Source: Lachnospiraceae bacterium (GTDB lineage Bacteria; Bacillota; Clostridia; Lachnospirales; Lachnospiraceae). From it: a stretch of 57,833 bases of DNA. This document shows, piece by piece, positions 1 through 57,833 of the stretch (position 1 is its first letter; every line of letters starts with the position of its first letter). A program made the translations under genes and the position numbers. The notes under the pieces are model-generated. The model worked only from the letters and a program-made list of their open reading frames with translations, made no database searches and had not been told where the DNA came from. The stretch covers positions 1 through 57,833 of the forward strand of contig JAGANL010000020.1 of NCBI GenBank assembly GCA_017624235.1, in the 5' to 3' direction.

Positions 1-138
1 CCGTGAATGGGGGTATCCCACATTCACAGAGTACTATTTGAAAATATGTGAAAACTAAAGAACCGCCTTGGTACGGAACCGTATGCCAGGTGGTGTGGGA
101 GGTCGGTAGATAAAATAATTATCTACCTCCTACCCGAT
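1..138 (+). mobile_element. Group II intron, 3' end (domains V and VI)
   Basis: The left edge carries what looks like the 3' terminus of a group II intron. Positions 60-96 fold as a domain V hairpin (AGAACCGCC...GGTGGTGT arms with an inner TACGG/CCGTA stem). Positions 101-138 fold as domain VI (GGTAGATAA/TTATCTACC), followed by CTACCCGAT, which has an A seven bases from the end as expected for the branch point and a terminal AY. A hairpin at about 3-28 may be the base of domain IV. The reverse transcriptase ORF, if present, would lie to the left of the window. The intron ends only about 40 bp before the livJ start codon, so it sits in that operon's leader. Confidence 0.8.
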
Positions 139-177
139 TTGCAAAAGACTCGGTGTTTACAGAAAAGGAGGATTATT

Positions 178-1443
178 ATGAAAAAAATATTAGCAATGAT
201 GTTGACAGGCGCTATGGTATTTTCCCTTTGTGCCTGCGGAAGCACAACGGCAGGTACCGGAGCAGCAACTGATGAGGCAGTGACAGAGGCAGCATCCGAA
301 GCCGGAGCAGAAGAGAGTGCAGCAGAACCGGCAGCAGCATCCAATGAATCGGGACTGACCGGCACCTTAAAGCTTGGCTTTATCGGGCCGCTGACCGGTG
401 CAGCAGCGCTGTATGGCACTTCCGCAAGTAACGGTGCAGCAATCGCGGTAGAAGAAATCAATGCAATCGCATCGGATTTTCAGATTGAACTGGATGCGCA
501 GGATGATGAGCATGATGCAGAAAAATCGGTCAATGCTTACAACAACTTAAAGGACTGGGGCGCTCAGGCAATTGTTGGCTGTGTTACCACGACTCCCTGT
601 GTAGCAGTCGCTTCGGAAGCAAATGCAGACAGAATGTTCATGCTGACACCTTCTGCATCCGCTACCTCAGTTACAGAGGGCAAGGACAATATATTCCAGC
701 TCTGCTTCTCTGATCCGAACCAGGGCTCTGCATCCGCACAGTACATATATGATAATAAGCTGGCTGAAAAGATTGCGGTAATCTACAATAACTCCGACGC
801 ATATTCTACCGGCATCTATCAGACCTTCCAGAGCGCAGCAGATTCTCTTGGTATGGAGATTGTATCGGTAACGACCTTTACGGATGATACGGCAAATGAT
901 TTCTCGGTACAGTTAAGCGAAGCACAGAAGGCAGGCGCTGAACTGATCTTCTTACCGATCTACTATACACCGGCATCCTTAATCATGCAGCAGGCAGCTT
1001 CCATGAACTATGAGGTAGCACTGTTCGGCGTAGACGGTATGGATGGTATTCTGTCTCTCGAAGGCTTTGATACCTCTCTGGCAGAAGGCGTTATGCTTCT
1101 GACTCCGTTCTCCGCAGATGCAACAGACGAAGCTACCGTATCCTTTGTAGAAAAGTATCAGGCAGAAAACGGTGAGGTTCCTTCCCAGTTTGCAGCAGAT
1201 GGTTATGATTGTCCGTATGCAATCTATAAAGCGCTTTGCTACTATGCAGAGAAGAACGGCGGTCTGAACGTAGACGGTATGTCCTACAGCGATCTGTGTG
1301 AAATCCTGATTTCCGTATTCTCCGACAGCAGCTTTTCGGTAGACGGTATCACTGGTCAGGCTATGACATGGACAGCAAACGGTGAAGTCAATAAAGCACC
1401 GAAGGCAGTTGTAATCAAGGACGGAGCTTACGCAGGTCTGTAA
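178..1443 (+). CDS. livJ: Branched-chain amino-acid ABC transporter, substrate-binding lipoprotein
   Basis: This is an extracytoplasmic binding protein (Peripla_BP_6/LivJ family) that captures leucine, isoleucine or valine for the LivHMGF permease. The start at 178 follows AAAAGGAGG with good spacing; an upstream in-frame start at 139 has no such site. The N-terminus is a lipoprotein signal peptide ending in a LCAC lipobox. A low-complexity Ala/Glu linker follows, and the mature domain begins near LKLGFIGPLTGAAALYG, the classic first strand of the family. At 421 aa it is a normal length. It is the first gene of a five-gene operon in canonical order. A related ligand such as another amino acid or amide is possible, since specificity cannot be read from the sequence. 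Confidence 0.92.
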   Translation: MKKILAMMLTGAMVFSLCACGSTTAGTGAATDEAVTEAASEAGAEESAAEPAAASNESGLTGTLKLGFIGPLTGAAALYGTSASNGAAIAVEEINAIASDFQIELDAQDDEHDAEKSVNAYNNLKDWGAQAIVGCVTTTPCVAVASEANADRMFMLTPSASATSVTEGKDNIFQLCFSDPNQGSASAQYIYDNKLAEKIAVIYNNSDAYSTGIYQTFQSAADSLGMEIVSVTTFTDDTANDFSVQLSEAQKAGAELIFLPIYYTPASLIMQQAASMNYEVALFGVDGMDGILSLEGFDTSLAEGVMLLTPFSADATDEATVSFVEKYQAENGEVPSQFAADGYDCPYAIYKALCYYAEKNGGLNVDGMSYSDLCEILISVFSDSSFSVDGITGQAMTWTANGEVNKAPKAVVIKDGAYAGL

Positions 1444-1544
1444 AAGATAAAAAATGGTTTTAAGGCGGGCGGGGCGGCAGCATATGCTGTCCCTGACCCA
1501 TTTCCTGTATTCAGGATTCTATCTATACAAATGGGGGTATGACT

Positions 1545-2414
1545 ATGTTGACCTATCTGATTAACGGAATCAGTCTTGGCAGTGTATATGCCATCATTGC
1601 GCTTGGCTATACGATGGTATACGGCATTGCCAAAATGTTGAATTTTGCGCATGGAGACGTCATTATGGTGGGCGGTTATATGGCTTTTTGCGCGACCAGC
1701 TATCTGGGATGGCCGGCGATTCCATCGGTGCTGTTCTCGGTTCTGGTATGTACGGTTTTAGGTATTGTCATTGAGCGTCTGGCTTATAAGCCGCTTCGTA
1801 ACGCAAGCTCGCTGGCTGTTTTGATTACGGCCATTGGGGTATCCTATTTTTTGCAGAATACTGCATTGTTAATCTGGTCCTCGAATCCAAAGGCTTTTCC
1901 GAATCTGGTTTCCCTTCCGAATCTGTCTGTTGGCTCCATTCAGATTTCATCGGTGGCAATGGTTACGGTGGCAGCCTGTATCATCATCATGGTTGGGCTG
2001 ACCCTGTTTACGGATAAGACGAAAATGGGAAAGGCCATGCGTGCCGTATCGGAGGATAAGGGAGCCGCTCAGTTAATGGGAATCAATGTAAACGGTACGA
2101 TTTCCCTGACCTTTGCAATCGGTTCGGGACTGGCTGCCATAGCGGGTGTCCTGCTTTGCTCTGCCTATCCGACCCTGATGCCGACGACCGGTGCCATGCC
2201 CGGTATCAAGGCGTTTACCGCAGCTGTATTTGGGGGAATCGGATCGATTCCGGGAGCCATGTTAGGCGGCATTCTGCTTGGACTGATTGAAATTTTTGGA
2301 AAGGCTTACATTTCAACACAGCTTTCCGATGCCATTGTATTTGCCGTATTGATCATTGTCCTGATCGTGAAGCCCACAGGACTTTTGGGCAAAAAAGTCA
2401 ATGAGAAAGTGTGA
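1545..2414 (+). CDS. livH: Branched-chain amino-acid ABC transporter permease LivH
   Basis: This is one of the two inner-membrane permeases of the LIV transporter. The N-terminal LINGISLGSVYAIIALGYTM and the following MLNFAHGD segment are diagnostic of LivH. About eight hydrophobic segments are visible, with the cytoplasmic EAA-like loop near MRAVSEDKGAAQLMGI. The start at 1545 is preferred because the GGGGG site at 1533-1537 lies seven bases upstream; the ATG at 1539 is too close. A 100-base gap separates it from livJ, whereas livM follows within 8 bases, so the membrane and ATPase genes are tightly coupled. Confidence 0.93.
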   Translation: MLTYLINGISLGSVYAIIALGYTMVYGIAKMLNFAHGDVIMVGGYMAFCATSYLGWPAIPSVLFSVLVCTVLGIVIERLAYKPLRNASSLAVLITAIGVSYFLQNTALLIWSSNPKAFPNLVSLPNLSVGSIQISSVAMVTVAACIIIMVGLTLFTDKTKMGKAMRAVSEDKGAAQLMGINVNGTISLTFAIGSGLAAIAGVLLCSAYPTLMPTTGAMPGIKAFTAAVFGGIGSIPGAMLGGILLGLIEIFGKAYISTQLSDAIVFAVLIIVLIVKPTGLLGKKVNEKV

Positions 2415-2421
2415 GGTGCTT

Positions 2422-3474
2422 ATGAAAAAGATGTCAAAGAGCTCCAGGAGCGCATTTATCAATTACGGTATCGTTCTTTTGTTTTATCTGGTTGTCCAGC
2501 TGTTCATTTCGCAGGGAAGGGTGAGCAGCTCTCTGATGGGTCAGCTTGTACCGATCTGTGTTTATGTCATTATGGCGCTTTCCCTGAATCTGGTAGTCGG
2601 TATTTCCGGTGAACTGAGTCTGGGACATGCGGGATTTATGAGCGTGGGCGCCTTTACGGGCGTAATTGTTGCCATGAGTCTGAAAAATGCCGTGCCGGCA
2701 GGAGTACTCAGACTGATTATCGCTATTGTGATTGGGGCAGCGATTGCAGCAGTCATGGGAATTGTCATCGGCATTCCGGTACTGCGGCTTCAGGGAGATT
2801 ATCTGGCAATCGTTACGCTGGCTTTTGGCGAAATTATCAAAAACGTGTTGAACTGTCTCTATATCGGTGTAGACGGACATGGCCTGCATTTTAGTATGAA
2901 GGATGCCAATTCCATGAACATGGAAATGGATGGAACCGTGATTTTGAACGGGCCAATCGGTGCGGTCGGCATCCAGAAGCTGTCCTCCTTTACCGCAGGA
3001 GTGGTGCTGCTTCTGCTGGTGCTTTTCTACATACAAAATCTGGTCAACAGCCGCAACGGCCGTGCAATCAAGGCGATCCGCGACAGCCGTATTGCAGCAG
3101 AGGCATGCGGGCTGAATATAACGGAATATAAGCTCAAAGCCTTTGTAACCAGTGCAGCCATAGCCGGTGCAGCCGGTGCGCTGTATGCCTTAAATTATTC
3201 TACTGTGGTTCCGAAGAAATTTGATTTTAATACCTCGATTCTGATACTGGTCTTTGTTGTTCTGGGAGGAATCGGCAATCTCAGAGGTTCAATGATTGCT
3301 GCTGCACTGCTGACGGTATTGCCGGAGCTGCTGCGTCAGTTTCAGGATTATCGTATGCTGGTATATGCGATTGTGCTCATTCTGGTCATGCTGCTTACGA
3401 ACAATGAGGAAGCCAAAGCTCTGGTTGCACGTATAAGCGGCCGGTTCAGGAAATCGAAGGCAGTACAGGAATAG
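2422..3474 (+). CDS. livM: Branched-chain amino-acid ABC transporter permease LivM
   Basis: This is the second permease subunit of the transporter. MALSLNLVVGISGELSLGHAGFMSVGAF is the characteristic LivM stretch, followed by ALRLQGDYLAI-like and RAIRDSRIAAEACGLN-like loops (here LRLQGDYLAIVTLAFGE and AIKAIRDSRIAAEACGLN). About nine to ten membrane segments are seen over 350 aa. The start at 2422 is used because a GTGAGGTG site lies just upstream. An in-frame ATG at 2401 overlaps the end of livH and has no clear ribosome binding site. Expected partners are LivH and the LivG/LivF ATPases. Confidence 0.93.
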   Translation: MKKMSKSSRSAFINYGIVLLFYLVVQLFISQGRVSSSLMGQLVPICVYVIMALSLNLVVGISGELSLGHAGFMSVGAFTGVIVAMSLKNAVPAGVLRLIIAIVIGAAIAAVMGIVIGIPVLRLQGDYLAIVTLAFGEIIKNVLNCLYIGVDGHGLHFSMKDANSMNMEMDGTVILNGPIGAVGIQKLSSFTAGVVLLLLVLFYIQNLVNSRNGRAIKAIRDSRIAAEACGLNITEYKLKAFVTSAAIAGAAGALYALNYSTVVPKKFDFNTSILILVFVVLGGIGNLRGSMIAAALLTVLPELLRQFQDYRMLVYAIVLILVMLLTNNEEAKALVARISGRFRKSKAVQE

Positions 3475-3496
3475 CAGGATGGAATGGAGGAAGCCT

Positions 3497-4321
3497 ATGG
3501 ACAGCGTAGTTGAAAAGAAAGAAATGAAGAAAGACCGGACGGATACCTCACCGATTCTGGAGGTAACAAATCTGGGTATTGATTTTGGCGGTCTGACCGC
3601 TGTAGATGAATTTAATATGACCTTGGGGAGATCGGAAATCTGTGGCCTGATTGGGCCGAATGGTGCAGGCAAAACGACCGTATTTAATCTGCTTACCAAG
3701 GTATATCAGCAGACAAGAGGCACGATTTTGTTGGATGGCAGGCAGACGAAGGGTATGAATACTACACAGATGAATAAGGCAGGCATCGCCCGAACCTTCC
3801 AGAATATCCGGCTGTTTGACAAGCTGAGCGTGGAGGATAATGTAAAGATCGGTCTTCAGAATCATGTGAATTACGGTATGTTAAGCGGCGTGTTCCGCAT
3901 GCCGGGCTATTGGCGTGAGGAAAAGAAAGCGCATGAAAAGGCACTGGAGCTGTTGTCCATTTTTGATATGCAGGATCTTGCAGAGGCGCAGGCCGGTTCT
4001 CTTCCGTATGGTGCGCAGAGACGTCTGGAGATTGTGCGTGCGCTGGCTACGGAGCCGAAGGTACTTTTGCTGGATGAGCCGGCAGCGGGTATGAACCCGT
4101 CGGAAACCGCAGAGCTGATGGAAAATATCTGTAAGATTCGCGACACCTTCCATATCGCGATACTGGTCATAGAACATGACATGAATCTGGTTATGGGAAT
4201 CTGTGAATCGATTCTGGTGTTAAACTTTGGCAGGACGCTTGCCAAGGGCACGCCGCTTGAGATACAGAACAATCCAAAGGTCATTGAAGCCTACCTGGGC
4301 AAGAAAAAGGAGGTATCATAG
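3497..4321 (+). CDS. livG: Branched-chain amino-acid ABC transporter ATP-binding protein LivG
   Basis: This is a cytoplasmic ATPase of the LIV transporter. It has a Walker A (GPNGAGKTT), an LPYGAQRRLEI signature region, a Walker B (VLLLDEPAAGMN) and an H-loop (LVIEHDM). The GMNPSE stretch after Walker B and the long insertion between Walker A and the signature (RTFQNIRLF...) are typical of LivG rather than LivF. The start at 3497 has GGAGG seven bases upstream. The upstream in-frame ATG at 3479 would read through that site and is less likely. The stop at 4319-4321 directly abuts the livF start. Confidence 0.93.
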   Translation: MDSVVEKKEMKKDRTDTSPILEVTNLGIDFGGLTAVDEFNMTLGRSEICGLIGPNGAGKTTVFNLLTKVYQQTRGTILLDGRQTKGMNTTQMNKAGIARTFQNIRLFDKLSVEDNVKIGLQNHVNYGMLSGVFRMPGYWREEKKAHEKALELLSIFDMQDLAEAQAGSLPYGAQRRLEIVRALATEPKVLLLDEPAAGMNPSETAELMENICKIRDTFHIAILVIEHDMNLVMGICESILVLNFGRTLAKGTPLEIQNNPKVIEAYLGKKKEVS

Positions 4322-5029
4322 ATGTCCATGCTGTCTGTAGAAAATCTGCATGTATATTATGGAAGCATTCATGCAATCAAGGGTATCTCCTTTGAGGTCA
4401 ATGAAGGAGAAATTGTAACCCTGATCGGTGCCAACGGCGCCGGAAAGTCCACTACCCTGAATACGGTTGCAGGGCTTTTAAAGCCAAAGAACGGTTCGGT
4501 TCAGTTTGAGGAAAATTCCTTACTGGGCATTCCGGTACATAAGATCGTCGGCAAGGGCATGGCATTGTGCCCGGAGGGCAGGAGAATTTTCCTCCAGCTG
4601 ACCGTTCAGGAAAATCTGGAAATGGGGGCTTACAGCAGGCCGGGTTCGGAAATAGAAGCATCCATTGAGGAAATCTATCAGAGATTTCCGAGACTTAAGG
4701 AGCGCCACAAGCAGATAGCAGGCACTCTTTCCGGCGGTGAACAGCAGATGCTGGCGATGGGACGTGCGTTAATGTCAAAGCCGAAGCTCATGATGCTGGA
4801 TGAACCGTCCATGGGTCTGGCACCGATTCTGGTGGAACAGATTTTTGATATTATCAAGGAGCTGAATGAGGCAGGCACTACCATTCTTCTGGTAGAGCAA
4901 AATGCACAGATGGCTTTGTCTGTTGCGCACAGGGGTTATGTTCTGGAGACGGGACGGATTGTCACTACCGGTACCGGAGCCGAGCTTCTGGAGGATGATG
5001 CGGTCAGAAAAGCTTATCTGGGAGGCTGA
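4322..5029 (+). CDS. livF: Branched-chain amino-acid ABC transporter ATP-binding protein LivF
   Basis: This is the second ATPase of the LIV transporter. It has a Walker A (GANGAGKST), the signature TLSGGEQQMLAMGRAL, and a Walker B followed by DEPSMGLAPILVEQIF, a hallmark of LivF. It has 235 aa, the usual length. The start codon follows the livG stop with no gap and is served by AAGGAGG inside the end of livG, so translation is probably coupled. This is the last gene of the operon. The next 113 bases carry a short GATC-containing hairpin without a T tract and then the yabP promoter region. Confidence 0.94.
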   Translation: MSMLSVENLHVYYGSIHAIKGISFEVNEGEIVTLIGANGAGKSTTLNTVAGLLKPKNGSVQFEENSLLGIPVHKIVGKGMALCPEGRRIFLQLTVQENLEMGAYSRPGSEIEASIEEIYQRFPRLKERHKQIAGTLSGGEQQMLAMGRALMSKPKLMMLDEPSMGLAPILVEQIFDIIKELNEAGTTILLVEQNAQMALSVAHRGYVLETGRIVTTGTGAELLEDDAVRKAYLGG

Positions 5030-5082
5030 CCGGAACAGATCAGGGAAAAGATCCGGAACAAAAATATTCAGGATAAAAATAT

Positions 5083-5113
5083 TCATAAAACGAGAATCCC
5101 TCTAATATACTCT
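5083..5113 (+). promoter_or_regulatory. Possible sigma-E promoter for yabP-yabQ
   Basis: TCATAAAA (5083-5090) and TATACTCT (5106-5113), separated by 15 bases, resemble the mother-cell sigma-E consensus (about tcATatt, 13-15 bases, CATACAnT). yabP is a known sigma-E target in Bacillus, which supports the reading. The match is partial. Confidence 0.4.
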
Positions 5114-5142
5114 ATCAAGAATATGCTTAGGGGGATTTGTGT

Positions 5143-5433
5143 ATGGAAGATCTGACTGCGATGAAACAGAGGCAGCACAAGGTGATGCTGACGAACCGAA
5201 AAAGCTGCACGATTAACGGGGTGGCGGATGTGCTTTCCTTTGATCCGAATGAGATCCTGCTGGAAACGGATATGGGAATGCTCATGATCAAGGGCAATGA
5301 ACTGCATGTAAATCGTCTGACGCTGGAAAAGGGTGAAGTGGACATTGACGGAAAAGTGGACAGTCTTACCTATTCCGAGGCCGGAGGTTATGCAGCAAAG
5401 GGCGAATCTCTTCTGGCAAGATTGTTCAAATAA
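5143..5433 (+). CDS. yabP: Sporulation protein YabP
   Basis: This is a YabP/YqfC-family sporulation protein of 96 aa, needed for spore coat or cortex assembly in Bacillus and widespread in spore formers. The sequence matches the family pattern, with HKVMLTNRKSCTINGVADVLSFD, a small beta-rich fold and an L..E.TDMGMLMIKG-type middle. The ATG at 5143 has AGGGGGA upstream; the in-frame TTG at 5137 lies too close to that site. It is followed after 12 bases by yabQ, the conserved pair. It implies that the host can make endospores, or descends from a spore former. Confidence 0.88.
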   Translation: MEDLTAMKQRQHKVMLTNRKSCTINGVADVLSFDPNEILLETDMGMLMIKGNELHVNRLTLEKGEVDIDGKVDSLTYSEAGGYAAKGESLLARLFK

Positions 5434-5445
5434 GAGGCGGCGGCT

Positions 5446-5880
5446 ATGAGCGCTGAAATTATGGGCGAACTGGATTTTCTGCTCCGTTCCATGCTGCTGG
5501 GTGTCATGATTACCTTTTTGTATGACCTGATTCGTATTTTCAGGCGGGTAGTCAGACATCATGGTTTTTTTGTGTCGTTGGAGGATTTTTTTTTCTGGGT
5601 TTTCTGTTCCATCTGTATTTTCCTTCTGCTATATCGTGAAAATAACGGGATACTCCGGTGGTTTGTCGTGATGGGGGCGGCGGTCGGAATGCTGCTTTAC
5701 AAAGCTACGGTCAGCCGTTTTCTGGTAGATCTTGCCGCAAAGGGAATAGGCGCTGTGCTCCGATTGCTTGGAAGGATATTCCGGCTGTTGACAAAGCCGT
5801 TGCGGGCAACCGGACGCTTTTTGAAAAAGCAGTTGACTCGAACCTGGAAAATGTTTAGAATAATATTATGTAAACAGTAG
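5446..5880 (+). CDS. yabQ: Spore cortex biosynthesis protein YabQ
   Basis: This is a membrane protein of the YabQ family, required for cortex formation in the mother cell. The N-terminal LLRSMLLGVMITFLYDLIRIFRR segment is the family signature. Three to four hydrophobic segments are visible, with a basic C-terminal tail (KPLRATGRFLKKQLTRTWKMFR). At 144 aa it falls in the normal range. It lies immediately downstream of yabP and upstream of divIC, the arrangement seen in many Clostridia and Bacilli. Confidence 0.87.
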   Translation: MSAEIMGELDFLLRSMLLGVMITFLYDLIRIFRRVVRHHGFFVSLEDFFFWVFCSICIFLLLYRENNGILRWFVVMGAAVGMLLYKATVSRFLVDLAAKGIGAVLRLLGRIFRLLTKPLRATGRFLKKQLTRTWKMFRIILCKQ

Positions 5881-5912
5881 GGGACTGATTACGCGGAGTG
5901 GAATGGAGTTAA

Positions 5913-6221
5913 ATGATGGTGAGAAGAAAGATTGCCTTCCGTAAGAAACGGCAGAACCGTCTGGGAATGCTGATGGTTATGACGGTGCTGGCGATGCTTT
6001 TGGTCGTGGTAACGGTAAAGAGCTTTGAACTCAGGGCAAAGCAGGAAACCTATCAGGCCAGAGAGCAGGCATTGCTGGAACAGATTGAAGCGGAAGAAAA
6101 ACGGACAGAGGAAATAGAAGAATACCGGAAATATACACAGACCAAAAAGTATGTCGAGGAAGTGGCAAAGGACAAGCTGGGTCTTGTTTATGAGGGAGAA
6201 ATTGTATTCAAGGAGAAATAG
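5913..6221 (+). CDS. divIC: Septum formation initiator DivIC/FtsB family
   Basis: This is a bitopic division protein that forms a complex with FtsL and DivIB at the septum. A basic cytoplasmic tail (MMVRRKIAFRKKRQNR) precedes one membrane segment (MLMVMTVLAMLLVVVTV). A coiled coil (about residues 40-80, rich in E, Q, A and L) and the conserved end YVEEVAKDKLGLVYEGEIVF follow. Its 102 aa match the family. The gene sits in the conserved slot between yabQ and spoIIE and is followed directly by a strong terminator. Confidence 0.88.
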   Translation: MMVRRKIAFRKKRQNRLGMLMVMTVLAMLLVVVTVKSFELRAKQETYQAREQALLEQIEAEEKRTEEIEEYRKYTQTKKYVEEVAKDKLGLVYEGEIVFKEK

Positions 6222-6253
6222 TGCGGACAGTAAAAAGGCTGTCCGCATTTTTT
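6222..6253 (+). terminator. Rho-independent terminator after divIC
   Basis: TGCGGACAG (6222-6230) pairs perfectly with CTGTCCGCA (6239-6247) and is followed by six T. A second perfect hairpin, AAAAGAGCGG/CCGCTCTTTT (6261-6287), follows directly and ends in the -35 region of the next promoter. Confidence 0.9.
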
Positions 6254-6282
6254 GTCTGAAAAAAGAGCGGTTCTTAGCCGCT

Positions 6283-6318
6283 CTTTTGACAAATAATGAG
6301 AGTCCCATCTGCTACACT
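6283..6318 (+). promoter_or_regulatory. spoIIE promoter with wide spacing and 0A-like box
   Basis: TTGACA (6286-6291) and TACACT (6313-6318) are separated by 21 bases. That is too wide for ordinary sigma-A promoters, but it is the arrangement known for Spo0A-activated spoIIE and spoIIG promoters in Bacillus. The -35 overlaps TTTTGACAAA, whose reverse strand reads TTTGTCAAAA, one mismatch from the 0A-box core TGTCGAA. A start site near 6325 would exclude the ATG at 6331 as the main start codon. Confidence 0.6.
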
Positions 6319-6345
6319 AAGGGAAAGAAGATGGGAGGAATGAAC

Positions 6346-7650
6346 GTGAAGACAGGAAAAGGCACATCAGAACTGACGGTGTTACCGGGTTACGGCAGGA
6401 GAAAGCTGTTGGCTTATGCGGAATCCTTTCAGGGACTGGCGAAGCTGTTTGAGCAGGAGGAAAACGGTAGTCCTTTTTCTCAGGGAAATCCTTTTCACAG
6501 GGATGCGCTGGACGTTAGTCTGGGAGAAGAACAGGGGGAGGATTCAGAAAACTCTGTGTACATGACAGAGAGTGGACAGGCTTATGCACAGGAGCCTGTG
6601 ACGGAGGAGGAGCGCTCGCTCTGTCTCTGGCACAGTCAGATGACGCAGAACCGTGCCTTGATGGCAGGACATCTGAAGGAAATGGCACAGATTATGGAGT
6701 CCGTGGCCAGGCAGACTTTTCAGACACTGCCGCTTTCTGAGCGTGACCGCAGACAGATTATCCGTGCCCTGAAGGAACAGGGGATTCAGGTGCAGGAGAT
6801 CTATCTTCTGGAAAACGGAAATGAAAGGTTTCAGATCAGCATAACGATGAAGAGTCTGCGGACAGAGGTTTTTACCGTGGAGGAAATTGCCGATTTCCTG
6901 TCCGTTTTGTTTGATAAGCAGCTTTTGCCGGAGAAGAACAGCATCTTTTTCCTGAAGGATCAGTTTGAAACGGTTATTTTTGAGGAACGGGCGAGATTTG
7001 GTGTGCTGACCGGAGCCGCCAGAGCCATTAAGGAAAATGAAAAGATATCCGGAGATAATTACAGCTTTCTGGAGACAGAGAACGGGCATATGGTCATGGT
7101 GCTTTCCGACGGCATGGGTTCCGGTGAAAAGGCATGCAGGGACAGTGCACTGGTTATTGAGCTTCTGGAAAAGTATCTGGAGACAGGATTTTCAAAGGAA
7201 ATGGCGGTCGAAATGATAAACGGAGCATTGCTGGCACGCAGCGAAGAGGAAAATATGTCTACGCTCGATCTGTGTGATGTGAACCTGTATACCGGAAATG
7301 TAGACGTGTTCAAGGTGGGTTCGGCCTACACATATATCAAGCACGAGGACGGCGTGGAAATCCTGCCCTCAGCCACACTGCCGATGGGGGTTTTCGGACA
7401 GCCCGATATTGAACGGTATGAATGCAGACTGGCAGAGGGAGAGTGCATCATCATGCTGTCCGACGGCGTGGCAGACTGTATACGAAGCGAAAATAAGGAA
7501 GCTACCCTGCGGGATGTGATCGAGATGCTTCCTACGAAAAATGCCAAAGAGCTTGCGAACAATATCCTGCAGTTCGCCATTCACCAGAGCCAGGGAAAGA
7601 TACGCGATGATATGACCGTATTGACTCTGAGCTTGTGGGAAAATCAGTAG
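6346..7650 (+). CDS. spoIIE: SpoIIE-like PP2C protein serine phosphatase, short form
   Basis: This is a PP2C-type phosphatase in the conserved spoIIE position. SpoIIE dephosphorylates SpoIIAA and so activates the forespore factor sigma-F. The C-terminal PP2C domain is clear: SDGMGSGEKA, then DLCDVNLYTG, PSATLPMGV and LSDGVADC carry the metal-binding Asp residues. The N-terminal half (about residues 1-200) is soluble and Glu-rich. No membrane segments are seen, although full SpoIIE has about ten and is around 800 aa, whereas this has 434. The GTG at 6346 is chosen because GGGAGG (6333-6338) lies seven bases upstream and the promoter points here; ATGs at 6331 and 6340 are alternatives. Confidence 0.78.
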   Translation: MKTGKGTSELTVLPGYGRRKLLAYAESFQGLAKLFEQEENGSPFSQGNPFHRDALDVSLGEEQGEDSENSVYMTESGQAYAQEPVTEEERSLCLWHSQMTQNRALMAGHLKEMAQIMESVARQTFQTLPLSERDRRQIIRALKEQGIQVQEIYLLENGNERFQISITMKSLRTEVFTVEEIADFLSVLFDKQLLPEKNSIFFLKDQFETVIFEERARFGVLTGAARAIKENEKISGDNYSFLETENGHMVMVLSDGMGSGEKACRDSALVIELLEKYLETGFSKEMAVEMINGALLARSEEENMSTLDLCDVNLYTGNVDVFKVGSAYTYIKHEDGVEILPSATLPMGVFGQPDIERYECRLAEGECIIMLSDGVADCIRSENKEATLRDVIEMLPTKNAKELANNILQFAIHQSQGKIRDDMTVLTLSLWENQ

Positions 7651-7660
7651 CTTGTGGCAG

Positions 7661-7952
7661 ACACCCGCCCCACCCACACCCGTCTCCGCCCACCCTGCCC
7701 GACGGCACAGTGAACATTTCGAGACATACAGCAGGACTGAGCGTTTTCTTAATGGAGCATTCAAAACTCAGGGGAAAATCGGCACGGATGCCGATTTTAG
7801 ACGTCATGTGCACGGATGCACATTGACGCCGACCCGAACGGTTTTCTATGCTTCTTTGCTCCATTTAGAAAACTCCAGTCCGCATGTCGTCTCGAAATGT
7901 TCACTGTGCCGTCGGGCAGGGTGGGCGGAGACGGGTGCGGGGGGGCGGGTGT
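7661..7952. repeat. Large palindromic element, copy 1
   Basis: Arms 7661-7725 and 7889-7952 are reverse complements over about 64 bases with only two or three differences. Pairing continues inward (AGTCC/GGACT and GTTTTCT...ATGGAGC against GCTCCAT...AGAAAAC). The centre has a 24-base hairpin with AAAATCGGCA/TGCCGATTTT arms (7775-7798) and a second hairpin at 7803-7827 (TGTGCA/TGCACA). The core of about 75 bases (7726-7800) recurs with about 95% identity by eye, inverted, at 37911-37985 in copy 2, while the outer arms differ. No plausible gene is encoded here. It fills the gap between spoIIE and tilS. Confidence 0.85.
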
Positions 7953-7981
7953 TTTCGGAACCTCTGTTTTGATTCTCTGTA

Positions 7982-8010
7982 TTGCGTATTTTCACAAAAT
8001 TGACTATAGT
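7982..8010 (+). promoter_or_regulatory. Promoter for tilS-hpt-ftsH
   Basis: TTGCGT (7982-7987) and TATAGT (8005-8010) have a 17-base spacer. The expected start site lies at about the tilS start codon (8017), so the mRNA may have almost no leader. Confidence 0.5.
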
Positions 8011-8016
8011 AGGGGT

Positions 8017-9489
8017 ATGAGAAAAAAAGTATTGCATTATATGAAACAACATCATATGACAGAGCCGGGAGATACGGTGATTGTCGGAGTTTCGGGAGGG
8101 GCAGATTCGGTCTGCCTTCTTCTTCTGTTAAAGGAGTTCGAGAAGGAGCTGTCCGTAAAGCTGAAAGCGGTTCATGTACATCACGGTCTGCGGGAGGATG
8201 CGGGTGAGGATGAGGAATATGTAAAACAGCTCTGCGAACGTCTTCGGGTGCCGTTAAAGACAGTGCATGTCCAGGCGGCAAAATATGCGGCAAGAGAAGG
8301 AATAAGCTGTGAAGAGGCCGGAAGAGTGCTGCGGTATCAGAGCTTTCGGGAGGCAGGAAAAGACGAGCAGCAGGCTGGTTCTTCGGACCATGTGGGGGTG
8401 AAGATTGCAGTTGCGCATCACATGGATGACCGGGCAGAAACAGTACTGTTTCATCTGTTTCGTGGAACCGGACTTGCCGGACTTGTAGGTATTCGGCCGG
8501 TACGGGAGGAGATTATCCGTCCGCTCTTATGTGTGACCCGGTCGGAAATTGAGGAATTTCTCCGGCAGGAAAATGTTTTGTATTGTATGGATTCCACAAA
8601 TCTGGAGGATACTTATACGAGGAATAAAATTCGTCACCATCTTCTGCCCTTTGCAGAGCAGGAAATCTGTACCCGCAGTGTGGAGCATGTGGTAAGGGCA
8701 GCGGAAATCTGTATGGAGGCGGAGGATTATCTTGCAGAAGAGACACAAAAGTCATATGACAGATGTGTCATATTAGAACAGAGAGACGGACACCCGGCCG
8801 GACGTATTGTCGTGCGGGAATTTGCCGGGGAGCATCCGGTGCTGCAGAAACGGGTGCTGTTACGACTGTTTGAGGAACTGACGCCTTACCGGAAGGATGT
8901 GGAGTCCGTTCATGTGGAAGCGGTCAGAGGATTATTGGAAAAAGCGGGAAACAAGCAGGTTTTCCTTCCATACGGTCTGCGGGCATACCGAAAATATGAC
9001 GTAGTTGTCATAGAAAAGGCAAAACCGGAGGAAGAAAAGAGGGAGCCTTTTTGTTTCCGTATTTCTCAAAAGCAGCTTGAGGATGAAGGCACATGGTCTG
9101 CAGAAGGACTTTCCGATGGGAAGGAAGTGGTATTTTCTCTACTGGATGCAGGGGAAAATCAAGGGTTTCCCGAAAATATTCCGCAAAAACCGTATACGAA
9201 ATGGTTTGATTATGATAAAATAAAGGAATCTTTGGCAATACGCAGCAGGCAGACGGGTGACTATCTGATGATTCATAGAAGCGGCCGGGAGCCTGCTAAA
9301 AAGACGCTGAAGGAATATTTTATTGCTGAAAAGATTCCCAGACAGGAGAGGGACGGTATTCTGCTCTTGGCGGATGGAAGCCATATCATCTGGGTCATGG
9401 GACATCGGATCAGTGAATATTATAAAGTGAATCAGGATACCAAAAGAATTTTACAGGTACAGTTAAGAGGAGAAGAGGCAGATGGCTGA
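8017..9489 (+). CDS. tilS: tRNA(Ile)-lysidine synthase
   Basis: TilS modifies C34 of the CAU-anticodon isoleucine tRNA to lysidine in an ATP-dependent reaction, switching it from AUG to AUA decoding. The PP-loop motif VGVSGGADS is near residue 25, followed by VHVHHGLREDAGEDEEYV, the expected VAHHMDDRAETVLFHLFRG stretch and CMDSTNLEDTYTRNKIRH. A C-terminal TilS substrate-binding domain (RQTGDYLMI...KKTLKEYFIAEKIPRQERD) is present. The length of 490 aa is typical. The start at 8017 fits homologues, though the AGGGG upstream is only one base away. The gene overlaps hpt by 8 bases. Confidence 0.92.
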   Translation: MRKKVLHYMKQHHMTEPGDTVIVGVSGGADSVCLLLLLKEFEKELSVKLKAVHVHHGLREDAGEDEEYVKQLCERLRVPLKTVHVQAAKYAAREGISCEEAGRVLRYQSFREAGKDEQQAGSSDHVGVKIAVAHHMDDRAETVLFHLFRGTGLAGLVGIRPVREEIIRPLLCVTRSEIEEFLRQENVLYCMDSTNLEDTYTRNKIRHHLLPFAEQEICTRSVEHVVRAAEICMEAEDYLAEETQKSYDRCVILEQRDGHPAGRIVVREFAGEHPVLQKRVLLRLFEELTPYRKDVESVHVEAVRGLLEKAGNKQVFLPYGLRAYRKYDVVVIEKAKPEEEKREPFCFRISQKQLEDEGTWSAEGLSDGKEVVFSLLDAGENQGFPENIPQKPYTKWFDYDKIKESLAIRSRQTGDYLMIHRSGREPAKKTLKEYFIAEKIPRQERDGILLLADGSHIIWVMGHRISEYYKVNQDTKRILQVQLRGEEADG

Positions 9490-10006
9490 AAGAGTCAGAG
9501 TATTATTGAGTGAAGCGGAAGTGGATGCAAAGATTCAGGAAATCGGTGAGCAGATCAGCAGGGATTATGCCGGGAAGCAGGTGCATCTGGTATGTGTGTT
9601 AAAGGGCGGCAGCTTTTTTATGTGTGAGCTTGCAAAGCGTATTACCGTGCCGGTATCACTGGACTTCATGTCCGTGTCCAGCTATGGCAGCGAGACGAAA
9701 TCCAGCGGAGTAGTCAAGATTGTAAAGGATCTGGATGAGCCGTTAAAGGGAAAGGACGTCATCGTCATTGAAGATATCGTGGATTCCGGAAGAACCCTCA
9801 GCTATCTTCTGGAAATGCTTCGCAAAAGAGAGCCGAACAGCCTGGCACTTTGCACCTTGTTGGACAAACCGGAGCGAAGAGTGATCGATGTAAAGGTGGA
9901 TTATACAGGCTTTAACATTCCGGATGAGTTTGTGGTAGGCTATGGGTTGGATTATGACCAGAGATACCGCAATCTGCCGTATATCGGAGTGGTGGAATTT
10001 AATTAA
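9482..10006 (+). CDS. hpt: Hypoxanthine phosphoribosyltransferase
   Basis: This purine salvage enzyme converts hypoxanthine (and usually guanine) with PRPP to IMP or GMP. The PRPP-binding motif VIVIEDIVDSGRTLSYLL is complete. The flexible-loop region (MSVSSYGSETKSSG) and the C-terminal FVVGYGLDYDQRYRNLPYIG are characteristic of bacterial HPRT. The length of 174 aa is normal. The start codon overlaps the end of tilS, and GAGGAGAAGAGG inside tilS provides the ribosome binding site. The tilS-hpt-ftsH order is conserved in Firmicutes. Confidence 0.95.
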   Translation: MAERVRVLLSEAEVDAKIQEIGEQISRDYAGKQVHLVCVLKGGSFFMCELAKRITVPVSLDFMSVSSYGSETKSSGVVKIVKDLDEPLKGKDVIVIEDIVDSGRTLSYLLEMLRKREPNSLALCTLLDKPERRVIDVKVDYTGFNIPDEFVVGYGLDYDQRYRNLPYIGVVEFN

Positions 10007-10036
10007 AATACAGTGAAGAGACATGGAGGTTTACGA

Positions 10037-11842
10037 TTGAACAGGAACAAAGGATTTAATGCCTACTTTGTAGTCATCATTGCGCTGCTTTTGTTCACAG
10101 TGTGGTTCAGCACCTTAAGAGAGCCGCATGATTACTATTCCAAGAGTGGATTCCGGCAGGATCTGGAGCAGGGCAATGTTATGGATGTGACGATCCGGCC
10201 GAATAAGGAGACGCCGACAGGCGCCGTTTATGTAGAGCTGAAACAGGGCGCGGAAAAGACACTTTTTGTTTCGGATGTCAAGGAGATTGAACAGCTTCTG
10301 GATGAGTATGATATGGAAGCCAATATGGAGAATGTGCCGCAGGAGAACTGGTTTCTGGTATATGTGCTGCCGATTCTGGTAGTGCTCATTATCGCGGTAT
10401 TCTTCTTTGTTATGATGAATGCGCAGAATTCCGGCGGAAACGGCAGCAAGATGATGAATTTCGGCAAAAGCCGTGCCAAGCTTTCCGTAGGGAATGGAAA
10501 GACAACGTTAAAGGATGTCGCAGGATTAAAGGAAGAAAAGGAAGAGCTGGAGGAAATCATAGAATTTCTGAAGGAGCCAGCCAAGTTTACCAAGGTGGGA
10601 GCCAGAATACCAAAGGGTGTTCTGCTGGAAGGCCCTCCCGGAACCGGTAAGACGCTGCTGGCAAAGGCCATTGCAGGAGAGGCCAGCGTGCCGTTTTTCA
10701 GTATTTCCGGTTCGGATTTTGTGGAAATGTTTGTAGGTGTGGGTGCATCCCGTGTCCGGGATTTATTTGCAGATGCGAAAAAGAACTCTCCCTGTATCGT
10801 ATTCATCGATGAGATTGATGCGGTAGCAAGGCGCAGGGGAACCGGAATGGGCGGCGGTCACGATGAGAGAGAACAGACCCTGAACCAGCTGTTAGTGGAA
10901 ATGGACGGCTTTGGCATCAATGAGGGAATCATTGTGATTGCAGCGACGAACCGTGTGGATATTCTCGATCCGGCTATTCTGCGTCCGGGCCGTTTTGACC
11001 GTAAGATTACGGTAGGGACACCGGATGTCGGTGGAAGAGAGGAGATTTTATCCGTCCATGCCAAGAACAAACCGCTTGGCGATGACGTGGATTTGAAACA
11101 GATTGCACAGACAACCGCGGGCTTTACCGGTGCGGATCTTGAGAATCTGTTAAATGAGGCGGCCATTTGTGCGGCACGGGATAACCGGAGCTTTATCAGG
11201 CAGGCAGATATTAAGACAGCCTTTATCAAGGTGGGAATCGGTGCAGAGAAGAAGAGCCGAATCATCTCTGAGAAGGAAAAGAAAATTACGGCCTATCATG
11301 AGGCAGGCCATGCGATTTTGTTCCATGTGCTGCCCGATGTGGGTCCGGTCTATACGGTATCCATTATTCCGACCGGAATCGGTGCGGCAGGTTATACGAT
11401 GCCGCTGCCGGAAAAGGATGAAATGTTCCTGACAAAGGGAAAGATGCTTCAGGATATCATGGTGTCCTTAGGAGGCCGTATTGCAGAGGAAATTATATTC
11501 GAGGATATTACGACAGGTGCATCCAGTGACATCAAGAAGGCAACCAAGACAGCCAGAAAAATGGTGACACGTTTTGGAATGTCGGAAAATATCGGTGTAA
11601 TCTGCTATGATGACGATGACGACGAGGTGTTCATCGGCAGGGATTTGGCACATGCCAAGAGCCACAGTGAGGCGGTTTCCGGTGAAATCGATAAAGAGGT
11701 CAAGAACATTATTGACGATTGTTACGCCAAGGCAAAACAGATTATTCTGGAACACAGAAATGTACTGGAGAGCTGCGCACAGCTTCTTCTGGAAAAGGAA
11801 AAGATTACCAGAGACGAGTTTGAAGCGTTATTTTCCGTATAA
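10037..11842 (+). CDS. ftsH: ATP-dependent zinc metalloprotease FtsH
   Basis: This membrane-anchored hexameric AAA+ protease degrades damaged or regulatory membrane and cytosolic proteins. Two membrane segments (about residues 8-24 and 108-130) flank an extracytoplasmic domain. The AAA module shows [23 protein letters not shown] and the second region of homology ([20 protein letters not shown]). The zinc motif HEAGH lies at about residue 420. The protein has 601 aa. A TTG start at 10037 is preferred because GGAGG lies seven bases upstream; the ATG at 10013 would put that site inside the gene. A run of Asp residues near the C-terminus ([10 protein letters not shown]) is a small oddity. Confidence 0.93.
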
Positions 11843-12011
11843 GAGGGGAAGGGATTGTGAAATGTGTACAAAAACGAAAGATGGTTTTTGTGAAATTTGT
11901 GAATCATGAGTATGGACTTTAAAAGCATCGTTTGATATTATAATACTCGTAACCCCCCCAATACATTATATAGTTTTTTGCTATACCCCATAAGAAAGAA
12001 ATACCTTCTCT

Positions 12012-12045
12012 AAAAAAGACAGTCGATCGACAGGCTGTCTTTTTT
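12012..12045. terminator. Bidirectional-looking terminator after ftsH
   Basis: AAAAAAGACAG (12012-12022) pairs with CTGTCTTTTTT (12035-12045). This is the main feature in the 329-base gap between ftsH and the GH13 gene, along with an AT-rich stretch (11930-11990) in which no gene is seen. Confidence 0.85.
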
Positions 12046-12052
12046 ACTGCCC

Positions 12053-12101
12053 AAAAGAAAGCATGGCACGGATGCCAGCTTGCTTGCGGACGGTTCTTTT
12101 T
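12053..12101. repeat. Small inverted repeat, possible relative of palindromic element
   Basis: AAAAGAA and TTCTTTT ends enclose GGCACGGATGCC, the same central hairpin tip found in both large palindromic elements of this window. The similarity is short, so a relationship is only possible. Confidence 0.35.
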
Positions 12102-12103
12102 GC

Positions 12104-12132
12104 TTGAACAGGGTAATAATATGGTATAAAAT
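12104..12132 (+). promoter_or_regulatory. Promoter for the GH13 gene
   Basis: TTGAAC (12104-12109) and TAAAAT (12127-12132) have a 17-base spacer. The start site would fall near 12139, leaving a short leader with AGGAGG before the GTG at 12172. Confidence 0.5.
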
Positions 12133-12171
12133 AGGAAGCATGAAATAAAAAAGAGACAGGAGGCATATACA

Positions 12172-14310
12172 GTGGATTTCAGCCTGTATTCCAAAGCAGA
12201 ACAGAGTCAGCTCTATATAACCGGAATGCGTCCGGTATTAAAGAAGAAGGCATTATTCAGTGATATGTCAGAGGATTACCTGACACCGAGTGAGCCGAGA
12301 GCCTATGATGAGGTGACGATTCGATTTCGGTCTGCAGTCAATAATGTTGACAGAGTGTATTTTGTCAGTAAATATGAAAAGCTTTTGATGATGAAGACAT
12401 CATCGGACGATGAATTTGATTATTATGAAATCCGGGTTCAGTTGGAGAATGAAACGGTAAGATACCATTTTGAAATCCGCACCGGTAAGATTATATGTTA
12501 TTTTGATGCCAGCGGCGTAACCAGAGAGCTCCGGGAGGAATATGAATTTAAGCTGATTCCGGGCTTTAAGACACCGGACTGGGCCAAGGGAGCGGTCATG
12601 TATCAGATTTATGTGGACCGCTTCTGCAATGGAGATTCATCCAATGACGTTCTGACGAATGAATATTATTATATCGGGGACTATTCCCAACGGGTTGAGG
12701 ATTGGAATAAATATCCGGCGGCTATGGGAGTCCGGGAATTTTATGGCGGTGATCTGCAGGGAGTGCTTGATAAGTTGGATTATCTGCAGGAGCTTGGTGT
12801 TGAGGTCATTTATTTTAATCCGCTGTTCGTATCACCCTCCAACCACAAGTATGATATTCAGGATTATGACCATATCGATCCGCATATCGGCAAAATCGTG
12901 GTAGATGAAGGAGAGCTGCTGCAGCCGGGCATGACGGAAAACCGACAGGCATCCCGCTATATTACCCGTGTTTCGGACAAACGGAATCTGGAAGCGAGCG
13001 ATGCAATGTTTGCCCGTCTGGTATCGGAAGCGCACAAGAGAGGCATTCGCGTGATTCTGGACGGTGTATTCAATCATTGCGGTTCCTTCAATAAATGGAT
13101 GGACAGGGAACGTATTTACGAAGAAGCGGAGGGCTATGAAAAGGGTGCCTTCGTATCGGAAAACAGTCCGTATAGAAGCTACTTTGCCTTCTTTCAGAAC
13201 CATTGGCCGTATAATACTTCCTATGACGGCTGGTGGGGGCATGATACGCTGCCGAAATTGAATTATGAGGATTCCAAGCAGTTATATGATTATGTGATGT
13301 ATATTGCAAGAAAATGGGTATCCCCGCCATTCAATGTAGACGGCTGGCGTCTGGATGTGGCGGCTGATTTGGGACATTCGCCGGAGTTTAACCATAAATT
13401 CTGGAAGGATTTCAGACGTAATGTAAAAATGGCGAACCCGAATGCGATTATTATTGCAGAGCATTATGGAGATCCCCGTTCCTGGCTGGAGGGCGATGAG
13501 TGGGATACGGTCATGAATTACGATGCCTTCATGGAACCGATTACCTGGTTTTTAACCGGTATGCAGAAGCACAGTGACGATTACCGGGAAGAACTGTATG
13601 GCAATGCGGATGCTTTCTGGGGAGCGATGAGACATTTTGGCTCCGGTTTTGCCAGACCCTCCATGGAGGTAGCTATGAATGAGCTGTCCAACCACGATCA
13701 CTCCCGTTTCCTGACGCGAACCAATAAAATCGTAGGACGTGTCAGCACCTATGGGCCGGAGACGGCAAATCAGGGTGTGAATAAGGCGGTTTTCCGGGAA
13801 GCGGTACTGATGCAAATGACCTGGGTCGGAGCGCCGACTATTTATTATGGTGATGAGGCCGGTGTCTGTGGCTTTACCGATCCGGATAACAGACGTACCT
13901 ATCCGTGGGGGAAGGAGGATCATGAGCTGATTGATTTTCATAAGCAGATGATTCGTATCCGTAAGGAAAATCCGGAAATCAGGAACGGTTCCCTCAAAGA
14001 GCTGATATCGGAATATCAGCTGATCGGTTACGGACGCTTTACGAGAGAGGAGCAGGCGGTCATCCTTGTCCATAACGGAGATCATGAGATTACGAAGGAA
14101 GTATCCGTATGGGAGCTTGGCATCCCGAGAAATGCGGTTCTGGAGCAGCTTATGATGACCACGGCGGGCGGCTATACCACAGAGCAGAAGGAATATCTGG
14201 TACTGTCCGGCAAGGTGACGGTTACGCTGCCTGCAACCTCGGCAGTAGTGCTGAAGCATCGTAAAAAAAGTGACAAAACACCTTGCAATTCCGCAAAAAC
14301 TGTGATATAA
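12172..14310 (+). CDS. GH13 alpha-glycosidase, neopullulanase/cyclomaltodextrinase type
   Basis: This enzyme is predicted to hydrolyse alpha-1,4 (and possibly alpha-1,6) links in maltodextrins, cyclodextrins or pullulan fragments. An N-terminal beta-sandwich of the CBM34 kind (about residues 20-135) precedes the GH13 barrel. The four conserved regions are visible: DGVFNHCG, GWRLDVAADLGH with the nucleophile Asp, IIIAEHYGD with the acid Glu, and LSNHDHSR with the third Asp. No signal peptide is seen, so it probably acts inside the cell on imported oligosaccharides. The GTG start has AGGAGG nine bases upstream. It stands alone before the tRNA pair. Exact substrate preference within GH13_20-like enzymes is not readable here. 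Confidence 0.85.
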   Translation: MDFSLYSKAEQSQLYITGMRPVLKKKALFSDMSEDYLTPSEPRAYDEVTIRFRSAVNNVDRVYFVSKYEKLLMMKTSSDDEFDYYEIRVQLENETVRYHFEIRTGKIICYFDASGVTRELREEYEFKLIPGFKTPDWAKGAVMYQIYVDRFCNGDSSNDVLTNEYYYIGDYSQRVEDWNKYPAAMGVREFYGGDLQGVLDKLDYLQELGVEVIYFNPLFVSPSNHKYDIQDYDHIDPHIGKIVVDEGELLQPGMTENRQASRYITRVSDKRNLEASDAMFARLVSEAHKRGIRVILDGVFNHCGSFNKWMDRERIYEEAEGYEKGAFVSENSPYRSYFAFFQNHWPYNTSYDGWWGHDTLPKLNYEDSKQLYDYVMYIARKWVSPPFNVDGWRLDVAADLGHSPEFNHKFWKDFRRNVKMANPNAIIIAEHYGDPRSWLEGDEWDTVMNYDAFMEPITWFLTGMQKHSDDYREELYGNADAFWGAMRHFGSGFARPSMEVAMNELSNHDHSRFLTRTNKIVGRVSTYGPETANQGVNKAVFREAVLMQMTWVGAPTIYYGDEAGVCGFTDPDNRRTYPWGKEDHELIDFHKQMIRIRKENPEIRNGSLKELISEYQLIGYGRFTREEQAVILVHNGDHEITKEVSVWELGIPRNAVLEQLMMTTAGGYTTEQKEYLVLSGKVTVTLPATSAVVLKHRKKSDKTPCNSAKTVI

Positions 14311-14352
14311 ATTTATATTGTCAGGTCTGGATTTTGAACCGGATCTGCCTAT

Positions 14353-14434
14353 GGATGGATTCCCGAGTGGCCAAAGGGGACAGACTGTAAATCTGCTGCA
14401 AATTGCTTCGGTGGTTCGAATCCACCTCCATCCA
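14353..14434 (+). tRNA. tRNA-Tyr (GTA)
   Basis: The acceptor arms GGATGGA and TCCATCC pair over 7 bp, with discriminator A. The anticodon loop is CTGTAAA with GTA, a long variable arm is present as expected for tyrosine tRNA, and the T arm is GGTGG-TTCGAAT-CCACC. CCA is not encoded. Confidence 0.95.
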
Positions 14435-14501
14435 GTCGGTTTGTGAAACAGACCGGAGAGTTTATGTACAGATTCCGACGGAGTCTGTGGCATATGAAAA
14501 T

Positions 14502-14587
14502 GCCGGCGTGGCGGAACTGGCAGACGCACAGGACTTAAAATCCTGCGGGACTAACCTCCCGTACCGGTTCGATTCCGGTCGCCGGCA
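14502..14587 (+). tRNA. tRNA-Leu (TAA)
   Basis: The acceptor arms GCCGGCG and CGCCGGC pair perfectly, with discriminator A. The anticodon loop CTTAAAA gives TAA. The long variable arm (GCGGGACTAACCTCCCGT) is class II, and the T arm is ACCGG-TTCGATT-CCGGT. CCA is not encoded. Confidence 0.95.
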
Positions 14588-14593
14588 GTTATG

Positions 14594-14631
14594 AAAAGCC
14601 TGAAATGTTGATCGCAGCATTTCAGGCTTTT
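14594..14631 (+). terminator. Terminator after the tRNA pair
   Basis: AAAAGCCTGAAATG (14594-14607) pairs perfectly with CATTTCAGGCTTTT (14618-14631). It ends the tRNA-Tyr/tRNA-Leu transcript. Confidence 0.9.
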
Positions 14632-14721
14632 CTGCTATAGACAGAGAGGTATTTGTGTTTCAGTTGCAGGTTACATGTGAACAGTGACACGGTGATCAAA
14701 GGTATCATAAAGGAGGTTATC

Positions 14722-16749
14722 ATGCAGAAATTATGGTATGGGGCGGCATATTATGACGAATATATGCCGGAGGAACGGTTGGAAAAGGATATGCAGATGC
14801 TTTCGGCAGCAGGCATGAATGTGATTCGTATTGCGGAATCCACATGGGCCAGCGAGGAGCCGGAGGAAGGCGTTTTTGACTTTGGTCATGTGACGCGGAC
14901 GATTGAGATGGCGGCAAAATATGACATATCTGTCATTGTAGGCACACCGACCTATGCGATTCCACCCTGGCTGGCAGCCAAATATCCGGAGATCATTGCC
15001 GTAACGGAAAACGGGCCGGGAAAATACGGCACCAGGCAGAATATGGATATTACCAACGAGCATTATCGGTTTTATGCGGAGCGTATTATACGGAAGCTGA
15101 TGGAAGCTGTGCAGAAATATGACAATGTTGTCGGATTCCAACTGGATAATGAGACAAAGCACTATCATACGGCCGGAGAGAAGGTGCAGAAGCTTTTTGT
15201 GGAGCATTTAAAACAGGAGTTTGGCACGGTGGAGGAAATGAACCGGGAATTTGGCTTGAATTACTGGAGCAACCGGGTGGATTGCTGGGAAAATGTACCG
15301 GATGCGACCGGAACGATTAACGGCAGCTTTATGGCAGAGTTTGAAAAGTTCCGCAGAGGACTGGTGACGGAATTTCTGCTGTGGCAGAGAAAAATCGTGG
15401 ATGAGTACCGCAGGCCGGAGCAGTTTGTGACACACAATTTTGACTTTGAGTGGCGGGATTATTCCTTTGGGCTGCAGCCGGAGGTGGATCAGTTCTGGGC
15501 TGCCGAAGCGGTAACAGTGGCAGGCTGTGATATCTATCATCGCACGCAGGACGAGCTGACCGGAAAGGAAGCGTCCTTTTGTGGTGCCATCACGAGGGCA
15601 CTGAAGCAGGATAACTACCTGATTCTGGAAACGGAGGCACAGGGGCATGTGGGCTGGACTCCGTATGACGGGCAGCTTAGGCTGCAGGCATTCACGCATC
15701 TGGCAAACGGTGCAAACAGTGTGATGTACTGGCACTGGCATTCGATCCATAATTCCTTTGAGACGTATTGGCGGGGGCTGCTCGGACATGATATGCAGGA
15801 AAACAGACTTTACCGCGAGGCCAAAACCATCGGTGCGGATTTTGCCAGACTGAGCGGACATCTGGTCAATCTGAAAAAGGAAAACCAGGCGGCGATTTTA
15901 GTGTCCAATGAAGCACTGACGTCGTTAAGCAGACTTCCGATGTTTCCGCTGCCGGATGGAAAGACATGTTACAATGATATTGTCAGAGAATACCATGATG
16001 CCCTGTATGAGCTGAATGTGGAATGTGACGTGGTGGATGCCGAAGCACAGCAGTATGATTTTTCCAATTATAAGCTGTTAGTGGTTCCGGCACTTTACAG
16101 TGCATCGGAGCAGGTGCTGGGAGCGTTAAAAGCATATGTGGAAAACGGCGGATGTCTGGTCATGTCCTATAAGGGAGGCTATGCCAATGAATATCTGACC
16201 GTCTATCACGATACAAAGCCGCATATGCTGACGGAGTGCTTTGGTATGAGCTATCAGGAATATACCGTTCCGGTAAAGGTGTCCTTAAAAGATAATTTAT
16301 TTTCTGTTTCCGATGAGGGCAGGGAATGCTCCGTCTGGATGGAATTTCTGATGCCGGAGACCGCGGAGAGCCTTGCGGTATATGAGCATCCCTTCTGGGG
16401 AAAGTACAGTGCAGTTACGAAAAACAGCTACGGAAAAGGAAAAGCCTTCTATGTGGGCTGTCATATCACACCGGAATATACAAGAGAGCTGATGCGCCAT
16501 ATTGTAAAGGAAGCGGGCATCGAAGAGGCTGCACAGCAGGCAGAATTTCCGATCGTGATCCGGAGCGGCATCAATATGCAGGGCAGACGAATCCACTATT
16601 ATTTCAATTTTTCATCCGAAGAAAGAAAGCAGGAATATCTGCATGAGGACGGCAGAGAGCTGCTGTCGGGAAGCCTGGTGGAGAAGGGCGGCATACTCAG
16701 GCTGGAGCCGTGGGGAATGGCTGTTTTGGAGGAAGAGAGGATTTTATAG
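14722..16749 (+). CDS. GH42 beta-galactosidase
   Basis: This is predicted to cleave terminal beta-galactosides, for example plant galactan or galacto-oligosaccharides. The N-terminal LWYGAAYYDEYMPEERLEKDMQMLSAAGMNVIRIAESTWASEEPEEG pattern is the GH42 barrel start. The acid Glu lies in GFQLDNETKHYH and the nucleophile Glu in LETEAQGHVGW. A trimerisation domain (about residues 385-600) and a small C-terminal beta domain follow. The protein has 675 aa and no signal peptide, so it is cytoplasmic. The start at 14722 follows AAAGGAGG; the upstream in-frame ATG at 14653 lacks a site. No sugar transporter is adjacent, so the operon context is uninformative. Confidence 0.9.
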   Translation: MQKLWYGAAYYDEYMPEERLEKDMQMLSAAGMNVIRIAESTWASEEPEEGVFDFGHVTRTIEMAAKYDISVIVGTPTYAIPPWLAAKYPEIIAVTENGPGKYGTRQNMDITNEHYRFYAERIIRKLMEAVQKYDNVVGFQLDNETKHYHTAGEKVQKLFVEHLKQEFGTVEEMNREFGLNYWSNRVDCWENVPDATGTINGSFMAEFEKFRRGLVTEFLLWQRKIVDEYRRPEQFVTHNFDFEWRDYSFGLQPEVDQFWAAEAVTVAGCDIYHRTQDELTGKEASFCGAITRALKQDNYLILETEAQGHVGWTPYDGQLRLQAFTHLANGANSVMYWHWHSIHNSFETYWRGLLGHDMQENRLYREAKTIGADFARLSGHLVNLKKENQAAILVSNEALTSLSRLPMFPLPDGKTCYNDIVREYHDALYELNVECDVVDAEAQQYDFSNYKLLVVPALYSASEQVLGALKAYVENGGCLVMSYKGGYANEYLTVYHDTKPHMLTECFGMSYQEYTVPVKVSLKDNLFSVSDEGRECSVWMEFLMPETAESLAVYEHPFWGKYSAVTKNSYGKGKAFYVGCHITPEYTRELMRHIVKEAGIEEAAQQAEFPIVIRSGINMQGRRIHYYFNFSSEERKQEYLHEDGRELLSGSLVEKGGILRLEPWGMAVLEEERIL

Positions 16750-16758
16750 AAAGTTAAT

Positions 16759-16787
16759 TTGACCGTCAAAGTATATCTGACTATAAT
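16759..16787 (+). promoter_or_regulatory. Promoter for hflK-hflC
   Basis: TTGACC (16759-16764) and TATAAT (16782-16787) have a 17-base spacer, close to the sigma-A consensus. The -35 lies in a perfect short dyad, TTTGAC-C-GTCAAA (16758-16770), which may be an operator. Confidence 0.7.
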
Positions 16788-16827
16788 GTCCATATATTGA
16801 AAACAAAAGAAATGAGAGGGAGAACCA

Positions 16828-17925
16828 ATGAAAACACCATGGAATTCCAGTAACAACAGCAGTTCATCGGGTAATTTTGAACATTTCCGGGACTGCGAGG
16901 AAGGGGCTGTGAAGGAAAAACTGAAGAAGACCGCAGGAGGAATCGGCAAGGGCTTTAAGATTGCGGTAGTGGTTATTTTGTTTTTGTTCCTGTTGGCGAA
17001 CACTTTTTATAAGGTGGGTGAACAGCAGCAGGCGGTCATTACCATGTTTGGCAAGGTCGTGGATACGAAGGGAGCCGGCCTGTATGCCAAGGTTCCTTTT
17101 GTGCAGAAGGTACAGAGAGTGGATACTACAACCCACGGCCTTCAGATCGGTTATCGGACCGGTGAGGACGGAATGAGCCAGACGGTGCCGGATGAAGCGC
17201 TGATGATTACATCGGATTTTAATTTTGTTAATGTGGACTTTTACCTGGAATACCGCGTAAGCAATCCGGAGAAATATTTGTACGCATCCAACCATCCGAC
17301 CGAAATCCTGCGTAATACCGCTCAGGCATGTATCCGTACGATCATCAGCAATTATAAGGTAGACGATGTCATTACCACCGGAAAGAGCCAGATTCAGGCG
17401 GATATCCGGGAGATGCTTAACGAAGAGCTTACCAACAATGATATCGGCTTACAGCTTGTCAATCTGACCATTCAGGATGCAGAGCCTCCGACAGAGGAAA
17501 TCATGCAGGCATTTAAGTCCGTAGAGACAGCTAAGCAGGGAAAAGAAACGGCTATCAATAATGCAAAAAAATACCAGAGTGAAAAGGTACCGCAGGCAGA
17601 AGCGGATGCAGACCAGATTGTGCAGCAGGCGGAAGCTGCGAAGGCTGCACGTATCAGTGAGGCAGAGGGCCAGGTGGCGCGTTTCAATGAGATGTATGCT
17701 GAGTATGTAAAAAATCCGCTGATCACCAAACAGCGTATCTTTTATGAGACGATGGAAGAGGTGCTGCCGGATGCCAAAGTGATTATTGACAACGGCGGAA
17801 CACAGAAGATTTTGCCGCTGGAGCCGTTCAGTACAGGTGGCATCAGCAGTACACAGACCGGGCAGAGTACGACGGGTGAAAAGCAGGACAGAAGCGCGGA
17901 AAGTACGCAGGATGGGGAGGAATAG
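16828..17925 (+). CDS. hflK: SPFH/Band 7 membrane protein HflK-like
   Basis: This is a prohibitin-like protein that, with HflC, forms a membrane cage around FtsH and tunes its proteolysis. A short cytoplasmic N-terminus precedes one membrane segment (VVVILFLFLLANTFY, about residues 50-65). The SPFH domain then begins at KVGEQQQAVITMFGK, and a long helical region follows (about residues 220-300, rich in A, E, Q and K). The C-terminus is Ser/Thr/Gly-rich and looks disordered. The ATG at 16828 has GAGGGAG upstream. hflC starts 4 bases after the stop, so they form an operon. ftsH itself is 5 kb to the left. Confidence 0.85.
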   Translation: MKTPWNSSNNSSSSGNFEHFRDCEEGAVKEKLKKTAGGIGKGFKIAVVVILFLFLLANTFYKVGEQQQAVITMFGKVVDTKGAGLYAKVPFVQKVQRVDTTTHGLQIGYRTGEDGMSQTVPDEALMITSDFNFVNVDFYLEYRVSNPEKYLYASNHPTEILRNTAQACIRTIISNYKVDDVITTGKSQIQADIREMLNEELTNNDIGLQLVNLTIQDAEPPTEEIMQAFKSVETAKQGKETAINNAKKYQSEKVPQAEADADQIVQQAEAAKAARISEAEGQVARFNEMYAEYVKNPLITKQRIFYETMEEVLPDAKVIIDNGGTQKILPLEPFSTGGISSTQTGQSTTGEKQDRSAESTQDGEE

Positions 17926-17929
17926 GACA

Positions 17930-18790
17930 ATGAAAAAATCAAAGATGATTGTAGTATTACTGGCTGTGGCAGCAGTCATATTGTTCGGAGCCTCCTTTTA
18001 TACGGTAGCAGAGAATCAGTATGCGGTCGTAACGCAGTTTGGAAAGATACAGTATGTCGTATCGGAGCCGGGAGCTAACCTGAAAATACCGTTTATCCAG
18101 ACGGTACGCTATATTCCGAAGGAACTGAAAATTTATGATATTGCCCAGTCGGATGTCATTACCAGTGATAAAAAGTCGATGATTGCGGATGATTATATTC
18201 TGTGGCGCATTACCGATCCGATCCGGTTTGCACAGACTCTGAATTATTCCATTGCCAGTGCAGAGGATCGAAGCAGCGTAGCTGCTTATAATGCGACAAA
18301 AAATGTCATCAGCTCCATGACGCAGGATGAAATTATTGCAGCAAGAGGGACGAAGCTGACGGAAATGATTACGAAAAGCGCCAATTCTTCGATTGGACAG
18401 TACGGAATCGAAATTGTAAAGACAGAAATCAAGCTGTTAGACCTGCCGGATGATAATAAGGAGGCGGTGTATGAGCGTATGATTTCCGAGAGAAATAATA
18501 TTGCGGCATCCTATACGGCTGCCGGAAATGCGGAGGCGCAGAAAATCCGCAATGAAACGGATAAGAATGTATCGGTGATGTTAGCCGAAGCCAAAAAGCA
18601 GGCCGCCGTGCTGGAGGCAGAGGGCGAGTCCGAATACATGAAGAAGCTGGCCGAGGCCTATAATGACGAAAGCAAGGCAGATTTTTATACCTATATCCGC
18701 AGCCTGGATGCGTTAAAGAAATCCTTAAAGGGCGATGACAAGACGATTGTGTTGGATAAGGATTCGGCGATTGCGCAGATCTTTTATTAA
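17930..18790 (+). CDS. hflC: SPFH/Band 7 membrane protein HflC-like
   Basis: This is the partner of HflK. The N-terminal membrane segment (IVVLLAVAAVILFGASFYTV) is followed by the SPFH domain (ENQYAVVTQFGKIQYVVSEPGANLKIPFIQTVRYIPKELKIYD). A helical stretch ends in YMKKLAEAYNDESKADFYTYIRSLDALKKSL, which closely matches the HflC C-terminus. The start at 17930 has GGGGAGGAA upstream; a much longer upstream reading frame overlaps hflK and is not real. At 286 aa it is the usual size. Confidence 0.88.
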   Translation: MKKSKMIVVLLAVAAVILFGASFYTVAENQYAVVTQFGKIQYVVSEPGANLKIPFIQTVRYIPKELKIYDIAQSDVITSDKKSMIADDYILWRITDPIRFAQTLNYSIASAEDRSSVAAYNATKNVISSMTQDEIIAARGTKLTEMITKSANSSIGQYGIEIVKTEIKLLDLPDDNKEAVYERMISERNNIAASYTAAGNAEAQKIRNETDKNVSVMLAEAKKQAAVLEAEGESEYMKKLAEAYNDESKADFYTYIRSLDALKKSLKGDDKTIVLDKDSAIAQIFY

Positions 18791-18808
18791 GGAATAAAAG
18801 CCGGGCGG

Positions 18809-19543
18809 CTATTTCGGATAACCCTGTTTTCTGGTAGCAGTATCCTGAAAACAGAAATAATCCGGCCGGTGTCTGGATTGTGTATACTCAAACATCAGAC
18901 CATCGGCATTATAGGTATAGCCGCTGACAACGGCCATGCAGTTAAAATCATTCAAATCCAGATATTTTTCATCAGCCTGTGTAATCCGTTCCACAGTCAT
19001 GATACGCTTACTGGTTACAATCGTCATTCCGAGCGTATTTTCGATATAATCGTAAATGGAATGGGCAGCGATTTCCGGTGTCAGTCCGGGTACGCAGGCT
19101 TTTAAAAACATATTGATATCAAAAATAAGGGCTTTTCCGTTCAGGTATCGCACACGCTGTATGTAATACAGCTCAGAGCCGATGGGAAAGCCCGTTTTTT
19201 CTGCAATGTGCTCATCGGAAACAAGCTCTGTAAACTGAACGACCCGGGTAGAAGCAGTCAGTCCGTTCCGGCAGGCGGATTCCTGAAAGGATTCGATACC
19301 GCCGATGGTAAAGGAGGTCTGTCTCACCGGCTGATATATCACACGTACCCCGATGCCGTGCATGGATTGTACATAGCCTTCTTCTGCCAGCATAGAAATG
19401 GCACGACGTATTGTATTGCGTGAGCAATGATAGTGCTCGACCAGGGCATTTTCTGAGGGGAGCAGCTGTTGGAATGGATATTGCTGCTCTTCTATTTTAA
19501 TCTTTAAATCCTGATAAATAGTCTGAAAAATAGCTTTTGGCAT
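18809..19543 (-). CDS. treR: GntR-family repressor of the trehalose genes (TreR-like)
   Basis: This transcriptional repressor has an N-terminal winged helix (residues about 5-70, LLPSENALVEHYHCSRNTIRRAISMLAEEGYV) and a C-terminal UTRA effector domain (about 90-235). It is divergent from a trehalose PTS transporter and phosphotrehalase. Firmicute TreR proteins of this architecture sense trehalose-6-phosphate and repress treP/treA. Two matching palindromes lie in the promoter of the divergent operon. The length of 244 aa agrees with TreR. Binding of this protein to those sites is inference from position. Confidence 0.85.
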   Translation of the reverse strand: MPKAIFQTIYQDLKIKIEEQQYPFQQLLPSENALVEHYHCSRNTIRRAISMLAEEGYVQSMHGIGVRVIYQPVRQTSFTIGGIESFQESACRNGLTASTRVVQFTELVSDEHIAEKTGFPIGSELYYIQRVRYLNGKALIFDINMFLKACVPGLTPEIAAHSIYDYIENTLGMTIVTSKRIMTVERITQADEKYLDLNDFNCMAVVSGYTYNADGLMFEYTQSRHRPDYFCFQDTATRKQGYPK

Positions 19544-19661
19544 TTGAGGTTCTCCGTCAATCGAATTTGAAGTACATTATTTTGCCGGGCAGATGGAACA
19601 GATAATCTGTCCGCATTATCATTATAATATATTGTATTTCAAAAAAAATCAAGAAACGCTA

Positions 19662-19715
19662 TTGACTTGTTTAAACAAGTATGTTATAAAATAACTACAA
19701 GATGTTTAAACAAGT
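19662..19715 (+). promoter_or_regulatory. tre promoter with two repressor operators
   Basis: TTGACT (19662-19667) and TATAAA (19685-19690) are 17 bases apart. A perfect 16-base palindrome, ACTTGTTTAAACAAGT (19665-19680), overlaps the -35 and spacer. A second copy (19700-19715, 14 of 16 matching, with right half AAACAAGT exact) lies just downstream of the start site. This fits a GntR/TreR double operator that blocks polymerase. Confidence 0.85.
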
Positions 19716-19757
19716 TAAAAAGCATGGGAGAAGTGCTTGAAAAAAAGGAGGATACCT

Positions 19758-21173
19758 ATGGGTAAGTATGAAAAGGACGCGGGCGCACTGTTGAAGCTCG
19801 TCGGGGGAAAGGAAAATATTGCAGCGGTTTCCCACTGCATGACAAGAATGCGTTTTGTATTGAACGATTCGGCCAAGGCGGATGTAGCAGGGATTGAAGC
19901 ACTCAAATCTGTCAAAGGAAGCTTTACGCAATCCGGACAGTTTCAGGTCATTATCGGAAATACTGTGGCAGATTTTTATAATGAGTTTACAGAAATTGCA
20001 GGAGTAGAGGGAGTTTCCAAGGATCAGGTGAAGCAGGCAGCGAAACAAAACCAGAATCCGTTGCAGCGTGCGGTAGCGGCGATTGCAGAGATTTTTGCAC
20101 CGCTCATTCCGGCGATTATCGTAGGCGGTCTGATTCTGGGCTTTCGAAACTGTATTGACAGTTTGTATCTGTTTGAAAACGGCACTAAGACATTGTGCGA
20201 TATCAGCCAGTTCTGGAGTGGTGTGGACAGCTTTTTGTGGCTGATAGGTGAGGCAGTGTTCCATATGCTTCCGGTAGGCATCTGCTGGTCGGTAACGAAA
20301 AAGATGGGTACGACACAGATGTTGGGGATTGTGCTCGGTCTGACACTTGTGTCAGGACAGCTGCTGAACGCTTATGGCGTAGCTTCTACGGCAGCAGCAG
20401 ATATTCCGGCCTGGGACTTCGGATTTTTCAAGGTCAATATGATTGGTTATCAGGCACAGGTTATTCCGGCCATTCTGGCTGCTTTCACTCTGGTGTATCT
20501 GGAAAAATTCTTCCGTAAAATTACACCGCAGGCAGTATCCATGATTGTCGTACCGTTCTGTTCGCTTGTTCTTGCAGTAGTGGCAGCCCATTTTGTACTT
20601 GGGCCGATTGGATGGAAGATCGGTTCTGCGATTTCTGCTGTGGTTTATGCAGGTATTACCGGGCCGCTTAAGGTTATCTTTGGAGCCATTTTCGGATTTG
20701 TATATGCTCCGCTTGTAATTACGGGACTTCACCATATGACAAATGCTATTGATCTGCAGCTGATTGCAGATTACGGCGGAACGATGCTGTGGCCTATGAT
20801 TGCACTTTCCAATATTGCACAGGGTTCTGCGGTACTTGGTATGATGCTGCTGCAGAAAAAGAATACGGCAGCTCAGGAGGTCAATGTACCTTCCTGCATC
20901 TCCTGTTATCTGGGAGTTACAGAACCGGCCATCTTTGGCGTGAATCTGAAACATGTATTTCCATTTGTCTGCGGAATGATAGGTTCTGCGGCAGCAGCGG
21001 TCGTATGCGTTGCGACCGGAACAACAGCGAATGCAATCGGTGTCGGCGGCCTTCCGGGGATTCTTTCGATTCAGCCGCAGTATATGCTGACCTTTGCCAT
21101 CAGTATGGCGGTTGCGATTGCAGTGCCGTTTTTACTGACGGTAGCAGTAGGAAAGAAAAAAGGAATTGAGTGA
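19758..21173 (+). CDS. treP: Trehalose-type PTS transporter, EIIBC
   Basis: This membrane transporter is predicted to import trehalose and phosphorylate it to trehalose-6-phosphate. The EIIB domain (residues 1-85) carries the phosphocysteine in ISHCMTRMRF. The EIIC domain (about 105-465) has ten or so hydrophobic segments and the conserved GVTEPAIFGVNL signature. No EIIA domain is fused, so a EIIA-Glc-like protein from elsewhere must supply phosphate, as for TreP. The ATG at 19758 follows AAAGGAGGATACCT. It sits between a GntR repressor and the phosphotrehalase gene, which fixes the substrate with good confidence. Confidence 0.88.
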   Translation: MGKYEKDAGALLKLVGGKENIAAVSHCMTRMRFVLNDSAKADVAGIEALKSVKGSFTQSGQFQVIIGNTVADFYNEFTEIAGVEGVSKDQVKQAAKQNQNPLQRAVAAIAEIFAPLIPAIIVGGLILGFRNCIDSLYLFENGTKTLCDISQFWSGVDSFLWLIGEAVFHMLPVGICWSVTKKMGTTQMLGIVLGLTLVSGQLLNAYGVASTAAADIPAWDFGFFKVNMIGYQAQVIPAILAAFTLVYLEKFFRKITPQAVSMIVVPFCSLVLAVVAAHFVLGPIGWKIGSAISAVVYAGITGPLKVIFGAIFGFVYAPLVITGLHHMTNAIDLQLIADYGGTMLWPMIALSNIAQGSAVLGMMLLQKKNTAAQEVNVPSCISCYLGVTEPAIFGVNLKHVFPFVCGMIGSAAAAVVCVATGTTANAIGVGGLPGILSIQPQYMLTFAISMAVAIAVPFLLTVAVGKKKGIE

Positions 21174-21209
21174 TAGATTGTGTAAAAGTGCAGACGGGAG
21201 CAGTGGACT

Positions 21210-22886
21210 ATGAACTTTCAAAATAAAGTAATTTACCAGATTTATCCGAAGTCCTTTCAGGATTCCAATGGAGATGGAATCGGGGATCTGAAGGGAATTA
21301 CAGAGCGACTGGATTACCTGAAGGAGCTGGGAGTCGATTATGTGTGGCTGACGCCGTTTTTTGTATCTCCGCAGCGGGACAATGGCTATGATGTGGCCGA
21401 TTATCGAAAGATTGATGCCCGGTTCGGAACGATGGAGGAGCTGGAGGAGCTGATAGCAGAAGCGGAAAAAAGGGGAATCGGTCTGATGCTTGATATGGTC
21501 TTTAACCACACCTCCACGGAGCATGAGTGGTTCAGGCGTGCTATGCAGGGCGAACAGAAATATATAGACTATTATATATTCAAAGACGGAACGCCGGATC
21601 TGCCGCCTACCAACTGGGAATCCAAGTTTGGCGGGAATGCGTGGGAGTATGTTCCGGCATTAAAAAAATGGTATCTGCATTTGTTCGATGTGACGCAGGC
21701 GGATTTGAATTGGGAGAATCCGGAAGTGCGGGAAGAACTTAAGGATATACTGCGATTCTGGAAAAAGAAAGGAATAAAGGGTTTTCGCTTTGATGTGGTC
21801 AATCTGATTTCCAAACCAGCAGTTTTTGAAGATGATACGGAAGGTGATGGCAGACGGTTTTATACGGATGGCAGACATGTGCATGAATTTTTAAAGGAAC
21901 TGGTGAAGGATGCGGAAATCGGAGATATGGTTACGGTCGGAGAAATGTCCTCCACCAGCATGGATCAATGTATCCGCTATTCTAACCCAAAGGAAAAAGA
22001 ACTGTCCATGTGCTTTAATTTCCATCACCTGAAGGTGGATTATAAGGACGGCAATAAGTGGGAGCTCATGGAACCGGATCTGGAACAGCTAAAAAAGCTG
22101 CTTTTCTCATGGCAGATCGGAATGCAGGAGCATGGAGGATGGAATGCGGTCTTCTGGTGCAACCATGACCAGCCCCGTATCGTATCCCGGCTGGGAGATG
22201 ATAAGCGTTACCTGAAGGAATCTGCCAAAATGCTGGCCGCCTGTATCCATCTGCTGCGTGGTACACCCTATATTTTTCAAGGGGAAGAAATCGGCATGAC
22301 GAACGCATATTTTACTTCCATTGAGGAGTATCGTGATGTGGAAAGCCTGAATTATTATGAAATTTTAAGAGAGTCAGGCAAGAGCGAGGCGGAGGCGCTG
22401 CATATTCTGGCAGAGCGTTCCCGCGACAACGGACGTACTCCGATGCAGTGGTCGGCCGGTGCACATGCAGGCTTTTCGGATGCAGAGCCATGGATTGGTG
22501 TGTCGAAGAACTATAAGGAAATCAACGTGGAGAAGGAGCTTTGCGACGAGACTTCCGTTCTTGCCTTTTATAAAAAGCTGATCGCCCTGCGAAAGGAAAA
22601 GCCGGTAATCGCAGAGGGCAGAATAGAAGCGCTGTGCAGCCAGGTTCCCGGTATCTTTGCTTATCGCAGATACGATGCGGAAACGGAACTGTTGTCGGTG
22701 AATAATCTGACAGCGGAATACAGGGAAATAGAGCTGGATATCTGCGTCTGCAAACGGATTCTGGGTAATTATGAGGAGACAGAGTGTGAAGCCGAAGAAA
22801 GAAAGACAAATACACATAATATTTTGCGGTTAAAGCCCTATGAAACAGTGGTGTATGAGAGAAGCATCAAGGACAGATACAGGTAG
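21210..22886 (+). CDS. treA: Trehalose-6-phosphate hydrolase (GH13)
   Basis: This is a cytoplasmic phosphotrehalase that splits trehalose-6-phosphate to glucose and glucose-6-phosphate. GH13 motifs are in order: DMVFNHTSTEHEWF, GFRFDVVNLISKP with the nucleophile Asp, VGEMSS with the acid Glu, and WCNHDQPRIVSR with the third Asp. The N-terminal VIYQIYPKSFQDSNGDGIGDL and length of 558 aa are shared by oligo-1,6-glucosidases. The pairing with a PTS IIBC and TreR-like regulator favours TreA/TreC over that alternative. The gene lies 36 bases after treP in the same operon and is followed by a terminator. Confidence 0.9.
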   Translation: MNFQNKVIYQIYPKSFQDSNGDGIGDLKGITERLDYLKELGVDYVWLTPFFVSPQRDNGYDVADYRKIDARFGTMEELEELIAEAEKRGIGLMLDMVFNHTSTEHEWFRRAMQGEQKYIDYYIFKDGTPDLPPTNWESKFGGNAWEYVPALKKWYLHLFDVTQADLNWENPEVREELKDILRFWKKKGIKGFRFDVVNLISKPAVFEDDTEGDGRRFYTDGRHVHEFLKELVKDAEIGDMVTVGEMSSTSMDQCIRYSNPKEKELSMCFNFHHLKVDYKDGNKWELMEPDLEQLKKLLFSWQIGMQEHGGWNAVFWCNHDQPRIVSRLGDDKRYLKESAKMLAACIHLLRGTPYIFQGEEIGMTNAYFTSIEEYRDVESLNYYEILRESGKSEAEALHILAERSRDNGRTPMQWSAGAHAGFSDAEPWIGVSKNYKEINVEKELCDETSVLAFYKKLIALRKEKPVIAEGRIEALCSQVPGIFAYRRYDAETELLSVNNLTAEYREIELDICVCKRILGNYEETECEAEERKTNTHNILRLKPYETVVYERSIKDRYR

Positions 22887-22964
22887 TCTGTGATAATAGC
22901 TAATATCTCCTAGCATTTGAGAAACTATAGAATGGATGTCTGTATCACATAGGCATCCGCCTTC

Positions 22965-23003
22965 AAAAAGTCTCCGGAACGGAAAGGTTCTGCGGGACTT
23001 TTT
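22965..23003. terminator. Terminator between treA and the convergent phosphatase
   Basis: AAAAAGTC and GACTTTTT arms with inner CCGGAACG/GGTTCTGCGG pairing make an imperfect hairpin, with an A tract on one side and a T tract on the other. It can serve both converging genes. Confidence 0.7.
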
Positions 23004-23010
23004 GGGCTTT

Positions 23011-23724
23011 TTACCCTTGAAACGGCTCTGCATAAGAGCCTGCAATAGAAACCGGCTCTCCACCGTCGTGCAGATGTCTTGTATCGCCTAACATCTGTAT
23101 GCGGAAAAAGGCGGTATCGTTCTGGCGTTCTTCACTGTTTAAAACGGTAACAGAGGTAGTGGGCAGAAAGACACTGTGCCAGAGTAAGCTGGGAGCAATG
23201 CCGCAGAGATGTCCAACCATTAAAAGGGCAGCGCCCAGATGGCAGAATATGACAATGGTGTCATCATTATGCTTCGCTACGTGATAGCATTCTCCGTCCC
23301 GCTCATAGCCATAGGAAGCAAGCAGCGCATCAAAGCCTTTGAAGGCTTCTGCGGCAGCAGGCTTCAATTCTGCATTTTCCAACAGGAGCGGAGCGTCCGT
23401 CCAGCGGTCCTTGTCATAAAATTCCGGCACCTTCGTCCAGTACTCCGGCATGAAATCCCATGGCACACCAAAACGCCCGGTGCAGGGATCTGTGACCGGA
23501 TAATAAAACTCCTTCATCCACGGAAGTGTGACAGCGGTGCGATTCATTGCCTTTAATGAGCAGGATGCCGTATCCTGTGCCCGTCCAAGCGGTGAGCAGT
23601 AAAAATCCTTCACATCCCAGTGAACCACGCGCTTTGAAAGCAGTTCAGCTTCGCGCCAGCCTTTTTCCGTCAATGTATCATTTTCGTAATCGGGGTCTCC
23701 GTGTCTGATAAAAATAATTCTCAT
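23011..23724 (-). CDS. Histidine phosphatase family protein
   Basis: This is a phosphoglycerate-mutase-like phosphatase of the two-histidine superfamily. The N-terminal IIFIRHGDPDYENDTLTEKGWREAELLSKRV carries the catalytic RHG, and YCSPLGRAQDTA is the usual downstream Ser/Arg motif. The second histidine is in VIFCHLGAALLMVGHL (about residue 170). The length of 237 aa fits. Substrates in this family range from sugar phosphates to nucleotides and cannot be assigned here. It stands alone and converges on treA. It has no obvious operon partner. Confidence 0.85.
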   Translation of the reverse strand: MRIIFIRHGDPDYENDTLTEKGWREAELLSKRVVHWDVKDFYCSPLGRAQDTASCSLKAMNRTAVTLPWMKEFYYPVTDPCTGRFGVPWDFMPEYWTKVPEFYDKDRWTDAPLLLENAELKPAAAEAFKGFDALLASYGYERDGECYHVAKHNDDTIVIFCHLGAALLMVGHLCGIAPSLLWHSVFLPTTSVTVLNSEERQNDTAFFRIQMLGDTRHLHDGGEPVSIAGSYAEPFQG

Positions 23725-23871
23725 ATTGAAATTTCCATACCTTTCTTATTCTGAATACTGGTTGAATACAAATTCTATCACACCTTTTATTATCGTATCA
23801 CGCTAACTGGAAAAAGTAAATTTGGCTTTTTTCAGCTTTTTTATGCCTTGGCAGAAGAAGGCGGCTTTTGT

Positions 23872-23900
23872 TTGACGCTATGATACAATAATAGTATGAT
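23872..23900 (+). promoter_or_regulatory. Promoter for the DUF4258/YgiT pair
   Basis: TTGACG (23872-23877) and TATGAT (23895-23900) are 17 bases apart, about 75 bases before the first start codon. The rest of the 235-base gap is AT-rich without other clear features. Confidence 0.65.
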
Positions 23901-23974
23901 ATAAATGAATATACAGTATAAACCAGGCATTTCAAAAATGACAAGATAAATGAAAAGGGGTGGATAAAGGAAAA

Positions 23975-24295
23975 ATGATTGATATTAAAGTATTACAAGA
24001 ATACTATAATCAGGATAAAATAATTATCAGCGCCCATGCATTGGAACGATGCAGACGACGTGGAATAAAGCAAAAAGATATAAGAAACTGTATATTTTCG
24101 GGGGAGATAATAGAACAATATCCGGAAGATTTTCCTTTTCAAAGTTGTTTAATATATGGTTATGCCATAGATGGAAGAATTCTTCACGTTGTAGCCAGTG
24201 ACGAGGGAACAGCAAGTCGTATCATTACGGCATATATTCCAAATACGGATAAATTTGAAGAGGATTTGAAAACCAGAAGGGAGCAAAAGGAATGA
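23975..24295 (+). CDS. DUF4258 protein, MqsR/RelE-like toxin candidate
   Basis: This small basic protein (106 aa) has the DUF4258 pattern ISAHALERCRRRGIKQKDIRNCI near the N-terminus and IDGRILHVVASDEGTASRIITAY later. The compact alpha-beta fold is related to BrnT/MqsR/RelE-type toxins, many of which are RNA-cleaving. It overlaps the next gene by 4 bases (ATGA), which encodes a YgiT-like zinc-finger protein, the usual antitoxin partner. The ATG at 23975 has AAAGG upstream; a GTG at 23960 is possible. That it is an active toxin is inferred from family and layout. Confidence 0.75.
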   Translation: MIDIKVLQEYYNQDKIIISAHALERCRRRGIKQKDIRNCIFSGEIIEQYPEDFPFQSCLIYGYAIDGRILHVVASDEGTASRIITAYIPNTDKFEEDLKTRREQKE

Positions 24296-24522
24296 AATGT
24301 TTATCTTGTAAATATGGCGATATGAAAGAAGCGAAGACGACATATTTTGCACAGTTGAATCATTGCTATGTTATTATTGAAAATGTACCTTGTTTGAAGT
24401 GCGACCAATGTGGAGATGAATTTTTTGCTGCTTCAGTTGCAGAAAAGATTGATAGTATACTGGACAGTCTGGAAAAAATTGCAAGCAAAATCTTTATTAT
24501 GGATTATACAACGGCAGCATAA
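24292..24522 (+). CDS. YgiT-type zinc-finger protein, antitoxin candidate
   Basis: This 76-aa protein carries two CxxC knuckles (CLSCKYG at the start and CLKCDQCGDEFF near residue 37) that should bind one zinc, as in the N-terminal half of MqsA/YgiT. The C-terminal HTH found in full MqsA is missing. Only a short helix (VAEKIDSILDSLEKIASKI) follows, which probably binds the toxin. Without a DNA-binding domain it may not autoregulate as MqsA does. It is translationally coupled to the DUF4258 gene. Because it lies second, this is the toxin-first order of mqsRA. Confidence 0.75.
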   Translation: MKCLSCKYGDMKEAKTTYFAQLNHCYVIIENVPCLKCDQCGDEFFAASVAEKIDSILDSLEKIASKIFIMDYTTAA

Positions 24523-24590
24523 AGGAAGAGACAGCGGTGGATCAATGGCAACAATACCATATTTGAAAAATCATAGAAAGGAGTGAGTTC

Positions 24591-25595
24591 GTGGAAGAGG
24601 AAAAGAAACAGTTTGCAGTGCTGATTGATGCAGACAATATCAGTTCCAGATATGCAGCCAGCATTTTTAATGAGCTGGATGCGTATGGCTTTGCATCCTG
24701 CCGCCGTATTTACGGCAACTGGTCGAAGGCGAACGGCTGGAGCGAGGAAATTCTGTTGGAAAATTCGATTATTCCGATTCAGCAGTTCTCGTATACCTCG
24801 GGAAAAAATTCGACGGATATGGCGATGGTCATAGATGCGATGGATTTATTATACAGTAAGAAGGTGGATGGCTTCTGTCTGGTGACGAGTGACAGCGATT
24901 TTACCCGTTTGGCCATGCGCCTTCGGGAAGAGAAGATGTATGTCATCGGCATGGGAGAGTCCAAAACACCGATTTCCCTGACGAAGGCATGTAATCGTTT
25001 TATCCATCTGAACCTGATTGCAGAGCAGTCGGAGGTAGATGATGAAACGACAGCAGCACATACGGTATCGTCACATGGCAGGATGAAACAGAGCGACAGT
25101 CAGGCAGAGAACCGAGAGAATGTTACACCGATTCAGGAGATTGAAAATGCGATTTTATCCTATATCAATGAAAAAGGTGATGAGCCGGCTGACCTGTGCG
25201 GTGTCGGAAGCCGTCTGAATGAAAAGTTTTCTGACTTTGATGTCAGAAACTACGGATATTCCAAGCTTCGTGTGTTTGTGGATGAGGAATTTCCCCAGCT
25301 GGAAGTGCTTCAGAAGGACAAACAATGCTTTGTACGCAAGAAAAAAGAGGTTGCAGCTGACAAGAGTGTCATTATACAGGAAGTCATAAATATGATTGAA
25401 AAGAACGGCGGTATCATTGACAATCTTTCAGTAGTGCATGAACGGCTGAAGGGGAAGCATCCGAATTTTGACCTGAAGGATTATGGCTACAGCAGATTAT
25501 CCAGTTTCCTGCGAAGCGCCAAGAGCCTGACGGTCAATGGAAATACGGTCAGGACACGGAAGCAGAAGGATGAAACGGAAAGAAAACATTTATGA
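24591..25595 (+). CDS. NYN ribonuclease-like protein with two LOTUS domains
   Basis: The N-terminal NYN (LabA-like PIN) domain (about residues 7-145) shows the acidic residues of a PIN nuclease: VLIDADNIS, NSTDMAMVIDAMDLLY and LVTSDSDFTRL. Two OST-HTH/LOTUS domains follow (about 178-245 and 255-325). Each ends in the same FD.(R/K).YGY(S).L pattern. LOTUS domains bind RNA, including G-rich or folded RNA, so the protein is probably an RNA-directed nuclease or RNA-processing factor. A GTG start has AAAGGAGTG upstream. The end overlaps the following HTH gene, and recQ is in the same transcript. Confidence 0.88.
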   Translation: MEEEKKQFAVLIDADNISSRYAASIFNELDAYGFASCRRIYGNWSKANGWSEEILLENSIIPIQQFSYTSGKNSTDMAMVIDAMDLLYSKKVDGFCLVTSDSDFTRLAMRLREEKMYVIGMGESKTPISLTKACNRFIHLNLIAEQSEVDDETTAAHTVSSHGRMKQSDSQAENRENVTPIQEIENAILSYINEKGDEPADLCGVGSRLNEKFSDFDVRNYGYSKLRVFVDEEFPQLEVLQKDKQCFVRKKKEVAADKSVIIQEVINMIEKNGGIIDNLSVVHERLKGKHPNFDLKDYGYSRLSSFLRSAKSLTVNGNTVRTRKQKDETERKHL

Positions 25596-26217
25596 CAGAC
25601 AGTACCGGAATGCGGGCTTGCAGCTCTGTCAGGAAATATTCGGCACTAATGATCTGGAAGAACTGAAAAAAATTGCGGATAAGGCGCAGAAATATGACCT
25701 CATCCTGCAGACCTCACGACCGGGGAATTTAAGAGGTGCGGGAAGAAAGGCCAAATTTTCACAGGAGGAACTGAAGGAGATCTGTGAACTGCATCAGGAG
25801 GGTGTGAGTGTGCAGAAAATTGCGGAGCAGTTCCATACGAGCAGGCAGACGATCTATAAATATCTGGCGGCTCATATGGAGCAGGAAAGGGAGCAGTTTA
25901 CCCTGCGCATCAACTATCTGGAAGAGTATACGGTATGCAGTGTCATTGATGTGGATGAGAAGCACAGAAGGGTATCGGTGTCCAACCGGGTAAAGGATTA
26001 CTCCAAATGTGCCTTTGGTGCGATGGAGGAGCCGACCTGGGAGGCGCTGGAGTGGTTTCTGGAGAGCCGGTGTTTTCCACGTGATGCGGATGATGTGGAA
26101 GAGCGTCTGCAGGCTCTTGGACTGAAGGATTACGAGCCGATGAAAATTGTGGAAAAGACGAAGGGGCGGCTGGAGACAGACCATCAGTGGCTGCAGCTTA
26201 TCCGTTTGGAAGGATAA
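25570..26217 (+). CDS. Helix-turn-helix protein, resolvase-HTH type
   Basis: This 215-aa protein is of unknown role. A central HTH (about residues 55-100, SQEELKEICELHQEGVSVQKIAEQFHTSRQTIYKYLA) resembles the C-terminal HTH of site-specific resolvases, but no resolvase catalytic domain is present. The C-terminal half (ITLRINYLEEY-like, then VIDVDEKHRRVSVSNRVKDYSKCAFG) looks like a separate small fold that I do not recognise. It overlaps the NYN gene by 26 bases and lies 38 bases before recQ. The start at 25570 is chosen because AGAAGG precedes it; an earlier ATG at 25537 would extend it further into the NYN gene. Confidence 0.65.
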   Translation: MKRKENIYDRQYRNAGLQLCQEIFGTNDLEELKKIADKAQKYDLILQTSRPGNLRGAGRKAKFSQEELKEICELHQEGVSVQKIAEQFHTSRQTIYKYLAAHMEQEREQFTLRINYLEEYTVCSVIDVDEKHRRVSVSNRVKDYSKCAFGAMEEPTWEALEWFLESRCFPRDADDVEERLQALGLKDYEPMKIVEKTKGRLETDHQWLQLIRLEG

Positions 26218-26255
26218 AGCGGTTGGAAAGATAAAAAAAGAGGGGAGAAGGATTT

Positions 26256-28100
26256 TTGGAGAACAGCAGAGAAATACTGAGAAAATATTTTGGCTATGAC
26301 AGCTTTCGGGAAGGGCAGGAGACGCTGGTAGAGAGTATTTTACAGGGGAAGGATACGCTTGGTATCATGCCGACCGGCGCCGGAAAATCCATCTGTTATC
26401 AGGTGCCTGCACTGGCGATGGAGGGGATTACGCTTGTCATATCGCCGCTGATTTCTCTGATGAAGGATCAGGTATTTTCGTTGAATCAGGCAGGCATCCA
26501 TGCGGCATATTTGAATAGCTCTCTGACAGCAGGGCAGTACAGGACGGCCCTGAACCGTGCGAAGGAGGGGCGCTACAAGATTATCTATGTGGCACCGGAG
26601 CGGTTAGAAAGTGCAGAATTTCTGGATTTTGCATGTCAGACGGAGATTTCCATGGTGACGGTAGATGAGGCGCACTGTATTTCCCAGTGGGGACAGGATT
26701 TCAGACCAAGCTATTTAAAAATTGTGGAATTTGTCAAAAAGCTTCCGAAGCGTCCCATTCTCAGCGCCTTTACTGCAACGGCGACAAAAGAGGTCAAAGA
26801 GGACATTGTCTGTGTGCTGGGACTACGGGAGCCTACGGTTCTGGTGACAGGCTTTGACCGGAAAAATCTCTATTTCGAGGTACAGAGTCCGAAGGACAAA
26901 GAGAAGTTCGTGCTGAATTATCTGCAGGAGCATTCGGAGGAGAGCGGTATTATTTACTGTCTCACCAGAAAGCTTGTGGACGAGCTGTATGATAAGCTGA
27001 CAGAATGGGACTTTCCGGTAGCAAAATATCATGCTGGAATGTCGGATGAGGACAGACGGAAAAATCAGGAGGATTTTATCTATGATTTTAAGCCTATCAT
27101 GATTGCGACCAATGCGTTCGGCATGGGAATCGATAAATCCAATGTACGCTATGTCATCCATTACAATATGCCGAAAAATATGGAGAGCTATTATCAGGAG
27201 GCCGGCCGTGCCGGACGCGACGGTGAACCGTCACGCTGCATTCTTTTGTATGAACCAAGAGACGTAGTGTTAAATCAGTTTCTGATTCAGAGGGGAAATG
27301 AACGTGAGGAGCTTTCCCGGGAGGAGCAGGAGGGTTTAAGAGAGCGGGATGAGGCCAGACTGCGGAAAATGACCTATTATTGTCTGACCAATGAATGCCT
27401 GCGGGACTATATCCTGCGTTATTTTGGGGAATATGGAGGAAATTACTGCGGCAACTGTAAAAACTGTCTGACCCAGTTTGAAAATGTGGATGTAACCGAT
27501 ATTGCTAAAAAGCTGCTTGGCTGTATTGAAAAGAGCGGGGAGCGTTACGGAATGACAGCGGTCATAGATGCCGTACACGGTGCCAATACGGCAAAAATCA
27601 GACAGTACAGGCTGAATGAGAATCCGTTTTACGCGACACTTGCAGACGTACCGCTCTATAAGCTGCGTCAGGTCATTCACTATTTATTGTTAAATGGTTA
27701 TCTCATTCAGACCAATGATGAGTATGCGATTATTAAGCTGACAGAAAAGTCGGCAGATATCACTCAAAATGGCGCGAATGCCATTATGAAGATGGCAAAG
27801 GAAACCGAGAGGGGCGAAAGGAAAGGGAAAAAGAAAAAGGCGCTCATCGGAGGACTTTCTCCGCAGGGAGAGCTGTTGTTCCAGAAGCTGCGTGCGCTTC
27901 GGATGGAAATTGCCAAAGAAGAGCATGTGCCGCCTTATGTTGTTTTTTCGGATAAGACGCTGGTACAGATGTGTCTGCTGTTTCCCAAAAGCAGGGAAGA
28001 ACTGCTGAACGTATCCGGTGTGGGGGAATTTAAGCTGGAGAAATATGGGGAGCGGTTTCTGGAGGAAATCAGGAGGATGGAAAATGCTGTACAGGATTAA
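26256..28100 (+). CDS. recQ: ATP-dependent DNA helicase RecQ
   Basis: This 3'-5' superfamily 2 helicase acts in recombination and replication-fork repair. Visible motifs are MPTGAGKSICYQ (Walker A), VDEAHCISQWGQDFRPSY (motif II), SAFTATAT (motif III), GIIYCLT..., and QEAGRAGRDGEPS (motif VI). A RQC zinc region follows with C residues in YCLTNECLR and YCGNCKNC, then a winged helix. A C-terminal HRDC domain (about residues 530-605) ends in LLNVSGVGEFKLEKYGERF. The protein has 614 aa, full length. The TTG start has GGGGAGAAGG upstream. Its last codons overlap the methionine aminopeptidase start. Confidence 0.94.
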   Translation: MENSREILRKYFGYDSFREGQETLVESILQGKDTLGIMPTGAGKSICYQVPALAMEGITLVISPLISLMKDQVFSLNQAGIHAAYLNSSLTAGQYRTALNRAKEGRYKIIYVAPERLESAEFLDFACQTEISMVTVDEAHCISQWGQDFRPSYLKIVEFVKKLPKRPILSAFTATATKEVKEDIVCVLGLREPTVLVTGFDRKNLYFEVQSPKDKEKFVLNYLQEHSEESGIIYCLTRKLVDELYDKLTEWDFPVAKYHAGMSDEDRRKNQEDFIYDFKPIMIATNAFGMGIDKSNVRYVIHYNMPKNMESYYQEAGRAGRDGEPSRCILLYEPRDVVLNQFLIQRGNEREELSREEQEGLRERDEARLRKMTYYCLTNECLRDYILRYFGEYGGNYCGNCKNCLTQFENVDVTDIAKKLLGCIEKSGERYGMTAVIDAVHGANTAKIRQYRLNENPFYATLADVPLYKLRQVIHYLLLNGYLIQTNDEYAIIKLTEKSADITQNGANAIMKMAKETERGERKGKKKKALIGGLSPQGELLFQKLRALRMEIAKEEHVPPYVVFSDKTLVQMCLLFPKSREELLNVSGVGEFKLEKYGERFLEEIRRMENAVQD

Positions 28101-28965
28101 CAGAAAAGCGGCCTGCTGGTGCGGTTCGGGCAAAAGCTATCAGGAATGCCATGCAGGCTTTGACAAAAAGCTGCAGGAAATGAAAAGGAAAGGGTATCTC
28201 ATTCCGAAGCATAAGCTTATCAAGAATGAAAAGCAGCTTGCAGGTATCCGGGAGTCGGGAAAAATCAACATTGCTGTGCTGGATTATGTCAGCGAGCATG
28301 TAAGACCCGGGATTACTACGGAGGAGATCGACCGTCTTGTCTATGAAAAAACAAAGCAACTGGGGGGCATTCCTGCACCTCTGAATTATGAAGGCTTTCC
28401 CAAAAGCGTCTGCGTGTCCATAAACAATGAGGTGTGCCACGGAATACCGTGTCAGGAACGGGTTCTGGAGGAAGGAGATATTGCGAATATCGATGTATCC
28501 ACCATTTATAAAGGGTATTTTTCAGATTCCTCCCGGATGTTCTGTATCGGTCAGGTATCGGACGAGCGAAGGGCCTTGGTGGAAGCCGCTAAGAATGCGG
28601 TGATGGCAGGGTTAAGTCAGGTGAAGCCCTGGTGGACTCTGGGGGACATGGGAGCGGCGGTAAATGCCTATGCGCAGGCAGCGGGCTATTCCGTCGTGTA
28701 TGCTGTCGGCGGTCACGGTGTCGGACTGCAGTTTCATGAGGAGCCTTATGTAAGCTATGTGACAGACCCCGATACGGAAATGGTCATGGCTCCGGGTATG
28801 GTATTTACAATCGAGCCGATGATCAATGCGGGAGCGCCGGATGTCTGGATTGACGATGATAACGGCTGGACGATCTATACGGAGGATGATTCGGATTCCG
28901 CACAGTGGGAGGTTACGGTGGCTGTGACGGATAACGAGAAGGGCTATGAGATTCTGGCCTATTGA
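28084..28965 (+). CDS. map: Type I methionine aminopeptidase with SEC-C zinc motif
   Basis: This enzyme removes the initiator methionine from nascent proteins. A short N-terminal SEC-C zinc motif (CWCGSGKSYQECH, residues about 11-23) precedes the peptidase domain; such a motif probably aids ribosome docking. Metal ligands are visible: NIDVS (Asp), SDSSR (Asp), GGHGVG (His), FTIEPM (Glu) and QWEVT (Glu). The protein has 293 aa. The ATG at 28084 overlaps the end of recQ by 17 bases. Many Clostridia have a second, shorter Map next to secY/infA, so this is likely the accessory form. Confidence 0.9.
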   Translation: MLYRINRKAACWCGSGKSYQECHAGFDKKLQEMKRKGYLIPKHKLIKNEKQLAGIRESGKINIAVLDYVSEHVRPGITTEEIDRLVYEKTKQLGGIPAPLNYEGFPKSVCVSINNEVCHGIPCQERVLEEGDIANIDVSTIYKGYFSDSSRMFCIGQVSDERRALVEAAKNAVMAGLSQVKPWWTLGDMGAAVNAYAQAAGYSVVYAVGGHGVGLQFHEEPYVSYVTDPDTEMVMAPGMVFTIEPMINAGAPDVWIDDDNGWTIYTEDDSDSAQWEVTVAVTDNEKGYEILAY

Positions 28966-29030
28966 TAGAGAGCGGAAAGAGCGCAGCAGGAGAGAGCCGG
29001 AAAAGGAGAACAAGGGATGGAGAAACAGAA

Positions 29031-30896
29031 ATGAACATAAAGGAATATTTGGCAGAAAAAAAGCTTCTTTGTGATGGAGCGTTTGGAACCTATTTTTCGG
29101 AAAAGAGGTATGCCGTACAGGAATTTTTGAGCAGGGACGCTGACGTGTCAGAAAATGCAGATCTGGGGATGCTCATACCGGAGCAGGCGAACCTGCTTTG
29201 CCCGGAGCTGGTAAAGCAGATACACCGGGAATATATAGAGGCGGGAGCACGGCTGATCCGTACCAATACCTTTGCAAGCAATACGCTCACATTGGTTTGT
29301 TCGGCAAAAAAGCAGCAGGAAAATATCCGGGCAGCTGTCCGGCTGGCAAGGGAGGCCGTGCAGGAAAGCGGACAGGAGGTCTTTCTGGCAGGAGATATCG
29401 GGCCGGTGGACAGACTGCAGGACCATGCAGCCGACAGACAGCGTGAAACAGAAGAATATGTACGTCTGGTACAGACACTTTTAGAGGAGGGCGTGGATAT
29501 TCTGGTCTTTGAGACCTTTTCGGATTATGAGGTGATTCTGGATGTATTGAAGCAGGTGTTTTCCACATCGGGAAATGCAGGGAAAAAGAACATGAAAAAA
29601 GATGACATATTTGTCATTGTTCAGTTCAGTGTAAACCAGCACGGCTACACTGCGGCAGGTATCAGTGCAAAGCGCATTCTGGATGAACTGGCGGACTGCC
29701 CGCTTGTAGATGCAATCGGCTTTAACTGTGGTGTCGGCCCGGGTCATATGTGTCAGATTTTGGGGGAACTGAATCTGCCGGAGGGTAAATTTGTGACCGC
29801 CCTGCCCAATGCAAGCTATCCGAGGCTGCAGCAGGACAGAGTTGTCTTTCTGGAAAATCAGGGTTACTTTGCAGAAAAAATGACAGAAATGTCGGATTTG
29901 GGAATTGATATCCTGGGAGGCTGCTGCGGCACAAATCCATCCTATATTCGGAGAACGGCAGCAGCGGTGAACTGGCAGCAGCGTCCGAGAAGGCTGAAAC
30001 GGATGAAGAGTCGGACGATAGAGACTGCATCCGCTAAAAACAGTGCATTCTATGCTCAAAAAGCTCCCGATGAGAAGCTGTTGGCTGTGGAGATTGCACC
30101 CCCGTTTCATGCGGATGATGAAAAGATACTGGATGCTTCCCACTATTTGGCCGCACATCAGGCAGATGTAGTGACCTTTCCGGATTCTCCGTCGGGCAGG
30201 ACGAGGGCTGATTCGATTATGACAGGTATCAAGGTAGCGGACAATACCGGACTGTGCGTGATGCCCCATATCTGCTGTCGGGATAAGAATGCCATTGCAA
30301 TTCGTGCACAGCTTCTGGGAGGCTATCTGAACGGAATCCGCAATCTTCTGGTCATTACCGGAGATCCGATTCCTTCTATGATGCGTGGGGATGTGCGCAG
30401 CGTGTTTAATTTTGATTCCGTGGGACTGATGAAGATTATTCAGGAAATGAATGAGGAAGAATTTGCTCAGGATCCGATCGTATATGGTGGTGCGCTGAAT
30501 CACAACAGGCGGAATCTGGAGGTGGAGATTGGACGCCTGAAAAAGAAGATGGATGCAGGCGCATCCTTTTTCTTGACACAACCGTCATTTACCAGGGAGG
30601 AAGCGGAGCGGCTCAGAATTGTGAAGGAACAGGTGCCGCAGGCCAGGATTCTGTGTGGTATTATGCCGTTGATCAGCAGGAAAAATGCGGTCTTTATCCG
30701 AAATGAGATGGCAGGGATTCAGGTAACGGAGGAAATTGTGGAGCGTTATCAGGAAGGGATGAGCCGCGAGGAAGGCGAAGCGGTCGGAGTTGCCATTGCC
30801 AGAGAGATGATTGCCATGACCGGGGATTTTGTGGACGGCTACTATTTTTCAATTCCATTTAACCGGGTGTATTTACTGGATCAAATTTTAAAATAG
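29031..30896 (+). CDS. Bifunctional homocysteine S-methyltransferase / methylenetetrahydrofolate reductase
   Basis: This fusion links one-carbon reduction to methionine synthesis. The N-terminal homocysteine methyltransferase domain (about residues 1-300) has the zinc cysteines in GFNCGVGP and GGCCGTNP. The C-terminal domain (about 330-620) is a MetF-type flavoprotein, with NLLVITGDP and ASFFLTQPSF typical of that TIM barrel. It resembles YitJ of Bacillus. The protein has 621 aa. The start at 29031 is preferred, though its upstream site is weak (GATGGAGAAACAGAA). It comes 65 bases after map, and the operon ends in a strong terminator. No S-box or T-box leader is seen before it. Confidence 0.9.
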   Translation: MNIKEYLAEKKLLCDGAFGTYFSEKRYAVQEFLSRDADVSENADLGMLIPEQANLLCPELVKQIHREYIEAGARLIRTNTFASNTLTLVCSAKKQQENIRAAVRLAREAVQESGQEVFLAGDIGPVDRLQDHAADRQRETEEYVRLVQTLLEEGVDILVFETFSDYEVILDVLKQVFSTSGNAGKKNMKKDDIFVIVQFSVNQHGYTAAGISAKRILDELADCPLVDAIGFNCGVGPGHMCQILGELNLPEGKFVTALPNASYPRLQQDRVVFLENQGYFAEKMTEMSDLGIDILGGCCGTNPSYIRRTAAAVNWQQRPRRLKRMKSRTIETASAKNSAFYAQKAPDEKLLAVEIAPPFHADDEKILDASHYLAAHQADVVTFPDSPSGRTRADSIMTGIKVADNTGLCVMPHICCRDKNAIAIRAQLLGGYLNGIRNLLVITGDPIPSMMRGDVRSVFNFDSVGLMKIIQEMNEEEFAQDPIVYGGALNHNRRNLEVEIGRLKKKMDAGASFFLTQPSFTREEAERLRIVKEQVPQARILCGIMPLISRKNAVFIRNEMAGIQVTEEIVERYQEGMSREEGEAVGVAIAREMIAMTGDFVDGYYFSIPFNRVYLLDQILK

Positions 30897-30922
30897 GATG
30901 ATTTATCCTCCATAAGAATGAT

Positions 30923-30972
30923 AAAAACTGCCGCAGGACGAAAAGAAATCGAAGTCCTGCGGCAGTTTTTTT
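30923..30972 (+). terminator. Terminator after the recQ-map-MetH/F operon
   Basis: AAAAACTGCCGCAGGAC (30923-30939) pairs with GTCCTGCGGCAGTTTTTTT (30954-30972). It is perfect and T-rich at both ends, so it also serves the convergent CAP gene. Confidence 0.95.
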
Positions 30973-31011
30973 ACGGGTGTGTCCAACAAGTGCATAGGCA
31001 GGGCTGACCAA

Positions 31012-31818
31012 TCAGTAGGTCAAAATGACATCCCAGTACACATTTCCCTTATCATCCGATGCACAGCCGATACCTATATATTTATAGGTTTTACTGGTCA
31101 GTACAGAGTTCATGCCGCTGTCCGCGAGCCAGTAGCCGAGAAGTACTCCAATGGTGGACTGGTCAGAGGAAATAATCTCGTAGGAATTGTTACAGCTTAT
31201 GCCGTACTGATTCAGGACATCGGTATAATTTTTGCCATTCGGACGGGTGTGTGAGTAAAGGGTCACTAATTCTTTTGCTCTCGTATTGGCAGCATTCTTT
31301 AAAGCAGAGGATACAGCGAAACGGTCCATGTCGGAGGAGGTGCGCACCTGATTGATAGAAGTGGTCATGCTGTCCACATAGCCGGCAAGAGTTTCATCGC
31401 TCAGCTTATCGCCGTCTTTGTCATCTTCATTGGAAGGGTCATAGGGATGTGAACAGTTACGGCCGTCCTCATAGCCTTCTGTAATATATTCAATGTAATA
31501 CAGGGACAGGTCAGAGGTGCCGTAGCGCATAATCAAATCCAGATTATTGGCGGCATAGTTGTATACGTTAAAGTCCTTATTTCCCTGACGGCCTTCCTTC
31601 ATGCCCTTGGTAATAAAATGGTTAAAAAGGCTGAATGGATTCTTCCCATAGGCCTTTTGCAGATCCGGGTATTTATCATAGTAATAATTGTAGTCAAAAA
31701 TCAGACTGTAATCCGGAGTGGAAGATGCTTTTACATTGGCTGTAGGGGCAATGAATACAGCGCTACAAAGTATAAGTGCTCCGGCCAGAAGCTTTTTCCC
31801 TATTTTTTTGAATGTCAT
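31012..31818 (-). CDS. Secreted CAP-domain protein with two FDxxYY/EGR modules
   Basis: A signal peptide (about residues 1-31) is followed by two copies of a module of about 40 residues: FDYNYYYDKYPDLQKAYG...LFNHFITKGMKEGR, then YNYAANNLDLIMRYG...YYIEYITEGYEDGR. After an acidic linker comes a CAP/SCP domain (about residues 145-268; ALKNAANTRAKELVTLYSHTRPNGKNYTDV, GYWLADSGMNSVL, YIGIGC). CAP proteins are extracellular, and their bacterial roles are poorly known. The same N-terminal module defines the secreted protein cluster at 46-52 kb. It stands alone, with GGAGGAG before the start. Confidence 0.82.
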   Translation of the reverse strand: MTFKKIGKKLLAGALILCSAVFIAPTANVKASSTPDYSLIFDYNYYYDKYPDLQKAYGKNPFSLFNHFITKGMKEGRQGNKDFNVYNYAANNLDLIMRYGTSDLSLYYIEYITEGYEDGRNCSHPYDPSNEDDKDGDKLSDETLAGYVDSMTTSINQVRTSSDMDRFAVSSALKNAANTRAKELVTLYSHTRPNGKNYTDVLNQYGISCNNSYEIISSDQSTIGVLLGYWLADSGMNSVLTSKTYKYIGIGCASDDKGNVYWDVILTY

Positions 31819-32027
31819 GATATCTCCTCCTCGTATGCTAACTCATCCTGAGTGATATTTCGGTTGTCTTTTTTGCTCTTATTACAATATATATCTATTA
31901 TAATATATATCGGCCAAAATAGTTAGAGGGAAAATAAAATTTCAGAAAACCTTCATTTTTACGTGCTTTTTTTGAAAAAACAATTATAATAATATGAAAA
32001 ACAATACAAAGGAAAAGGATCGGGACA

Positions 32028-32906
32028 ATGAAGACAAAAAGCGGTTCCATTTTGATTATTATGGCAGGCATCTGTTGGGGAATGATTGGTCTGTTCTCTT
32101 CCAGGCTTGCAGATGCCGGATGCAGCGCGGTGGAGATCACCTTTTTAAGAAGTCTGGTGACGGCCGTCTGCCTATGGGCATATCTTGCCGTCTGCGGGCG
32201 GGATAAGCTGAAAATACGATGGAAGGACCTGTGGATGTTTCTGGGAACAGGAATGCTCAGCATCGTGCTGTTCAATATCTGCTATTTTATTACGATCGAA
32301 CTGACTACACTGTCGGTTGCTGCCATTTTGCTGTATACGGCTCCCTGTTTTGTACTTCTGCTGTCGGTATTGCTGTTTGGTGAAAAGCTGACGGTGAAAA
32401 AAGCAGCAGCTCTGGTGATTGCAATGGCAGGCTGCGTCTGTACGACCGGTCTGTTGGATGGCGGCGGTGCAGGGCATATCAGCCTGTTTGGAATTTTGAC
32501 CGGTATTGGCTCCGGCATCGGTTATGCGTTATATACGATTTTTGGAAATGTGGCACTGAAAAAATACGATACCATGACCGTGACGGCCTATACCTTTCTG
32601 GTGGCTTCCGTATCACTTCTGCCGTTTTGCGGTTTGGACGTACTGCCGGTTTTGATGCAGGGAGGAAATGTAATCGGCAATACACTGGCCATCGGCATGA
32701 TATCTACCCTGGCACCGTTTCTTTTGTATACAAAGGGCTTAAAGACAACCGAACCGGGAAGAGCGTCGGTGATGGCCTTTGTGGAGCCTATGGTGGCTAC
32801 TTTGATCAGTGTCCTGATCCTTCATGAGCCGATGAGCGTCATGGGTGTGATTGGAGTCGTAGCGATTTTCGGCTCTATTGTATTATTAAATGTCGGTAAA
32901 AAATAG
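32028..32906 (+). CDS. DMT-family (EamA) transporter
   Basis: This inner-membrane protein has ten predicted membrane segments in two EamA repeats (about residues 5-135 and 150-285). The repeats start GSILIIMAGICWGMIGLFSSRL and LFGILTGIGSGIGYALYTIFGN. Members export metabolites or amino acids, or carry vitamins. The substrate cannot be named. Length is 292 aa. It is monocistronic. The downstream gap (32907-33014) contains only a short GCCGT/ACGGC hairpin. Confidence 0.85.
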   Translation: MKTKSGSILIIMAGICWGMIGLFSSRLADAGCSAVEITFLRSLVTAVCLWAYLAVCGRDKLKIRWKDLWMFLGTGMLSIVLFNICYFITIELTTLSVAAILLYTAPCFVLLLSVLLFGEKLTVKKAAALVIAMAGCVCTTGLLDGGGAGHISLFGILTGIGSGIGYALYTIFGNVALKKYDTMTVTAYTFLVASVSLLPFCGLDVLPVLMQGGNVIGNTLAIGMISTLAPFLLYTKGLKTTEPGRASVMAFVEPMVATLISVLILHEPMSVMGVIGVVAIFGSIVLLNVGKK

Positions 32907-33014
32907 AGCGATTCGGTATTGGATGTATAAAATGCAGGATGCTCCATATACTACTTTCCGGGATGAGATTTGCCGTATAACGGCAGTGTATTCTTTGGGA
33001 AAGGAAGTAGCTGT

Positions 33015-33245
33015 ATGGATTTTAACGGATTACCAATGGGGCTGTCCATGGGACTTGCGATGAATGAGGGAGCTCTGGAGCGGTTTGGCAGAATGACGGA
33101 GGCGGAGAAGGAGGATATCATTTTGCGCTGCAAGGATGCAAAATCCAAGGCAGAAATGGAAAAAATCGTGGATTCGATTGCTTCCGGACAAAATGATGGC
33201 AGCTCTTTTCTGGAGGAGCTTCCAAAAGGGCCGGGGATTGGCTGA
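33015..33245 (+). CDS. Small conserved-looking protein of unknown function
   Basis: A 76-aa reading frame has AAAGGAAG upstream of its ATG. The N-terminus is Met/Gly/Leu-rich (FNGLPMGLSMGLAMNEGALERFGRM), followed by two amphipathic helices (TEAEKEDIILRCKDAKSKAEMEKIVDSI) and a Gly/Pro tail. No cysteine pair, signal peptide or membrane segment is seen. The pattern resembles small proteins common in Lachnospiraceae, but I do not recognise a function. A terminator follows. Confidence 0.6.
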   Translation: MDFNGLPMGLSMGLAMNEGALERFGRMTEAEKEDIILRCKDAKSKAEMEKIVDSIASGQNDGSSFLEELPKGPGIG

Positions 33246-33268
33246 CTCCTTACTGACATACAAACAAT

Positions 33269-33300
33269 AAAAGGCGGACTGCAGAGGCAGCCTGCCTTTT
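33269..33300 (+). terminator. Terminator after the small protein gene
   Basis: AAAAGGC (33269-33275) pairs with GCCTTTT (33294-33300). The inner CTGC/GCAG pairing has bulges. Confidence 0.65.
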
Positions 33301-33330
33301 GTCGTTGCAGGCCGCAAAAAGGCAGTATAC

Positions 33331-33359
33331 TTTACAAGTTCTGCGGAATGCTTTATGAT
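33331..33359 (+). promoter_or_regulatory. Promoter for the SUF pair
   Basis: TTTACA (33331-33336) and TATGAT (33354-33359) are 17 bases apart, 42 bases before the ATPase start. Confidence 0.6.
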
Positions 33360-33400
33360 AGAAAGCGGATAAATACGGAGAAAGGGCATGGTTTGACAGT

Positions 33401-34144
33401 ATGCTGGAATTGAAAAATATATCCTATACCGTAAAGGAAACCGGAGAGGATAAGGGAATCATACATGACGTGAGCCTGACGATACAGGAAGGGGAGTTTG
33501 TAGCAATTACAGGCCCGAACGGAGGCGGAAAGTCCACGCTGGCAAAGATTATCGTGGGGATTGAAAAGCCGACCTCCGGCAAGATTTATTATAAGGGTGA
33601 AGATATTACCGAATGGAGTATTACGGAGCGTGCCAAGGCCGGAATCGGCTTCGCTTTTCAGCAGCCGGTGCGCTTTAAGGGGATTACGGTCAAGGATCTG
33701 ATTACGCTGGCGACCGGAGAGAAGATCAGTACGACGGATGCCTGTGCTTATCTGTCTGAGGTTGGTCTTTGTGCGAGAGACTACATCAACCGGGAGGTCA
33801 ATGGTAGCTTATCGGGCGGTGAGCTGAAGCGTATTGAAATTGCGACGATTATTGCCAGAAAGGCGCAGCTGTCCGTCTTTGACGAGCCGGAAGCGGGAAT
33901 CGATCTGTGGAGCTTCCAGAATCTGATCCGGGTATTTGAAAAGATGCAGGAGGAACGTACAGGCTCGATTGTTATCATTTCCCATCAGGAAAGGATTCTG
34001 AATACGGCAGACCGCATTGTGGTCATTGCGGATGGCAGGATTGCGGAGGAGGGCAGCAGGGAAGAGATTCTTCCGAAGCTTTTGGATGCCTCGGCACCGG
34101 CTTGCAGTGTGCTGCAGGAAAAGACGGAAAGGCAGGGCAGATAA
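33401..34144 (+). CDS. sufC: Fe-S cluster assembly ATPase, SufC-like
   Basis: This is the soluble ABC ATPase of the SUF iron-sulfur machinery. Walker A is GPNGGGKST, the signature is LSGGELKRIEIATI, and Walker B is LSVFDEPEAGIDLWSF. The GIDLWSF tail after Walker B marks SufC-type proteins rather than transporters, and no permease is nearby. Length is 247 aa. The next gene starts immediately after its stop, giving a SufC plus SufB/D-like pair. Such two-gene (minimal SUF) units occur in archaea and anaerobic Clostridia and lack SufS, SufU and the second scaffold subunit. Confidence 0.88.
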   Translation: MLELKNISYTVKETGEDKGIIHDVSLTIQEGEFVAITGPNGGGKSTLAKIIVGIEKPTSGKIYYKGEDITEWSITERAKAGIGFAFQQPVRFKGITVKDLITLATGEKISTTDACAYLSEVGLCARDYINREVNGSLSGGELKRIEIATIIARKAQLSVFDEPEAGIDLWSFQNLIRVFEKMQEERTGSIVIISHQERILNTADRIVVIADGRIAEEGSREEILPKLLDASAPACSVLQEKTERQGR

Positions 34145-35062
34145 ATGGACGCAATACAGAAGCAATTATTGGAAGAGGTCGCCGGCATTCATGAGATACC
34201 GCAGGGTGCATATAATCTGCGGGTCAACGGCGAAGGAGCAGGCAGAAATACGACAGAGCATATTGATATCGTGACCAAGACGGACAAGCCGGGTATCGAT
34301 ATTCATATCAGGCCGGGCACCAAAAATGAAAGTGTGCATATTCCGGTTCTGTTAAGCCAGAGCGGGCTGGATGATCTGGTTTACAATGACTTTTATATCG
34401 GAGAGGATGCGGATGTGACAATCGTGGCAGGCTGCGGTATCCATAATGCAGGCAGCGAGCGGACGAAACATGACGGAATCCATACCTTTTATCTGGAAAA
34501 AGGTGCAAGGGTCAAGTATATTGAGAAGCATTACGGAAGCGGAGACGGAAACGGAGAGCGCGTAATGAATCCACAGACCATTGTGCACATGGAAAAGGAC
34601 AGCTACATGGAGATGGATACGGCTCAGATTAAAGGAGTGGACTCGACAGACCGTCTCACGAAGGCTGATCTTGCGGATGGCGCAACTCTGGTCATCCATG
34701 AGAAGATTATGACGCATGGAAAACAGTATGCCAAAACCGATTTTGAGGTGGATTTGAACGGAGAGAACTGCGGAGCGAATGTGATTTCCCGTTCGGTGGC
34801 AAAAGAGGATTCCAGACAGGTATTTTTATCCAAAATCAATGGTAATAATAAATGTATGGGACATTCCGAGTGCGATGCGATTCTGATGGACAACGGCAGT
34901 GTCAGTGCAATTCCGGAGATTACGGCAAATCATCTGGAGGCCAGTCTCATTCATGAGGCGGCAATCGGAAAGATTGCAGGAGAGCAGATTATCAAGCTGA
35001 TGACGCTCGGACTGACAGAGGCAGAAGCAGAGGCGCAGATTGTCAACGGATTCTTAAAATAG
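34145..35062 (+). CDS. sufB: Fe-S cluster scaffold, SufB/SufD-family protein
   Basis: This is the scaffold partner of the adjacent SufC-like ATPase. The C-terminal beta-helix core is recognisable (HEKIMTHGKQYAKTDFEVDLNGENCGANVISRSVAKEDSRQ, CMGHSECDAILMDNGSVSAIPEITANHLEASLIHEAAIGKI). The end, LMTLGLTEAEAEAQIVNGFL, is the conserved SufB/D tail. At 305 aa it is short compared with SufB (about 470), lacking most of the N-terminal region, as in two-gene systems. It likely forms a homodimer with two ATPases. It abuts the ATPase gene with no gap. Confidence 0.85.
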   Translation: MDAIQKQLLEEVAGIHEIPQGAYNLRVNGEGAGRNTTEHIDIVTKTDKPGIDIHIRPGTKNESVHIPVLLSQSGLDDLVYNDFYIGEDADVTIVAGCGIHNAGSERTKHDGIHTFYLEKGARVKYIEKHYGSGDGNGERVMNPQTIVHMEKDSYMEMDTAQIKGVDSTDRLTKADLADGATLVIHEKIMTHGKQYAKTDFEVDLNGENCGANVISRSVAKEDSRQVFLSKINGNNKCMGHSECDAILMDNGSVSAIPEITANHLEASLIHEAAIGKIAGEQIIKLMTLGLTEAEAEAQIVNGFLK

Positions 35063-35102
35063 AAATAGCGAAAATATTTTGAAACAGAAAAGGAGACGGG
35101 GT

Positions 35103-36026
35103 ATGGGAAAACGGTTGTTGGATTGTATGGCATCGGATTTTCGGACGATGGGAAAAGAGGAATTATTGGCTGCGATTGCAGGCAGTGAGGGCAGAGTGCT
35201 TTTGTGTGAGACGATTGGAGCCGTCATGCCGCTTTTGGGTGATGTGACCAATGCAGAGCTGGCAGCGTCTATGGGTGCGGATTTTCTGCTGCTAAACTTA
35301 TTTGATGTGCAGAATCCGGTCATTTATGGATTGCCCAAAACGGAGCCTGATCAGCTGGTGCAGGAAATCAAGCGCCTGACCGGAAGACCGGTAGGAATCA
35401 ATCTGGAGCCGGCGGTATTGAATGAGCAGAACGGGGAAACGCCGGTCTGGGCGTTGACGGAAGGAAGACGCGCAACTTTGGAAAACGGCAAAAAAGCCTG
35501 CGAAATGGGTGTGGATATGATTGTCCTGACGGGAAATCCCGGAGTGGGAGTCGAGAACCGTGCCATTGTCGAGACATTAAAGCGATATAAGAAGGAACTG
35601 GGTGACCGTCTGATTCTGGCGGCAGGAAAAATGCATGCTTCCGGGGTACTGGGAGAGGGCGGCAGGAATATTTTATCCAAAGAGGATATCCGGGAATTTG
35701 TGGAGGCAGGAGCGGATGTGATCCTTATGCCTGCACCGGGCAGTGTACCGGGACTTACGATGGAGGATGTCCGGGAGCTGGTAGAATACGCACATGAGCT
35801 GGGAGCGCTGACCATTACTTCCATAGGCACATCACAGGAGGGCGCGGACCAGGAGACTATCCGCCAGATGGCACTGATGTGTAAGATGACCGGAACCGAT
35901 ATGCACCATCTGGGGGATTCCGGTTATACGGGGATTGCATTACCGGAAAATATTATGGCATATTCCATTGCGGTACGAGGGGTGAGACATACCTACCGCA
36001 GGATGGCGGCATCGGTGGAACGGTAA
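35103..36026 (+). CDS. TIM-barrel-like protein of the DUF7916 type
   Basis: A 307-aa cytoplasmic protein of uncertain activity. The repeated strand-helix pattern (LLCETIGAVMPLLGDVTNAELAASMGADFLLLNLFDV, PVGINLEPAV, VDMIVLTGNPGVGVENRAIVETLKRYK, EAGADVILMPAPGSVPGLTMEDV) indicates a barrel. It resembles proteins often annotated as haloacid-dehalogenase-like or PEP-phosphonomutase-like that accompany PTS genes. Here no PTS gene is adjacent. A start at 35103 follows AAAAGGAGACGGGG; a TTG at 35079 is less likely. It is 40 bases after the SUF scaffold gene and may share its transcript. Confidence 0.7.
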   Translation: MGKRLLDCMASDFRTMGKEELLAAIAGSEGRVLLCETIGAVMPLLGDVTNAELAASMGADFLLLNLFDVQNPVIYGLPKTEPDQLVQEIKRLTGRPVGINLEPAVLNEQNGETPVWALTEGRRATLENGKKACEMGVDMIVLTGNPGVGVENRAIVETLKRYKKELGDRLILAAGKMHASGVLGEGGRNILSKEDIREFVEAGADVILMPAPGSVPGLTMEDVRELVEYAHELGALTITSIGTSQEGADQETIRQMALMCKMTGTDMHHLGDSGYTGIALPENIMAYSIAVRGVRHTYRRMAASVER

Positions 36027-36059
36027 TAAAATAGTTCGTATAGGAAGGAGGCAGGGATT

Positions 36060-37754
36060 ATGGCAAGGACGGTAGCGATTGGAATACAGGATTTTGGTGA
36101 TTTGATTCGAAAAAAGTACTTTTATATTGATAAAACGGATTTCCTTCGGGAATGGTGGGAAAGCGGAGACAGCGTTACACTGATTACCCGTCCGCGCCGT
36201 TTCGGCAAGACATTGAATATGAGCATGACGGAGTACTTTTTTTCTGTGAATCATGCAGGAGAAGGCAGCCTGTTTGAGGGCCTTTCTATTTGGAACGATG
36301 TAAATTATCGGGAGCTTCAGGGAACTTATCCGGTAATCAGCCTGTCCTTTGCGAATATAAAGGAGAAGGAGTACAAAACCACCCGGAAGAAAATCTGTCA
36401 GTTGATTACCAATTTATATACGGAGCATTCTTTCCTGTTAGACAGTGGTTTGCTGCATGAAGCGGATATTTCCTTTTTCAAACGTGTTTCTGAAAATATG
36501 GATGACAGTGATGCAACTCTGGCTATATATCAGCTATCGAATTATCTTTACCGTTACTATGGGAAAAAGGTTATTATACTTCTGGATGAATACGATACTC
36601 CTATGCAGGAAGCTTTTGTAGACGGATATTGGGAAGAACTGGTTGGTTTCACCAGAAGCCTGTTCAATTCTACCTTTAAGACAAATCCGTGGTTAGAGCG
36701 TGCCATCATGACAGGAATTACAAGGGTTAGTAAAGAGTCAATTTTTTCAGATTTAAATAATCTTGAGGTAGTAACTACTACCTCGGATAAATATGCTGTC
36801 TCTTTTGGATTTACGGAGGAAGAGGTATTTGCCGCATTAGAGGAATGCGGTATGTCACAGGAAAAGGAAAAGGTCAAGGAGTGGTATGACGGCTTTATTT
36901 TTGGGGAGCATGAAGACATCTATAATCCATGGTCTATCTTAAACTTCCTTGATAAGAAAGTATTCAAAACCTACTGGGCCAACACCAGTTCCAATAGTCT
37001 GGTGGGAAAGCTTTTAAGGGAAGGAAACCGTAAGATCAAGGAGCGGTTTGAGGTATTGCTGCGGGGTGAATCAATCCGGTCAGCCATTGATGAACAGATT
37101 GTATACAATCAGCTGGATGGAAATGAGCGGGCGGTGTGGAGTCTGTTGTTAGCCAGCGGCTATTTGAAAGTACTTTCTTATGAAAGCTATCTGGATATTT
37201 CTGAAGGAACACAACCTAAATATGAGCTTGCACTTACGAATCTGGAAGTGAAGCTGATGTTCCAGAATATGATCCATGACTGGTTTACAGAAGCGGAAGC
37301 CGATTACAATGATTTCATACAGGCATTGCTGCTCGGTGACAAAAAAGCAATGAATGGCTATATAAATCGTGTCGCGTTAAGTATGTTCAGCTATTTTGAC
37401 ACAGGAAACAAACCTTCTGAGGAGGAGCCGGAGCGCTTTTATCATGGCTTTGTATTGGGACTAGTCGTGGAACTGAAGGATCGATATGTCATTACCTCGA
37501 ATCGGGAAAGCGGTTTTGGCAGATATGATGTGATGCTGGAGCCAAAAAATCCGAAAGAGGATGATGCGATTATTCTGGAATTTAAAGTGCACGACCCGGA
37601 GGATGAGGAAACGCTCATGGACACTGTACAGGAGGCGCAAAGGCAGATAGAGCAGAAGCAGTATGCGGCGCAGCTTGTGTCACGAGGGATCCCGAGAGAG
37701 CATATCCGCAGTTACGGATTTGCTTTTCAGGGGAAAAAAGTGCTGATAGGGTAA
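36060..37754 (+). CDS. AAA-ATPase-like / PD-(D/E)XK nuclease-like protein
   Basis: The architecture is AAA-ATPase_like (PF09820-type, about residues 5-290) plus a C-terminal PDDEXK_9-type domain (about 440-560). Landmarks are YFYIDKTDFLREWW, TRPRRFGKTLNMSM (P-loop variant with a GKT core), IILLDEYDTPM (Walker B region) and, in the nuclease-like part, GRYDVML...DDAIILEFKV with the D, E and K residues in place. Such proteins occur in many copies per genome in Lachnospiraceae and Bacteroidetes, and their role is unproven; mobile or defence roles have been proposed. The ATG has GGAAGGAGG upstream. A palindromic element follows within 7 bases. Confidence 0.8.
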   Translation: MARTVAIGIQDFGDLIRKKYFYIDKTDFLREWWESGDSVTLITRPRRFGKTLNMSMTEYFFSVNHAGEGSLFEGLSIWNDVNYRELQGTYPVISLSFANIKEKEYKTTRKKICQLITNLYTEHSFLLDSGLLHEADISFFKRVSENMDDSDATLAIYQLSNYLYRYYGKKVIILLDEYDTPMQEAFVDGYWEELVGFTRSLFNSTFKTNPWLERAIMTGITRVSKESIFSDLNNLEVVTTTSDKYAVSFGFTEEEVFAALEECGMSQEKEKVKEWYDGFIFGEHEDIYNPWSILNFLDKKVFKTYWANTSSNSLVGKLLREGNRKIKERFEVLLRGESIRSAIDEQIVYNQLDGNERAVWSLLLASGYLKVLSYESYLDISEGTQPKYELALTNLEVKLMFQNMIHDWFTEAEADYNDFIQALLLGDKKAMNGYINRVALSMFSYFDTGNKPSEEEPERFYHGFVLGLVVELKDRYVITSNRESGFGRYDVMLEPKNPKEDDAIILEFKVHDPEDEETLMDTVQEAQRQIEQKQYAAQLVSRGIPREHIRSYGFAFQGKKVLIG

Positions 37755-37760
37755 ATGCAA

Positions 37761-38044
37761 CAGTTCAGCCCATACCAGTCTCAATCCTCCCCGGCTTTGC
37801 TGCAAGGAAAATTTTGAGACAACATTCGGACTGGAGTTTTCTAAATGGAGCCGGAAGGCATTTACAGCCGTTTGGGGCGGATTCCATGTGCATCCCTGCA
37901 CAGGGAATCCTAAAATCGGCATCCGTGCCGATTTTCCCCTGGGTTCTGAGTGCTCCATTAAGAAAACGCGCAGTCCTGCTGTATGGCTCAAGATTCTCCT
38001 TGCAGCAAAGCCGGGGAGGATTGAGACCGGTATGGGCTGCACTG
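37761..38044. repeat. Large palindromic element, copy 2 (inverted relative to copy 1)
   Basis: Arms 37761-37820 and 37986-38044 are reverse complements with a few mismatches. Positions 37911-37985 match the core of copy 1 (7726-7800) on the opposite strand in about 71 of 75 bases. The outer arms differ in sequence from those of copy 1, yet pair within this copy. The second central helix has also changed: GGATTCC/GGAATCC here, ACGTCA/TGACG in copy 1. The element fills most of the 390-base gap between the AAA-like gene and tRNA-Gly. The remainder (38045-38144) is AT-rich and likely holds the tRNA promoter. Confidence 0.85.
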
Positions 38045-38144
38045 TGCAAAAAAATGTAAAAAATTAAAAAAAGTACTTGCATATGTGAAAAATATATGGT
38101 AATATATCAACTGTTGAGCCGCTCAGTTAGGCGGTGAGCAGTTT

Positions 38145-38215
38145 GCGGGTGTAGTTCAATGGTAGAACACTAGCCTTCCAAGCTAGATACGTGGGTTCGA
38201 TTCCCATCACCCGCT
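38145..38215 (+). tRNA. tRNA-Gly (TCC)
   Basis: Acceptor arms GCGGGTG and CACCCGC pair over 7 bp, with discriminator T. The anticodon loop CTTCCAA sits on a CTAGC/GCTAG stem, and the T arm is GTGGG-TTCGATT-CCCAT. CCA is not encoded. Length is 71 nt. Confidence 0.95.
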
Positions 38216-38308
38216 CTCCTGTACAAGATGCGTGTCCGGTTTGTGTGCTACGCGCACGGCGTCGTAAGAAGGATAGTGCGGGGCATTGCTGAGTACAGTT
38301 AAATAGAT

Positions 38309-38381
38309 GCGATAGTGGCGTAGTTGGTAACGCGCGACCTTGCCAAGGTCGAGACCGCGGGTTCGAGCCCCGTCTATCGCT
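38309..38381 (+). tRNA. tRNA-Gly (GCC)
   Basis: Acceptor arms GCGATAG and CTATCGC pair perfectly, with discriminator T. The anticodon loop TTGCCAA gives GCC, and the T arm is GCGGG-TTCGAGC-CCCGT. CCA is not encoded. It borders the accessory region, but no integrase or duplicated 3' end was found. Confidence 0.94.
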
Positions 38382-38387
38382 CTCTGA

Positions 38388-38415
38388 AACCTCTAGTGGA
38401 AACTGGAGGTTTTTT
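38388..38415 (+). terminator. Terminator after the tRNA-Gly pair
   Basis: AACCTCTAG (38388-38396) pairs with CTGGAGGTT (38403-38411, one G-T pair), followed by a T run to 38415. Confidence 0.85.
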
Positions 38416-38424
38416 GTTTATGAA

Positions 38425-38490
38425 CCATCTTATCATTTTGTTGGGACTGTTCAGCATACCAAGGAAGAGATTGAGAGGGTACAATACTAA
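38425..38490 (+). pseudogene. Possible 3' remnant of a deleted gene
   Basis: One frame reads PSYHFVGTVQHTKEEIERVQ then Tyr and stop, which looks like the C-terminal end of an enzyme, with no start or body. A terminator follows at 38522. It may mark what was deleted when the accessory region was acquired. The fragment is too short to be sure. Confidence 0.3.
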
Positions 38491-38521
38491 AATGAAGTTG
38501 TAGTTTAAAAAACATATGAAT

Positions 38522-38552
38522 AATCCCTGGCGCATTGTGCCGGGGATTTTTT
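38522..38552 (+). terminator. Terminator before the defence-like operon
   Basis: AATCCC and GGGGATT arms with inner GGC/GCC pairing are followed by six T. It would insulate the downstream operon from tRNA readthrough. Confidence 0.75.
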
Positions 38553-38608
38553 AGTTAAATATTACAATTATTAGAATCAACAATTAGAGTGCTATTCGTC
38601 AGGTCAAA

Positions 38609-38627
38609 GTACCTTAAAGATGAGTAA
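38609..38627 (+). promoter_or_regulatory. Operator-like site B upstream of the defence-like operon
   Basis: GTACCTTAAAGATGAGTAA lies just upstream of the -35. It matches site C (49572-49590) before the XRE gene in 15 of 19 positions and site A (49624-49642) in 14 of 19. Confidence 0.6.
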
Positions 38628-38633
38628 AATGTG

Positions 38634-38662
38634 TTGACATAAAACTGACAGATATATATAAT
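38634..38662 (+). promoter_or_regulatory. Consensus sigma-A promoter of the defence-like operon
   Basis: TTGACA (38634-38639), a 17-base spacer and TATAAT (38657-38662) form a perfect consensus. Such a strong promoter in front of a likely toxic operon implies tight repression, consistent with the operator-like sites on both sides. Confidence 0.9.
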
Positions 38663-38663
38663 T

Positions 38664-38682
38664 TTAGTCAAATAATGACTAA
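38664..38682 (+). promoter_or_regulatory. Operator-like site D over the start site
   Basis: TTAGTCA-AATAA-TGACTAA is a perfect dyad placed directly after the -10, over the expected start site. It matches site A before the XRE gene in 15 of 19 positions. Sites B and D are centred 55 bases apart. Confidence 0.75.
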
Positions 38683-38702
38683 AATTATGGTGGAGGTAGA
38701 TG

Positions 38703-40697
38703 ATGGGTTACACAATGTTGCAAAACTCGGTGGGTAAGAAAAGATACAGCCAATTTAGTCTTGAAGAAGCTGCGTTGACATTTATTAGAGAGAACTGTGA
38801 AGGCTTACGTTTTGACCAGAGTATGGAATCAAAAGAAAATTTTGAAAAAAGAATTTTCTTAGGAACCAGCTTGAAAGAAAACGAGATTCCATACAATATG
38901 CAGATGGATATAGACAGGCTATGTTTGGAGAATGCTGTTGATAGATTTTTGAAATCCGGAAAAAAGGAGGATGCCTTTGATGTATACTTCTGCTATCTGG
39001 AGATGTTTATTGGCGAATATGAAAAAATAAGGCGAATGATTGAACTGCTTTCCGAGTTTGAGGCGAATGGCAGTAGACTTCTGATGAAGCATCGGGATCA
39101 TTATTCTCACTCTGTATATGTTTTTGTACTTGGTCTTGCTATTTATCAATCGAATTCTATTTATCGGGCCCAATATGATGAATATTATGGGCTGACAGAT
39201 AGTCATGAGGCCGCATATCATTATTTGCAGTATTGGGGACTTACTGCTCTTTTCCATGATATCGGATATCCATTTGAATTACCCTTTGAGCAGGTCATTT
39301 CTTATTTTGAGGTGGGCGGGGATAAAAGAGAAAATGGCCCGTTTGTGGCATATCATGATTTGGGAGTATTTCTTACTCTTGATGATGCGGTAAAAGAATC
39401 CTTGAAAAAGATTTACCCTTCACAGGAATTTTCCACCATAAATGAGGTATTTACATATGCTTTGACAAATAAGCTGGGAACTTGTTATACATATACCAGG
39501 GAGCAGATGCAGAAGGACCTGATTGAGAAACCGACACGGCCTGATAAGTATAATTATTTTATGGATCATGCTTATTTTAGTGCGATCATTTTGTTTCGGA
39601 AGCTTTTTGGTGAAATGGGATGTGAAGTCAGAGCAGAGTATCTTGATGCGCTTACTGCGATTTTGATGCATAACAGTCTATATAAATTCTGTATAGCGCA
39701 TTATAAAAGTGATAATAATATTCCGTTTCAAGCAAAATTGCATCCGTTGGCATATATGCTTATGCTGTGTGACGAACTTCAATGTTGGGATCGTACTTCG
39801 TATGGAAGAAATTCCAAAAAAGAGCTTCATCCAATGGGGTGCAGCTTTGATTTGTCAGGAAATGCCATAAGGGCAACATATCTTTTTGATGAAAAGGAAA
39901 TCGGAAAGATTAACAGATTTAAAGATGATTATATAGAATGGCTGAAAAAGTGTCAGGGGAAAGCACCGGAACTAAAGGCATATTCGGGAATGTATCTGAA
40001 AAATGACGATGGTATTTCGTGCTTTCAGGCAGATATTGAAAGAATCGTCGATCTGAGCAGCATAAAGCTTGGAGTTGGGACGGGCCTGGCTCCGAATATG
40101 CATGTAAAAAATAAAAGCTATTTATCTGACAGTAATTTCATGAATTTATATAACTTTGCCGTGGTTTTAAATGGAAGATGGAATAATGCTGAATGGAAAA
40201 AGGCAAAAATGTCCGGACAGGAAGAAAAATTCCTTGCGGATGAAAAAGTAAAGCGAAATTTCTCGGATTCGTTTAAAAAGCTGTCGCTGGAATATAAGCT
40301 TTCCAATATAAATCAAGCGAAAGCATTTGCACATTATATGAATGCGATTGGGTGTTTCTATACAGATAAGGCTGTTGATTTTGAGATGGTGGAGGGATTT
40401 CAAACAGATGAGCTTGTGAGGATAGGAATTCTGGAACATCAGAGATGGCTGCAGGAACACTATGATATGGGGTGGGAATATGGAACTCCGACAAAAGTAG
40501 ACAGGGATCTTTTGAGACAGCATAAGGACCTGATTCCGGATTTTACAGCAGGCCAGACAGAAGTTTCAGATGAGCAGGCAAAGGCAAACTATGAGCGCCT
40601 GGACAAGGCAGAGCAGGATAAGGATACAGAACCCATGGAGTGTATGCTGGCAATGCTCAGGATGTTTGATGGGTTGAGAATTTACAGATTAAAATAG
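38703..40697 (+). CDS. HD-domain phosphohydrolase-like protein with C-terminal RyR domain
   Basis: First gene of a four-gene operon. An HD-type metal-dependent phosphohydrolase region lies at about residues 125-200, with HRDHYSHSVYVF and LTALFHDIGYP (His185-Asp186). The C-terminus (about 570-664) matches the ryanodine-receptor RyR repeat: LEHQRWLQEHYDMGWEYG followed by LIPDF and a YERLDKAEQDKD-type end. No membrane segment is seen. HD enzymes often cleave nucleotides or cyclic nucleotides, and RyR domains may bind a small ligand, so this could be a signal-degrading or effector protein. The ATG at 38703 is six bases after GGAGG; the ATG at 38700 is also possible. Codon use is AT-rich. I do not recognise the whole protein. 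Confidence 0.75.
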   Translation: MGYTMLQNSVGKKRYSQFSLEEAALTFIRENCEGLRFDQSMESKENFEKRIFLGTSLKENEIPYNMQMDIDRLCLENAVDRFLKSGKKEDAFDVYFCYLEMFIGEYEKIRRMIELLSEFEANGSRLLMKHRDHYSHSVYVFVLGLAIYQSNSIYRAQYDEYYGLTDSHEAAYHYLQYWGLTALFHDIGYPFELPFEQVISYFEVGGDKRENGPFVAYHDLGVFLTLDDAVKESLKKIYPSQEFSTINEVFTYALTNKLGTCYTYTREQMQKDLIEKPTRPDKYNYFMDHAYFSAIILFRKLFGEMGCEVRAEYLDALTAILMHNSLYKFCIAHYKSDNNIPFQAKLHPLAYMLMLCDELQCWDRTSYGRNSKKELHPMGCSFDLSGNAIRATYLFDEKEIGKINRFKDDYIEWLKKCQGKAPELKAYSGMYLKNDDGISCFQADIERIVDLSSIKLGVGTGLAPNMHVKNKSYLSDSNFMNLYNFAVVLNGRWNNAEWKKAKMSGQEEKFLADEKVKRNFSDSFKKLSLEYKLSNINQAKAFAHYMNAIGCFYTDKAVDFEMVEGFQTDELVRIGILEHQRWLQEHYDMGWEYGTPTKVDRDLLRQHKDLIPDFTAGQTEVSDEQAKANYERLDKAEQDKDTEPMECMLAMLRMFDGLRIYRLK

Positions 40698-40706
40698 GAG
40701 CATACT

Positions 40707-42710
40707 ATGAATACAAATGCAAAAGAGGAAAGAAAAAGGGATGCCCAGACAGGTCATATAAAAGAACTGAAGGATAAAGGATATATTTGCGACAGAAAAA
40801 GCAAAAAGGATTATGTTTTTATTAGTTATAGTAGTTTAAATTGGAAAGAAGTATTGCATGACATTGTTTATACAACATGTAAGAAGTACGGACTTCGAGT
40901 GTATTTTGATACTAAATTTGATGAGGGTTCCGATTCTTGGATTACACAATTTATGGATAATATGAAGAGTGATTATTGCAAAGCAGTATTAGCGTTTTTT
41001 AGCCCGGAGTATGATTCCAGTTATGCAACTCTTATGGAGTTAATGGCAAGCCAAAGCACTAAGTGTGGTAATGTGATAGTCTTGCCTGTTATTCTTGGAA
41101 ATTCTGTCGTAGAAAGTATAGATAATACTGGTTTAGGCACATATAGATTTTCCGATAACTCTACAAATGATTTATGGGAAAAAGAAAAGGAACTTTTTGA
41201 TATATTCTTTAATCAGATGGTGGCATTTGGTAAATTCAGTAATATAGAACAAGCTAAGGCACTTTATCATGGATTATCCAAGAATTCTTCGAGTAGCGAA
41301 AAGGCATATTGGGAAGAATTGGAATTTGATGCATTACTTTCTAATGAATCATATTGGAAATCGCTCGGTATTTATACAGAAGAGGAGAAGAAAAAGCATT
41401 GGGAATCACTGGGAGAAGCGGATATAGGGAAAAAGAATGATGTATTTCTTACTAAAAAAGATAATTATCTGTTGATGCATCTGTTGAAAGATAAAATGGA
41501 TAAAAATAATATAGATGGCATTAATATGGATATCCCGGAAGCAATAAAGCAGAAACTGGAAAAGAGCTGTGGATCTGTTTTTGATAAGTTGCTAATTGAA
41601 CCAATGCCTGAATTGTCTGAACCAGTGGTTACAGTATGTAAGGAGTCATTTAAAACACAGGCATCAACAAAGGAAATTATTTCCCTAAAGGATTTTGTAA
41701 AAAAATATAATTCAAAAAGTTTCAAAGGAGCAGCATTAAAGACAATAAAATTAATAGGTAAAGGTGAGTTCGCAAAATATAGCAGCAAACAGGAGTATAA
41801 CTCGGCGTTTCATTTGGTATGGGACTTTGTAAGCCAGATGGTTGCGGAGAGGGGCATTCAATACATTGAAATGGTAAATAACTGTTCGGTAATGGATAAA
41901 AATCCTGTATTTATAACTGGGGATGAGTTGGCGCAGAGAAAAACGGAAGGATTAGAAAGCCGTTATAAGAAACTGGATGTGAATGGATTTGAAGATTATT
42001 ATATGTTGCGGAATTATGATCCATACAATTGGATTGCACTGGTTTTGAAGAAACGTATGACGGAATTGGGACTTCCATTGGAGGAGTTTTGCCTTGAGAT
42101 AGAAATGAGTTCAGATCAAGGCGTAGAAGTATTAAACGAAAATGATGCTAAGCTAAATGATCAACCAGAGGTTATCAGCAAAAATGATAATAGAACCAAT
42201 ATAGGAGGCATTTCCGGTCCGATTGGAATTAAAGGAAATACTCCGGGAACAACGGTAGAGATAGTAGAAGGAAAATACTCTCTGGTTGATTTTCTAAAAG
42301 AGTATAATAACAGAACATTTCAGTCAAAGTCCTGCAAGAGGATCAGCCTTATTGGAGTAGATGAATGTGAGAAATATTCGGCAAAGGGATATGAGACTGC
42401 TCGAAAACTGGTATTTGATTTTGCTATGAAACGTATTGATGAGAGCGGAATGGAATATATTCAAAGAGTAAATGGATATCATGGTGAAAAAGCAACAGTC
42501 AACCCTATTTTTATTACGGTTGAAGAACATAATGAACGTAAGGCAAGAAAAGAAAGTGTCTCCTATACCGTGGTTACGTCCAAGGCAGTGAGCGGTTATA
42601 GTATGTGTACTCATTATTCCGAATATGATTGGTTGAAAAATTCGCTTATAAAGCAGTTGAAAGCATTAGGGCTGCCAGTAGAAAAGTTTTATTTGGTATT
42701 AGAAAATTAA
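40707..42710 (+). CDS. TIR-domain protein with duplicated C-terminal module
   Basis: The N-terminal TIR-like domain (about residues 33-135) begins YVFISYSSLNWKEVL, continues with YGLRVYFDTKFDEGSDSWI, and has SPEYDSSYATLMELM, where the Glu could be the NADase catalytic residue. A middle region (about 150-310) is unrecognised. Two copies of a module of about 145 residues then follow (about 325-470 and 523-667). Each starts SLxDFxKxYNxxxF, contains a (P)xFIT..E...RK segment and ends GLPxExFxLxxE. A Gly/Pro linker with GISGPIGIKGNTPGT separates them. TIR proteins in bacterial immunity deplete NAD or make signals. It is 9 bases after the HD-RyR gene, so co-expressed. Confidence 0.75.
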   Translation: MNTNAKEERKRDAQTGHIKELKDKGYICDRKSKKDYVFISYSSLNWKEVLHDIVYTTCKKYGLRVYFDTKFDEGSDSWITQFMDNMKSDYCKAVLAFFSPEYDSSYATLMELMASQSTKCGNVIVLPVILGNSVVESIDNTGLGTYRFSDNSTNDLWEKEKELFDIFFNQMVAFGKFSNIEQAKALYHGLSKNSSSSEKAYWEELEFDALLSNESYWKSLGIYTEEEKKKHWESLGEADIGKKNDVFLTKKDNYLLMHLLKDKMDKNNIDGINMDIPEAIKQKLEKSCGSVFDKLLIEPMPELSEPVVTVCKESFKTQASTKEIISLKDFVKKYNSKSFKGAALKTIKLIGKGEFAKYSSKQEYNSAFHLVWDFVSQMVAERGIQYIEMVNNCSVMDKNPVFITGDELAQRKTEGLESRYKKLDVNGFEDYYMLRNYDPYNWIALVLKKRMTELGLPLEEFCLEIEMSSDQGVEVLNENDAKLNDQPEVISKNDNRTNIGGISGPIGIKGNTPGTTVEIVEGKYSLVDFLKEYNNRTFQSKSCKRISLIGVDECEKYSAKGYETARKLVFDFAMKRIDESGMEYIQRVNGYHGEKATVNPIFITVEEHNERKARKESVSYTVVTSKAVSGYSMCTHYSEYDWLKNSLIKQLKALGLPVEKFYLVLEN

Positions 42711-42723
42711 GGAAAACAAAGAA

Positions 42724-43947
42724 ATGGTAACATACAAGCAAATCGAAGAATTAATAACTGATTTTAAATTTCAGGAATTAAAAAATCGACAGGAAAAAAC
42801 AAATGTCTTTACGATTGTGGGTCAGACCCATACGGAACATTGGCATAGTTCCTTTATTAGCTGGCTTTTAGATGCACATTCATCATTAAGGCTTGGTTAT
42901 TTCCCTTTGGAACGCCTTTTGATTATGTATATGATGAAAAATCCTGACTGTGGTTTTACATTACGGGATATTTATAGCTGGAATTTAGATGAAGTAAGAT
43001 TTTATACAGAAAAGGATGCCTCATATCAAGGGAAAAAACGTTCCATTGATGTTTATGGAGAAAGCCGGGAACTTATTATAGTAATAGAAAATAAGGTCAA
43101 TGCCAAAGAAAATTATAATAATTCGGAATATGGGCAGACGATGGATTATTGTGAATATGTGGAGATACATAAATCGCCGGAACAAAGAGCATTGTATTTC
43201 TTTATTACAGCGGATCAAAACCAAACAGCTTCCTCAAATAAATATGTTCAAATATCCTATCAGGAAATGTTTGATAATATTATTTCAAAGTGTATCGAAC
43301 ATCCACAGGTATCGCAGGACGGAAAATATTTACTGGAGCAGTATGCAGCAAACCTGAGGGAGACAATTCGCAATTCGAACACTCCGATGGCTTTGGTAAA
43401 TATTAATCTATGCAAAGAGATCTATGATGAGTATGCGGAAATACTGGATGACATATTTATGATGGTAGAAGGAACCATGGATATCAAAAATACGGCAGAG
43501 CCGGGATGTATGGCATATGAGCATTATCAAAGTGTTTTTGATGAGATATATCTGTCTGTGGAAGAAAAATATGGAAAAACCCCAAATGCAAAATTACAAC
43601 GTCAGGTTATGAATTTTACGGATTTGTACAAGCGTGGGGCAGTTAAACCAGGTATGCGCTTTTGCATGAAATACGACGGCGAATTCTATTATGCGCGTAT
43701 AGTATTGTCGGATGACAAGAAGAATTGCTATTTGCAGGTTTTGGATGAAAAGCAAGAACCCTTTGTGGAACCAGGAACAAACAGGGTATTGGGAATTTAT
43801 GAAAATTCTTCTTCGGCAGGTGTCGATGTGATAAATTTGCGCAGGGAAAAGAAAGGTATTTCAGAACGAGTAAAAACTCTCAGGGGAAATACCTATTGGG
43901 TAAATGATGAAGGATTAAGCATTAAGGAACTTATGGATAAATACTGA
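42724..43947 (+). CDS. PD-(D/E)XK nuclease-superfamily protein (PDDEXK_4 type)
   Basis: The N-terminal NVFTIVGQTHTEHWHSSFISWLLD segment is typical of PDDEXK_4 proteins. The active-site pattern is visible as Asp109 in RSIDVYGE and Glu122-x-Lys124 in IVIENKVNAKENYN, with Gln and Tyr in the following helix (EYGQTMDYCEYV). The remaining 250 residues are mixed alpha-beta without a known motif. It is predicted to cleave DNA or RNA and is 407 aa long. It lies 13 bases after the TIR gene, third in the operon. Nuclease activity is inferred from the motif. Confidence 0.78.
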   Translation: MVTYKQIEELITDFKFQELKNRQEKTNVFTIVGQTHTEHWHSSFISWLLDAHSSLRLGYFPLERLLIMYMMKNPDCGFTLRDIYSWNLDEVRFYTEKDASYQGKKRSIDVYGESRELIIVIENKVNAKENYNNSEYGQTMDYCEYVEIHKSPEQRALYFFITADQNQTASSNKYVQISYQEMFDNIISKCIEHPQVSQDGKYLLEQYAANLRETIRNSNTPMALVNINLCKEIYDEYAEILDDIFMMVEGTMDIKNTAEPGCMAYEHYQSVFDEIYLSVEEKYGKTPNAKLQRQVMNFTDLYKRGAVKPGMRFCMKYDGEFYYARIVLSDDKKNCYLQVLDEKQEPFVEPGTNRVLGIYENSSSAGVDVINLRREKKGISERVKTLRGNTYWVNDEGLSIKELMDKY

Positions 43948-43960
43948 GGGGTAAAATCAG

Positions 43961-45322
43961 TTGACGGATAAATGGAAAAAATGGGTTCCTGCGATGAGTA
44001 TCCTGCCGTTCTTTATCGGTGCGACAGGATATGCTTTAGCAGGAGAAAAATTTACAGACTCCTTGTACGCAAGCTTCGCACTTTATTTTGTGAGTCGGGT
44101 GTCTGATCGGTACAATGTCTTGATTGAAATTGCAAGATGGACGGCAGCGCTTGTTACGACGACAATCATTCTTTTTGCTGTAAGGACAATTTGGTTTAAC
44201 ATGGTATGCTGGCTCAAATGCTTATCTGGGGAAAGCGTAGCAGTATACTGTGACTCTGATATCAAAATTTTGTTTGATAAAAAGATTTCATCTATCTATC
44301 CTGGAAGAAAGTTAAAGAAGGCTGCTAAATCTCATATTATAATGCTGAAAACAGATATAGAAAGTTTACAATTTTATCATGAAAATAGGGAGGAACTGAA
44401 AGGAAAATCCGTTTACATAGGTCTGAGAGAAATAGAGTATGGACTGATTAAAGAAAACCCTGAAGTTGTCTTTTATGATATGAATGGAACTATTGCCCGT
44501 GTATTATGGAAAACAATCGGTATATGGAAGTGGAAAAAAACGAATTTTAAGATTGCTGTATATGGAGATAATGTTCTGGCGGAGAATATTTTAAATTACG
44601 GCCTGCTTTTAAATCTGTACTCTGAAAATCAACATATTTCTTATAACTTGATTGCGAATAATTCACACTATAAAGTCAAACATAGGGGAATGGTAACAGG
44701 AAATGGGGATCGATTATCATACTATCAGCCGGATGAAGATGCTGCCTGGGATGTGATAGAGAACGCCGATATTGTGATCATATCGGAGGAACCTTCTGTG
44801 GAATTATTGCAGACTATAGCCGCAGTCTGCCGCAAAGGGAAAATATATTATTATTCACCCACGGCAGAAAATATAGGCAATTATCTGCAATGTGGAAATA
44901 TTAACAGTTTTGGAAGAAATGAAGATATTTTTACAGATGAAAATATCATGCAGGGCAAGCTGATCGACACGGCCCAAAATTGGAATCTGAAGTATGCTGA
45001 AACTTATCATGGTGAGACGGATTGGAATAAATTAAACGGATTTCTTAAGTGGTCGAATATTTCTTCGGCTGATTTTCATGAGGTTGTGAAAGATTTAATC
45101 CAGTTGAATATCAATACGGATATAGAGAGTCTCGCCGAACTGGAGCATATCAGATGGTGTAGATTTTACTATATTAACTATTGGAAATATGGAATTCCGG
45201 ATAATGGGGAAAGAAAGGATGAGAATAAAAGAATTCATATATGCCTGAAAAATTATTCGGAGCTGAGCCAGGAAGACAAAGAAAAAGATCGAGAAATCAT
45301 AAAAAATGTTGGAGATTTATAA
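43961..45322 (+). CDS. Membrane-anchored TrkA-N-like protein with C-terminal RyR domain
   Basis: Two hydrophobic segments lie near the N-terminus (about residues 8-27 and 56-84). Rossmann-like nucleotide-binding segments follow (ESVAVYCDSDIKILFD and FKIAVYGDNVLAENILNYGLLL), in the manner of TrkA-N/CASTOR-type channel gates. The C-terminus (about 390-450) is an RyR domain: LAELEHIRWCRFYYINYWKYG, then LKNYSELSQEDKEKDREIIKN. A membrane effector or sensor responding to a nucleotide-type ligand is a reasonable guess. It uses a TTG start with GAGGGG upstream, 13 bases after the nuclease gene. It is the last gene of the operon. Confidence 0.72.
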   Translation: MTDKWKKWVPAMSILPFFIGATGYALAGEKFTDSLYASFALYFVSRVSDRYNVLIEIARWTAALVTTTIILFAVRTIWFNMVCWLKCLSGESVAVYCDSDIKILFDKKISSIYPGRKLKKAAKSHIIMLKTDIESLQFYHENREELKGKSVYIGLREIEYGLIKENPEVVFYDMNGTIARVLWKTIGIWKWKKTNFKIAVYGDNVLAENILNYGLLLNLYSENQHISYNLIANNSHYKVKHRGMVTGNGDRLSYYQPDEDAAWDVIENADIVIISEEPSVELLQTIAAVCRKGKIYYYSPTAENIGNYLQCGNINSFGRNEDIFTDENIMQGKLIDTAQNWNLKYAETYHGETDWNKLNGFLKWSNISSADFHEVVKDLIQLNINTDIESLAELEHIRWCRFYYINYWKYGIPDNGERKDENKRIHICLKNYSELSQEDKEKDREIIKNVGDL

Positions 45323-45350
45323 AACCTTTTACAGCTTTCCGGGTACTTAA
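45321..45350 (+). promoter_or_regulatory. ECF-type promoter of the lipoprotein gene
   Basis: AAAACC (45321-45326), 16 bases, then GTACTTAA (45343-45350). The same arrangement with the same spacing precedes the ECF sigma gene (47593-47622). The -35 begins within the last codons of the upstream operon. Confidence 0.7.
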
Positions 45351-45386
45351 TATTGAAAAGACTAGAAAATGAGAGGCGGGAAACGA

Positions 45387-45971
45387 ATGAAATTAAGACA
45401 GATTATTGCAGTGACAGGATTGGGGATGGCTATGGCAGGTGTGGTTACTGCATGTGGAACCAGGGAAGAAGCGGTTTCTGTTATGGCGGAGACAGAGGCA
45501 GGAATCAATGCAGTGGAAGAGACTGAGACAGCAGCAGAAAGCGAAACGGAAACATCGACAGATGAAGAGCCGAATTCTGCAATGGACAAGGTTGAGACAG
45601 AGAGCGAGAGTGAATTCGCTTCGCAAGGCGAAGCAGAAACGACTGTGGAAGAAAAGGAAAACACAGGTGCAGAAAATAATGCAAGTGATTTGTCTGGTAT
45701 CAGTCAACCGGTGAATCAGGAACAGACACCGATAGAAAAAGAAATATGTGAGCCGACTACTCCACCCGAAGATTATGGATTCAATGAAGCCCAGAAAGCA
45801 GCAATAGCACAGGCAAAGGCAGAGGCACAGGCGCAGGGCGGTACATATTATGGAAAAGATACAACGGGATGGACTGAATTTGATTGGTTGGTAAATGCTA
45901 CGGCAGACAAGAGCAATCCAAATTGGGGAAAGACAATGGATGATGTACCAACTATTAATCTTTTTCAATGA
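45387..45971 (+). CDS. Small lipoprotein with acidic repeat-rich linker
   Basis: A lipoprotein signal ends in VVTAC (Cys at about residue 23), so the protein should be anchored outside the membrane. A Glu/Thr/Ser-rich low-complexity stretch (about residues 30-115) follows. A small C-terminal segment includes YGFNEAQKAAIAQAKAEAQAQ and TGWTEFDWLVNATADKSNPNWG. I do not recognise a family. The start at 45387 follows GAGGCGGGAAACG. An ECF-like promoter shared with the sigma gene lies just upstream, suggesting membership of that regulon. Confidence 0.65.
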   Translation: MKLRQIIAVTGLGMAMAGVVTACGTREEAVSVMAETEAGINAVEETETAAESETETSTDEEPNSAMDKVETESESEFASQGEAETTVEEKENTGAENNASDLSGISQPVNQEQTPIEKEICEPTTPPEDYGFNEAQKAAIAQAKAEAQAQGGTYYGKDTTGWTEFDWLVNATADKSNPNWGKTMDDVPTINLFQ

Positions 45972-46065
45972 CTAGCAGATGCTCAATGAAATGGTGGCAT
46001 TATTTTTACAAAGAAGAATCCTAAATGATCGAAGTGTTGACATGAAGTAAACGGAGAAAAGAAAA

Positions 46066-46719
46066 ATGAAAACAAAGTTGATGAAATTATTGCTGGCAAC
46101 GGTAGTTAGTGTAATGATGTTTGGAATGCCTGTGATGGCAGAATCAAAATTAATGGGTGACAACATTAGATTTGATTCAGATTATTATGCGCAGCATAAT
46201 CCGGATGCGGTAGCTGCTTTTGGCAGTGATTTTGCATCGCTGTACAAGCATTATGTAATGTATGGAATCGTGGAAGGGCGAACGCCAAACGACTATTATG
46301 ATTCCGAAGACATTTGTGGCATACAGGAATATATCAGTCATTATACAACACCGGGAGCTGTACCGGTAATGTTGCCGAGTGGAAATACGGTGCTTTTCCG
46401 GCAGCATAAGACAGAAGCGGATTTATATCAGGGAGTGGTGTTTATTGATGAAGCAAATCTTGAGCTAATAAAAGAAGTAATAGACACATTTATGTTGGGT
46501 AATTCGGACAAAGACACGGTAGATATTATAATTGTGTATTTACAGTGTTCGGAAGAAGTGAAACCAACGATTATTCCTTTTGCAAATTCAACCATACCGT
46601 ATGGTCAGGCGAATGGATTTAAAAGAACTTCATGGGATACAGATGTAAATTTTGAAAACACGTATTTGGAGTTGTGCTGGGAAAAGAATCCCGAGTACAT
46701 TGATATAAGCAAGTATTAA
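46066..46719 (+). CDS. Secreted protein with FDxDYYA/EGR module
   Basis: A signal peptide (about residues 1-25, ending PVMAE) is followed by one copy of the module: FDSDYYAQHNPDAVAAFGSD, LYKHYVMYGIVEGR. The remaining 140 residues (ICGIQEYISHYTTPGAVPVML onward) look like a separate beta-rich domain unique to this copy. No catalytic motif is seen. It is the first of five proteins in this cluster sharing the module (46-52 kb). The ATG has GGAGAAAAG upstream. Confidence 0.7.
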   Translation: MKTKLMKLLLATVVSVMMFGMPVMAESKLMGDNIRFDSDYYAQHNPDAVAAFGSDFASLYKHYVMYGIVEGRTPNDYYDSEDICGIQEYISHYTTPGAVPVMLPSGNTVLFRQHKTEADLYQGVVFIDEANLELIKEVIDTFMLGNSDKDTVDIIIVYLQCSEEVKPTIIPFANSTIPYGQANGFKRTSWDTDVNFENTYLELCWEKNPEYIDISKY

Positions 46720-46747
46720 TAAACAGTAGGTTGTTCTTGTTACTTAA
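46718..46747 (+). promoter_or_regulatory. Weaker ECF-type promoter candidate
   Basis: TTACTTAATATT (46740-46751) is nearly identical to the -10 region of the two ECF-type promoters nearby, but the -35 is only AATAAA at the matching distance. It may drive the gene at 46819. Confidence 0.35.
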
Positions 46748-46818
46748 TATTATAAAGGGACTGGAAATTATGAATTGCCTAAGCTATAGGTAGAAGTAAA
46801 TTACGAAGGAGACGGGTT

Positions 46819-47469
46819 ATGAGAGAAAGAATTTTAAAAACTTTACTGACAACAGCGGTCTGTGTCATGATGTTTGGTACAACAGCTTTAGCTTATTGCA
46901 AAGAGATGCCGGACGGTTCTTACTTTGATGCAGAATATTATGCAAAAAATAATCCAGATGTGGTGGCTGCTTTTGGTACGGATGAGAACGCTTTGTATCA
47001 GCATTATGTACAGGCAGGAAAAGCGGAGGGGAGATTTGCAACAGAATATGAATATGTTCGAGCAATTTATAACTATTATATGGAAGGGGATAAGTATAAG
47101 GCTTTGGCAATTGAACTTCCGCGAGAATATATGTGTTATCCGGATATTAAAGAGTTCGATGATAGGGGTAAACTGCATGCATATATGGATCAATGCGAAG
47201 TAGATATGATGGCAAAGTATGCCAATGGTACTCTTTTAAGATTACAACCGGGAACTATTTTCAAAACAAAAAGTAATGATAGGTACACGGCTGGATACAC
47301 CATGGTTGCTCTCTATGATGGAGATTGGCGTGGGGACAGATACTATTATGTGTTAAACGATAAGCTGCTAGAGTATATTAATGAAGTTGGAATTGAAGAA
47401 GCAACGCAGGAAGTATGTTCCTTAGGTGTTGTAATAAATACATTATATGATCCTTATATGGACTGGTAA
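46819..47469 (+). CDS. Secreted protein with FDAEYYA/EGR module
   Basis: A signal peptide (to about residue 26, TTALAYC) precedes the module (DGSYFDAEYYAKNNPDVVAAFGTD, LYQHYVQAGKAEGR). The C-terminal part (about residues 85-216) contains KYANGTLLRLQPGTIF, which recalls KLANGTLQRIPVGAII in the proteins at 50445 and 51228. It is therefore a diverged relative of those along its whole length. No enzymatic motif is seen. The ATG follows AGGAGACGGG. Confidence 0.7.
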   Translation: MRERILKTLLTTAVCVMMFGTTALAYCKEMPDGSYFDAEYYAKNNPDVVAAFGTDENALYQHYVQAGKAEGRFATEYEYVRAIYNYYMEGDKYKALAIELPREYMCYPDIKEFDDRGKLHAYMDQCEVDMMAKYANGTLLRLQPGTIFKTKSNDRYTAGYTMVALYDGDWRGDRYYYVLNDKLLEYINEVGIEEATQEVCSLGVVINTLYDPYMDW

Positions 47470-47592
47470 GAAAATATAATCCATATAAGAAAAAGGATTA
47501 ATACTTTAAAGAGACAGGGGATTGGTATAGACATCCGGGAAACTTTAGAGGAAAATAAGAAATGGGAAATTATAAAAAAATCTAATTTTTAT

Positions 47593-47622
47593 AAAACCTT
47601 ACGCCCCTTTCATGGTACTTAG
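47593..47622 (+). promoter_or_regulatory. ECF-type promoter of the sigma factor gene
   Basis: AAAACC (47593-47598), 16 bases, then GTACTTAG (47615-47622). It matches the lipoprotein promoter at 45321 in both boxes and spacing. The -10 is flanked by a perfect 8-bp inverted repeat, CCCCTTTC (47604-47611) and GAAAGGGG (47628-47635), which could be a further control site. Confidence 0.7.
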
Positions 47623-47678
47623 TATTAGAAAGGGGCAGGTAAGGTATTTCCAAATACTTATGAAGAGGAGAAACGGGT

Positions 47679-49130
47679 GTGGAAGATTTAAAAAGAGCTA
47701 TCAAACAGATGCGGAATGGAGAGGAAAAAGGCTTTAACGATGTTTATTCCAAAACCTACAACCGTGTCTATTTCCGGGCAAAGCAGATTATGAAGAATGA
47801 GGAGGATGCGGAGGATTTAACACAGATTGTATTTGTGGAAGCATATAAAAATATTCACACGCTGCAGTCAGTCGAAGCAATCTACAGCTGGCTGGACGGA
47901 ATAACTTACCGACAGGGAATGAAACTTTACAGGAAAAAGAAGGATGTGTTGCTTACCGAGGAAGCACAGATTATGTTTGATGAGCTGGAAAGCAATGATA
48001 TTGATTCTATGCCGGAGCTGACGGCGGATCAGAAGGCAACAGCGGATATCATCAGGGGAATTATTGAAGAACTTCCAGAATTGCAGAAAACAGCGGTGAT
48101 CGCATATTATTTTGACGGGTTAAAAATCGAGCAGATTGCTGACATGATGGAATGTTCGGTCAATACCATCAAGAGCCGTCTGAACTATGCAAGGAAATAT
48201 ATCAAAGACAGGGTAGAGGAAAAGGAGAAAAAGGAAGGCTACCGGATGCATGTATTTGGCTTTCCAGTACTCTGGTTTGCAATCAAATCCATGGCAGATG
48301 GAACGACGCTTACAACACAGGCGGCGCAGACGGTTTACAACGAAGTATGTTCCAACGTTGGGCTGCAGGCAGCGGCAATCGCATCTTCTGCATCAGGCGC
48401 GGCGGCAGCAGGAAAAATAGCCTCCTTAGCAGCAAAAGCAAAAGGCATAGGTGCTAAGTTTGCTTCTCTGAGCATGAAAGTTAAGTCGATAATCGTAGCT
48501 GGCACGCTTGCGGTAGCAGGAACGGTAGGGATGGCAGCATTTGTACATAATCCAGATAAACTAGATTTTGAGTTTACGGTCGAAGCGGTAAAACCGTTAT
48601 TCGGGGAATTGTTTGGTAAGTCGATGTTGGACTGGGATTTTGACGAACTGCATGCGTATCTAAAAAGTAATACGGAGTGTCAGGTCGCAGATCCTGAAAA
48701 AGAATATTGTGAGTGGTTTAGGGGAGATGGTTTTTCTGGACAATATAATCCGGATGAAGATGGACGTGAAGTGATCAGACTTTGGGATGCTGAATATGGA
48801 ATGCTCATTTACAGGGATTCAATCTGCATATTCTTGGATGAATCCTCTAATTTTGAAAACAAAAAAATTTTTGGACCGTATAATTTGGGGGAGGATGTTC
48901 GGATGATGGCAGGCCGGATGCAACAGGGTATATATGATATTCTAATGAAACAGGAATTGTCATCCTTTAATATTAAATTTGCCAATGGTGAGTGTTTTTC
49001 GTCAGGACATATGACAGAGGATGGGCGAGAAGGAATTTATTTTAGTAATGAAGAAGATAAATTTGAATTAGGAATATTTTATGATAGCAATACAAAGAAA
49101 ACAACAGATATATTGTTTTATTATTATTAA
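47679..49130 (+). CDS. ECF sigma factor fused to membrane and extracytoplasmic domain
   Basis: The N-terminus is a sigma-70 region 2 (about residues 10-80; FNDVYSKTYNRVYFRAKQIM, EDAEDLTQIVFVEAYKNI). Region 4 lies at about 115-175 (LPELQKTAVIAYYFDGLKIEQIADMMECSVNTIKSRLNYARKYI). An Ala/Gly/Lys-rich linker (about 215-265) leads to one membrane segment (IIVAGTLAVAGTVGMAAFV, about 268-287). An outside domain of about 195 residues follows, with many aromatic and acidic residues. The C-terminal half may act as a built-in anti-sigma factor or sensor, releasing the sigma part by proteolysis. A GTG start has GAGGAG nine bases upstream. An ECF-like promoter upstream suggests autoregulation. Confidence 0.82.
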   Translation: MEDLKRAIKQMRNGEEKGFNDVYSKTYNRVYFRAKQIMKNEEDAEDLTQIVFVEAYKNIHTLQSVEAIYSWLDGITYRQGMKLYRKKKDVLLTEEAQIMFDELESNDIDSMPELTADQKATADIIRGIIEELPELQKTAVIAYYFDGLKIEQIADMMECSVNTIKSRLNYARKYIKDRVEEKEKKEGYRMHVFGFPVLWFAIKSMADGTTLTTQAAQTVYNEVCSNVGLQAAAIASSASGAAAAGKIASLAAKAKGIGAKFASLSMKVKSIIVAGTLAVAGTVGMAAFVHNPDKLDFEFTVEAVKPLFGELFGKSMLDWDFDELHAYLKSNTECQVADPEKEYCEWFRGDGFSGQYNPDEDGREVIRLWDAEYGMLIYRDSICIFLDESSNFENKKIFGPYNLGEDVRMMAGRMQQGIYDILMKQELSSFNIKFANGECFSSGHMTEDGREGIYFSNEEDKFELGIFYDSNTKKTTDILFYYY

Positions 49131-49217
49131 TGTAGTTTGAGAAAAGAAAGAATATATGTGAAGAAAAAAGTAGCAGGGAGTCAAGAGTGAAGTGAGTGCA
49201 AAAAATTGGAAGCGAGA

Positions 49218-49315
49218 TTGACATACTATGATTCTATATATTGTATATAAATACTGATTTAATGTTTGGAAAATAGATGATTTTACATCTATTTTCCGTG
49301 ATGGTCAGTATGACT
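49218..49315 (+). other. Possible small RNA or terminator hairpin, 3' to the XRE gene
   Basis: TTGACA (49218-49223) and TTGTAT (49241-49246) are 17 bases apart. They are followed by a perfect hairpin, GGAAAATAGATG/CATCTATTTTCC (49268-49279 with 49286-49297), inside a wider ATACTGA/TCAGTAT pair and a run of T. It could encode a small RNA antisense to the 3' end of the XRE gene, or simply terminate transcripts. Confidence 0.3.
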
Positions 49316-49557
49316 TAATTTTTACCCAATAACTTATAAATATCTATATCCAGGACACGGGAGAATACCAGTAATTCATAATCTGTGACAAAGCGCTCCT
49401 GTTTTTCGATGCGGCTGATGACTTTTTGAGATATTTCGACATTATTTAACTGCATCTTGGCGGCAAGTTCATCCTGTGAAAGCTTTAGGCTTTTGCGAGC
49501 TGCTCTGATTTGCGGCCCAACAATATTTGCTTTTCCGTCATAGTTATAGATTTTCAT
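49315..49557 (-). CDS. Small XRE-family repressor
   Basis: An 80-aa Cro/CI-type DNA-binding protein made almost entirely of one HTH domain (IVGPQIRAARKSLKLSQDELAAKMQ, then ISQKVISRIEKQERFVTDYELLVFSRVLDIDIYKLLG). No ligand domain is present. The ATG at 49557 is preferred because GGGGAGG lies seven or so bases upstream; a GTG at 49575 would place that site inside the gene. Two 19-bp operator-like sites upstream match those around the promoter of the operon at 38703, so this protein likely represses both itself and that operon. It is on the opposite strand to its neighbours. Confidence 0.82.
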   Translation of the reverse strand: MKIYNYDGKANIVGPQIRAARKSLKLSQDELAAKMQLNNVEISQKVISRIEKQERFVTDYELLVFSRVLDIDIYKLLGKN

Positions 49558-49571
49558 AAATACCTCCCCGG

Positions 49572-49590
49572 ACACCTTAAAGATAGGTAA
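49572..49590 (-). promoter_or_regulatory. Operator-like site C upstream of the XRE gene
   Basis: ACACCTTAAAGATAGGTAA (plus-strand reading) lies 15 bases before the XRE start codon. It matches site B (38609-38627) in 15 of 19 positions. Confidence 0.6.
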
Positions 49591-49623
49591 TTAATTTTAC
49601 GTTAGCACGTTGTATAGTTATAC

Positions 49624-49642
49624 TTAGTTCAAAGATGACTAA
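49624..49642 (-). promoter_or_regulatory. Operator-like site A upstream of the XRE gene
   Basis: TTAGTTCAAAGATGACTAA (plus-strand reading) matches site D over the defence-like operon's start site in 15 of 19 positions. Sites C and A are centred 52 bases apart, close to the 55-base spacing of B and D. Confidence 0.65.
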
Positions 49643-49725
49643 ATATTAAATTTTATTTTTGAATATGGAGAATTATGCAGGCTTGGCGTTTTCTAAACGC
49701 TTAAAAATAAAAAAGGAGAAGAGTT

Positions 49726-50394
49726 ATGAGACAAAAAGGAGTTAAAGTGTTACTTGCAACAATGGTATGTACCATGATGATTGGTGCAACGGCGTTTGCC
49801 CAGACAAAGACTATGCCGGATGGAACGGTATTCGATGCGGAATATTATGCAGAGCAGAATGACGATGTAAAAGCTGCATATGGAACGGATGAAAATTTAC
49901 TCTATTTGCATTATTCTGTATGGGGAAAAAATGAGGGAAGGCAGCCGGTTGGGGATACCATGGAAAAGACTGCTCCGATAACCGCCGAAGTTCCGGTACA
50001 GGAGAAAAACTGGATTGATCAATTATATTATGATTTGGAGAACAGCCATTATGATGCTGTATTACAGCAGATTCAGTTTCAAACATTTTGGAACAAAGTA
50101 CATCCATATGCTATTCAGGATCGGTCGGTAGTTTTGGAACGTGAAGGAGAAGATTTGCCGGAGTTTGATGAACATGATTTAAAAACAAGCGATGGAAAAA
50201 GCCTGTATGTATTTACTTATGGCGGGATAGGTATGGTGAGATTATATGCGCCGGTATCCGGCAATTATGAGAAGAACCTGCGCGCAGGGGATTATTGGCT
50301 TGAAACCTATTGCTATGATTGGGAGGCTAATCAGTATATGGGTTATTCCTATTGGGACGGAAGCAAAAAGGTGGATGTTACACTGATTGAGTAA
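49726..50394 (+). CDS. Secreted protein with FDAEYYA/EGR module
   Basis: A signal peptide (about residues 1-25, ending ATAFAQ) is followed by the module DGTVFDAEYYAEQNDDVKAAYGTD, LYLHYSVWGKNEGR. The C-terminal region (about residues 85-222) differs from the neighbours and is rich in Tyr, Trp and Asp (LREGEDLPEFDEHDL-like, GNYEKNLRAGDYWLETYCYDW). No enzymatic motif is seen. AAAAAGGAGAAG precedes the start. It begins a three-gene run in the same direction. Confidence 0.7.
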   Translation: MRQKGVKVLLATMVCTMMIGATAFAQTKTMPDGTVFDAEYYAEQNDDVKAAYGTDENLLYLHYSVWGKNEGRQPVGDTMEKTAPITAEVPVQEKNWIDQLYYDLENSHYDAVLQQIQFQTFWNKVHPYAIQDRSVVLEREGEDLPEFDEHDLKTSDGKSLYVFTYGGIGMVRLYAPVSGNYEKNLRAGDYWLETYCYDWEANQYMGYSYWDGSKKVDVTLIE

Positions 50395-50444
50395 GATTAG
50401 GCGGTCGCATAAGCATTTTTAGTAAATTTCAAGGAGAAAAGAGT

Positions 50445-51164
50445 ATGAAAAAGAAACTAATGAAAACAATCCTGTTAACCCTGATCTGTTCTGTATTATG
50501 CGGAACCATGGCTTTTGCCCAGGAGAAGACCATGCCGGACGGAACGGTGTTTGATGCAGAATACTATGCACAGAGCAATCCGGATGTGGTGGCTGCTTTG
50601 GGCACGGATGAGAATCTGCTTTACCAGCATTATGTTGTATATGGGAAGAATGAGGGAAGAAAGGCCACCAATGGAGTAGGAGCTTCTGCTGTTGCACAGA
50701 CAACACAGTCCTTAACGGATGCGAACGGTGTTTATAATGTTCCGAGGGAACAGCAATCCTTCCCGGATAAAAATAAATACCGAGGATTCAATATCACCTA
50801 CAACGGAAAAACCTACACTTGGGGTATAGAAGCGCAGAGTGATTATGAAAAAGATTGTAGAAATGCAGATGCAGCAAAATTGGCGAATGGAACTTTACAG
50901 AGAATTCCGGTTGGAGCGATTATTGATACGGATATCATGTTCTACAGTCTGATGGGATATGAAGGGCAGTATGTCTGCTCCATTGGAGATAAGGACTACT
51001 GTGTGATTACCAGAGACAAGCTTGCAGAGGCTGTTGCAACATTGGGTGTACAGAAGGTAGTATCTGATATGGTAAGGGGTTATACCGATGATATAAATAA
51101 TGACTATCTGGAAAACTCAGGTAACTATCATAAGCCAATTGAAAGTGGAGTGTGTCCATGGTAA
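50445..51164 (+). CDS. Secreted protein with FDAEYYA/EGR module, tandem copy 1
   Basis: A signal peptide (about residues 1-25, ending AFAQ) is followed by the module DGTVFDAEYYAQSNPDVVAALGTD, LYQHYVVYGKNEGR. A domain of about 150 residues follows (ITYNGKTYTWGIEAQ, KLANGTLQRIPVGAIIDTDIMFYSL, SIGDKDYCVITRDKLAEAVATLGVQKVV). It is about 85% identical by eye to the next gene over the full length, so the two arose by recent tandem duplication. Two Cys residues in the mature domain could form a disulfide. Function unknown. Confidence 0.75.
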   Translation: MKKKLMKTILLTLICSVLCGTMAFAQEKTMPDGTVFDAEYYAQSNPDVVAALGTDENLLYQHYVVYGKNEGRKATNGVGASAVAQTTQSLTDANGVYNVPREQQSFPDKNKYRGFNITYNGKTYTWGIEAQSDYEKDCRNADAAKLANGTLQRIPVGAIIDTDIMFYSLMGYEGQYVCSIGDKDYCVITRDKLAEAVATLGVQKVVSDMVRGYTDDINNDYLENSGNYHKPIESGVCPW

Positions 51165-51227
51165 TAGCCTTTATACAATTGGGTAAGATGAGTTTATTTT
51201 CTGAGTGTTTAGATAAAGGAGAGAAAG

Positions 51228-51950
51228 ATGAAAAAGAAAGTAATGAAAACAATCCTGTTAACCTTGACCTGTTCTGCATTATGCGGAACCATAGTTTGTG
51301 CCCAGGAGAAGACTATGTCGGACGGAACGGTGTTTGATGCAGAGTACTATGCACAGAGCAATCCGGATGTAGTGGCTACGCTTGGTACGGATGAGAATCT
51401 TCTCTACCAGCATTATGTTTTATGCGGTAAAAATGAGGGAAGAAAGGCCACCAATGGAGCAGGAGCTTCGGCTGCTGCACAGACAACACAGTCCTTAACG
51501 GATGCGAACGGGGTCTATAATGTGCCAAGGGAGCAGCAGACTTATCCCGATAAGAATAAGTACAGAGGATTCAATGTTACTTACAATGGAAAGACATATG
51601 CGTGGGGAGCAGAGGCGCAGATGTATTACGAAAAGGATTGTGAAAGTGCAGAAGCAGCAAAGCTGGCAAACGGAACTTTGCAGAGAATTCCGGTTGGAGC
51701 AATTATTGATACGGATATTATGTTTTACAGTCTGAGGGGATATGAGGGACAGTATGTTTGCTCGATTGGGGATAAGGACTATTGTGTGATTACCAGAGAT
51801 AAGATTGCGGAAGCAGTTGCTACGCTGGGTGTACAGAAGGTAGTGTCGGATATGGTAAGGGGATATACCGATAATGAATGGGAGGATAGTTATCTGCGTA
51901 ATTCGGGAAATTATCGAAAGCCAATTGAAAGCGGAGTGTGTATATTATAA
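51228..51950 (+). CDS. Secreted protein with FDAEYYA/EGR module, tandem copy 2
   Basis: Paralogue of the gene at 50445, with the same signal peptide, module and C-terminal domain. Differences concentrate in the signal peptide (IVCAQ for MAFAQ), a few surface positions and the C-terminal end (GVCIL for GVCPW). The intergenic sequence after both genes (TAATAGCCTTTATACAATT) is also duplicated, so the duplicated unit includes gene plus spacer. GGAGAGAAAG lies before the ATG. Confidence 0.75.
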   Translation: MKKKVMKTILLTLTCSALCGTIVCAQEKTMSDGTVFDAEYYAQSNPDVVATLGTDENLLYQHYVLCGKNEGRKATNGAGASAAAQTTQSLTDANGVYNVPREQQTYPDKNKYRGFNVTYNGKTYAWGAEAQMYYEKDCESAEAAKLANGTLQRIPVGAIIDTDIMFYSLRGYEGQYVCSIGDKDYCVITRDKIAEAVATLGVQKVVSDMVRGYTDNEWEDSYLRNSGNYRKPIESGVCIL

Positions 51951-51982
51951 TAGCCTTTATACAATTTGGCAGAATGAGTTTA

Positions 51983-52121
51983 GGAAAAACCTACACTTGG
52001 GGTATAGAAGGTAGTATCGGATGTGGTAAGGGGTTATACCGATGATATAAAAAATAATTATCTGGAAAATTCGGGACAATACCATAAACCCATAGGGGAA
52101 GATATACATGAAGATTTCTAA
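51983..52121 (+). pseudogene. Decayed third copy of the tandem secreted protein gene
   Basis: GGAAAAACCTACACTTGGGG matches the middle of the gene at 50445. It jumps, through an internal deletion of about 220 bases, to sequence matching that gene's last 90 bases (VRGYTDDI.NNYLENSG.YHKPI in one frame). The deletion shifts the frame and no start codon remains. The match is closer to copy 1 than to copy 2. Confidence 0.8.
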
Positions 52122-52158
52122 CGGGTAGAGTAGTGTACAAATTGGAACGAAGCAATGT

Positions 52159-52207
52159 AAAAAGGAGCATACCACACGAAGCAGTAATTCGTGTGGTATG
52201 CTCTTTT
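52159..52207. terminator. Strong bidirectional terminator
   Basis: AAAAAGGAGCATACCACACG and its complement ending CTCTTTT form a perfect stem of about 20 bp (52159-52180 with 52188-52207). It closes the accessory cluster and also the convergent SH3 gene. Confidence 0.92.
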
Positions 52208-52251
52208 AGCATGAAAATATCAAAGGACTTTTACCTATTTGGGTTGAGTCA

Positions 52252-53115
52252 TTAATCATTCTCCACAGCCGAGTAACCGACGGATACATATGCTATAGTC
52301 TGATCAGGAAGCTGTACGGCATAAAAATATGGTGTATCCATTTTCGGTATATGCGGAAAAGAATCTCCTGCCTTCGCGGTAAGGAGGATGCTTTCGGATG
52401 AATGCGAGTTGGACTCGCTTCGGACATAGCAGCCCTTTCGGATTACAATTGTACCGGAACTGTTTGCAGACTGAATTTCAGTCTGACCTTCACCGGAAGG
52501 TGAAGAGGATACCTCTGGCTGTCCATCGTCAGTGGATGGGGTGGCAGCAGAATCGGCTTGTATAACGTCAGCATCCGTTTCCTGGCTGTCAGAACCATAT
52601 TCAAGATAACGAATAGCACAGTAACCGGTAATTCCCTGACAGCTTACGGCTGCCCATTCATCGTCTACAAGCTCTGTGATTTCTCCCGATGCTCCAAATT
52701 TGATTTTTGCAACAACCTTTCCCTCTGTAGATGGGATATCACGCACATTGAGACTTGGCTTTGATTTACAGGTAAAGGGAATTGGTGTAAAAGCTGATTC
52801 CGTATTTTCGCTGTCCTCCGTTTGCAGACCTGCGGTTTCCTCTGATGCCTCCTGGACATCGGTTTCTGAAGCATCTGAATCAGACAACAATGTCTCCTGC
52901 GAATCGGAAGAATCGGTTTCGGTCAATTCTGTCTCGGAAAGGTTTGCTTCGGAAGCGTCTGTCTCTGTAGAGATTTCAGTAGCAACTGTGGGCTGTGCAG
53001 CGGCGCTTTCTGCTGCATTCGGCGAGGAGACGGAAGTATGGTATAGCAGACAGCCTGCTGCAGCTATGCCATAAAAGATGCAGAGTGCATATAAAATAAT
53101 CTTACGCTGTTTCAT
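52252..53115 (-). CDS. Membrane-anchored protein with two SH3-like domains
   Basis: An N-terminal membrane segment (IILYALCIFYGIAAAGCLLY) is followed by a long Glu/Thr/Ser/Asp-rich stalk (about residues 30-110). A bacterial SH3 domain follows (about 112-175, SLNVRDIPSTEGKVVAKIKFG...WAAVSCQGITGYCAIRYLEYG). A second Ser/Gln-rich linker leads to a weaker SH3-like domain (about 222-287, CYVRSESNSHSSESILLTAKAGDSF). Such domains usually bind peptidoglycan. The start codon overlaps the end of the upstream kinase-like gene by 14 bases, with AAAAGGAGG as its site, so the two proteins are probably made together. Confidence 0.8.
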   Translation of the reverse strand: MKQRKIILYALCIFYGIAAAGCLLYHTSVSSPNAAESAAAQPTVATEISTETDASEANLSETELTETDSSDSQETLLSDSDASETDVQEASEETAGLQTEDSENTESAFTPIPFTCKSKPSLNVRDIPSTEGKVVAKIKFGASGEITELVDDEWAAVSCQGITGYCAIRYLEYGSDSQETDADVIQADSAATPSTDDGQPEVSSSPSGEGQTEIQSANSSGTIVIRKGCYVRSESNSHSSESILLTAKAGDSFPHIPKMDTPYFYAVQLPDQTIAYVSVGYSAVEND

Positions 53116-53992
53116 TTGTGTCCTCCTTTTCTAAAACGGAAAGCTCAGGAAGCTGTAAATAAACTGCAAAGCCTGTCTCAGGGGAGCTTTTGATCTGAAG
53201 GGAACCTTGTAAAGCATGGATAGCAGCCTCTGTCTGGAAAAGGCCTAAGCCTGTGCCGCTGATGCGATTGGAACCCTGATAGTTTCGCTTGGTCAGGCTG
53301 GGTATTTCGGCATCAGAAACTCCGTTGGTATTATTGCGGAAGACCATGAGTACGCTGGAATCCTGCTTGGAGAGTGTCAAAGTAAAGCGGGCCACATGGT
53401 GGGGATCGCATTTTACATATTTTACAGCGTTGTCCATTAAATTTCGTGTGACAAGAGTAAGCAGTGCTCCTCTGGTGGAGAAATCAATGCGTTTTTCCTC
53501 ACTTAAAATTTGAACCTGTGCAGGGGAAATTCCATATAACATGATAAATTCCTGCATCATGGCTTCGCAGAAAGCATTTAGATTCAGAGTAACGGGGGCT
53601 TCGTTCTGGCAGTCCGGTAAAATCAAAGAGGCTTCCGAAACAACGGTGTTGATTTCCGAAACAGCTTCCGATTCCTTCGCAGCTTCCGGTTCTATAGAAA
53701 TTTCTGCTTCAGGAGCAGCTTCCGGCTCCTCAACAGCCTTAGGCTCGGAAACAGTGTAGGCTTCAAGAGAGGGCTCAGTTTCAGTCTTTGAAGCAACCGG
53801 AGAGGCAGCAGACAAATCATCAGAAGTCTTTGTAGCCAGCATCAGAAATGGCATGGACAGTCCTAACAGCAGTATAAAGAGTAGACAGAGCAGCAATGCC
53901 CCTTTTGAAAGAGAAAACAAAGCTGCCAGAAAGCAGATGCTGTGGAAAAGTAAAAATTTTAGTTCGGTAGATGAAAAGGAATGTGTTTTCAA
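53102..53992 (-). CDS. Histidine-kinase-like ATPase lacking a phosphoacceptor domain
   Basis: Two adjacent membrane segments lie near the N-terminus (about residues 10-55). A repetitive Glu/Ala/Pro/Ser stretch follows (about 62-120, multiple SEPEA-like units). A C-terminal GHKL ATPase domain (about 150-290) has the N box RNLMDNAVKYV and the G2 box SGTGLGLFQTEAAIHAL. No H-box histidine of a DHp domain is seen, and the usual sensor is absent, so it cannot autophosphorylate in the standard way. No response regulator gene is adjacent. A TTG start has GGGAGG upstream. Confidence 0.72.
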   Translation of the reverse strand: MKTHSFSSTELKFLLFHSICFLAALFSLSKGALLLCLLFILLLGLSMPFLMLATKTSDDLSAASPVASKTETEPSLEAYTVSEPKAVEEPEAAPEAEISIEPEAAKESEAVSEINTVVSEASLILPDCQNEAPVTLNLNAFCEAMMQEFIMLYGISPAQVQILSEEKRIDFSTRGALLTLVTRNLMDNAVKYVKCDPHHVARFTLTLSKQDSSVLMVFRNNTNGVSDAEIPSLTKRNYQGSNRISGTGLGLFQTEAAIHALQGSLQIKSSPETGFAVYLQLPELSVLEKEDTNETA

Positions 53993-54105
53993 ATGGTTAT
54001 CCTCCCTTGTTTGCGAGAAGAAGCATGTTCTCGGATTGTAATGGTATTATCAGCCTTATTCTAACAGATTTGGAGGAAAAGTAAAATGTAACTTTGTGTA
54101 CGATA

Positions 54106-54114
54106 TGCTATAAT
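54106..54114 (+). promoter_or_regulatory. Extended -10 promoter for the MATE gene
   Basis: TG-C-TATAAT (54106-54114) is an extended -10 element about 80 bases before the start codon. The -35 (around TGTAAC) is poor, as is usual for this class. Confidence 0.45.
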
Positions 54115-54192
54115 TCATTTCAGAAACCATACCATTGAATGAGTGGATGGAATTTTTGAAGAAAGAAAAGTTTAAAATTGAGAAATTGAACT

Positions 54193-55524
54193 ATGGAAGT
54201 GAAACAGAATTGGACCATAGATTTTACCAAAGGAAGCATTGTGGCAGGTCTGGTCAGATTTTCCATTCCGCTGATGATCGGAAATCTGCTGCAGCAATTC
54301 TATAATATTGCAGATACCCTGATTGTCGGCAGATTTATTGGGAAGGAAGCGCTGGCGGCCGTGGGATCGGCCTATACCATTATGGTTTTTCTCACCTCGG
54401 TTATTCTTGGGCTGTGCATGGGAAGCAGTGCGTTTTTGTCCATTCAGCATGGAAGGGGTGACAGAGAGACATTTGCCTGTGGCAACTTTATGGCATTTGT
54501 GCTGATTGGTGGATTCGCGGTTGCATTAAATACGGCAGTGTATCTGGGGATGGATGCGATACTCACGCTTTTGCGGGTTCCGGCGGATGTCTATGAGCCG
54601 ATGCGTTCTTATGTGGTCATTATCTATGGCGGCATCATGGCGACATTTCTGTATAATTATTTTGCAAACAGCCTGCGTGCGGTCGGCAACTCGTTTGTAC
54701 CCCTGCTGTTTTTGGGTGTATCGGCACTGCTTAATATTTTTTTGGATATTTTGTTCGTGGCGGTCTTTTCCTTTGGAATCCGGGGAGCTGCGGCAGCGAC
54801 GATACTTTCCCAGTATGTATCAGGGATCGGAATCTGGATGTATGCCTGGAAAAAGGCACCGATGCTTCGGTTTGACAGGAAGCAGATGCGGTTTCGAAGC
54901 AGTATCCTGAAAAATATTCTGAGCCTTTCCGTGCTGACCTCCCTGCAGCAGTCTATTATGAACTTTGGTATTCTGATGGTGCAGGGGCTGGTAAACAGCT
55001 TTGGGGCGGCGGTTATGGCGGCTTTCGCTGCGGCGGTAAAGGTCGATACGTTTGCCTATTCTCCGGTACAGGATTTCGGAAATGCGTTTTCCACCTTTGC
55101 AGCGCAGAACCATGGAGCGCAAAAAGAAGAGCGAATCCGAAGCGGATGGAAAAAGGCTGTTCTTGCAGTGCTTGTGTTCTGTGTAATCATCAGCCTTGCG
55201 GTTACGGTATTTGCCGGGGAACTGATGTCCATTTTTACGGACGATGCTCAGATTATTCAGATTGGCATTTCCTATCTGCGGACGGAGGGAATTTTTTACT
55301 GCCTGATTGGCTTTCTCTTTTTATTCTATGGCTATTTCCGTGCAGTGGAGCAGCCGGTCGTATCTGTGATATTGACTGTTATTTCCCTTGGAACAAGGGT
55401 ATTTCTGGCATATCTGCTCTCGGGTATTGCGTTAATCGGATACGTCGGTATCTGGGTCAGTATTCCGATTGGCTGGGTGTTAGCAGACCTCGCCGGTTTG
55501 TATTTTCTGCGTAAGGTCAGGTAG
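54193..55524 (+). CDS. MATE-family efflux transporter
   Basis: An inner-membrane exporter of the MATE/NorM (DinF-branch) family with about 12 membrane segments in two halves. The N-terminal LQQFYNIADTLIVGRFIGKEALAAVG is the family signature, and its equivalent recurs in the second half (SLQQSIMNFGILMVQGLVNSFG). It has 443 aa, full length. It probably uses Na+ or H+ to expel cationic drugs or metabolites. The substrate is unknown. The ribosome binding site is weak. The 3' end overlaps the convergent antiporter gene by 8 bases. Confidence 0.9.
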   Translation: MEVKQNWTIDFTKGSIVAGLVRFSIPLMIGNLLQQFYNIADTLIVGRFIGKEALAAVGSAYTIMVFLTSVILGLCMGSSAFLSIQHGRGDRETFACGNFMAFVLIGGFAVALNTAVYLGMDAILTLLRVPADVYEPMRSYVVIIYGGIMATFLYNYFANSLRAVGNSFVPLLFLGVSALLNIFLDILFVAVFSFGIRGAAAATILSQYVSGIGIWMYAWKKAPMLRFDRKQMRFRSSILKNILSLSVLTSLQQSIMNFGILMVQGLVNSFGAAVMAAFAAAVKVDTFAYSPVQDFGNAFSTFAAQNHGAQKEERIRSGWKKAVLAVLVFCVIISLAVTVFAGELMSIFTDDAQIIQIGISYLRTEGIFYCLIGFLFLFYGYFRAVEQPVVSVILTVISLGTRVFLAYLLSGIALIGYVGIWVSIPIGWVLADLAGLYFLRKVR

Positions 55525-56698
55525 CTTTTTTCAACAGCTTGCGGTACAGGTTATCCATACAGATAGCTCCAAAGGGTGCCGTAATGAGGATGGACAGGAC
55601 GGCAACCGTTAAAACGATTTGACCGCAGGACAGTCCCATGGTAAGAGGGATAGCTCCTATGGCGGCCTGAACGGTCGCTTTGGGCACATAGGCCGTCATA
55701 CAAAACAGCCGTTCCTTCGGATTCAGGTCTGTTTTGATCAAGGAACATGCCACTCCGGCCATTCGGAATATTAATGCACCGATGACTAACAAAACAGCAT
55801 AGATTCCGGCAGACACGGCATAGCTTAAGTCTACGGTCGCACCGACGAGCACGAACAGGAATACTTCGGCTGCCACCCAGAGCTTATTGTATTTTGCGGA
55901 CAGCCTTTGTGCCAGTACGGGATATTTTTGCTTGATGATTATGCCGACACTCATGATTGCCAAAAGACCGGAGAGAGGTATGATGCCTTCCAGACGGTTT
56001 TCCAGCTCCAGAAGCAGGAAAGAGAAGCTGAGGATAATCAGGAGCTTAACGGAATCTCTCATATGAAGCCGTTGGAAGAATCTCACAAGCAGGATTCCTG
56101 TAATCGTGCCTGCTGCAATTCCGAGAAAGATGGAAACCGGTATTTGTAAAAAGCGGGCAGCGGAAAGCTTTCCGGTGGAAGCCAGTGAGGTAAAGGCGGT
56201 AAAAAGGACAATGACGAAAACATCGTCTACGGATGCTCCGGCAAGCAACAGCTGAGGTATGCTTTTGGCTGTGCCATAGCCTTCTTCGATGAAGCGGATC
56301 ATTCTTGGTACGATGACAGCAGGAGATACTGCTGCAATGACGCTGCCCATGATGGCTGCTTCCAGAGTGGATACACCAAGGAGCAGAGGAGCAAACAGAA
56401 TCGTCCCGGCAATCTCCATGCAGGCAGGGACGAAGCACATCAGTACCGCGGGGCGTCCGACCTTTTTTAAATCGGATAAGTCCAGAGACAATCCGGCTCT
56501 GGTGAGAATAATGACCAGTGCAATTTGTCTTAAATCCGCTGAAATGTTCAAAATGGATTCATCAATCAGGTTGAGGGCGTGAGGGCCAAGCGCCATGCCG
56601 ACCACAATCATTCCCAGCAGCCCCGGCAGCTTTATTTTGGAAAAAAGACCTGCTAAAAGCAGTCCGGACAATAAAATCAAGGCAATACTTGTTAACAT
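55517..56698 (-). CDS. Cation/proton antiporter (CPA2-like)
   Basis: A membrane protein of the Na+/H+ exchanger superfamily with about 12 segments. The N-terminal LLSGLLLAGLFSKIKLPGLLGMIVVGMALGPHALNLI is typical of the family. The middle has LLLAGASVDDVFVIVLFTAF with the paired Asp residues (about residue 153) expected for ion exchange, and MGSVIAAVSPAVIVPRM before it. Length is 393 aa, with no C-terminal TrkA-N regulatory domain. It follows an SH3 lipoprotein gene by 4 bases in the same direction. Ion specificity (Na+, K+ or Li+) cannot be told. Confidence 0.88.
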   Translation of the reverse strand: MLTSIALILLSGLLLAGLFSKIKLPGLLGMIVVGMALGPHALNLIDESILNISADLRQIALVIILTRAGLSLDLSDLKKVGRPAVLMCFVPACMEIAGTILFAPLLLGVSTLEAAIMGSVIAAVSPAVIVPRMIRFIEEGYGTAKSIPQLLLAGASVDDVFVIVLFTAFTSLASTGKLSAARFLQIPVSIFLGIAAGTITGILLVRFFQRLHMRDSVKLLIILSFSFLLLELENRLEGIIPLSGLLAIMSVGIIIKQKYPVLAQRLSAKYNKLWVAAEVFLFVLVGATVDLSYAVSAGIYAVLLVIGALIFRMAGVACSLIKTDLNPKERLFCMTAYVPKATVQAAIGAIPLTMGLSCGQIVLTVAVLSILITAPFGAICMDNLYRKLLKKAT

Positions 56699-56702
56699 CT
56701 CT

Positions 56703-57725
56703 TTATTCTACTTTCCCGAATACTCCGATACTCCAGCTTCCGCCGCCGGCATCCTCGACATATATTCTTCCGTCTTTCGTATTTAAACGTCCTGTATTAC
56801 CATAGGGATACGGACTATAGCCGCGCTCTTCCAGTATACTGACTATTTGAGACTCCGTATGATCAAAATCTTCACTATGTGTTCCCTTTTCTGTATACGG
56901 AGCGTGACAGACTATGCAATAAGCCCAAACATTCTTATCTCCTTCATCTATAATCTGCCATGGTGTGTAACCGATTGCTGAAAAAACAGCACACGCTTCT
57001 GTATAAGAAGACACCGTCGTATTCACATAGGAATATCCACTTTTCAATACAATTTTATAACCACTGGAAGCTGTCTGTGTGGTATCTGTTACAGGAGTAT
57101 CTGCCTTTACTTCTGCTTTATCCGTACCTAAATAGCTGTTGCTCACATAAGCCGCGTTTCCGTTATACTCAATGCGGTACCAACCTGTTTCTGCACACTG
57201 ACCTGTTACCTTAACCTCGTCGTTAGCAGATAAGCTGCCGAGCTTCTCGCCGTCTGTGTCAGGAATACTTCTGATATTTACAGTCTGCTGTGCGTACATG
57301 GTAGCATCCATGTCGGTATAAGTGTAAGTATGTATGCTTCCTGCTGCTGTTCTGGTATCGGTTTCATTGCAGAAATTACACTGAGCTGTTTCGGTTCCGT
57401 CTGTTGTATCAGTGGCGTCGTTGTTGGAAATGTAGTTTTCGAAGCTGTGACCTGTAGCTGCAATCGTTTCTGTGTAGCTGTCACCGCATTCACAGGTAAA
57501 GGTTTTTAAGCCGTCAGAGGTGCAGGCAGCTTCTGTCGTGATAGCCTCTGTATAGATGTGTTCATGAGGTGCCTCTGTTGGTTTTGGGGTTACTGCAACT
57601 TCTGCTGTGGCTTCCTGGACTGTTGGTGCTTCTGTATTTTCCGGTGCATTGTCAGAATCTGCACCGCAACCAAAAAGCATTACGGTGAAAGCAAGGACTG
57701 CCATCAGGGCTGATTTTTTCTTCAT
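56703..57725 (-). CDS. Lipoprotein with Cys-pair repeats and an SH3 domain
   Basis: A lipoprotein signal peptide ends in LFGC (Cys at about residue 20). A Thr/Glu-rich linker is followed by two CxC/CxxC-type repeats (FTCECGDSYTETIAATGHSF and AQCNFCNETDTRTAAG). A bacterial SH3 domain (about residues 145-205, VNIRSIPDTDGEKLGSLSANDEVKV...GWYRIEYNGNAAYVSNSYLG) comes next. A C-terminal domain of about 110 residues (GYTPWQIIDEGDKNVWAYCIVCH onward) is unrecognised. The start at 57725 follows AAAAGAGGTAAGG; longer upstream reading is not supported. It lies 4 bases before the antiporter gene in the same operon. Confidence 0.8.
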   Translation of the reverse strand: MKKKSALMAVLAFTVMLFGCGADSDNAPENTEAPTVQEATAEVAVTPKPTEAPHEHIYTEAITTEAACTSDGLKTFTCECGDSYTETIAATGHSFENYISNNDATDTTDGTETAQCNFCNETDTRTAAGSIHTYTYTDMDATMYAQQTVNIRSIPDTDGEKLGSLSANDEVKVTGQCAETGWYRIEYNGNAAYVSNSYLGTDKAEVKADTPVTDTTQTASSGYKIVLKSGYSYVNTTVSSYTEACAVFSAIGYTPWQIIDEGDKNVWAYCIVCHAPYTEKGTHSEDFDHTESQIVSILEERGYSPYPYGNTGRLNTKDGRIYVEDAGGGSWSIGVFGKVE

Positions 57726-57753
57726 GTTTACCTTACCTCTTTTCCTGTAAAAT

Positions 57754-57791
57754 AAAAAAACCATAATCACTGGGAAACCCAGCAATTACGG
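57754..57791 (-). terminator. Terminator after the partial tRNA gene
   Basis: On the minus strand CCGTAATTGCTGGG pairs with CCCAGTGATTATGG (a few G-T pairs), followed by seven T (57760-57754). Confidence 0.8.
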
Positions 57792-57798
57792 CAAGCAA

Positions 57799-57833
57799 TG
57801 CCCAGAACCGGAATCGAACCAGTGACACGAGGA
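57799..57833 (-). tRNA. Partial tRNA gene, 3' half, cut by the window edge
   Basis: On the minus strand the T arm ACTGG-TTCGATT-CCGGT is followed by the acceptor strand TCTGGGC and discriminator A. CCA is not encoded. The anticodon lies outside the window, so the amino acid cannot be read. Confidence 0.85.

Follow-up and report, generated by a model that had tools for sequence, protein, structure and literature searches.

What do four tightly packed genes in a gut-type Lachnospiraceae bacterium (GCA_017624235.1) do together, and is their joint function immunity? The locus was analysed within positions 1-57,833 of contig JAGANL010000020.1 (57,833 nucleotides, hereafter the window). A sequence-only reading of this DNA had proposed an undescribed four-gene defence system, and the ORF coordinates agreed with the tight spacing on which it relied: four same-strand ORFs spanned 38700-45322 with intergenic gaps of 9, 13 and 13 bases, each preceded by a purine-rich RBS-like stretch (by eye; Table 1). 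The operon was AT-rich, as described (36.5% G+C vs 45.1% for the window), and two tRNA-Gly genes were found beside it. The claimed perfect sigma-A promoter was recovered as the sole 12/12 match among 29 promoter-like sites; as shuffled sequence yielded a mean of 27.6 such sites of any quality, only this perfect one stands out. The operator-like sites fared less well: an 11-bp inverted repeat does overlap the -10 box, but it occurred upstream of g1 in 0/23 relatives (scan excluding the final 20 bases before g1) and was thus ruled out as a conserved feature. Different palindromes lay upstream of g1 in two of these relatives (L030 and L069).

Table 1. Features of the operon and its upstream region (window coordinates for DNA features, residue numbers for protein regions)
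Feature	Position	Strand	Remarks
tRNA-Gly genes (two)	38145 and 38309		
Terminator-like hairpins (two)	38386-38413, 38522-38548		between promoter and tRNA-Gly genes
Sigma-70/A-type promoter	38634..38662	+	TTGACA-17-TATAAT, 12/12 match
Inverted repeat, operator-like	38660-38670 / 38676-38686	+	perfect, 11 bp, 5-nt loop, overlaps -10 box
g1, HD-RyR protein	38700..40697	+	665 aa
g1 HD region	residues ~130-360		
g1 C-terminal RyR	residues ~575-665		
g2, TIR protein	40707..42710	+	667 aa
g2 TIR domain	residues ~37-152		candidate catalytic E111
g2 unnamed C-terminal domain	residues ~328-470 and 505-667		two tandem copies
g3, PDDEXK_4 protein	42724..43947	+	407 aa
g4, membrane-RyR protein	43961..45322	+	453 aa; start codon TTG
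g4 head and middle region			two-helix head, K+-channel-related, without K+ filter; then Rossmann/TrkA-N-like region
g4 C-terminal RyR	residues ~385-449		

The domain types named by the earlier reading were largely borne out at the level of protein families. As a single sequence, g1 matched neither RyR nor HD in Pfam. Across an alignment of 51 family members, RyR was matched by 21 (E up to 1, best 1.4e-17) and HD by 14 (E up to 1, best 0.0073), and the g1 profile matched solved RyR domains in the PDB (E 9.3e-14), so that the RyR tail of g1 holds through its family; no HD structure was found with this profile at E up to 10. Metal ligands of the HD phosphohydrolase superfamily follow an H...HD...D pattern, which was present in g1 as H137, H186, D187 and D358 in 51/51 sequences; H290 and H324 were likewise invariant. 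Five HD relatives found by the g1 profile were scanned, with sub-threshold HD matches in L085 and L088 and none in L086, L090 and L107. From its sequence, g1 is a putative HD phosphohydrolase.

The two middle genes were assigned more directly. The g2 protein matched Pfam TIR_2 (E 6.9e-9), and its E111 was invariant in 20/20 sequences despite a mean column identity of 21%. For g3, the nuclease type was confirmed by Pfam PDDEXK_4 (E 4.9e-14, 53.1 bits, cut-off 22.3) and by a D...ExK motif (D109, E122, K124) invariant in 11/11 sequences. PADLOC assigned g3 to PDC-S26 (E 3.3e-31), a label which we take to be a single-gene candidate; g3 differs in being an optional member of an operon.

The last gene appeared to encode a channel-derived membrane protein. 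Its RyR tail was recognised by Pfam (PF02026, E 6e-8, 33.3 bits, cut-off 27.4). A TrkA-N-like region is suggested by profile comparison: Pfam TrkA_N gave no match in g4 itself, and hhalign aligned g4 with TrkA_N-RyR proteins over 361 columns (98.7%, E 4.2e-16). K+ channels carry a TVGYG-type selectivity filter, and no such filter was present in g4; it was kept, as TVGYGD or SVGYGD, in 7 of 43 aligned rows of g4 relatives. These filter-bearing 2TM-Rossmann-RyR relatives were found with the g4 profile at E 1e-36 to 2e-44, the matches mainly spanning the Rossmann-RyR part (positions 164-446); their heads could be aligned with that of g4, and Ion_trans_2 was recognised in the three scanned (2.7e-13 to 4.1e-12). 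Compared with 2TM K+ channels bearing RCK/TrkA-N, g4 shares two helices, a pore-helix-like segment and a Rossmann region, and differs by the missing filter and the added RyR tail. These alignments show kinship with channels, and a pore is predicted.

Gene neighbourhoods showed the relatives to be a modular kit, with no fixed quartet. Loci of g1 relatives were compared in a close set (26) and a second group (32). Of the close loci, 22/26 had a TIR gene no more than 5 kb from g1 (0.16 expected from per-genome TIR counts) and 23/26 had a membrane-RyR gene, so the proposed association of these genes stood up to tabulation, but the joint retention of all four did not: the full order occurred in 8/26, and PDDEXK in 9/26. 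The eight ordered loci are what could be said for a fixed system in which every part is required. This is very improbable given that PDDEXK was not found in 17/26, that g1 adjoins g4 with no intervening TIR in L022, L024 and L031, and that pairs exist without the remaining genes. Other combinations included HD-RyR, TIR and PDDEXK with membrane-RyR not found (L013), and HD-RyR with TIR as two-gene loci amid housekeeping-like genes (L134 and L135, two genomes of one genus).

The second group differed in its membrane partner. A SLOG-SLATT-like membrane protein (SLOG + DUF4231) was found in 11/32 of its loci and membrane-RyR in 1/32; among ten such proteins scanned (E up to 1), DUF4231 was recognised in 10 and SLOG/YAcAr in 7. 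The local TIR profile, which misses divergent TIRs, gave no match in 18/32 loci, some of them on short contigs. In the g1 tree, the two kinds of membrane effector were separated by one change (support 100/99), with the kind labelled for 30 rows and 21 rows unlabelled. Searches of plasmids with g1 or g4 gave no match; g1 retrieved one 'unverified' 8.3-kb faecal contig from phage records and one relative from viral contigs, where g4 retrieved none.

Proximity to TIR genes was modestly linked to loss of the K+ filter. A TIR-type gene lay within 5 kb of 12/16 filter-less membrane-RyR genes vs 1/6 filter-bearing ones (p = 0.023; 11/16 filter-less loci and p = 0.043 without DUF4062), in a comparison made post hoc. 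The one filter-bearing case was L143, and the filter-less genes with no TIR-type gene within 5 kb were G050, G022, G009 and G366. The locus could alternatively serve osmotic or stress control, as a nucleotide-regulated ion channel with an HD enzyme and a TIR acting as a metabolic NADase. The intact-filter RyR proteins would suit such a role, 5/6 assessable loci having no TIR within 5 kb, but the TIR linkage of the filter-less members argues against it. So does the exchange of the TIR C-terminal region from locus to locus, which resembles that of recognition proteins, as well as the patchy occurrence (5/195 genomes, own genome included) and the recombinase- and relaxase-like ORFs (by eye) that share a contig with one copy. 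We regard a role outside immunity as unlikely.

Residues of the RyR ligand pocket point to nucleotide binding by both g1 and g4. In the accessible text of PMC13232231, the phage RyR protein RyDEP binds and cleaves 2'/3'cADPR and holds ADPR through H75, W78, H100 and D117. This quartet aligned to g1 H580 (50/51), W583 (51/51), H608 (50/51) and D642 (49/51), and to g4 H396, W399 and H426 (each 22/22) and D443 (19/20 ungapped). As the same source also reports conservation of the quartet in animal RyR, it would mark a nucleotide pocket and no particular ligand. The earlier proposals of a nucleotide signal made by TIR and sensed by RyR domains gain support from a TIR/g1 linkage far above chance, from the conserved pocket, and from the SLOG-SLATT-like protein that stands in for membrane-RyR at some second-group loci; 2'/3'cADPR activates ThsA, which bears a SLOG domain, according to the portion available of PMC11204291.

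The whole is probably a Thoeris-like TIR signalling module, with a TIR signal, RyR receptors, and channel-derived and HD responders. The g2 protein would sense an invader via its exchangeable C-terminal region, and its TIR would convert NAD+ to an ADP-ribose-type messenger that g1 and g4 would receive through their RyR domains. On g4, the messenger would open a non-selective pore, derived from a K+-channel scaffold lacking the selectivity filter, and depolarise the cell. On g1, it would switch on the HD phosphohydrolase, most likely as a second, nucleotide-destroying effector, and g3 would add an optional nuclease arm. Such a module may act against phages. Weighing against this reading are the filter-less membrane-RyR genes with no TIR-type gene within 5 kb, the filter-bearing L143 that does have one, the second-group loci with no match to the local TIR profile, and L013, where membrane-RyR was not found.

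The part played by HD-RyR could also be the reverse, with g4 as the only effector: HD-RyR would capture the signal of TIR with its RyR and destroy it with its HD, or with the RyR glycosidase dyad itself, much like a ring nuclease. RyDEP, an RyR protein, is a cADPR glycosidase, although tested homologs besides it did not cleave signals (both from the accessible text of PMC13232231), and the RyDEP H/D dyad is retained in g1. Signal removal would also suit the presence of HD-RyR alongside two different membrane effectors, and an HD_4/RelA_SpoT-RyR fusion adjoining TIR (L159) likewise joins RyR to a nucleotide enzyme. Against it, no further effector was recognised beside the HD-RyR and TIR of L134 and L135, which are no less compatible with HD-RyR being an effector, and several genomes with a TIR/membrane-RyR pair yielded no g1 (L137, L139, L140, L143, L158, L160). 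We hold signal removal to be possible but doubtful, and favour HD-RyR as a responder.

Compared with known systems, the operon resembles Thoeris in layout and differs in its receptor. Thoeris combines the TIR protein ThsB with an effector of SIR2-SLOG (type I), TM-macro (type II) or caspase-like (type IV) kind, in the accessible text of PMC12847820. Here too, a TIR with a candidate catalytic Glu adjoins a putative nucleotide-binding receptor-effector, and a membrane protein ends in a nucleotide-pocket domain. None of the SIR2-SLOG, TM-macro or caspase-like domains was found in g1, g3 or g4 by Pfam, PADLOC and NCBIfam; unlike types I, II and IV, the receptor is RyR, there are two RyR proteins, one with HD, the TIR has a long variable C-terminus, and PDDEXK_4 is optional. 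SLOG-SLATT-type effectors share the HD-RyR partner and differ from g4 in receptor domain. RyDEP proteins (PF02026) are likewise RyR homologs with the full ligand quartet, but are described in the sections available of PMC13232231 as stand-alone phage anti-defence proteins, with no host RyR effectors, whereas the operon RyR forms the tail of two host proteins. The accessible parts of Schaffer 2020 (PMC7016017), Iyer 2022 (PMC9503650) and PMC8195603 made no mention of bacterial RyR domains, and all terms searched were absent from PMC13174449. Searches of open-licence literature found no description of an operon with this set; the TIR-system survey of Yirmiya 2025 (bioRxiv) may cover this system or one like it, and could already include it.

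A wider reading, which we advance tentatively as a fair guess at less than even strength, is a bacterial cADPR-to-RyR-channel axis in which TIR messengers gate channels via RyR. RyR would then serve this branch of immunity as a receptor module in general use, carried on pores, HD phosphohydrolases, AAA ATPases, SLOG proteins and RelA/SpoT enzymes, and the RyDEP proteins would be host receptors captured by phages. For animal ryanodine receptors, such a match of messenger and domain has been proposed, and disputed. Whether RyR domains respond to cyclic ADP-ribose could be put to a simple bacterial test with the operon; the accessible text of PMC13232231 raises the question for the animal receptors as well. 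The operon would also give a host-side role to RyR, a domain tied in TIR signalling, in the papers found, only to phage evasion, and its proposed channel-type effector has relatives that retain the K+ filter.

The four genes g1 to g4 formed an operon as the sequence-only reading had described it, with same-strand open reading frames spaced by 9, 13 and 13 bases, a low G+C content (36.5%, against 45.1% for the window), tRNA-Gly genes upstream and a perfect promoter (12/12 match). The proposed operator-like site held in part: an inverted repeat was present at the -10 box, but upstream of g1 in 0 of 23 relatives examined. In G001, the one same-genus genome shown, the match to the window spanned both tRNA-Gly genes up to 38389, and the next match was the window's last 37 bases, there the end of a tRNA-Phe gene; the window stopped inside that match. 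The tRNA-Gly to tRNA-Phe distance was 132 bases in G001 and 19.4 kb in the window, and this interval is a variable stretch. Inspection by eye of the ORFs listed for 45300-57833 turned up no integrase. Relatives of the window's small secreted-type proteins also flanked HD-RyR in L009/L029, which in the membrane-RyR alignment are the same single contig.

Features of the window and of related loci
Feature	Location	Strand	Description
g1	window 38700-40697	+	HD-RyR protein
g2	window 40707-42710	+	TIR protein
g3	window 42724-43947	+	PDDEXK_4 protein
g4	window 43961-45322	+	membrane-RyR protein
Promoter	window 38634-38662		
tRNA interval	window 38390-57796		between tRNA-Gly and tRNA-Phe end, absent from G001
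Array	window 46066-46719, 46819-47469, 49726-51950		small secreted-type proteins, repeated motif YYA..NPDV..A.G.....L..HY...G..EGR
Upstream gene	window 36060-37754		AAA-ATPase_like/PDDEXK_9 protein (3.2e-45, 4.6e-18) directly upstream of the tRNAs
Filter-bearing channel	L144:9112-10686		example from L142-L148
HD-RyR gene	L156:7896-9941		on a viral-collection contig
Three-gene operon	L131:6812-12066		membrane-RyR, TIR, AAA-RyR
TPR-SLOG-RyR	L084:1492-3429	-	SLOG of TRPM type (LSDAT_prok 5.9e-5)
HD_4/RelA_SpoT-RyR fusion	L159:9270-12032	-	RelA_SpoT 3.6e-14, RyR 4.3e-9
TIR-LRR gene	L159:7891-9270	-	adjoins the fusion

Profile matches bore out the domains read in g2 (TIR_2, 6.9e-9), g3 (PDDEXK_4, 4.9e-14; also PADLOC PDC-S26, 3.3e-31) and the g4 C-terminus (RyR, 6e-8). 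The HD-RyR assignment of g1 came from its family; the single sequence matched neither HD nor RyR in the profile search. At E up to 1, RyR matched 21 of 51 family members (best 1.4e-17) and HD 14 of 51 (best 0.0073); the g1 profile matched solved RyR domains (9.3e-14), and profile comparison paired the g1 RyR tail with that of g4 (98.6% probability, E 7.5e-16). Residues H137, H186, D187, H290, H324 and D358 of g1 were invariant (51/51 sequences), which fits a putative metal-binding HD active site. E111 of g2, invariant in 20/20 TIR proteins, presumably occupies the position of the TIR catalytic glutamate.

The ligand quartet of the phage RyR-domain protein RyDEP (H75/W78/H100/D117), confirmed in the gp78 sequence, aligned to g1 H580, W583, H608 and D642 and to g4 H396, W399, H426 and D443, and was incomplete in distant RyR proteins (L083, L084, L081) in the same alignment. 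According to PMC13232231, RyDEP both binds 2'/3'cADPR and cleaves it, six of eight tested homologs bound the signals, signal cleavage was absent in the tested homologs other than RyDEP, and animal RyR is said to keep the same quartet residues. Because of this last conservation, the alignment supports a predicted nucleotide pocket in both RyR domains, not a specific ligand.

The g1 search yielded 58 loci, of which 26 were close (L013-L034, L065, L068-L070; 49-70% identity); the other 32 formed a second group including L036 and L064 despite their 49% identity. L034 grouped with the second group on the g1 tree, from which L065 and L070, with g1 split or shortened, were absent. With neighbours called by local profiles, the proposed co-occurrence of all four genes was upheld for two partners and not for the whole set. 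TIR lay within 5 kb of g1 at 22 of the 26 close loci, against 0.16 expected from TIR genes per genome (using rounded genome sizes and, for L029, a TIR count borrowed from G081), and membrane-RyR was present at 22, or 23 counting an RyR-only match in L029; three of them (L023, L029, L070) have a long, divergent version of the protein. PDDEXK_4 was found at only 9/26, and the full order at 8/26 (L014-L020, L068). Loci lacking TIR were L024 and L031 (contigs below 5 kb), L026 (with a DUF4062-STAND protein) and L034 (with neither); those lacking membrane-RyR were L013, L034 and L028, the last cut off by the end of its contig. The contig of L020, carrying the complete operon, was binned as Gastranaerophilales, another phylum, reflecting either horizontal transfer or mis-binning.

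Second-group loci had SLOG-SLATT-like membrane proteins (11/32), TIR (14/32) and a single membrane-RyR (L067, in a second cluster 9 kb off), counts affected by several short contigs and by divergent TIRs missed by the local profile; g1 itself had no ORF call in L037, L047 and L057. The SLOG-SLATT-like proteins (n=10, eight beside g1) matched DUF4231 (10/10) and the SLOG family YAcAr (7/10) at E up to 1; for the member shown, these matches fell below the Pfam thresholds. On the g1 tree, labelled from neighbourhood calls with 21 rows unlabelled, membrane-RyR (23 rows) and SLOG-SLATT (7 rows) were separated by one change (support 100/99). In L132 and L133 the two kinds of membrane gene adjoined, with a TIR or DUF4062 gene beside the pair.

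At the C-terminal end of g2 a single domain occurs twice in tandem: separate stretches of the query matched one and the same site, both in L027 and in L068. L014 shared this C-terminus (52% over 325-666) with no tblastn match in the TIR part, while L018 and L019 shared the TIR part (49% and 42%) with no tblastn match in the C-terminus. Such swapping fits a putative recognition region.

The N-terminal part of g4 aligned with membrane TrkA_N-RyR proteins over 361 columns (98.7%, E 4.2e-16), two of which, when scanned, carried TrkA_N (1e-14, 2.6e-12). A K+ selectivity filter (TVGYGD or SVGYGD) occurred in 7 of 43 aligned membrane-RyR rows, six called by pattern and L147 by eye, and Ion_trans_2 in the three filter-bearing proteins scanned (2.7e-13 to 4.1e-12); g4 and the other 35 rows had no filter. 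The g4 segment DSLYASFALY aligned with the pore helix of filter-bearing relatives. This head alignment is the weaker piece, since profile matches to filter-bearing proteins lie mainly in the Rossmann-RyR portion.

A gene for TIR or for DUF4062 (the latter reported as a TIR-like NADase in PMC13174449) lay within 5 kb of 12/16 filter-less versus 1/6 filter-bearing membrane-RyR genes (Fisher one-sided p = 0.023; 11/16 filter-less and p = 0.043 without DUF4062), a post hoc comparison made once the pattern had been noticed. It drew on two sets of membrane-RyR matches, including a g4-profile search of 195 relatives (matches in 19 genomes). Filter absence in G187, G089 and G009 was judged by eye on the first 120 residues; G022, its TIR gene 7.4 kb away, was scored as without TIR; and G011 (5.2-kb contig), G088 (non-membrane protein) and the second RyR genes of L143 and L148 were left out. 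For four of the 16 filter-less genes the 5-kb neighbourhood contained no TIR-type gene, which counts against a strict TIR link. The filter-bearing proteins (L142-L148) were bacterial 2TM K+ channels that keep the filter and have both a Rossmann region and an RyR domain at the C-terminus; five of six assessable ones were without a TIR gene within 5 kb, and two (L143, L148) were adjoined by a second RyR gene. They are possible ancestors of the filter-less effectors.

Smaller combinations occurred as well. TIR/membrane-RyR pairs were found at L137, L139, L140, L143, L158 and L160, all in genomes of the 195-genome set outside the five in which g1 was found. In L131 an AAA ATPase with RyR occupies the HD-RyR slot. 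The L159 fusion, by its domains, is a predicted alarmone-type enzyme carrying the same receptor domain as HD-RyR. The L084 TPR-SLOG-RyR gene shared its contig with a membrane-RyR/SLOG-SLATT/TIR cluster at a distance of about 12 kb. Recombinase- and MobA-type relaxase-like ORFs, recognised by eye, accompanied the L156 HD-RyR gene, suggesting carriage by a mobilisable element. HD-RyR directly adjoined TIR in L134 and L135 (two genomes of one genus, two different settings with housekeeping-like flanks) and in L157 (8.3-kb contig).

Because of the two-gene loci (L134, L135), HD-RyR as an effector is preferred by a small margin over HD-RyR as an off-switch; a TIR can also act alone through NAD+ consumption. 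The literature searches, which did not reach the Yirmiya 2025 preprint on TIR-based signalling systems, gave no description of a TIR/RyR system in a host. In the best reading of these sequences, the g2 TIR would generate an NAD-derived signal, for which the RyR domains of g4, a relative of channels that lacks the filter, and of g1, an HD enzyme, would be the receptors, with the PDDEXK nuclease (g3) as an optional arm.
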